Shown piece by piece: positions 1 to 32,933 of a stretch of DNA of 32,933 nt (its first letter is position 1; every line of letters starts with the position of its first letter). Under the pieces are notes generated by a model. It saw only the letters and a program-made list of their open reading frames with translations. It was not told the DNA's origin and searched no databases. The DNA is taken from NCBI GenBank assembly GCA_021298335.1, contig JAJTEZ010000018.1:1-32933 (forward strand). Reading direction: 5' to 3'. A program made the translations under genes and the position numbers. Source of the stretch: Saprospiraceae bacterium. Lineage in GTDB: Bacteria; Bacteroidota; Bacteroidia; Chitinophagales; Saprospiraceae.

Positions 1-2
1 AT

Positions 3-818
3 TTTACTCCCAAAGTTTCAAAGAAAGAGCCAGATTTCAGGCGATGGATTATTGTACACCGCATGCCGTTCTGGATTTATATTCGAATTCCCAGACCATA
101 TAAAGAAATTTTAAGCGAAATCATACTGTACCTAAAAAAGGAGCATGATCTTGAATACCATCTTTTTGTAACCTGTCCTCCCGAATCAGAATTTGAGGTG
201 CGCCAGATCCTGTCCTCACAAATGCTGCCGCACACTGTATACGTGTATGAAAACAAAGGGAGAGATGTACTCCCTTTTCTAAAAATACTGCCTGACATAC
301 AGAGGCAAGGATTTGAATACATTTTAAAAATTCATACAAAAAAATCAAGTCACCACATCAATAATGCAGGGTGGAAAAAAGATATATTTGAAAAGTTGTT
401 GGCGCCGGGAAGTATAGTAAAATACACTTCATTACTACACACTATTCCGGAAATAGGAATGATAGGGCCCGAAGGACATATTTTACCCATGGCAATGTAT
501 TACAGCAACAATGCTGAGAAGGTATCGGTTTTATGCCGTAAAATGGGGCTTTCCAGTGAGGACTTTCCTAAACTGCATTTCATTGCCGGAACGATGTTTT
601 ATGCAAAAATGGAAGCATTGCAGCCTATCCTGGATATAAAGTTACAGGAAGAAGAATTTGACATTGAAGATGCACAGGTAGATGGCACCATGGCTCATGC
701 GATAGAACGTGCATTTGGTGCCTCTTGCCTGAAACAGGATTTATGGCTTGTAGATACGCAAAGTTCATCACAGTTAATTCATAGTAAATCTGTTATGAAT
801 TATAAATTTTCAATATAA
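3..818 (+). CDS. Rhamnan synthesis protein F (RgpF)-like, 5'-truncated by window edge
   Basis: The frame is open from base 3 with no stop before the listed ATG at 63 (FTPKVSKKEPDFRRWIIVHRMPFWIY...). Motif YENKGRDVLPFLKIL...YILKIHTKKSSHH...W is typical of RgpF-like proteins. Confidence 0.8.
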   Translation, partial: FTPKVSKKEPDFRRWIIVHRMPFWIYIRIPRPYKEILSEIILYLKKEHDLEYHLFVTCPPESEFEVRQILSSQMLPHTVYVYENKGRDVLPFLKILPDIQRQGFEYILKIHTKKSSHHINNAGWKKDIFEKLLAPGSIVKYTSLLHTIPEIGMIGPEGHILPMAMYYSNNAEKVSVLCRKMGLSSEDFPKLHFIAGTMFYAKMEALQPILDIKLQEEEFDIEDAQVDGTMAHAIERAFGASCLKQDLWLVDTQSSSQLIHSKSVMNYKFSI

Positions 819-1055
819 AAAAATTCAATTACTTAACAGACAATCATGATCAAATTACGTTTTCAAAAGAATTTTTAGAATCATGAAAGAGTTTATTCAT
901 AAAAAATTGAGAATAGCAGTAACAATTTAACATAAATCTTGTTAGAATGCATATTTTTAAAAATCCAGAGCAGGTACTTTTTCAGTCAAGGCGAACAAAA
1001 CATCTGTTTCCAGGAAAAAAATAAAATTTTACTTTTCAAAAAAACGCATTTTTGC

Positions 1056-2405
1056 ATGACAGCAGGTATTGACAGCATCAGTTTTTCGATTCCCCGACTT
1101 TTCTTGCCAATACCCGAGCTGGCAACCCACAGAAACATAGATCCTGACAAACTGACCAAAGGGTTGGGTCTGCAGCGAATGAGCTTTCCTGACGTACATC
1201 AGGATGTGGTTACGATGGCTTCGAATGCTGTATGGAAGCTTTTGCAGCAAGAGGATCTGACACCTTCAAACGTAGACCGCATTTATGTGGGCACTGAAAG
1301 TGGCGTGGATAGTTCGAAGCCGGTCGCCTCCTATGTCATTTCCAATCTGGAAATGGTCTATGGTGAGGGAAGTTTCCGATATTGTGATGTTGTGGATATG
1401 ACTTTCGCCTGTATCGGCGCCATGGATGCACTGCATAACTGCCTTGATTTTATCCGGTTGAATCCCGGCAAGAAGGCTATCGTTATTGCGACGGATCTGG
1501 CCAAATACGATCTTGGTTCCTCAGGTGAGTACACTCAGGGCGCGGGGGCCATTGCCATGCTGATTACTTCCCGGCCGAGAATCATGTCATTTTCAAATAT
1601 ATTTGGTGTTTCGTCGGAAGGTGTGTTTGACTTCTTTAAACCCCGCCGTTACATATCAAAAGCATCACTTGGACTTTCCGGCAATCCTGAATGGAATGGC
1701 GTGCTGGAAGCGGGGATAACTCTCTATAAGGAACAACCTGTATTTGAAGGCCAGTACTCCAATGAGTGTTATATTAATCGCGTCAGTGATGCCTACTCTC
1801 ATTTCAAACGGCAGGCCGGAACAGAAGAGAAAGTATATGAAAGCTGGGCATGCATCCTGATGCATCTCCCTTACTGCTACCAGGGAAGGCGAACCTTTAT
1901 CGATATTTTTGCTGCCGAAAATCCAGAATTGCTGGAAGCCCAGGCAGGTGAAAACCCAAAAGAAAAAATGAAGGCCCTGGCGAAATCGCCGGAGTACCTA
2001 AGTCTTGTGAAAGAAAAACTGGCTCCGGCCGAGGTGGCCTCAGGAAATGTGGGAAATATCTATACCGGCTCAATGTTTCTTGGAATGCTTTCCACATTAT
2101 GCGCTCACTCCCGAGAAAATACACCTCTGGCAGGCAAAAAAGTAGGCCTGATAGGCTATGGCAGCGGATCGAAATCAAAAGTCATGGAGGCAGAGATCAG
2201 CAATTCATGGCAGGAGCAGATGCAGGGAGTCAGACTGTTTGAAACACTGGAGGAGGCCACACCTATCTCTTTTTCTCTTTATGAAAGTCTTCATAAGGCT
2301 GAAAAAGAGCATTCAGTGATTGCACCCAACCATGAATTTTACCTTCAGGGGATTGAAAAGGAGAATCCTGCCCTTCTCGGAGCAAGATACTACGGCTGGG
2401 TATAA
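1056..2405 (+). CDS. mvaS: Hydroxymethylglutaryl-CoA synthase (MvaS-like)
   Basis: MvaS-like throughout: GIDxISFxIP start, VGTESGVDSSKP (catalytic Glu), TFACIGAMDAL (catalytic Cys), ILMHLPY (catalytic His), GNVGNIYTGSMFLGMLS, GYGSGSKSKV. The ORF-track start at 939 looks too early; the ATG at 1056 fits the family N-terminus. Confidence 0.88.
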   Translation: MTAGIDSISFSIPRLFLPIPELATHRNIDPDKLTKGLGLQRMSFPDVHQDVVTMASNAVWKLLQQEDLTPSNVDRIYVGTESGVDSSKPVASYVISNLEMVYGEGSFRYCDVVDMTFACIGAMDALHNCLDFIRLNPGKKAIVIATDLAKYDLGSSGEYTQGAGAIAMLITSRPRIMSFSNIFGVSSEGVFDFFKPRRYISKASLGLSGNPEWNGVLEAGITLYKEQPVFEGQYSNECYINRVSDAYSHFKRQAGTEEKVYESWACILMHLPYCYQGRRTFIDIFAAENPELLEAQAGENPKEKMKALAKSPEYLSLVKEKLAPAEVASGNVGNIYTGSMFLGMLSTLCAHSRENTPLAGKKVGLIGYGSGSKSKVMEAEISNSWQEQMQGVRLFETLEEATPISFSLYESLHKAEKEHSVIAPNHEFYLQGIEKENPALLGARYYGWV

Positions 2406-2425
2406 GCCACTCCGATTTTCTCACA

Positions 2426-2457
2426 GGCGAGTCATCTTCCGCACTCTCTGACTTGCC
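2426..2457. other. Predicted stem-loop in intergenic region
   Basis: GGCGAGTC (2426-2433) pairs with GACTTGCC (2450-2457): 8 bp with one G-U, 16 nt loop, just after the mvaS stop. Confidence 0.35.
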
Positions 2458-2470
2458 AACCCGCTATCGC

Positions 2471-2494
2471 AAGGATGTCTGTTAAGTCATCCTT
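2471..2494. other. Predicted stem-loop in intergenic region
   Basis: AAGGATG (2471-2477) / CATCCTT (2488-2494), perfect 7 bp inverted repeat with 10 nt loop; no T-run after it. Confidence 0.35.
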
Positions 2495-2591
2495 ACTTTC
2501 TTATGATTTGACAATCTGAAGAAATCGTTTTCACATTTTGGAACTATTTTTGCATCCCTTAGGTTGGGTTTTGCAATGCACGACAACAAGT

Positions 2592-2634
2592 GTAGGTTTG
2601 CCAGAGCATTAAAATCATGCTTTTGCAGACCTAT
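2592..2634. other. Long imperfect hairpin (about 16-18 bp stem, 7 nt loop)
   Basis: AGGTTTGCCAGAGCAT (2594-2609), loop TAAAATC, ATGCTTTTGCAGACCT (2617-2632): 16 positions with one mismatch and two G-U; the stem can extend by T-A and G-U. Not followed by a T-run. Confidence 0.55.
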
Positions 2635-2702
2635 CGGGGGCGAAGCCATGAACAATAATTACTATTTACATCATATTAAAGCCTTTACACATTAAAAAAA
2701 TA

Positions 2703-3887
2703 TTGCTTTTAGGAGGCTCTTATGGTCAGATGCCCGCGATTGAAGAGGCCAAAAGAAGAGGTTATTACACGATTTTGTGCGACTACCTACCAGACAACCC
2801 CGGACAGTACCTGGTGGACCTATATATTCCGGCCAGCACCACCGATGTCGTCGCGATACTTGATATTGCCAGGCAGCATGACATAGATGCCATTCTGGGT
2901 TATGCGAGTGACCCGGCCACATACACCTGCGCCGTCGTAAGTGAAGCACTTGACTTGCCGGGCAACCCACCCTCTTCGATTGCACAGCTCACAGACAAAG
3001 GGCTCTTTCGTGCTGCCCAGCAACAGGCAGGACTTCCCACACCCGAATTCCGGATATTGACGGGCAATGATGTAGCCACAGGGCAAATACCAGACCTGGC
3101 ATTCCCGTATATCATCAAACCTGTGGATTCTTCTGATACAAAAGGAGTGTATAATGTAAGCAACGAAAAAGAATTTACAGATCTGGCGCAGGAAGCTTTG
3201 CAATTCAGCCGCTCAAAGACTTTGATTGCGGAAACGATGATCGATGCCAATACTGTCAATTTGCATGGTGATGGCTTTGTCATCGATGGACAAATCGCCT
3301 TCATGGCACTGGGTAAGGTGATGTTTTATGCCGGAAGTACGAAGTTGAAACCCAGTGCAACGTGGTATCCGGGAGATATCGAAAAAAACTGGCTGCCGGA
3401 GGCAGAACGTCAGATCAACAAACTGCTGCAGGAGACGGGATTCCACGAGGGACCCATCAATATCGAAGCAAGGGCAGATGCCAGCGGAACCCTCTACCTG
3501 ATGGAAATAGGCCCCAGAAGCGGAGGTGGAATGACGCCCCAGACCATTGCTCATGCATACGGTTTTGATATGCTGGCGGCCACCTTTGATCTGCTGGAAA
3601 GAAAAAGAGTAGTGATTCAGACACACCCTGCCATCCATACCATGCTCATGACGATGCATGTCAACGACAGCGGCACAATCTCTTCCATCGTACGCGATCA
3701 GGACCTGGAACCTTTTTTAGTGGAGGCGCATTTGTCAGTGAAGGAAGGCGATTCTGTCAAAAGTTACGATCAGCCGGCATCATCACTGGGGGCCTATATA
3801 TACCAGTTTCCAGACGATACACTCCTAACAAAGAATAGAGACGATTTATATCATCGGATTATAGATCAGATCCAAATCGCTCAATAA
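2703..3887 (+). CDS. ATP-grasp domain protein (CarB-like ligase)
   Basis: N-terminal LLGGSYGQMPAIEEAKRRGYYTILCDY, central YIIKPVDSSDTKGVYNV, C-terminal INIEARADASGTLYLMEIGPRSGGG (metal/ATP-binding region). Start uncertain: TTG at 2703, or an in-frame ATT at 2691 giving (M)KKILLLGGS. Confidence 0.85.
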   Translation: MLLGGSYGQMPAIEEAKRRGYYTILCDYLPDNPGQYLVDLYIPASTTDVVAILDIARQHDIDAILGYASDPATYTCAVVSEALDLPGNPPSSIAQLTDKGLFRAAQQQAGLPTPEFRILTGNDVATGQIPDLAFPYIIKPVDSSDTKGVYNVSNEKEFTDLAQEALQFSRSKTLIAETMIDANTVNLHGDGFVIDGQIAFMALGKVMFYAGSTKLKPSATWYPGDIEKNWLPEAERQINKLLQETGFHEGPINIEARADASGTLYLMEIGPRSGGGMTPQTIAHAYGFDMLAATFDLLERKRVVIQTHPAIHTMLMTMHVNDSGTISSIVRDQDLEPFLVEAHLSVKEGDSVKSYDQPASSLGAYIYQFPDDTLLTKNRDDLYHRIIDQIQIAQ

Positions 3888-3888
3888 G

Positions 3889-4074
3889 TTGAATTCCGGG
3901 AGTTTTCAAGATACAATAAAACAAAAAAAGATCGCATTTTTGGGTGCAGGTGTCAGTCAGCTGAAGGCAATTGAAATGGCAAAAAATGCCGGACTTCATT
4001 GCATCACCATCGATAACAGACCGGAAAATCACCAAACAAGCACATACTACCCAATAAATTGTCGTGTAATTTGA
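3889..4074 (+). pseudogene. N-terminal remnant of an ATP-grasp protein
   Basis: KKIAFLGAGVSQLKAIEMAKNAGLHCITIDNRPENH aligns by eye to the N-terminus of the preceding ATP-grasp (ILLLGGSYGQMPAIEEAKRRGYYTILCDYLPDN). It stops after about 61 codons with no room for the catalytic domain before the next gene. Confidence 0.6.
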
Positions 4075-4152
4075 AAAATATAAAATTTCGCTTGCTCTTA
4101 CCTACTAAAGCCGGCAAAATGCACAGAAATTCGATTATTCCAATTTATACTT

Positions 4153-4824
4153 ATGGAACATAAGGTTCATGTATTAGGATTTTGCAAATTCAAAATCTGC
4201 ATGTTGTACGATATGCTGGTGGATACTTCTCATCCTCAGGTGCTTGAAGTCTATCTCAACATAGAACTTGATACCTCAATTGACTTTTACACCAAGGAGT
4301 TTCCGGTAATCATCCATTCACCTTTGAAATCACCCAATTTGAATGACAGTTTTGTTTTTGGCGTGAGCGGACCAAAGAATAAGCGAGCGCTATTTAGTTT
4401 CTTTTCTCAAAATGCGGGTATTAATAAAACGAACTACGCCAATGTTATTCATCCTTCCGCAGTGATTTTTCCATCTTCCCGAATTGATCACGGTGGTATT
4501 GTAGACTCACTTGTAAGTGTAAGTTATCAGTCTGATATTGGATTTGGTGTGGATATCAAACGAGGTGCTCAAATCGGACATCACAACCGGATTGGGGCCT
4601 TTTGTGATATTAATCCAGGCGCGATTCTTTGCGGTAACGTGACCCTTGGCGACCATTGCTACATTGGTGCAGGCAGTATCATCAAGGAAAGAGTAACCAT
4701 AGGTGAAAATACAATTATCGGTTTGGGGAGCGTCGTCACGAAAGACATTCCTGAAGGCGTAGTTGCCTACGGGAATCCTTGTAAAGTGGTCAAGGATAAT
4801 CCTTTTCTTGATCAATTACTCTAA
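4153..4824 (+). CDS. Left-handed beta-helix acyltransferase, PglD/NeuD-like
   Basis: Hexapeptide repeats (IGHHNRIGAFCDINPGAILCGNVTLGDHCYIGAGSIIKERVTIGENTIIGLGSVVTKDIPEGVVAYGNPCKVV). Confidence 0.85.
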   Translation: MEHKVHVLGFCKFKICMLYDMLVDTSHPQVLEVYLNIELDTSIDFYTKEFPVIIHSPLKSPNLNDSFVFGVSGPKNKRALFSFFSQNAGINKTNYANVIHPSAVIFPSSRIDHGGIVDSLVSVSYQSDIGFGVDIKRGAQIGHHNRIGAFCDINPGAILCGNVTLGDHCYIGAGSIIKERVTIGENTIIGLGSVVTKDIPEGVVAYGNPCKVVKDNPFLDQLL

Positions 4825-4845
4825 CCTTTGTAAAATAAAAATGTA

Positions 4846-5682
4846 GTGAAAACTATCATCAATTTCTGCCCTACCGGCATGGTACCTACAAAGGACATGA
4901 ACATACATGTGCCGGTCTCCGTACAGGAAATCATAGAGCAAACACACGCTGCCTGGGAAATCGGCATCACCATTGCCCATTTGCATGCGCGTCTTGAAGA
5001 TGGGTCGCCCACCTATTTGTCCTCTGTTTACCGCGATATTTTTGAAGGCGTTCGAAAACACTGCCCCGGGCTGATCGTCTGTGGCAGCAGCTCGGGTCGC
5101 AACTGGCCTGAATTTGAAAAGCGTTCGGAAGTGATCGAGCTGTTTCCCGACATGTGTTCCCTGACTCCTTCCTCCCTCAACTTTATGACGCAGGCCAGTG
5201 TGAATCCGCCTGATATGGTGCAGCAACTCGCGATGAAAATGAAGGATTATGGCGTGGTCCCTGAACTGGAAATCTTTGATTTGGGCATGATCAATTATGC
5301 GAAATACCTTATTTCAAAAGGAATGGTGGAAGGCCCGTTTTACTGGAATCTTCTCTTTGGCAATATCGCTGGATTACAGGCCAATCTTCATAGCATTTCG
5401 GCCGCGATATGTGAAATTCCGGCAGACCACCAGGTGGTACTTGCAGGACTTGGGCAGGAACAGCTTCCCGTCACTTCGCTGGCCATAGCCCTGGGATATG
5501 GAGTAAGAATTGGGCTGGAAGATAATTTGTGGTGGGATCAAAAGAAACGAGTTCAGGCCGATAATCTTTCACTGCTCAAAAGAATCCATCAATTGCTTGA
5601 GATTCATGAAAAAGATTGTATGTCTGGTGAGGAATTGGGTAGCATGGGGTATTACAACAAAAAACGGCCTACAGTTTCTTAA
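4846..5682 (+). CDS. Beta-keto acid cleavage enzyme (BKACE/DUF849, Kce-like)
   Basis: NFCPTGMVPTKDMNIHVPVSVQEIIEQ, metal-site motif AHLHAR, SLTPSSLNF, VLAGLGQEQLP, GVRIGLEDNLWW. GTG start. Confidence 0.85.
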   Translation: MKTIINFCPTGMVPTKDMNIHVPVSVQEIIEQTHAAWEIGITIAHLHARLEDGSPTYLSSVYRDIFEGVRKHCPGLIVCGSSSGRNWPEFEKRSEVIELFPDMCSLTPSSLNFMTQASVNPPDMVQQLAMKMKDYGVVPELEIFDLGMINYAKYLISKGMVEGPFYWNLLFGNIAGLQANLHSISAAICEIPADHQVVLAGLGQEQLPVTSLAIALGYGVRIGLEDNLWWDQKKRVQADNLSLLKRIHQLLEIHEKDCMSGEELGSMGYYNKKRPTVS

Positions 5683-5684
5683 TC

Positions 5685-7529
5685 ATGCAGCGTGTTGATA
5701 CTGAAGGAAAAGCACTAGTCACATTGCCGAATTTATTTCTGCAATCTGTGCAACGCTATGGACCTAAAATTGCCATAGCAACAATTGATGGAGAAATTTC
5801 CTTTGAAGAGTTGAACCGAAATGCTGAAAAATGGGCATATCACCTGGCCCATTTGGCTCAAGCGAAGTGTCTGATTATACTCCAACCGGGACTCGAATAT
5901 TATACTGCCCTTGTTGCCTGTATGAAGGCAAATTGCCTGGCCATTCCCGTTGACGCAACACTCCCTCAAGCAAAAATCATGGAATTGATGACCGATGCCG
6001 GAGCAGGTATGTGCCTGTGCAGCGAATCTGTGGCATCAACCATCTCATTGCATATTCAGCAAAATTCAACCTACATTCTTACGCCGTCTGACTTAAACCA
6101 GGAAACAGAATCTAAGTGGATCAATGAAATACCAGCTGATGATTTTCTTCTTCACTGTCTATATACATCCGGATCTTCCGGCCGGCAAACAAGAGTGTAT
6201 TTCAGACAAAGTAGTATGGTACACGATGTCTTGACCTCCTGGGAAACGTACCGGATCAACAAAGAAAGCATCAACGCAAACCTGGGAGCGTATACATCAT
6301 CCTTACATATCAACGGATTGTGGAGATCACTCATTCAGGGGGGAACCTATATTTCAGGAAACGTAAAAAAAGAAGGATGGCCAGAGCTACAAAGCAGAAT
6401 TTACAATTACAATGCCACTGTTCTTCAGGGTCAGCCGGCACTTCTCAGGTCTTACCTGGCCCAGGCTGTACCCGAAAAGCACAATCACATCAGACACCTG
6501 GTACTCGGAGGTGAGGAGATCCGCCCAAGCCAACTGCAAGCCTTACTGTCTGCACTACCAGCCCTGGAATTACTTACGTACAATTACTCATGTACGGAAA
6601 CGATGCTGATCTGCAGCGTGACAAAACCGGCTGAGGTGTTTTTGGCATGGCAAAAAGTCCCAGCCGGTCTTCCGGGACCGGGTAAAACCATCCGGATTTA
6701 TTCCGAAAATGGCACACTCGCTACAGATGGTGAAGTGGGCGAGATCTTCGTGGAATCACCGTTTATAGCGGATACACTGGAAGGACCGGAGGCAGAACTG
6801 CGACTCAGGAAGAGCAAGGATGACCACTCCAGAACCTATGCTACAGGTGATCTGGGCCGCATAAATGAGGAAGGATTACTGGAGCATCTGGGTCGAAAAG
6901 ACCGCCAGATAAAAATCAACGGTGTTCGCATCGACCCTGTGTTGATTGAAAATGCATTGCTTTCGCTTCTGGATGCCAGCCAGGTACTGGTTATTCCCAT
7001 TCAGACGGAAGGTCATCAGCAAATTGCTGCGGCCATTTCGCCTTCCCTCAGTCTGGATACTCACTATCTGAACTCCAGCTTAGCAGAAAAACTTCCGTTG
7101 TCACACATTCCCGCCTTGTATATTTCAATGGATAACTTTCCCCTGACTGAAAGGGGAAAAACAGATGTGCATGCGATAAAAAATAGTTTACTGGAATCGC
7201 TCCGAAATCCTGACACGATTTCAGCTCAACCTTCAGAAAGGGGACCGACCTCTTTGCATCAAATTTGTTCCATCTGGTCTTCATTTCTTGAAAACAAGGC
7301 AATCAAAAGCGATATTCCACTGTTTCACCAGGGCGCAGATAGTTTGACAGCCATGCTTGGGCTACAAAAACTACAGAAAACATTTCACCTGGAGTTACCG
7401 CCTTCATTTATTGTGTCCTTCCCTACCCCCTTTGAACAGGCGAAAGAAATTGACAGGAAAATGCTAGAAAACATGCATAAACATGTCAAAGGTGCAAATG
7501 AGGATTTGGTAAAACGCCTGGGATTTTAA
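5685..7529 (+). CDS. AMP-dependent adenylation domain with C-terminal carrier (T) domain (NRPS-like A-T didomain)
   Basis: A3-like LYTSGSSGRQTRV, NYSCTETML, YATGDLGRI, LGRKDRQIKINGVRIDPVLIENAL, PLTERGKTD; C-terminal phosphopantetheine-site motif LFHQGADSLTAMLGLQKL. Confidence 0.87.
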   Translation: MQRVDTEGKALVTLPNLFLQSVQRYGPKIAIATIDGEISFEELNRNAEKWAYHLAHLAQAKCLIILQPGLEYYTALVACMKANCLAIPVDATLPQAKIMELMTDAGAGMCLCSESVASTISLHIQQNSTYILTPSDLNQETESKWINEIPADDFLLHCLYTSGSSGRQTRVYFRQSSMVHDVLTSWETYRINKESINANLGAYTSSLHINGLWRSLIQGGTYISGNVKKEGWPELQSRIYNYNATVLQGQPALLRSYLAQAVPEKHNHIRHLVLGGEEIRPSQLQALLSALPALELLTYNYSCTETMLICSVTKPAEVFLAWQKVPAGLPGPGKTIRIYSENGTLATDGEVGEIFVESPFIADTLEGPEAELRLRKSKDDHSRTYATGDLGRINEEGLLEHLGRKDRQIKINGVRIDPVLIENALLSLLDASQVLVIPIQTEGHQQIAAAISPSLSLDTHYLNSSLAEKLPLSHIPALYISMDNFPLTERGKTDVHAIKNSLLESLRNPDTISAQPSERGPTSLHQICSIWSSFLENKAIKSDIPLFHQGADSLTAMLGLQKLQKTFHLELPPSFIVSFPTPFEQAKEIDRKMLENMHKHVKGANEDLVKRLGF

Positions 7530-7575
7530 GCAAAAAAGCATAGTATAAGTAAAAATTATACATTCATAAATTTTT

Positions 7576-8580
7576 ATGATGAGTAAAGTTTTACAATTAA
7601 TGGCCGCAACACACCCAATCGTTCTGGATGTGACTATCAGGGATGGTGGGTACCTGAATGGCTGGAATTTTACATGGCAGGAAATGCAACTTGCCTTTGA
7701 AACCGCCTTCGATTGCGGGGCAGATATCGTGGAGATTGGGTATCTGGATGACAGGCAAGGCCTACCGGTTGCATCTTCATGGCAACCAGAAGAGCTGGTG
7801 AAACTCGACCCGATTCGTTCCAGGGGTCTGCTTGCTGCCATGTGTCGCCCAAGCGTAGAGACACCAATAGAGGTACTTGAAAAGCGCAAGGGATTGATTG
7901 ATCTTATTCGAATACCCGTAGATCTGCGTAATCCCTCACTCGCCAATCAGCTCGGTTTGAACTGCAACAAGGCCGGAATTCCTTTTTCATACAATTTAAC
8001 AAATATCAGTTGCTATTCAGCAGAGCAAATAAAAAATGCTTTTACTAAACTTTCAGACAATGCTGCAGCTGTATATATTGCCGACTCAAGAGGGGCCTTA
8101 TTGCCAGTATGGATCAATGAAATTTTTGACACCCTTGCCTCGGTCAGGGAATCAAGATTTGGCTACCACGCACACGATAATCTTTCTTTGGCAATAGAAA
8201 ACACTGCAGCTGCATTGTCCTGGGGTGTTGACTTTATTGACGGCTCTCTGTTTGGAATTGGCCTGGGAGGCCGGAATCTTGATTTACAGGATGCAATTCA
8301 CCTTGTGAAAGAAAGCCGTCCTGATATCTTACACAAGCCCATGCAGTCGTCATTGAAAGAAGAAAGTTTTGGCGTCCCAGGACGTGGAAATGAAATGCCT
8401 ATGTATCGCCTGACAGGTGAAAAAAACTTTAAAATGGAGTGGGCCATGATGATGTCAGAAAAATTAGGTCAGGAGGCTACGTGTGAAATTTTGCAAAATT
8501 TACCGGATGACCCCATGTTTTTGCCTCAGGAATTGCGGCCGCATGTCAAAGAAGATCAATGGAAACAGTTAGTATGGTAG
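7576..8580 (+). CDS. DRE-TIM/HMGL-like aldolase (4-hydroxy-2-oxovalerate aldolase-like)
   Basis: LDVTIRDGGYLNGWNFTW, VEIGYL, VYIADSRGALLP, FGYHAHDNLSLAIENT, DGSLFGIGLGGRNLDLQ. Confidence 0.85.
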   Translation: MMSKVLQLMAATHPIVLDVTIRDGGYLNGWNFTWQEMQLAFETAFDCGADIVEIGYLDDRQGLPVASSWQPEELVKLDPIRSRGLLAAMCRPSVETPIEVLEKRKGLIDLIRIPVDLRNPSLANQLGLNCNKAGIPFSYNLTNISCYSAEQIKNAFTKLSDNAAAVYIADSRGALLPVWINEIFDTLASVRESRFGYHAHDNLSLAIENTAAALSWGVDFIDGSLFGIGLGGRNLDLQDAIHLVKESRPDILHKPMQSSLKEESFGVPGRGNEMPMYRLTGEKNFKMEWAMMMSEKLGQEATCEILQNLPDDPMFLPQELRPHVKEDQWKQLVW

Positions 8581-8876
8581 TCAGGATGCGTATTTACAAT
8601 ACATCGGAAAGAAAAATCGATTCCGACAAAGTATTTTATGAGCTCGTAAAACCGGTCCATGAAAAATACGGTGCCAAATTTCTCGGTCGGTACATCGATG
8701 CAAAAGGAAGGTATGTTGTGCTGTGGGCATACCCATCAGAACATGCACTGAACGAAATCCAAAAGCTGGTCGCGGAAGACGAAGACACCATCAAACATGC
8801 AGAGATCAGAAAAAACTCAGGTCTGCATGGTGTGGATTTTGAAGAGTTTATTTTAGAATCAACAGAACCAAGTTAA
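8574..8876 (+). CDS. Small NIPSNAP-like (dimeric alpha/beta-barrel) protein
   Basis: MRIYNTSERKIDSDKVFYELVKPVHEKYGAKFLGRYIDAKGRYVVLWAYPSEHALNEIQKLV resembles NIPSNAP/ABM-like folds. The ATG at 8574 overlaps the upstream stop; the listed start at 8559 is possible. Confidence 0.5.
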   Translation: MVVRMRIYNTSERKIDSDKVFYELVKPVHEKYGAKFLGRYIDAKGRYVVLWAYPSEHALNEIQKLVAEDEDTIKHAEIRKNSGLHGVDFEEFILESTEPS

Positions 8877-8899
8877 GGAGTTATTATCCCTCCGGAAAG

Positions 8900-10570
8900 A
8901 TGAATTTCATCAGGTTTTCTTCAACATTCATGAGATTGCTCACATCAGGCATATACCTGGTTCTGATTTTCATTTTTCCATTTTTCTTTATTTTAAAAGG
9001 CATCCATTTTACTGATGAACCATACCAAATCCTGTGTATGCTTCAGTTGATTGAGCCAGATGTATTAAGTTTCCTTCATCCAGTTGTTGGAAAGGTCTTG
9101 TCAGATATTTTTCCCGGCAGGGTTGTTGATTTCCGGATTCTGGCCTATCTCATGCAGTTGCTCATCTTTGCTGCACCAGTCGTATACCTACTACGAAAGA
9201 AACTGGATTCGCATACCTTACTTTTCTGGATTGCGTTTTCAGTTATACTGCATACTTCCAGAAGTTCGTATATGATTAGCCCATACACTCTGTCTACGTT
9301 GATTAAAGTTTTAATCTTACTGTTCGCCTACGCCTGGATGAAACATCAAGAAAGAGGATTATTACTGCTACTGGGCATCCTGTCGGCAGTTAATATGGCG
9401 TTCAGATTTCCGGAAATACTCACTATTGGGATTATTGGCATCTTTATCACTATGATTGGTCAAATGGATGGAAAAACTGCGCTGCAACGTCTATGGGATG
9501 TAAGCATTTACTTGATTTCTGCGATTCTGTGTTATTTGGTCATGTACATGTATGTTATGGATATCGATGTATTAAATACTTCCAACATTTTTTTTCATAT
9601 CACAGAAGGAATTCGGGAACAACAAACATTCAGCCAGTCACACTCAACTTTCAACTTACTCAAATCTTATGTTAAGGATAGCTTGGTTTTAGGCATTATT
9701 ATCGCATGTTTTAGTCTTTTTCTTTACATTATATTGCGAAATAAAAAAAATAAATTTGTATATTTTGCCATATACGTTATCGTCTTAGTTACTAGTATGA
9801 CCGCAAATATGACAACGTATGGAACAGGATTGTCATTGATGTTTAGTGCTTTATTTCTAATTGCCTCAGTCTTTCTATTATACAACAAAAGCCTGGAAAC
9901 CAAAGAAAATATCTGGGTAGTCTTACTCATTATAGTTGCTTTTATAACATCTGCCGGGTCAAGTACAGGATTTCTAAAGCTTTCATATTGCTTGTTGCCT
10001 TTTCTACCTGTAATTTTAGTTGAATTACATCAACACCTTTCTGCTTCAAACAGACGTATTGTAATGAACTTGGTTGTTTCGTTCATGGTTTGCTTGCCCG
10101 TTGCGAAAATAGGTTTTGGAAGAGCGTATGAAGACGGAGCATTTTTACAACTCAGAAGCCAGGTAAACCATGCCAAGCTTGAAGGCTTGTATACAACAAA
10201 AGCAAGAAAAAAAAGGATTGAACATGTAATCCAAGTAGTTGATTCGATAAAAAAAATAAGTCCTGAAAGAAAAATACTCTATTACGGCGGTGATTCCTGG
10301 TTGTATTATGTACTTTCTGAGACAGCATTGCCGTCCAGAGTTTCATTTAGGATGCCTGTGGATCAGGCTGATCACTGCCGCATAGTAACAGGATGGCTAA
10401 GGCAGGATAACTCACAGCCATATCTTGTACTCATCGGCGAAAGTATCAGGCGAAAAATGCCACTTCCCAAATCCATGCTCCGAGATTCGTTGATTGCACT
10501 TGACTACTCAGTCCTTAGAAAGGAAAATGGCTTTGCTGTATTTGAAAAAATAAAATCCGTCTCAAAATGA
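8900..10570 (+). CDS. Polytopic membrane protein, possibly GT-C type glycosyltransferase
   Basis: Many hydrophobic segments; acidic motif in the first loop (HFTDEPYQ) and a soluble C-terminal tail, as in ArnT/GT39-like proteins. Confidence 0.55.
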   Translation: MNFIRFSSTFMRLLTSGIYLVLIFIFPFFFILKGIHFTDEPYQILCMLQLIEPDVLSFLHPVVGKVLSDIFPGRVVDFRILAYLMQLLIFAAPVVYLLRKKLDSHTLLFWIAFSVILHTSRSSYMISPYTLSTLIKVLILLFAYAWMKHQERGLLLLLGILSAVNMAFRFPEILTIGIIGIFITMIGQMDGKTALQRLWDVSIYLISAILCYLVMYMYVMDIDVLNTSNIFFHITEGIREQQTFSQSHSTFNLLKSYVKDSLVLGIIIACFSLFLYIILRNKKNKFVYFAIYVIVLVTSMTANMTTYGTGLSLMFSALFLIASVFLLYNKSLETKENIWVVLLIIVAFITSAGSSTGFLKLSYCLLPFLPVILVELHQHLSASNRRIVMNLVVSFMVCLPVAKIGFGRAYEDGAFLQLRSQVNHAKLEGLYTTKARKKRIEHVIQVVDSIKKISPERKILYYGGDSWLYYVLSETALPSRVSFRMPVDQADHCRIVTGWLRQDNSQPYLVLIGESIRRKMPLPKSMLRDSLIALDYSVLRKENGFAVFEKIKSVSK

Positions 10571-11637
10571 TTCCGGTTACCCGTACATTTCTGCCTCCAC
10601 TGGAGGACTATATGAGACAAGTTGCCCGGGCATACGATAACGGCTGGCTCACAAACAGAGGAGAATTGGTAAAGGAGCTCGAGCAAACATTGTGCAACCA
10701 TCTTCACATCAGAGATGGTAAGGTCATTGCAATGACAAATGGCACGATTCCCCTCCAAATTGCTGTAAAAGTACTGGGAAGAGGCGGGGAAATCATTACC
10801 ACACCCTTTAGTTATGTGGCTACGACATCCTCGATTGTCTGGGAGGGTTGTACGCCTGTTTTTGTCGATATTCATCCGGACTATCTCACCATTGATGAAA
10901 CAAAAATAGAAGCAGCGATTACGAATAAAACCACCTGCATACTGGCTACCCATGTCTATGGAAATCCGTGCCATGTGGAAGAAATCGAACGTATTGCAAA
11001 ACAATATAAATTATCTGTTATTTATGACGCAGCCCACTGCTTTGGTGTAAAATACAAGGGCAAAAGTATCTTCGAATATGGCGATGTCAGTACCTGCAGT
11101 TTTCACGCCACAAAGGTTTTTCATACAGGGGAAGGAGGAGCCATATTTTGTCAGGATGAAGACCTGTGTAAAAAATTATTTTACAGCCACAATTTTGGCC
11201 ACGATGGTCCCCTGGCTTTTCATGATGTGGGAGTCAATGGAAAAATGAGCGAATTACAGGCTTCAATGGGACTGGCAGTACTTCCTTTTGTTGACAATAT
11301 TCTGGAATCCAGGAGGAAGTCAGCCACTCGTTATTTTGAACTGTTGCAACGCAAAAAAGTCGCCACACTCACGTTGCGAAACGGTGTTGACTGGAATTAC
11401 AGCTATTTCCCTGTCCTTTTTTCGGATGAAGATGCTCTTTTGAAAGCCGAAAAAGCAATGCAACTGGATGGTATTCTGCCCCGAAGGTATTTTTACCCTT
11501 CACTAAACCGTCTCCCCTACGTAAGTCAGGTGTCGTGTCCTGTCGCAGAAGACATTGCTGGCAGGGTGTTATGCCTGCCTCTTTATCATAGTCTTACAGA
11601 AGAAGAGCAGATTCAGGTGGTAAGCCACCTACCGTAA
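10567..11637 (+). CDS. DegT/DnrJ/EryC1/StrS family PLP-dependent sugar aminotransferase
   Basis: NGTIPLQIAVKVLG, VIYDAAHCFGVKYKGKS, SFHATKVFHTGEGGAIFC (PLP-lysine), NGKMSELQASMGLAVLP. ATGA overlap with the previous gene. Confidence 0.92.
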   Translation: MIPVTRTFLPPLEDYMRQVARAYDNGWLTNRGELVKELEQTLCNHLHIRDGKVIAMTNGTIPLQIAVKVLGRGGEIITTPFSYVATTSSIVWEGCTPVFVDIHPDYLTIDETKIEAAITNKTTCILATHVYGNPCHVEEIERIAKQYKLSVIYDAAHCFGVKYKGKSIFEYGDVSTCSFHATKVFHTGEGGAIFCQDEDLCKKLFYSHNFGHDGPLAFHDVGVNGKMSELQASMGLAVLPFVDNILESRRKSATRYFELLQRKKVATLTLRNGVDWNYSYFPVLFSDEDALLKAEKAMQLDGILPRRYFYPSLNRLPYVSQVSCPVAEDIAGRVLCLPLYHSLTEEEQIQVVSHLP

Positions 11638-11668
11638 CGCTTCGCTGTATATTTTAACTTATAGATAC

Positions 11669-12376
11669 GTGCAAAGTAACGATCGGGATAATACAACTAC
11701 CCAAGAGGTGGATGAAATCAAAAAAGAGCTCATTCTGTATGGCGTTGGGAGCACGGCAGAATTTCTGTGTTATTATTTCAAAAAAGCAGGCTGGAATATC
11801 ATTGCGTTCACCGTAGATAGATCATGGTGCAAACAAAGCCACTTGCTGGACATCCCTGTTTGGCCTTTTGAAGACATAGATACGTATAGAAACCCCTCAG
11901 ATTGTCAGATTTTTATAGCAGTGGGGCCGACCGGACTGAACCAGGTGCGAAGAAAGAAACTGGATGAGGCAGTGAGTAAAGGGTTTGTACCGGTCAGCTA
12001 TGTGAGTGCAGAGGCAATGCTTTGGGATGGTATGGACATATCTGAACACTGCAAAATAGGAGAAAGAACGATTTGTCAGCCCTTTTCTGTGATTGAAGAT
12101 AATGTGATGATTGGAAGTCAGTGCCTGATTGGCCACCATACACGTGTTGGCAGTGATTCTTTCCTGGCCTCAGGTGTGATGACTGGCGGAAATGTGCGCA
12201 TTGGCGAGGGTTCTGTCATTGGTACGGGAGCCATCATTAAAAATGACGTCGTCATCGGAAAAGAATGTATCATTGGTGCAGGAGTCACCCTGCTTCAGGA
12301 TGCTCCGGATGGGAGTGTCTTTATGAATGTGGGCTCACAAAAACTGATCATCAGCAGTAGACAGGTGCCATTATAA
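11669..12376 (+). CDS. PglD/NeuD-like sugar acyltransferase
   Basis: N-terminal ILYGVGSTAEFLCYYFKKAG and hexapeptide repeats (IGERTICQPFSVIEDNVMIGSQCLIGHHTRVGSDSFLASGVMTGGNVRIGEGSVIGTGAIIKNDVVIG). GTG start. Confidence 0.83.
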   Translation: MQSNDRDNTTTQEVDEIKKELILYGVGSTAEFLCYYFKKAGWNIIAFTVDRSWCKQSHLLDIPVWPFEDIDTYRNPSDCQIFIAVGPTGLNQVRRKKLDEAVSKGFVPVSYVSAEAMLWDGMDISEHCKIGERTICQPFSVIEDNVMIGSQCLIGHHTRVGSDSFLASGVMTGGNVRIGEGSVIGTGAIIKNDVVIGKECIIGAGVTLLQDAPDGSVFMNVGSQKLIISSRQVPL

Positions 12377-12382
12377 AAAAAT

Positions 12383-13732
12383 ATGAATCCAACAAGTCCG
12401 CCCATAATTCTGATCCTCTGTATGCACCGGTCCGGTAGTTCTCTTGCTGCACAGCTTGTAAATAATTCAGGAGTTTTTATGGGTGAGGCACTTGCGAAAG
12501 GAAACCATTATAACCCTGATGGTTATTTTGAATACACTCCTCTAGTGCGTTTTCATGAAAAAATGCTTGAACATCTGAGCATCACCTGGTATCTTCCCTA
12601 CAAAGAACTACCCTTACAATCGTTGCTGGAAAACTTTGGTGATGAGGCGAGAAATCTGATCGAAGAAATGGATCGGTCATTGATGCCCTGGTGCTGGAAG
12701 GACCCCAGGATGGCAATTTTTCTTCCATTTTGGGAAATATTATTCGAAGGGCGAAGTGTTTACAGCATTGTCACTTCGAGAAATCCTGCTGCCATTGCCG
12801 CATCACTTCAACAAAGAAGTCAGTTGCCTGAATTCCATAGCCTGGCACTTTGGGAGCACACATTCCTCCGTATTTTGACTTTTCTGTATGACAAGCAGCG
12901 ATCTTTTCTGTTATTGCCATACGAATCATTCATTGAAAATGCAGAATCTGCTTGTCGAGAACTCATAGATTTTCTCAGCCTCACGTTAAATCTAAACAAT
13001 AGACCAGATGATGTTCAGAAACTGGCAGAACTGGTGAATTCTTCCCTCAACAGACAAAAAAAGGCTGAGTTTCTGCCTCTTTCAATAAGCCAACAGAAAA
13101 TTCTGCAATGGACCGAAACAAAAGCCCCGGCTTTCACAAAAGAACAAATGACAGTTCAGTTGGCCTGGTTACATGAATACTTTGCTCTTTTTCAAAACAA
13201 TCCATCCGAAATAAAAAAAGATCTTGTTTTAAGGTTATACTGGAAGGTAGATGAAGCTGTCAAATTTTCCCCGGAGCAGTGCGTAACGTCGCAAATTCAG
13301 CAATCATCTATAGAATTCAAATTTGAACATATAATTTCAATAAAGCAACTTCGATTTCTTCCTGGAAACGTTCCTTGCAGCATAAAAATTAATGAAATTT
13401 TCGTGTTTCAGGAAAGGTATGAAATTCTTCCTTTTCAAGTGTCTGGGTCCAATGCAGCTTATCAGGAACACGGTAACTTTTATTTTACAGAACATTATAA
13501 CTGGCTTGATCTGGATCTGGAGAAATCCTACGATGGGGTCACAATGATTAAAATTAGTTTCACAAATTTCAGTACTGGTGTGGATTTTGCTAAAATACTG
13601 GTAGAGAAAAACCAGAAAGCTTTGAACAAACTAGAGTTCAAGTACGATCAATTGATTTGCAGATCTGGAGAAATCCATTGGCTTCTGAGGCAACTTATCA
13701 AGCGCATCAAAAAAAAGTTTTTGAAATTTTAA
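12383..13732 (+). CDS. Sulfotransferase family protein with C-terminal beta-sandwich-like extension
   Basis: PAPS-loop-like LILCMHRSGSSLAAQLV and CWKDPRMAIFLPFW; C-terminal IKQLRFLPGNVPCSIKINEIFVF resembles the beta-rich module found in some polysaccharide enzymes. Confidence 0.8.
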   Translation: MNPTSPPIILILCMHRSGSSLAAQLVNNSGVFMGEALAKGNHYNPDGYFEYTPLVRFHEKMLEHLSITWYLPYKELPLQSLLENFGDEARNLIEEMDRSLMPWCWKDPRMAIFLPFWEILFEGRSVYSIVTSRNPAAIAASLQQRSQLPEFHSLALWEHTFLRILTFLYDKQRSFLLLPYESFIENAESACRELIDFLSLTLNLNNRPDDVQKLAELVNSSLNRQKKAEFLPLSISQQKILQWTETKAPAFTKEQMTVQLAWLHEYFALFQNNPSEIKKDLVLRLYWKVDEAVKFSPEQCVTSQIQQSSIEFKFEHIISIKQLRFLPGNVPCSIKINEIFVFQERYEILPFQVSGSNAAYQEHGNFYFTEHYNWLDLDLEKSYDGVTMIKISFTNFSTGVDFAKILVEKNQKALNKLEFKYDQLICRSGEIHWLLRQLIKRIKKKFLKF

Positions 13733-13879
13733 GATCTAAAAGATGATATCTACACAAGGAAAATTTCATTTATACCGCATGAGAAAGTCATATTTTTTAC
13801 AATGATTATTCCTCATCAGAATTCTCCATTTTACATTGATAATCAGTCACTTGAAAAGTGAAAAAATAAAAACAAACAC

Positions 13880-14632
13880 GTGCATCAACCCGCGATAGAG
13901 ATACTTAACCTCACCAAGACGTTTAAACTATACAGCAATCAAAAAGATCAATTGCTGGATTATATCCTTCCGTTTACTGCTCCACGTTACCGCCCCTTCA
14001 CTGCCCTTGAACCATTGTCGCTGGACATCCCTCACGGAGAAGTATTTGGCATTATTGGCAAAAACGGCAGCGGCAAATCTACACTCTTTAAAATTCTTGC
14101 CTCAGTGATGAGTCCTACAAATGGTAGCTTCACGATACATGGTAAGCTGACCGCACTTCTCGAACTGAGCGCCGGATTCAATAAGGACTTAAACGGCATT
14201 GAAAATCTGTATTACCTTGGGGCAATCCAGGGAATCCGGCGGGAAGAAATGGAAGAAAAAATGGAAGACATCATTCGCTTTGCTGAACTCGGTGACTACA
14301 TGTATCAACCTATACGTATGTATTCATCCGGCATGCAATCCAGGCTTGCCTTTTCCATGGCGGTACATGTGGATCCTGAGATATTGATTTCCGATGAGGT
14401 ATTATCCGTCGGTGATGTGCGATTTCAGCAAAAATGCCATCGCAGAATCCGTGAGATGAAGGAAATGGGAAAAACTATCCTGCTCTGTACACACAATCTG
14501 GGCGCCGTGCGTGAATTTTGTGACAGGGCCCTTTGGTTGCATGAAGGGAAAATGATGGCCATCGATAATGCAAAAGATGTATGTGATGCCTATGAGCCGT
14601 TCATGTTATTAAAAACCAACCAGGCTGTGTAG
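13880..14632 (+). CDS. wzt: Polysaccharide ABC transporter ATP-binding protein (Wzt ATPase domain)
   Basis: Walker A GIIGKNGSGKSTLF, signature YSSGMQSRLAFSMA, Walker B PEILISDEVLSVGD, H-loop LCTHNL. GTG start. Confidence 0.93.
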   Translation: MHQPAIEILNLTKTFKLYSNQKDQLLDYILPFTAPRYRPFTALEPLSLDIPHGEVFGIIGKNGSGKSTLFKILASVMSPTNGSFTIHGKLTALLELSAGFNKDLNGIENLYYLGAIQGIRREEMEEKMEDIIRFAELGDYMYQPIRMYSSGMQSRLAFSMAVHVDPEILISDEVLSVGDVRFQQKCHRRIREMKEMGKTILLCTHNLGAVREFCDRALWLHEGKMMAIDNAKDVCDAYEPFMLLKTNQAV

Positions 14633-14649
14633 GCACGCAAAATCATTCT

Positions 14650-15147
14650 TTGCCTGAGCCCCTTTCATCCTATATCTGGACTAATTTCGAATCTGGAACT
14701 TTACTACCCGTTCATTTTCAAATGGCGAGCATGACGGAACAAAACCTGACAAAAACACAAGTTTCAGGTGGTGAAACGATTAGGCTTTCGTTTGGTGTTT
14801 TCACAGATACAACGAAGGAAAGTGTAGAGTTGAAAATCACCATCAATGGCAAGTTTGGCATACCGCTACTTATTCTGTCAAATCAGGAATTCAATGAAAA
14901 CATCGACTTGCATCACGGACATATAAACCTGATCCATGTAGATTTCACCATTCCCTTTCTCACAAATGGCACCTACACAATCAATGCTGAATTATTTCAG
15001 CAAGATGGAGACGACCAGATTTTACTGGCTAATGTATATGAAGCACTGGCTTTCCTGGTCAAAGAACCTGAACAGCGAAATAATCAGAAAGCACAACTGA
15101 GAGTGCCACACGCCTCGTTTCACACTGATTTTTGTTCTATTTCCTAA
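14650..15147 (+). CDS. Stand-alone Wzt C-terminal (O-antigen binding)-like beta-sandwich protein
   Basis: Lies directly after the ATPase; TQVSGGETIRLSFGVFTDTTKESVELKITINGKFGIPLL...VDFTIPFLTNGTYTINAELFQQDGDDQILLANVYEALAFLV fits the Wzt-C pattern. TTG start, uncertain. Confidence 0.6.
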   Translation: MPEPLSSYIWTNFESGTLLPVHFQMASMTEQNLTKTQVSGGETIRLSFGVFTDTTKESVELKITINGKFGIPLLILSNQEFNENIDLHHGHINLIHVDFTIPFLTNGTYTINAELFQQDGDDQILLANVYEALAFLVKEPEQRNNQKAQLRVPHASFHTDFCSIS

Positions 15148-15162
15148 CGTATTATTGAGACC

Positions 15163-15969
15163 ATGGCATCAGTTTTTATATTTATTCGCGAATTATTCCA
15201 GCAACGATATATCTTTTTCACACTTGTCAAACGGGACTTTCAAAACCGCTATCTTTCTTCGGCCATTGGATTACCCTGGGCATTTGTACAACCTGTTTTC
15301 TATTTGTTATTTATTGGGTTTGCATTGCATTTCGGCCTTCGGGGTGCAGGGGCCAAAGGAGGTGGCATTCAAATGCCGCATTTCACGATTGCCATGATTG
15401 CCTGGCTATATATCAGTCAAACGATGAATGCGTGCACCAGATCCCTGACAGATTATGCATACATCATAAAAAAAACGAGTTTTAATGTGAGTTTTATTCC
15501 ACTTGTAAAGATTTTTTCCGGCTTGATTATACATTTATTCATGATATTGATTGTATTATTCACGTTGATAATAATCTACAAAGTATCCCCTACGTTGCAC
15601 TGGTTTCAAATCATCTATTACCTGTTTTCTACTATCATTTTATTATCGGGTATCGCCTGGCTTGTGTCATCAGTCAACGTGATTTTTAAGGATATGGGGC
15701 ATGCTGTCCAGCTGGCTGCGTCCATGCTTTTTTGGGTGACACCCATAATATGGTCTTATGAAAAGCTTCCCGGAAACTATAAATATATAGCATTGCTGAA
15801 TCCTTTTTTTTACATCACAGAGGGGTATCGGTTTACCTTTCTGAAGCAAACTTGGTTTTTTGCTTACGCCGAAATGAATCTTTATTTCTGGTCTGTCACC
15901 AGTTTGATCTTACTTTTGGGTGTCGTAACATTCCGAAATTTACGAAAGGAGTTTGGAGATTATTTGTAA
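15163..15969 (+). CDS. wzm: ABC-2 type polysaccharide export permease (Wzm)
   Basis: VKRDFQNRYLSSAIGLPWAFVQPVFYLLFIGFALHF, SSVNVIFKDMGHAVQLAASMLFWVTPIIW, LLNPFFYITEGYRF. Confidence 0.92.
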   Translation: MASVFIFIRELFQQRYIFFTLVKRDFQNRYLSSAIGLPWAFVQPVFYLLFIGFALHFGLRGAGAKGGGIQMPHFTIAMIAWLYISQTMNACTRSLTDYAYIIKKTSFNVSFIPLVKIFSGLIIHLFMILIVLFTLIIIYKVSPTLHWFQIIYYLFSTIILLSGIAWLVSSVNVIFKDMGHAVQLAASMLFWVTPIIWSYEKLPGNYKYIALLNPFFYITEGYRFTFLKQTWFFAYAEMNLYFWSVTSLILLLGVVTFRNLRKEFGDYL

Positions 15970-15972
15970 AAA

Positions 15973-16827
15973 ATGAGTCAGATGGATTGCTCTGTATTAA
16001 TCGTTTGTTATAACCAGGAGGCATTTATTGAAGAATGCCTAAAGAGTGCTTTTTCGCAGCAATGTTCCTATTCGTGGGAAATTGTAGTTTGTGATGATGC
16101 ATCCTCTGATACTACATTCCAAAAGATTCAGTCAATCTGCCAGAATGCCCCGGCACCGATAACACTCATTCAAAACTCCCTGAATCTGGGGATGAAAGAG
16201 AATTATAAAAAAGGAATTGACGCATGCAAGGGGAAGTATATTGCGTTGCTTGAGGGCGATGATCTATGGCATGATACCCGGAAACTACAATCACACTTAT
16301 TATTACTGGAATCGGATTCTACTCTGTCCATGACGGTCAACGAACTCAGATACAAAAAAGGGAAGGATTTCTGGGAAAATAAATCGTTGTTTCCTGAAAA
16401 TTCTACTACTATTAAATTGACGACTGAATTGCTGGCAGATAAAAATCCGATTGTCAATTTATCTTGTTGTGTGTTTCGCAAACAATCATTTATACAGGTT
16501 TATGATGATTTTTACTCTACACCCGGCGCTGATTGGTTGCTGGGACTGTTACTTTCCCGTATAGGCCAGGTCGTCAAATTCAATGAAGTTCTCACCACAT
16601 ACAGAGTACACGAACATGGTATCTGGTCAGGGAAGTCAGAGCAAGGAAAGATAGATAGAACAATACAATTGATAGATACTTATGATGCATTATTCCAGTA
16701 CAAGTATCATACAATTTTTGAAACAAGAAAAAACAGAATCCGACAAACAGCGATTGCCCGGAATATTGGTATTACGGATTCGTTTTTACATTTCCTAAAA
16801 AAAATCCGCTACAAATTACTCCCCTAG
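15973..16827 (+). CDS. GT2 family glycosyltransferase
   Basis: VLIVCYNQEAFIEECLKSAFSQQCSYSWEIVVCDDASSD, GKYIALLEGDDLWHD. Confidence 0.9.
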   Translation: MSQMDCSVLIVCYNQEAFIEECLKSAFSQQCSYSWEIVVCDDASSDTTFQKIQSICQNAPAPITLIQNSLNLGMKENYKKGIDACKGKYIALLEGDDLWHDTRKLQSHLLLLESDSTLSMTVNELRYKKGKDFWENKSLFPENSTTIKLTTELLADKNPIVNLSCCVFRKQSFIQVYDDFYSTPGADWLLGLLLSRIGQVVKFNEVLTTYRVHEHGIWSGKSEQGKIDRTIQLIDTYDALFQYKYHTIFETRKNRIRQTAIARNIGITDSFLHFLKKIRYKLLP

Positions 16828-16849
16828 TTTTTTGACATACAAGCATTCC

Positions 16850-17635
16850 ATGGATTTATTCTTATTCAGCAATCAGTTATCCTTATCACTTCTGGCGGAA
16901 CAGTCGGGAGTCGACCATATCATCATTGACTGGGAACGGGATGGAAAAAAAAATAGACAAAAAAGTACATCCTTTGAACTAAATCATGATACTCTTGATG
17001 ACCTGATTCAGGTCGCGGAACATACTGCCCTTTCAGTCACAGTCCGAATTAACCCCCTCGGTTCAAAATCAGAGGATGAATTAAACAAAGCTCTGGATCA
17101 CGGGGCTTCCGTCATTATGTTGCCTATGTCAAAAAGCGCTTTGGATGTGGAGCAATTTCTTCGCCTTGTGAACGGACGTGCCCAAACTCTGATTCAAATT
17201 GAAACAAAAGAATTGATTGAAGACCTGAAAGCGTTTTCGGAATTACCATGGGATTATACGCATGTTGGGTTGAATGACCTGATGATATCAAAACAATATT
17301 CCACCATCTGGGAAGCAGTTGTGGATGGAACTATAGAAAACATTTGCACAAATTTAGAGGGAAAAAAATATGGCTTTGGGGGAATGACCATCGTGACAGG
17401 CGGCCATCCCATTCCATTTGCACTACTTCTGCACGAAATGGTGCGGTTGCAATGTTCAATGGGTATACTCAGACGATCTTTCAAGCAGGATGTGGCTGAT
17501 AAAAATATGCAGCAACAGATACACACTATCAGAGATTTTATCAGCAAGAGCAAGCTCCGTAGTCTTCATTTGAAAAATGAAGATAGCTCAGAGTTACACC
17601 ACAAAATCCGGGAAGTCATCCAAACAACGCACTAA
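16850..17635 (+). CDS. HpcH/HpaI aldolase/citrate lyase (CitE-like) family protein
   Basis: VDHIIIDWERDGKKNRQ, VTVRINPLG, VIMLPMSKS, TLIQIETKELIEDL, HVGLNDLMISK. ATG at 16850 preferred; TTG at 16832 possible. Confidence 0.8.
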   Translation: MDLFLFSNQLSLSLLAEQSGVDHIIIDWERDGKKNRQKSTSFELNHDTLDDLIQVAEHTALSVTVRINPLGSKSEDELNKALDHGASVIMLPMSKSALDVEQFLRLVNGRAQTLIQIETKELIEDLKAFSELPWDYTHVGLNDLMISKQYSTIWEAVVDGTIENICTNLEGKKYGFGGMTIVTGGHPIPFALLLHEMVRLQCSMGILRRSFKQDVADKNMQQQIHTIRDFISKSKLRSLHLKNEDSSELHHKIREVIQTTH

Positions 17636-17742
17636 TAAATAGATGGTAAAAAGTCATTCACCCAAAACACGCAATAGTTCAGCTGCTTTATTGCTCTTAC
17701 CCATCAAAAAATGTCAGTAAAGCGACCAACCAGAAAAAACCA

Positions 17743-18708
17743 ATGCAATCCAGAGGTATAATAGTATTAATGCATTCAGAAAGAGTCGCCTCATCCAGGC
17801 ACGTAAAGGCTCTTTCTGAAATAGCACCGGGATTTACCGTCCATCAGGTGGCAGATGAAGAAGATGCCATTGAGTGTGCCCCGGAAGCGGTGTATATATT
17901 GGGACACAGATATCTGCGACAAGTCCTTCCGTATACAAAAAAACTTAACTGGGTACAGCTCAGTGGAGGTGGATTTGATCACATACCTATAGATAAACTG
18001 AAAGCATTAGGAGTCCTGACATCACGGTATACCGGAGCTTCCAGGGGAATCGCTTTTCATGCTGTGGCCCTTGCCATGGCAGTAAACAGAAAGCTGCCAG
18101 AGATTATAGCATCGCAACGCGATCATGAATTTGATACTGCCTTATATCAGGAAATGCTGCCGTTACCTCAAAAGATAATGATTGTCGGTCTTGGCTCGAT
18201 AGGCCTGGAAATCGCTAAACTAATGAGGCCAGGCTGTCGTTTAATTCGCGGGGTTAAGAAGTCAAGAGAGGTCATTCCCACAGAATTTGTGGATGAAATC
18301 TTTGTTTCGGATGACTGGAAAGAAAAATTACAGGATACAGATTTCCTTTTTGTTTGCCTGCCAAATAATGCGGACACTGAGGCCTTTGTCGACGAAGAAG
18401 CCCTAAAAAAACTCCCCGACCATGCAGTTGTAGTGAATGTGGGCAGGTATGAGACAATTGACAATGAGGTGATGTGTCAGCTTTTGAATACAGGAAAGTT
18501 GGGGGGGGCCGCCATTGATGTATTTCCACGCCCATTTGACGAGATATTGATGCAGCGATTGTATACTGTAAAAAACCTCTTGATTTCACCCTATGTAGCC
18601 GCAAGATATCAAGGTAAGGTGGATGAGTTTGAAACATTTTGCGAAAAACAACTGCAACGGATGATACAAGGGATTACCCCTGAAAATATTGTAGGTATTG
18701 ATCAATAG
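17743..18708 (+). CDS. D-isomer specific 2-hydroxyacid dehydrogenase family protein (non-canonical active site)
   Basis: Rossmann motif IMIVGLGSIGLEIAKLM, LFVCLPNNADTEAFV, VVVNVGRYETIDNEVM, GGAAIDVFPRPFDE, ISPYVAARYQG. Confidence 0.83.
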   Translation: MQSRGIIVLMHSERVASSRHVKALSEIAPGFTVHQVADEEDAIECAPEAVYILGHRYLRQVLPYTKKLNWVQLSGGGFDHIPIDKLKALGVLTSRYTGASRGIAFHAVALAMAVNRKLPEIIASQRDHEFDTALYQEMLPLPQKIMIVGLGSIGLEIAKLMRPGCRLIRGVKKSREVIPTEFVDEIFVSDDWKEKLQDTDFLFVCLPNNADTEAFVDEEALKKLPDHAVVVNVGRYETIDNEVMCQLLNTGKLGGAAIDVFPRPFDEILMQRLYTVKNLLISPYVAARYQGKVDEFETFCEKQLQRMIQGITPENIVGIDQ

Positions 18709-18724
18709 GTCAATGATATTAACT

Positions 18725-18746
18725 ATGCACATGGAAATAAGTGCAT
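18725..18746 (+). other. Small inverted repeat, weak terminator-like
   Basis: ATGCAC (18725-18730) / GTGCAT (18741-18746) followed by TTTTG, 17 nt after the stop of the 2-hydroxyacid dehydrogenase gene. Confidence 0.2.
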
Positions 18747-18870
18747 TTTGATCAAAGATTGCGTGATTCCGCACCTATAAAACAAATTCATTGTAAACTG
18801 GAAAATAATCCAACCCGGGATATTCTGTACCCTTTAACACTTGAGAATTATAAAAATTATTCTATAAAAA

Positions 18871-19794
18871 ATGCATAAAATCATAGATGTCAGATGCCGT
18901 TTTACGGGAGGGAGCTCTGCAGAATACTACAGAAATCAACTGGCTAAGTCAGGTCGCCTGCAAATGATTGAATCACTGAATGAGGGAACAGAAGAAGCAT
19001 TTTTTCAGGAAATCTCATCAGCTGGGATTGGTACAGCAGTTTCTGCCTCTGGATTTAACCCTGGTGCAAGACTTGGCAAGTATACATTTCCTGACAGAAC
19101 TACTTCCAATGAGGAATTAGCGGATGTCGCAAAGAGAAATCCTGCACAATTTATCGCCTGTGCGGGCCTTGATGTCAGCAATACGTTTCATAATTGCATG
19201 GACGAAATCGAAAGATGTTATTTTGAACTGGGTATTCATGTCTTTGGAATTGAGCCGGGCAGAGCCCCGGGATGTAACCCGGCAGACAAATCACTCTTTG
19301 ATATTTACCGCAAACTGGAATCGCTCGATTGTACCGTGATTATCCAAACATCCGGTTTGAAAGGTGGACCATTCTTGCATTACGCTCACCCCGATCATAT
19401 CGAGGTGGTTGCTCACCATTTTCCGAATTTAAGGATCATTTGCGCGCACGGCTGTTACCCCTATGTGAGAGAAGCCATCGTGATTGCCATGCGAAGGGAA
19501 AATATTTGGCTAAGTCCGGAGGGATATTTATGGCATCTTGGACATGAAGACTGGATGCGAGCCATCAACAAAAACTTCGAGCAATTTTCACATAAATTCC
19601 TGTTTGGATCTGCCTACCCGCTTACCCCCATCAAACCATTTGTGGAGAATTTTCTGAAATTGGAATGGGACAAAAGTGTCTTACCCAGAATTCTGTACCA
19701 AAATGCAATTCAAGCATTAAATATCGGCCAAAAAGAACCTTTTGCAACCCTAATGAAAGATAAAACATTTGAACTTACCCCTTTTTATAATTAA
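18871..19794 (+). CDS. Amidohydrolase_2-like TIM-barrel protein (degenerate metal site)
   Basis: N-terminal HKIIDVRCRFTG, NLRIICAHGCYPYVREAI, KFLFGSAYPLTP, RILYQNAIQAL match the amidohydrolase_2 layout with substituted metal ligands. Confidence 0.72.
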   Translation: MHKIIDVRCRFTGGSSAEYYRNQLAKSGRLQMIESLNEGTEEAFFQEISSAGIGTAVSASGFNPGARLGKYTFPDRTTSNEELADVAKRNPAQFIACAGLDVSNTFHNCMDEIERCYFELGIHVFGIEPGRAPGCNPADKSLFDIYRKLESLDCTVIIQTSGLKGGPFLHYAHPDHIEVVAHHFPNLRIICAHGCYPYVREAIVIAMRRENIWLSPEGYLWHLGHEDWMRAINKNFEQFSHKFLFGSAYPLTPIKPFVENFLKLEWDKSVLPRILYQNAIQALNIGQKEPFATLMKDKTFELTPFYN

Positions 19795-19806
19795 TCTATA
19801 CAACAA

Positions 19807-20895
19807 ATGACTACAATTCTTTTATTATCTGGAGGAAGCCTTGTGGGCCAAAATATTTTGGCAGCACTCTACGGCAGAAGGCAGAATGTAAAACTAATTG
19901 CAACCAATAGCAAATCCGACGAACCTTCACTTTTTCTGTATGATAAAGTATACTTGTGTCCAACCTTAACGACTCACCCCAGTGAATTTGAAGATGTTTT
20001 CTTAGGCATATTGAACAATGAGTCTCCGGATTTGATAGTCCCTTGCAGGGATGAGGATGTTTATTTTCTTGCAAAATTTGGCGAAAAGTTTCCCGAATAC
20101 AAATACAAGCTTTTGTGTGGCAACAAGATGGTGGCCGATGCCTTGGTTGACAAAGAAAAAAGTGCCAACCTTTGCGATAAAATGAGGATTCCTTTTGCCA
20201 AAACAATTCTGGCTGATTCACAAAGAAATGCTCTAAACACATTTATGGATGGATTCTCATTTCCAATTGTCGCGAAACCTGTCCGTGGTTTCGCATCACA
20301 AGGGGTATATTTAATTCTGAATTCAGACCAAATGGAATATTTTATTGGTAAAAAAGACTACATATTCCAACATTATGTAGGAAATTCCAGCCAAATTTCT
20401 GAATACATGGAATCTGTCAGACTTTTGGGCTTACCTTTATACCATAGTTTTGAACAAACAAAAGTATCTATTCAGGGAAACATTAGTCCTGACGGGTCCA
20501 TTCTTGGAACATTTATCACTTTGCACCAAATGATGAATGGAAAAAGTGACAAGGTGAGCATATCAAATCAGACAGATTGGCTTTCTCAGTCGAACGAGTG
20601 GACATCTGTGTTTTCAGAAAACGGATGGCGTGGACCGATTAACATCCAATGCCAGATAGATGAAAACAATCAACTTTGCGCCTATGAACTGAATGGAAGA
20701 TTTACAGGAGCTACGCATGCGAGGCTATTGCTTGGATTTGATGAATTAAAATTAACACTTGAAGCGTGGTGCGGCATGAAAATCCAGGTGCAAAACCTAA
20801 AAAACAGACCTGAAATTGTCAGAAAGACGATGCAAAACACATTCCTGGACATAGAACAATGCCACCTTTTAAGCGAAAGCGGGACTTGGCCTTGA
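19807..20895 (+). CDS. ATP-grasp domain protein (CarB-like ligase)
   Basis: TTILLLSGGSLVGQNIL, PDLIVPCRDEDVYFLA, ALVDKEKSANLCDKM, FPIVAKPVRGFASQGVYLI, INIQCQIDENNQLCAYELNGRFTG. Confidence 0.85.
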   Translation: MTTILLLSGGSLVGQNILAALYGRRQNVKLIATNSKSDEPSLFLYDKVYLCPTLTTHPSEFEDVFLGILNNESPDLIVPCRDEDVYFLAKFGEKFPEYKYKLLCGNKMVADALVDKEKSANLCDKMRIPFAKTILADSQRNALNTFMDGFSFPIVAKPVRGFASQGVYLILNSDQMEYFIGKKDYIFQHYVGNSSQISEYMESVRLLGLPLYHSFEQTKVSIQGNISPDGSILGTFITLHQMMNGKSDKVSISNQTDWLSQSNEWTSVFSENGWRGPINIQCQIDENNQLCAYELNGRFTGATHARLLLGFDELKLTLEAWCGMKIQVQNLKNRPEIVRKTMQNTFLDIEQCHLLSESGTWP

Positions 20896-20964
20896 GTTTT
20901 TTCTGTTTCATAAAGTCGAGTGTAAAATATCAATCTGTTTCACATAAATACACCCCCAGGGTTT

Positions 20965-22899
20965 TTGAATAACTATCCATTTTTAATTCAACCTGTTCAA
21001 ATTTCTGAACAGGTTTGGGCAAATGATATCCCCCCCATGGTGATTGTATCCTGCATTGCATACAATCACAAGGAATACATCGAAGAAGCTATTCAAAGTT
21101 TTTTGAGTCAAAAAACCACTTTCAGGGTGGAAATCTGGATTCATGACGACGCATCAACAGATGGTACCACCGATATCATCCGACAGTATTCTGAGAAATT
21201 TCCGGACATCATTAAACCGATGCTGCAAAAAAATAATGTGCACAATCAAAAGGTAAGAATTCGCCCTACTTACCATTTTCCGGTAGCAAACTCAAACTAT
21301 ATCGCGCTATGTGACGGAGACGATTTCTGGATTCACCCATTAAAACTACAGCATCAGTTTACCTTTATGGAAGCTCATCCGGATTACTCCGTTTGCTACC
21401 ACAACACCTATTTGAAAAACAACCATGAAAGCCTTCAAACATTCATTTCGCAAGAGCGCAATTCAGGTTTTACTATCCCCGATGTAATCAGGGGATTGGG
21501 AGGGCATACTTCCTCATTTTTTTTTCGCACCGCATTAACAGAAAAACTGCCTGCCTGGGTGTGGAGTGCCCCGACTTTGGATTACATACTAAGAATCCAT
21601 TTTGCTATACTTGGGAAATCGGGATATATCAACAAATGTTTGTCTGTGTACCGGCAAAATGTACAGGGATCCTGGAATGACCTTTCAAAAAATCGAAAAA
21701 GTAAGATTGTACACCGCACTAAAATGGTAAAATCCCTGAGTTCATTGAACAAGGACACAAATTTTGAGCATGATTTTGAAATCCAGGAACAGATTATCCG
21801 CAGTATTTTAAAAGATATAACATGGTTTGAAGGGCAACTAAGCAGCATCATACCGCTGACCGATGTGCTCCATGTGAAAAACAAATTAAGACTATTTAAA
21901 AGAATAATTTTCGGGATATTAAAAATCAAGTTGAACAGATTTTTCTTTTATAAGACATACAGTTATCTAAGAAATCCCCTGGGACTCTCCCTCGACATGA
22001 AATGGTATTTAGATTGTAAATCTTTACCCCTTACTAATGATCACAAGGAATTATATTACAATATACACCGAATCTATTTTAAGAGTTTTCGCCGTTTTCC
22101 TGATTTGAAACAATGCAGGGAATTTAATGAAAAAATGCAGTGGTTAAAGTTGTTTGATCAGGATGAAAAAATTGTGACACTCTCTGACAAATACCTTGTA
22201 AGGGATTTTGTAAAGAAAATGGTTGGACAACAATATCTACCGACTTTATATCAGGTATGTAATAACTTTGACGATATTCGGCTGGAAGAGCTGCCAGAAT
22301 CTTTTGTCATGAAAACAAACAACGACTGCGGCACCGTATTGCTTGTTAATAATAAAGCTGATTTTATTGAATGGGAGGCAAGAGAATTGCTCACAAAAGG
22401 GTTAAACCGAAAATTTGGATGGGAATACGGAGACTGGGCATACAAATTTATACAACCAAAAATCATTATTGAAGAATACCTGACAGATTCCATAAATTAC
22501 AGTCCTGATGATTATAAATTTTTTGTTCTGAACGGAGAAGTTACTTTCGTATGGTATCTCTACAATCGCTTTCAGGATATAAAATATCAGCTGATTGATA
22601 GAAATGGTCATGACGTGAAAAATGAATATCACCTCGATTTTCGGGAATATGGAACAAAATTTCAAAAGCCTCCTCAATGGGAAGAAATGATCTCTGTCGC
22701 AGAAAAATTGGCTGGCTCCTTCAAATTCATTCGAGTCGACCTGTACCTCACTAATGACCGGATCTCTTTTGGTGAACTCACCTTCTGGACGGGTTCTGGT
22801 TTATCAAAAATATTAAAGAATCTTCACCTTGGTGCATTAGATAATTTCGATCGATCCACCAGTAAACCTCTTGTAATAAATTCAATTCTTCAAGAATAA
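20965..22899 (+). CDS. GT2 glycosyltransferase fused to C-terminal TupA-like ATP-grasp domain
   Basis: N-terminal IVSCIAYNHKEYIEEAIQSFLSQ...IHDDASTDGTTDII...LCDGDDFW; C-terminal FNEKMQWLKLFDQDEKIVTLSDKYLVRDFVKKMV...SFVMKTNNDCGTVLLV...IIEEYLTD...DYKFFVLNGEV...FGELTFWTGSGLSK. TTG start. Confidence 0.88.
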   Translation: MNNYPFLIQPVQISEQVWANDIPPMVIVSCIAYNHKEYIEEAIQSFLSQKTTFRVEIWIHDDASTDGTTDIIRQYSEKFPDIIKPMLQKNNVHNQKVRIRPTYHFPVANSNYIALCDGDDFWIHPLKLQHQFTFMEAHPDYSVCYHNTYLKNNHESLQTFISQERNSGFTIPDVIRGLGGHTSSFFFRTALTEKLPAWVWSAPTLDYILRIHFAILGKSGYINKCLSVYRQNVQGSWNDLSKNRKSKIVHRTKMVKSLSSLNKDTNFEHDFEIQEQIIRSILKDITWFEGQLSSIIPLTDVLHVKNKLRLFKRIIFGILKIKLNRFFFYKTYSYLRNPLGLSLDMKWYLDCKSLPLTNDHKELYYNIHRIYFKSFRRFPDLKQCREFNEKMQWLKLFDQDEKIVTLSDKYLVRDFVKKMVGQQYLPTLYQVCNNFDDIRLEELPESFVMKTNNDCGTVLLVNNKADFIEWEARELLTKGLNRKFGWEYGDWAYKFIQPKIIIEEYLTDSINYSPDDYKFFVLNGEVTFVWYLYNRFQDIKYQLIDRNGHDVKNEYHLDFREYGTKFQKPPQWEEMISVAEKLAGSFKFIRVDLYLTNDRISFGELTFWTGSGLSKILKNLHLGALDNFDRSTSKPLVINSILQE

Positions 22900-22965
22900 A
22901 ATGAAGCTTAATCCCAGTATTGTTGAATTTTAAGCAATTAAATAGTAACACATGACAATCTCTTT

Positions 22966-23775
22966 ATGCTGAAAATTTTATTTTCATTCTTAAAAAAAAT
23001 TGAAAGAAAAGTTAATATCTGGAGATTCAATCTTTGGCATGAAAGAGTAAATATTGTCATGATTCACCTGGGAAGATGTGGCAGTACAGCACTGGCACAC
23101 CACCTTCAGCAACATCCAGAACTAAAATGGGCAGGTGAAATTATTGAACATGAAAATGAAAAACATGCTGCTCTGAATAAAATAAATCAGTTCGTCACTA
23201 ATAGTATCAGAAAATATAGTGGGATAGAAATCAAACCGTTTCATCTTAGAAGTTGCCGGATTCCGCCACAGGAGTTTTTGGATTTTCTAAAAAAGAAGCA
23301 GTTTAGCAAAATTATCTTCCTTACCAGAAAAAATCTGTTGAGAATTATCATCTCAGGCACTGTCAGTCGACAAACCAAAGTATGGCACATTCAGAACTCA
23401 AATAATCAAAAACTCCATCAAATTTATCTTGATCCTAATTCTATCATGGTTCGAGGTAATTTTTATAAATTATTGGATGTCTTGAGTATGTTGGAGAAAG
23501 ATATCTTGGATATGGAGGAATTACTGAAAAAGCAGAAAATACTTCGGTTGTATTACGAAGAGCATGTATCAATGTCGCCGGTTATCGGATTCAAAAAAAT
23601 ATGTGAGTATATCGGAGTCCCTTTTGTGGAAAATTCAATCTCTCTTGTCAAAACAAATCCATTTCCTCTGCAGGAAATCATCACAAATTTTTCAGAGATA
23701 AAAGAGCACCTTGATAATACCCGATTTGAGTGGATGTTGTACGATGAAACACATTCCAACAAGACGATTTCATAA
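22966..23775 (+). CDS. Sulfotransferase family protein
   Basis: VNIVMIHLGRCGSTALAHHLQQHPELKWAGEI (PAPS loop) and KIIFLTRKNLLRIIISG. Confidence 0.75.
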   Translation: MLKILFSFLKKIERKVNIWRFNLWHERVNIVMIHLGRCGSTALAHHLQQHPELKWAGEIIEHENEKHAALNKINQFVTNSIRKYSGIEIKPFHLRSCRIPPQEFLDFLKKKQFSKIIFLTRKNLLRIIISGTVSRQTKVWHIQNSNNQKLHQIYLDPNSIMVRGNFYKLLDVLSMLEKDILDMEELLKKQKILRLYYEEHVSMSPVIGFKKICEYIGVPFVENSISLVKTNPFPLQEIITNFSEIKEHLDNTRFEWMLYDETHSNKTIS

Positions 23776-23810
23776 TAAGTTCCAATGCAACTAAATCTGG
23801 TGCCTGCGAT

Positions 23811-25304
23811 ATGCTTGTGTCCGTGAATACGAATCAAAAATTACCAGTTCGCCTTGTCCTGCTCCTCGCTGTGGTGCTTTCGCTGGTGCAGTTTTTCTAC
23901 TGCCGAAGCCTGTGGCTTGATGAAGCGATGCTGGCATTAAATATCCTGGAAAAAAGCCCGTCAGAGCTGATGAGTCCCCTCTCTGACAATCAGGTAGCCC
24001 CTCCCCTGTTCCTGTTGCTGGAAAAGGCGTTTTCGTATTTGCCTTGCCACGAAGACTACAGCCTGCGGCTATTACCCCTGTTTTCTTTTTGGACTGCTCT
24101 GTACATTTTCCAAAAGCTGAGCCGTACCATGATACCGACACCATCCGCACGATTTGCAGCCTTCTGCCTCATATCGCTTAGCAGTGTTTTTTTGTACTAC
24201 TCAAACGAAATAAAACAGTACATGACAGATGCAGCTGTAAGCTGCTTACTGCTTTATCTTTATTTACAGCCAAAACAAGTTGCATCCCGGTATTATACAA
24301 CTCTCATTGTAGCCGGTTGGATTGCGATATTCCTGTCAAATGCGGCCATCATTATCCTCTTTTCCATGGGTATCACCATGCTATGGAATTCACGCTGGAA
24401 ATCGTATGGCAACTGGATCATGCTTACAGGAGGTGTCTGGCTGACTGCCTTCTTAATTTACTATAGTTTTTTCATTAAAGGTCACCCATCCAAAGCCTTT
24501 ATGCTGAACTACTGGGGAAATCAAGATGCCTTTCTGCCTTTAAATCTCCTGTCTGAAGAATTTATTCAATTTGCCGGCCTACAATTCTCCAATATCGCAG
24601 GAATGTATATGGCAAAATTGCCATGGATCAGTGGCACACTGCTTCCCATACTTATTGTCGCCGGTGTTCTGCATCTGGTAAAAAGCCACCTCCAAAGTCC
24701 TTTTTTTCTGCTGCTCCTGCTTCCCCTACCTGTTCATCTCCTGATTTCTGCACTGAAACTCTATCCGTTTGATGCACGATTGTATCTGTATCTTATACCT
24801 GTTTTAGCTCTTGTAATGGGACTTGGCTGGGAATATATCGTAACACAGCTGCCTTCGTGGAAATATCCAGAACTGGAGAAGGTGATCTTTCTGCTCCCCA
24901 TTTTCCTATTGACAGGCATCTATCTCAAAGGGTTTCCGATGAAGCGGCAGGAACACAAAGAAAACCTTGCCTTCTACAACCTGCACAGTAAAAAAGGCCA
25001 GGGATTATTTATCAGCGCCGGATCCCGGTATCCGGGAAAGTATTATCTGTCCACTCAGTTTCTTCAGGTAAATGGACCCCTGACTATTAGCAAAATGAAA
25101 AAAAAGAATGAACTCGACTCAAGAATGAACGAAATTCTTTGCCTTGAAGGTCAAACCTGGCTGCTCTTTACAGACAATTATTTTGATTCAGTCAAATACT
25201 ATACCCATACCCTGGACTCTTTGCAAATTCCGTGTCTTGAAAGCCATAAAGCAGTAAATTCCTCCTTGTTTTTGTATGATTTTGGTAATGGGCAAGACAA
25301 ATAA
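23811..25304 (+). CDS. GT39/PMT-like (GT-C) integral membrane glycosyltransferase
   Basis: SLWLDEAMLALNILEKSPSELMSPLSDNQVAPPLFLLLEKAF is the ArnT/PMT_2 first-loop pattern; multiple transmembrane segments. Confidence 0.78.
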   Translation: MLVSVNTNQKLPVRLVLLLAVVLSLVQFFYCRSLWLDEAMLALNILEKSPSELMSPLSDNQVAPPLFLLLEKAFSYLPCHEDYSLRLLPLFSFWTALYIFQKLSRTMIPTPSARFAAFCLISLSSVFLYYSNEIKQYMTDAAVSCLLLYLYLQPKQVASRYYTTLIVAGWIAIFLSNAAIIILFSMGITMLWNSRWKSYGNWIMLTGGVWLTAFLIYYSFFIKGHPSKAFMLNYWGNQDAFLPLNLLSEEFIQFAGLQFSNIAGMYMAKLPWISGTLLPILIVAGVLHLVKSHLQSPFFLLLLLPLPVHLLISALKLYPFDARLYLYLIPVLALVMGLGWEYIVTQLPSWKYPELEKVIFLLPIFLLTGIYLKGFPMKRQEHKENLAFYNLHSKKGQGLFISAGSRYPGKYYLSTQFLQVNGPLTISKMKKKNELDSRMNEILCLEGQTWLLFTDNYFDSVKYYTHTLDSLQIPCLESHKAVNSSLFLYDFGNGQDK

Positions 25305-25364
25305 AATATTTGAAACATTGCCAGCTGAAAATATCTCGGAATCATTTATAATAACTAAATCAGA

Positions 25365-26078
25365 ATGACTTTATCCCATACTATCAAAACGATACCTGAC
25401 AACAACTACAATTCAAGCGCGTTAGACAAGAAAAGTCGGTGGTATCAGAAGTTTTGGGGACACTGCCATCGGTTACCCCTGCTTCCATCAGATAAACCGT
25501 ATGACGTCACAATTTCTGAACAGTTCAGATTTATCTGGTTTCGAAATTACAAAGTAGGATCAAGGTCTTTATTGAAATTATTTAGTGAAAATCAAGTTGT
25601 ATTGGATGCTGCTCAGCCTTACCAGTGTTATTACCCTCCCAAATTATATCGCGATTATTTTTCTTTTGCTTTTGTTCGAAATCCGTGGGATCGCTTAATT
25701 TCCTGCTGGCATAACAAGGTATTAAAAAACAATCATTTTCAATTTTCAGAGAGCGAGTGGGAAAAGATGAAGGATTTAGATAATTTTTTGGATTTTATAC
25801 AGAAAAAAAAACTTTCAGGAAATACAGATGGCCATATTCGTCTTCAATCGTCACTCATTGACTTGAATCAGATTCAGTTTCTAGGACGGTTTGAGTCCTT
25901 TCAGAAAGATGCAGGCTACATCATACAAAAATTACAATTTCAACATCGGATAGTCCCCGTAAGAAATCAATCTGAGCGGTCAAGCACACAATATCAGTTA
26001 TATTACACTTCGGAAAATGCAGAAAAAGTTGCCCGATTGTATGAAAAGGACATCCGAATGTTTGGATATACATTTTAG
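25365..26078 (+). CDS. Sulfotransferase family 2 (HNK-1/chondroitin sulfotransferase-like)
   Basis: FIWFRNYKVGSRSLLKLF (5'-PSB-like), FAFVRNPWDRLISCWHNKV (3'-PB), FLGRFESFQKD. Confidence 0.82.
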   Translation: MTLSHTIKTIPDNNYNSSALDKKSRWYQKFWGHCHRLPLLPSDKPYDVTISEQFRFIWFRNYKVGSRSLLKLFSENQVVLDAAQPYQCYYPPKLYRDYFSFAFVRNPWDRLISCWHNKVLKNNHFQFSESEWEKMKDLDNFLDFIQKKKLSGNTDGHIRLQSSLIDLNQIQFLGRFESFQKDAGYIIQKLQFQHRIVPVRNQSERSSTQYQLYYTSENAEKVARLYEKDIRMFGYTF

Positions 26079-26181
26079 AATCATCTGATCCAGGAACTAC
26101 TTTTGCTGTTAAAACATATACATCTTGACACATTCCAGGAAAAAAACTTCTATTTAAGAATAAGCCAGCTTTAGGAGTCAA

Positions 26182-27225
26182 ATGGATCCAAAAATCACCA
26201 TAGTCATCCCGGTATATAATCGACTTGAATTGTTGAAGGAAACACTTTCATCCGTAAAAGAGCAATCTGAATCAAACTGGGAATCTATTTTAGTGGATGA
26301 TGGTAGTAATGAAGATACAGTCCGATATCTGGAAGAAATCGTTCGAAATGACGCCAGATTCCGTTTTATTAGGAATCTCTCACCCAGAAAAGGAGGATCT
26401 GTTTGTAGAAATATTGGATACTTACAATCTAGCTCGCAATATGTGTTTTTCCTGGATAGTGATGACATCTTACCGCCAACTTGCCTTTCGTCCCGACTTT
26501 CGTTTATAGTGCAACATCCGGAGGCTGACTATTGGGTCTTTGATACCTTGCATTTTTTCAACACGCCCGGTGACAGCACATTGAAGTGGAATATGCTTGA
26601 CAAAGAAACCGATGACCTGACCCGCTTCCTATTGCAAGACAATCCGTGGCATACATCTGGCCCTGTCTGGTCCAGAAAGGCTCTTGATGCCTTACAAGGC
26701 TATGATGAGAAGGCTGTTTGCTGGCAGGATTGGGAGTTTCATGTCAGGGCAGTCATGGCACCTTTACGATATAAAAAATGCGGGGATATTGCAGCAGCAG
26801 GATTGTATCGGAAGGATTTACACAGTTCATTCCCATCAATCACGGCAGACAGGAATCGCAACAAAGGAGCACAATGGTCTGTTTTTCAGAATATTATATC
26901 TGTATTGAATCTTTCTAAGATTACTTCTTCACAAAAAAAAGCTATATCAGTTGGCATATACAGACTTTTTGAAGATGCAGTCAGTACTCAGGATCATAAA
27001 ACAGCCAATGAAATTTTCCGTTTTAAAAACCTGAATTTATTCTTTTCAATTACTGAACGATTTGCCCTGTACTTCGTCCTCAGACTACCAGCCAATGTTG
27101 GGGCAACTGTATGGATAAAACGAAAAATTCGGCGCATACTGCAAAGAATAAACGCCTCTGTATTTCTCAATACAGAAAGTCAGACGTATATCTACCATAA
27201 ACTACTTTTCCCGGAAAAAGCCTGA
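26182..27225 (+). CDS. GT2 family glycosyltransferase
   Basis: ITIVIPVYNRLELLKETLSSVKEQSESNWESILVDDGSNED, YVFFLDSDDILPP. Confidence 0.9.
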   Translation: MDPKITIVIPVYNRLELLKETLSSVKEQSESNWESILVDDGSNEDTVRYLEEIVRNDARFRFIRNLSPRKGGSVCRNIGYLQSSSQYVFFLDSDDILPPTCLSSRLSFIVQHPEADYWVFDTLHFFNTPGDSTLKWNMLDKETDDLTRFLLQDNPWHTSGPVWSRKALDALQGYDEKAVCWQDWEFHVRAVMAPLRYKKCGDIAAAGLYRKDLHSSFPSITADRNRNKGAQWSVFQNIISVLNLSKITSSQKKAISVGIYRLFEDAVSTQDHKTANEIFRFKNLNLFFSITERFALYFVLRLPANVGATVWIKRKIRRILQRINASVFLNTESQTYIYHKLLFPEKA

Positions 27226-27229
27226 ATCC

Positions 27230-28186
27230 TTGAGACCCCTCCTCTCCGTAATGATACCCTCCCACAATCGGGCCGACTACCTTCGACTAACCCTCGAAAG
27301 CGTCATGCAGCAATTTCCATCCGACGGCTGGATAGAAGTGGTCGTAGTGGATGATGCCTCAAAACATGAACTGCCAGATGACATTGTGGCCCTCTACCCT
27401 TCCGTCAGCTTGGTTAAGAATACCCATAACCTGGGACAGATTGCCAACCTGAATCAATGCATCGACCTTGCACAAGGTGAATGGGTACATATCCTTCATT
27501 CTGACGATATTGTTCTTCCAGGCTTCTATGATGCCATGCACAAAGCTATACGACAATATCCAGAAGCAGGCGGTTTCTTCTGCCGCCATGCAATCATTGA
27601 TGGTACGGGTAATCAGAAAGGATTATCAGAACTTTGGCGTGACACTTCAGGACATATTGATAACTGGCTTAAAAAAATCTCTATAAGACAATGTATTCAG
27701 ACCCCATCCATTGTAGTTCAGAAGGCTGTATATACACAACTGGGACATTTTCAGTCTGATCTAGCCGGTTGCGAAGACTGGGAAATGTGGCATCGTATTT
27801 CGCAATATTTTCCGGTCATTTTTATACCTGAGATTCTGTGCCAGTACAGAGAGTTTGATCACTCCAACTCCGGAGATGCTTTTCGTTCAGGTCGATACAT
27901 TTTCGACCTACAAAAAGCCATTATCTTGCTGAAAAAGCAGCATAAACGTGAAGATTGGACACAGCAGTCTGTCAGTCATTACGAAAAATATATCCTTGAC
28001 ACGTTTTTTACACTTGCCAGAAACCAGCACATCTCAATGCAACAATTAATGGTGTGGTGGAAAGCCTGGACAACCTCCATCTTTTTCCGATGGAAAAAAA
28101 TCCCGGCCATGATCAAATTGAGCCTTTGGGTACTCTGGCCCGGCATGTTTCAAACCCAGCAATCTGCAAACACCAATGGAAGATAA
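27230..28186 (+). CDS. GT2 family glycosyltransferase
   Basis: LSVMIPSHNRADYLRLTLESVMQQ...VVVVDDASKHE, GEWVHILHSDDIVLPGFY. TTG start. Confidence 0.9.
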   Translation: MRPLLSVMIPSHNRADYLRLTLESVMQQFPSDGWIEVVVVDDASKHELPDDIVALYPSVSLVKNTHNLGQIANLNQCIDLAQGEWVHILHSDDIVLPGFYDAMHKAIRQYPEAGGFFCRHAIIDGTGNQKGLSELWRDTSGHIDNWLKKISIRQCIQTPSIVVQKAVYTQLGHFQSDLAGCEDWEMWHRISQYFPVIFIPEILCQYREFDHSNSGDAFRSGRYIFDLQKAIILLKKQHKREDWTQQSVSHYEKYILDTFFTLARNQHISMQQLMVWWKAWTTSIFFRWKKIPAMIKLSLWVLWPGMFQTQQSANTNGR

Positions 28187-29129
28187 TATTCTTCAGGTAT
28201 CTGTCATTTTATGTACCCATAACCCAAAGCCAGACCTACTTTCAGAGGTCCTCCGACATTTGAAAAACCAGACGCTTTCGAAAGATCGCTGGGAACTGAT
28301 CATTGTAGACAATTGTTCCAATCCACCCTTGCACTTGTCAGCCGAACAATCCTGGCACTCAAACCTTCAGCATCTCAGTGAAAAAAAACTTGGGCAGATT
28401 TTTGCCAGAATCACCGGAATCCAAGCGGCAAAAGGCAAGTTGATTGTGTTTGTGGACGATGACAACCTCCTCCAGCCCGACTATCTTAAGGTCGCACTTT
28501 CCATCGCAGCAGATCATCCCTTTTTGGGAGCATTTGGAGGAAGCTGTGAGGGCTTGTTTGCTCACCCTCCTGCCGCCTGGCAATTACCCTGGATTGATAT
28601 CCTGGCTGTCAGGGAAGTAAAATGTGATCTGTGGGCAAATTTTGCCTACTGGCCCTGTATGCCACTGGGCGCCGGAATGATTCTAAAAAAAGAAGTGGCA
28701 ATTCGCCATATAAAAAAGCTGAAAGAGGAGAAAAAATTGCTCAAACTGAGCAGATACGGGACGAATCTGATGTCGGGTGATGACGTGGACATGGTGCTGA
28801 CCTGCCTGGAAAACGGGGGGGCCTGTGGTGTTTTTCGCTCACTCCGACTTACTCATGTCATACCTGCAAACAGACTAGGTGATGAATACCATTTGCAGCT
28901 CACCGCCGGTATTCATGCGTCCTCTGCCTGGCAAATCTATGTGAGGCAGGGGCCCTCAGCAGTCAAATTTCATTATGCATTACGCCCCCTTTTTACAGCA
29001 CTCAAAGAAGGACTGAAATTCCGGCAGCATGCCTGGAGGTCGGTTGTGTTTGAAATACAACGCCTTTGGGCCATACGCAAAGGGTATGCTATTGCAAAAA
29101 AAATGATCCGCCATGACCAGCAAGACTGA
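28176..29129 (+). CDS. GT2 family glycosyltransferase
   Basis: VSVILCTHNPKPDLLSEVLRHLKNQ...IIVDNCSNPPL, LIVFVDDDNLLQPDYL. Confidence 0.9.
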   Translation: MEDNILQVSVILCTHNPKPDLLSEVLRHLKNQTLSKDRWELIIVDNCSNPPLHLSAEQSWHSNLQHLSEKKLGQIFARITGIQAAKGKLIVFVDDDNLLQPDYLKVALSIAADHPFLGAFGGSCEGLFAHPPAAWQLPWIDILAVREVKCDLWANFAYWPCMPLGAGMILKKEVAIRHIKKLKEEKKLLKLSRYGTNLMSGDDVDMVLTCLENGGACGVFRSLRLTHVIPANRLGDEYHLQLTAGIHASSAWQIYVRQGPSAVKFHYALRPLFTALKEGLKFRQHAWRSVVFEIQRLWAIRKGYAIAKKMIRHDQQD

Positions 29130-30051
29130 GGGAATGGTGGCGTTCAGCATTGTCATTCCTTTGTACAACAAAGAGCACGCCATCGCTTCGACACTTGAAA
29201 GTGTATTGTTGCAAACGTGTCAGGAATTTGAGGTCATTATCATTGATGATGGCAGCACTGATAATAGCGCAAGCATTGTCACCACATTTCAGGATCCTCG
29301 TATTCTATGTATTCGACAGGAAAACCAAGGCGTGTCAGCCGCCAGAAATGTGGGGATGGGAAAAGCGAACTATCCTTATATTGCCTTTCTGGATGCTGAT
29401 GATACCTGGTCGACAGATTACCTCGCATCCATGGCCATGCTTATTCGAGATTTTCCGGGTGCAACAATATATGGAATGGGAAATGTCGTATTGATTGGTG
29501 ACAAGGTCATTCAACGCAATTTCCACCTGCCTGCAGGTTTCAGGGGCTATGTAACGGATTACTTCCAACATGCCGTCCGATCCGAATTGTTCTGGACATC
29601 TGCTGTCGTAGCCTCAACATCAACCCTGCAACAATCTGGCGGATTTTTAAAAACTCTGTCATTGGGAGAAGATACAGATATGTGGATTCGGCTTGCCCTC
29701 ATGGGCCCTGTCGTATTTGATGCAAACATTAAGACACAATATCGTCTGACTCCCACCAACAGCAGCTTCCTCGCAAGTTGCACGTTTGAAAACCAATTTT
29801 TAGGTCATACTGAGCGCTACACATCCTCAGAAAATGTAAATCGCTCCTTCAGAAGATACATCAATGTCTACCGCTGGAGCAAACTTGCCCGCATGTTTGC
29901 CAGCCCAGGTATCACAAACGCGCAGGAAATTGAATATCTAAGACTCATAAAGCCGGATGTACTGCCCATGTACGCCCGGATATTTTTGAGACTGCCTCGC
30001 AGTCTGCAAAAAAAAATCCTTCGATTCAGGAACACACATGTCAACAGATAA
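29113..30051 (+). CDS. GT2 family glycosyltransferase
   Basis: FSIVIPLYNKEHAIASTLESVLLQTCQEFEVIIIDDGSTDNS, NQGVSAARNVGM, YIAFLDADDTW. Alternative ATG at 29134. Confidence 0.92.
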   Translation: MTSKTEGMVAFSIVIPLYNKEHAIASTLESVLLQTCQEFEVIIIDDGSTDNSASIVTTFQDPRILCIRQENQGVSAARNVGMGKANYPYIAFLDADDTWSTDYLASMAMLIRDFPGATIYGMGNVVLIGDKVIQRNFHLPAGFRGYVTDYFQHAVRSELFWTSAVVASTSTLQQSGGFLKTLSLGEDTDMWIRLALMGPVVFDANIKTQYRLTPTNSSFLASCTFENQFLGHTERYTSSENVNRSFRRYINVYRWSKLARMFASPGITNAQEIEYLRLIKPDVLPMYARIFLRLPRSLQKKILRFRNTHVNR

Positions 30052-31012
30052 CACACAAACTCTTCAGCCTCGCCAAATAGGACTACCCGTGGTGTCAATT
30101 ATTTGCAATACGTATAACCATGAAGCCTATATCAGGGATGCACTGGATGGGTTTCTCATGCAGCAGTGTACCTTCCCATTCGAAATTCTGGTCCATGATG
30201 ATGCATCGACTGACGAGACACCAAATATTATTCGTGAATATGCTGCTAAGTTTCCTGAGATCATAAAACCAATATATCAGTCAGAAAACCAATGGAGCAA
30301 AGGCGACTTCAGAGTTTTTAGACTTCAAAGAGAAAGAGCACAAGGAAGATATATTGCCTTATGCGAAGGGGACGATTACTGGATTGACAACAAAAAATTA
30401 CAAAAGCAAGTGAACTTCCTGGAAAGTCATCCTGACTTTGTCATGTGCTTTCATCGCTGTAAAATTGAAAATAACACAAACGATTGGTGGAAAGATAGAA
30501 TATACAATCATCTTAAAGAAAAGGAATATACAGGTCAGGAAATTCTGTCCATATGGACAATACCCACAGCATCAGTAGTTTATCGGTATACGTTGAGCCC
30601 AATACTGGCTGCTATGCATGTGCCAAAAGAAATTTTGTATATAGATACTTTTTCATATCTCACATTCGCCGAACATGGAAGAATCTATTGCCTGGGGGAC
30701 ACAATGGCCGTTTATCGGATCCATCACAAGAGTGTGACCAACAGAAATGATCCACAACGCGGCACAAAATATAGTCATCATCTAATGGCTATGTCACAGA
30801 TATTTAATGGAAAATATAAACAAACCGTTGAAGTCATCATGGCTGACAGGTATATTACCGGTGCACTCATAGCAATGAAAAACCGAAACATTCAACGTGT
30901 CTTAATTTGCCTTTTCAAGTCAGTCCAACTTGATCCACTTTCTATTCCTAAAAGATGTATGCAATTCATACAGAATCAAATGTATTTTTATTTAGGTAAA
31001 AAGCGGTCATGA
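30038..31012 (+). CDS. GT2 family glycosyltransferase (paralogue of next gene)
   Basis: VSIICNTYNHEAYIRDALDGFLMQQCTFPFEILVHDDASTDETPNIIREY, YIALCEGDDYW. Confidence 0.92.
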   Translation: MSTDNTQTLQPRQIGLPVVSIICNTYNHEAYIRDALDGFLMQQCTFPFEILVHDDASTDETPNIIREYAAKFPEIIKPIYQSENQWSKGDFRVFRLQRERAQGRYIALCEGDDYWIDNKKLQKQVNFLESHPDFVMCFHRCKIENNTNDWWKDRIYNHLKEKEYTGQEILSIWTIPTASVVYRYTLSPILAAMHVPKEILYIDTFSYLTFAEHGRIYCLGDTMAVYRIHHKSVTNRNDPQRGTKYSHHLMAMSQIFNGKYKQTVEVIMADRYITGALIAMKNRNIQRVLICLFKSVQLDPLSIPKRCMQFIQNQMYFYLGKKRS

Positions 31013-31992
31013 TTTCACCAAATTCAACTATACCAAAGTACTCAAATAACCTGGATAACAAAGAAATAACGGTCTCAGTACTTTGCCTGGCCTATAACCA
31101 TAAAGGATTCATCCGGCAAGCACTGGAAGGCTTTCTGATGCAGCAATGCAGCTTTTTATTTGAGATTCTTGTTCATGATGACGCATCTACAGATGGTACA
31201 TCCGACATCATTCGGGAATATGAGCAAAAGTATCCCGGCATCATCAAGCCAATCTATCAAGCCGAAAATCAGTTTAGTCAAAAGAAGATCAATGTTACAC
31301 AACTGCAGAGAAATCGTGCCATTGGAAAGTACATTGCACTGTGTGAAGGAGACGATTACTGGACAGATCCGAATAAATTGCAAAAGCAGGTGGATTTCCT
31401 GGAGGACAATCCCGGCTTTGCTATGTGCTTTCACCGAAGCAGAATCGAAAACCACACTGATGACTATTGGAAAGACCAAACCTTCGGACATCTCAGAGAA
31501 AAAGAATATACAGGATGGGAAATCCTGAGTCAGTGGACAATTCCTACCGCTTCTGTCATGTATCGGACATATCTTAGAGAATTCATAGACAGTATGGCAC
31601 GCCCGAAAGGCATCCTATATACAGACATCCTGGTGTACCTCACACTGGCAGAGCACGGCAGATTATATTGCCTGGGTGATACCATGAGCGTGTACCGCAT
31701 CCATCCGTATAGCATGGTACATCAACGAGACGACCGGCGTCCCATGAAATACATTACTCATCTGAAAACGATTCAAAAGATGTTCGGTGGCAAATACAAA
31801 CATGCTACAGACGATCTCATCGCAGACAGATACCTCACTCTGGCAGTTATGGATGTTAAGGCGGGCAACTGGACATCATCGCCGCTGCACGTATACAATG
31901 CCGTTAAATATGATGCCATGTCACCAGTAAAACGATTGGTGAGTTTTATGAAAAACAAGTGGTACAAATACCAGAAAAGAAGCAAAGTGTGA
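31009..31992 (+). CDS. GT2 family glycosyltransferase (paralogue of previous gene)
   Basis: VSVLCLAYNHKGFIRQALEGFLMQQCSFLFEILVHDDASTDGTSDIIREY, YIALCEGDDYW. Confidence 0.92.
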   Translation: MISPNSTIPKYSNNLDNKEITVSVLCLAYNHKGFIRQALEGFLMQQCSFLFEILVHDDASTDGTSDIIREYEQKYPGIIKPIYQAENQFSQKKINVTQLQRNRAIGKYIALCEGDDYWTDPNKLQKQVDFLEDNPGFAMCFHRSRIENHTDDYWKDQTFGHLREKEYTGWEILSQWTIPTASVMYRTYLREFIDSMARPKGILYTDILVYLTLAEHGRLYCLGDTMSVYRIHPYSMVHQRDDRRPMKYITHLKTIQKMFGGKYKHATDDLIADRYLTLAVMDVKAGNWTSSPLHVYNAVKYDAMSPVKRLVSFMKNKWYKYQKRSKV

Positions 31993-32933
31993 AAACACCC
32001 CTTTTGTCCATCGTAATGCCAGTTTACAATGGGGAATATTATTTGCAGGAGGCAATTGACAGCCTGCTGGGACAAACGTTTATTGATTTTGAACTGATAA
32101 TAGTCGATGACGGCTCGACGGACAAGACAAAAGATATTCTGGAAAACCTGAATGATCGTAGGGTACAAACAATTATAAACAAAAAAAATGAGGGCATAGT
32201 TCAATCCCGAAACCGCGGACTTGCAGTAGCCAGAGGAAAATATTACGCTCCTTTTGATGCCGACGACGTTGCTCATCCGAAAAAATTCGAAATACAGATT
32301 ACTTTTTTAGAAAAGCATCCGGAATTCAGCATGATTGGTTCGTATGCCTTGAATATGAATGCCGCAGGAGAAGTATTACCCACCTCTGTTCGGTTGCCGG
32401 CGGATCCGGATTCTATTCCAGCCATCCTTCTATTCAGAAATTATTTTATTCAATCTTCTATCGTTACCAGAAGGGATTGTCTGCCCGCATCCGGATATCA
32501 GCAGGGCTTCGAGATAGGAGAAGACTGGCTTATGTGGATTGAACTCAGCAAGAAGGGCAAACTCTGGAATCTGCCTGAATATCTGGTTTTCAAAAGAACA
32601 CACTCCAATAATGCGGGCAGCAGCGATTCTCAAAAACTAATGTCTTTTGACAAAAAAGTGTACCAAAAAATCTTTACTGATCTTGCATTTCCACTCGATG
32701 AAAACCAGATTCGGGTTCTGACAGATTTCAAAACACGGCCGATACATTATCAATCGGATGATTTTCAGGTTATCCAGTCAATTTTAGTCAAAATCCAACA
32801 ATATTCCAACAAAAAATGCCCTCTGATTCGACAACCGGGCTTTGATATTGCTGTGACAAATCGCTGGGTCAAACTGATTCACCATTCAGATGCTCCACTG
32901 CTGCAGAAAATCAAATGGATGGTACGAAGTCCT
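31989..32933 (+). CDS. GT2 family glycosyltransferase, 3'-truncated by window edge
   Basis: Not in the ORF track. From the GTG at 31989 the frame is open to the end: KTPLLSIVMPVYNGEYYLQEAIDSLLGQTFIDFELIIVDDGSTDKTKDIL...SRNRGLAVARGKYYAPFDADDVAHPKKFE. Confidence 0.9.
   Translation, partial: MKTPLLSIVMPVYNGEYYLQEAIDSLLGQTFIDFELIIVDDGSTDKTKDILENLNDRRVQTIINKKNEGIVQSRNRGLAVARGKYYAPFDADDVAHPKKFEIQITFLEKHPEFSMIGSYALNMNAAGEVLPTSVRLPADPDSIPAILLFRNYFIQSSIVTRRDCLPASGYQQGFEIGEDWLMWIELSKKGKLWNLPEYLVFKRTHSNNAGSSDSQKLMSFDKKVYQKIFTDLAFPLDENQIRVLTDFKTRPIHYQSDDFQVIQSILVKIQQYSNKKCPLIRQPGFDIAVTNRWVKLIHHSDAPLLQKIKWMVRSP

Follow-up and report, generated by a model that had tools for sequence, protein, structure and literature searches.

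Acyl groups on surface glycans affect antigenicity and phage recognition, and the origin of most of the unusual ones is obscure. In Flavobacterium psychrophilum, the transfer of a 3,5-dihydroxyhexanoyl group to UDP-Qui2NAc4N is predicted to be the work of a PglD homologue, the donor being a carrier protein encoded in the locus (PMC6519341), and in Pseudomonas syringae the genes vioA, vioB, acp, vioS and vioR lead to N-(3-hydroxybutanoyl)viosamine (PMC3927599). Among the tetronate genes of Vibrio cholerae O1 (wbeL and neighbours), one with a predicted ATP-binding domain is required for the acylation of perosamine with a dihydroxy acid (PMC3441752).

The window analysed here (the whole 32,933-nucleotide stretch of DNA from a Saprospiraceae bacterium, contig JAJTEZ010000018.1) has the type of content seen in the wfp and vio loci of the first two species, bringing together a local carrier, chain-building enzymes, an aminotransferase and a PglD-type transferase. 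Acyl decorations of amino sugars are already known; the combination of enzymes found here for making them seems to be undescribed, and a literature search found no publication tying DUF849, HOA aldolase or NRPS-type adenylation to O-antigen. Our best explanation, which we regard as evenly poised between right and wrong, is that the locus contains a pair of acyl-supply modules, each serving its own PglD/NeuD-type acyltransferase, and that these two transferases decorate the product of a DegT aminotransferase in an exported polysaccharide.

Layout of the locus

The original prediction singled out four genes, for a BKACE enzyme, an adenylation-carrier didomain, an HMGL-like aldolase and a NIPSNAP-like protein. 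All four open reading frames proved real at the positions it gave, with Pfam matches to BKACE, AMP-binding plus PP-binding, and HMGL-like, and the motifs AHLHAR, GADSL, TIRDGG and YHAHDNL were all found. These genes and their relevant neighbours are as follows.

939-2405, + strand, HMG-CoA synthase-like enzyme (PF01154, 2.1e-23; TIGR01835, 7.1e-81, under its cut-off)
4153-4824, + strand, NeuD/PglD-type left-handed beta-helix acyltransferase, "hex1" (Hexapep PF00132, 2.4e-12)
4846-5682, + strand, BKACE/DUF849 enzyme (PF05853, 2.7e-71)
5685-7529, + strand, free-standing adenylation-thiolation (A-T) didomain (AMP-binding, 1.3e-34; PP-binding, 6.8e-8)
7576-8580, + strand, DRE-TIM aldolase, 4-hydroxy-2-oxovalerate-aldolase type (HMGL-like, 1e-16)
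8574-8876, + strand, small protein with a predicted NIPSNAP fold (open reading frame listed from 8559)
8900-10570, + strand, multi-spanning membrane protein of 556 aa without family, between the aldolase block and the DegT gene
10567-11637, + strand, DegT/DnrJ/EryC1-type aminotransferase (PF01041, 3.1e-87)
11669-12376, + strand, PglD/NeuD-type acyltransferase of the A-T/aldolase/NIPSNAP module (TIGR03570, 1.8e-42)
13880-15969, + strand, ABC-type polysaccharide export genes, comprising the next three entries
13880-14632, + strand, Wzt ATPase (ABC_tran, 2.9e-21)
14650-15147, + strand, separate Wzt C-terminal domain (Wzt_C, 3.5e-7)
15163-15969, + strand, Wzm permease (ABC2_membrane, 4.8e-18)
16832-17635, + strand, HpcH/HpaI-type aldolase (PF03328, 6.1e-10)
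17743-18708, + strand, D-2-hydroxyacid dehydrogenase (2-Hacid_dh_C, 3.7e-28)

The block is tightly packed on one strand, with gaps of ~2 and 46 bp followed by a 7-nt overlap of the aldolase stop with the NIPSNAP gene, whose start is probably 8574 rather than 8559. The operon extends upstream of BKACE too, where hex1, absent from the gene list of the original prediction, ends 22 bp before the BKACE gene. Downstream, the block had been said to lead directly into the DegT gene; it does not, because the 556-aa membrane protein, for which a Pfam search returned nothing above threshold, lies between them. The amino sugar is likely made by the DegT enzyme; the window contains no sugar 4,6-dehydratase. 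Neighbouring genes are of the polysaccharide assembly and export type, the operon being interleaved with glycan genes, and the polysaccharide is probably exported by the ABC system and sulfated. Additional acyl-building genes are possibly represented by the HMG-CoA synthase-like gene, whose product keeps the catalytic Glu/Cys/His motifs (GTESG, ACIGA, MHLPY), and by those for the HpcH/HpaI-type aldolase and the D-2-hydroxyacid dehydrogenase.

Two candidate acyl-supply modules

The A-T didomain is of the NRPS type, with its core motifs present, including Lys492 of motif A10 and, in the T domain, Ser553 of GADSL as the phosphopantetheine serine. In NRPS A domains Asp235 is the residue that binds the amino group of the substrate. 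That column is occupied by Asp in each of the 19 NRPS A domains compared but by Ser206 in the window protein, a substitution from which it is likely that the A domain loads an acid without an alpha-amino group. An initial pairwise alignment had placed Asn at this position; profile and multiple alignments give Ser and overruled it. The AlphaFold model of the A-T protein (pLDDT 32) was left out of the analysis, and searches of phages, plasmids (for the A-T protein) and viral contigs returned nothing useful.

The HMGL-like label given to the aldolase stands as a family match, but its closest relatives are 4-hydroxy-2-oxovalerate aldolases (3.6e-20 to that subfamily), and an identity as HMG-CoA lyase was ruled out. 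PDB matches include 3dxi, a "putative aldolase" (9.6e-20), and DmpG-type aldolases. The RD pair (22-23), the HxH motif (198, 200) and Asn234 are kept, and Tyr26 (RDGGY) replaces the usual catalytic His20 (DmpG numbering); the score against TIGR03217 is 67.6 bits, under the cut-off of 286. Homologues elsewhere were not counted as module members, since none has the A-T/PglD/NIPSNAP set with it: two (G077 and G410; 31-33% identity) lie beside a 2-hydroxyacid dehydrogenase gene, and different surroundings again are found for a fused one (G203; 29%) and for one from a Legionella plasmid (34.5%).

For the small protein, the NIPSNAP-like assignment held at the level of fold and fell short at the level of sequence profile. 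Its match to PF07978 (E=0.027, 15.1 bits) is under the cut-off of 22.3 bits, as is that of its homologue in genome G119 (E 0.0016, 19.0 bits). Its AlphaFold model (pLDDT 83.8) is that of a NIPSNAP fold: NIPSNAP crystal structures make up 12 of its 13 best PDB fold matches in Foldseek, among them 1vqs, 1vqy and 5ixu (E 3e-4, TM ~0.7). Bacterial NIPSNAP-fold structures have mostly been deposited without an assigned function.

In G119, a genome of the same phylum and another family, placed in another class by a search for its class, genes for an A-T protein, PglD, an aldolase and a NIPSNAP protein lie head to tail over ~3.9 kb, with PglD between the A-T and aldolase genes. Identities to the window proteins are 32% (A-T), 42% (PglD), 47-48% (aldolase) and 52% (NIPSNAP), the A-T protein likewise has Ser in the Asp235 column, and the 7-nt aldolase/NIPSNAP overlap, ATGGTRA, is common to both loci. 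The window PglD (145.2 bits to TIGR03570, whose cut-off of 160.8 bits lies just above) clusters with that of G119, separately from the BKACE-side acyltransferases (support 100/100). G119 is the one other genome from which this module is known, and its contig is short (5.8 kb), with no polysaccharide or sugar-nucleotide genes on it. Because that contig holds the four genes without BKACE, we rejected the grouping of the original prediction, in which BKACE, A-T, aldolase and NIPSNAP formed a single module.

In other genomes, the acyltransferase that accompanies BKACE is a different one. BKACE itself scores 240.6 bits against PF05853, over the curated cut-off of 24.8, and keeps the zinc ligands His45 and His47 (HLHAR, at 45) and the Glu of GLEDN (223); against NF052387, the family of Kce (3-keto-5-aminohexanoate cleavage), it scores 193 bits, under the curated cut-off of 382. 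Alignment to 2y7d places Val13 where CcaKce has Glu14, so that the acidic residue of Kce is absent, and Phe where CcaKce has the catalytic Tyr145, as does the alignment of 30+ loci. We dropped this Phe as a mark of new chemistry: almost every aligned DUF849 sequence that has a residue in that column carries it, so it separates no functions in the set, which leaves retro-Claisen cleavage uncertain. Moreover, a DUF849 enzyme of flavophos biosynthesis carries out different chemistry (PMC12871164), so cleavage by the window BKACE is not to be presumed.

Within the BKACE clade of the window (support 100/99), a NeuD/PglD-type acyltransferase gene is adjacent or one gene off in 6 of 11 members, from bacteria and an archaeon (the window, two Kiritimatiellae MAGs, Undibacterium, an archaeal MAG and G763), whereas none of 24 control BKACE loci has one at either distance. 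DegT is also present in several of the loci with BKACE and a hexapeptide acyltransferase, and there are loci elsewhere that show this pairing with no A-T or aldolase homologue in sight. In the window, hex1 (NeuD_NnaD TIGR03570, 1.3e-39, 135.9 bits; the cut-off of 160.8 bits lies just above) is likely the partner of BKACE. The acyltransferases adjoining BKACE form no resolved clade of their own. Two clade members lie in riboflavin-type clusters with no evident glycan-assembly locus and one has a GNAT in place of the hexapeptide protein; BKACE is therefore not bound to glycans. BKACE genes beside an aldolase-like gene in G044 and G048 (23-24% to the window aldolase, non-sugar loci) were not counted.

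The four-gene set as first drawn recurs in none of the genomes examined, and each of the two modules recurs separately. Neighbourhoods elsewhere do support an acyl-building role linked to a PglD-type acyltransferase.

Proposed route and alternatives

The direct basis of the two-module reading lies in gene identities, intact active-site motifs, the loss of Asp235 and the recurrence of both modules; from these we infer substrates, reaction directions, loading, transfer and glycan. In the first module, the aldolase would carry out C-C chemistry on a 2-oxo acid to make (or trim) a short hydroxy- or oxo-acid, which the A domain would adenylate and load onto its own T domain at Ser553. From there, the PglD-like enzyme could transfer the acyl group to the amino group of the sugar nucleotide made by the DegT enzyme, with the NIPSNAP protein as a helper, possibly a small isomerase- or cyclase-like partner. 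In the second, BKACE would convert a beta-keto acid and acetyl-CoA to a short acyl-CoA, used directly by hex1. The decorated sugar would enter a Wzm/Wzt-exported, probably sulfated polysaccharide.

The same parts might instead form one pathway, in which BKACE, aldolase, A-T and NIPSNAP act sequentially on a single acyl chain that one acyltransferase moves to the sugar. Close packing on a single strand is expected of such an arrangement, and BKACE could furnish the chain for the A-T protein or the aldolase; however, the BKACE-free module in G119, the BKACE-acyltransferase loci without a visible A-T or aldolase homologue, and the two different acyltransferases of the window make it unlikely. We lean further from the idea that the product of the block is a small secondary metabolite, NRPS-like or nucleoside-like, and that chance or a cargo role explains the block's place in a polysaccharide locus. 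In favour of this idea, natural-product clusters often contain free A-T didomains. Relatives of BKACE on Salmonella and Streptomyces plasmids lie in ribA/methyltransferase/riboflavin-synthase clusters, and a DUF849 enzyme participates in flavophos biosynthesis (PMC12871164). Against this, PglD-type acyltransferases accompany both modules and the flanking genes have roles in assembling and exporting polysaccharide.

It is quite improbable that what the aldolase makes is the carbon backbone of an unusual (branched or higher-carbon) sugar and not an acyl group, leaving another step to the A-T and NIPSNAP proteins. Aldolases of the 4-hydroxy-2-oxovalerate type couple pyruvate-like donors with aldehydes, the locus has a second aldolase (HpcH/HpaI), and a 511-aa aldolase-containing protein occurs in a sugar locus of G203, but the G119 aldolase keeps company with A-T, PglD and NIPSNAP on a short contig without sugar-nucleotide genes. 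Least credible, and very improbable, is that BKACE and the aldolase are ordinary catabolic enzymes gained by transfer, with no glycan role: the BKACE reaction on which the family was founded is a step of lysine fermentation, and several described since are catabolic, yet the pairings are conserved across phyla and with acyltransferases, in an operon interleaved with glycan genes.

We retain the two-module reading, although several findings weigh against it: the single further example of the first module, the BKACE clade members outside evident glycan loci or with a GNAT, the lack of a resolved clade of BKACE-side acyltransferases, the different chemistry of the flavophos DUF849 enzyme, the membrane protein gene before DegT and the missing 4,6-dehydratase. 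We put forward more tentatively, as a claim that may well fail, the generalization that A-T/aldolase/NIPSNAP/PglD is an undescribed route in which pyruvate-type aldol chemistry provides the carrier with a non-amino acyl group for the N-acylation of sugars, and that a separate BKACE clade of bacteria and archaea supplies acyl-CoA to NeuD/PglD-type sugar acyltransferases. If true, BKACE or A-T/aldolase genes beside PglD-type genes would make unusual N-acyl sugars predictable from sequence, a biosynthetic role would fall to some members of the DUF849 family, whose functions are mixed, and chemists would gain a compact four-gene pathway that includes a NIPSNAP protein.

Comparison with known systems

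The window BKACE shares with Kce (PF05853; 2y7d) the fold family, the zinc ligands and an R-x-G-x-ED motif, and differs in the Glu14 to Val and Tyr145 to Phe changes and in its partner, an acyltransferase rather than lysine-degradation genes. Similarly, the aldolase has the DRE-TIM barrel and the RD and HxH motifs of DmpG-type enzymes and 3dxi, whereas it falls under the NCBIfam cut-offs and has RDGGY instead of RDGxH. The window also lacks an acetaldehyde dehydrogenase that could serve as its partner.

Among glycan loci, the tetronate genes of V. cholerae O1 (wbeL and neighbours) have an acid route that is only predicted, and an A-T fusion, BKACE or NIPSNAP protein is not reported in the accessible portion of their description (PMC3441752). 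The vio island of P. syringae resembles the window in its aminotransferase, acyltransferase and local acyl-carrier chemistry, its product being an N-hydroxyacyl amino sugar, but relies on KAS III/reductase chemistry without an A domain, aldolase, BKACE or NIPSNAP protein (PMC3927599). Like the window, the O-PS R-group genes wfpC-wfpG of F. psychrophilum belong to the same phylum and combine a PglD homologue with enzymes for the carbon chain and an acyl carrier specific to the locus (PMC6519341). There, two 3-ketoacyl-ACP synthases and a reductase are predicted to act on a free ACP (PMC6519341); no KS or KR was found in the window, which has instead an A-T didomain, a pyruvate-type aldolase, a NIPSNAP protein and BKACE.

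Gene content of the polysaccharide locus

The window comes from a 2.97-Mb assembly that is 84% complete, and carries an ABC-exported surface polysaccharide locus with the following genes in order. Its phylum is taken to be Bacteroidota: two genomes of that phylum, G119 and G077, recur at identical coordinates (as G1258 and G1216) in the phylum to which a named Bacteroidetes MAG belongs.

Genes of the locus
939-2405, +, HMG-CoA synthase-like; Glu, Cys and His motifs as in active enzymes
next, +, ATP-grasp protein
4153-4824, +, NeuD/PglD-type acyltransferase
4846-5682, +, BKACE (DUF849)
5685-7529, +, A-T didomain
7576-8580, +, DRE-TIM aldolase
8574-8876, +, NIPSNAP-fold protein
next, +, membrane protein, then DegT
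11669-12376, +, second PglD-type acyltransferase
12383-13732, +, sulfotransferase-like protein
13880-15147, +, Wzt split over two ORFs (ATPase, Wzt C-terminal domain); Wzm and glycosyltransferases accompany it
16832-20895, +, second carbon-skeleton set: HpcH/HpaI-type aldolase, D-2-hydroxyacid dehydrogenase, amidohydrolase, PylC-like ATP-grasp protein
22966-23775 and 25365-26078, +, further sulfotransferase-like genes; additional glycosyltransferases

The HMG-CoA synthase-like product might make a branched acyl group. Three sulfotransferase-like proteins within one locus, two of them under the Pfam cut-off, suggest that the polysaccharide is probably sulfated.

The original prediction placed BKACE, the A-T didomain, the aldolase and the small protein in a single acyl-building module. 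All four genes are present, as judged from profile matches to BKACE (2.7e-71), AMP-binding (1.3e-34) and PP-binding (6.8e-8) domains and HMGL-like enzymes (1e-16), and from a predicted model of the small protein (pLDDT 83.8) that resembles NIPSNAP structures; its NIPSNAP match by sequence was marginal (0.027). The interpretation was right in kind, but the grouping was wrong: a contig of G119, a genome from another family of the same phylum, outside the window’s class, carries the other three genes and the second PglD (module 1) without BKACE, which pairs instead with the upstream acyltransferase (module 2).

The A-T/aldolase module

On this 5.8-kb contig of G119, A-T (630 aa), PglD (227 aa), aldolase (335 aa) and NIPSNAP (98 aa) genes lie head to tail, their products sharing 32%, 42%, 47-48% and 52% identity with those of the window, respectively. 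In both genomes the NIPSNAP start and the aldolase stop overlap in the same seven bases, ATGGTRA, and the G119 PglD and window PglD (11669-12376) form a tree pair with full support. BKACE is absent from that contig, which ends 92 bp past NIPSNAP. At the thresholds used, the aldolase query had no match among 269 genomes from the phylum that includes a Kiritimatiellae MAG, nor among 399 from that of Undibacterium; of 278 Bacteroidota genomes it matched two (G119 and the distant G077). The window’s own order yielded one distant homologue in addition to the window. Because the query returned no module 1 member beyond the window and G119, the module is rare or patchy, and this small number of genomes is the main weakness of the evidence. 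Distant aldolase homologues (31-33%) in two Bacteroidota genomes (L051, 9480-11474; L052, 9069-11025) adjoin a D-2-hydroxyacid dehydrogenase, with a methyltransferase-like gene near; this set, outside sugar loci, represents another pathway.

In NRPS A domains, Asp235 (GrsA numbering) binds the alpha-amino group. A multiple alignment places Asp in this column in 19/19 NRPS A domains and Ser, at the highest posterior confidence, in both A-T proteins (window and G119); the remaining core motifs are present in the window protein, whose T-domain Ser is residue 553. Judged from sequence, the replacement of Asp235 by Ser points to a carboxylic acid lacking an alpha-amino group as the likely substrate. 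An aldolase of the 4-hydroxy-2-oxovalerate type could produce such an acid, and we infer the link from aldolase to A-T. The closest relatives of the window aldolase are 4-hydroxy-2-oxovalerate aldolases and 3dxi (‘putative aldolase’); its score lies far under the curated 4-hydroxy-2-oxovalerate aldolase cut-off, and it reads RDGGY, with Tyr at the place of the catalytic His of DmpG.

BKACE and its neighbouring acyltransferase

The nearest BKACE homologues come from two Kiritimatiellae MAGs, a Bacteroidetes MAG, Undibacterium, an archaeal MAG and a Methylococcaceae MAG (fragment). BKACE has a hexapeptide acyltransferase as its direct neighbour in four loci: L032 (a Kiritimatiellae MAG; divergent), L035 (Undibacterium), L036 (the archaeal MAG) and L087 (G763). 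In L034, from the second Kiritimatiellae MAG, the acyltransferase is one gene removed, and the Bacteroidetes MAG has a GNAT acetyltransferase in its place. DegT genes are close to BKACE in L034, L036 and L087. In BKACE trees the window’s enzyme falls within a clade supported 100/99, in which 6/11 members show the acyltransferase pairing versus 0/24 control loci (sampled genomes, flanks mostly ~1.4 kb a side; Fisher’s exact p ~3e-4 by hand calculation, or 3e-5 without five of the clade members), in a sample neither random nor fully independent, since the nearest homologues had been selected for their resemblance to the window and a single broken gene contributes two of the controls.

The same clade occurs on Salmonella enterica (L089, 10486-16853) and Streptomyces (L090, 731-6688) plasmids, in riboflavin-type clusters with GTP cyclohydrolase II (RibA), methyltransferase, riboflavin synthase and gamma-glutamyltransferase genes (plus a RibD-like deaminase in L089) that possibly make a riboflavin-derived metabolite; these members argue for a generally biosynthetic role of the clade, not one limited to glycans. 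In two Bacteroidota genomes (L085, 5600-8698; L086, 5327-10352), BKACE of this clade has an HMGL-type gene close by, whose product is 23-24% identical to the window aldolase, with no sugar genes seen around them. On the Methylococcaceae contig (L037, 1836-2900), a Rieske oxygenase-like ORF separates the BKACE-relative fragment from a PylC-like ATP-grasp gene, whose product is 37% identical to that of window 19807-20895.

The window BKACE keeps the Zn ligands; compared with the reference enzyme Kce, it has Val in place of Glu14, where the barrel begins, and Phe in place of Tyr145. As nearly all aligned DUF849 rows have Phe at the latter column, this residue was set aside as a criterion of reaction. 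The DUF849 enzyme BsfD, which likewise carries Phe there, acetylates its substrate rather than cleaving it (2026 preprint, PMC12871164), which warns against reading the reaction from the family name. An earlier active-site grouping of DUF849 includes groups whose substrates are hydrophobic and uncharged, and also non-BKACE groups (PMC4922564).

Proposed routes and known systems

Two acyl donors may feed two acyltransferases, acting on one amino sugar or on two amino positions. In module 1, the downstream PglD-type enzyme would draw on an acid that comes from the aldolase and is loaded onto the T domain; in module 2, the upstream NeuD/PglD-type enzyme would use an acyl-CoA made by BKACE.

For F. 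psychrophilum, the prediction is that a PglD homologue moves 3,5-dihydroxyhexanoyl off a locus-encoded acyl carrier (PMC6519341), and vioA/vioB/acp/vioS/vioR of P. syringae lead to N-(3-hydroxybutanoyl)viosamine (PMC3927599). The tetronate-substituted perosamine O antigen of V. cholerae O1 needs wbeL (PMC3441752). The window would share with these systems the acyl-donor principle, established or predicted in them, but differs in how the acyl group is built.
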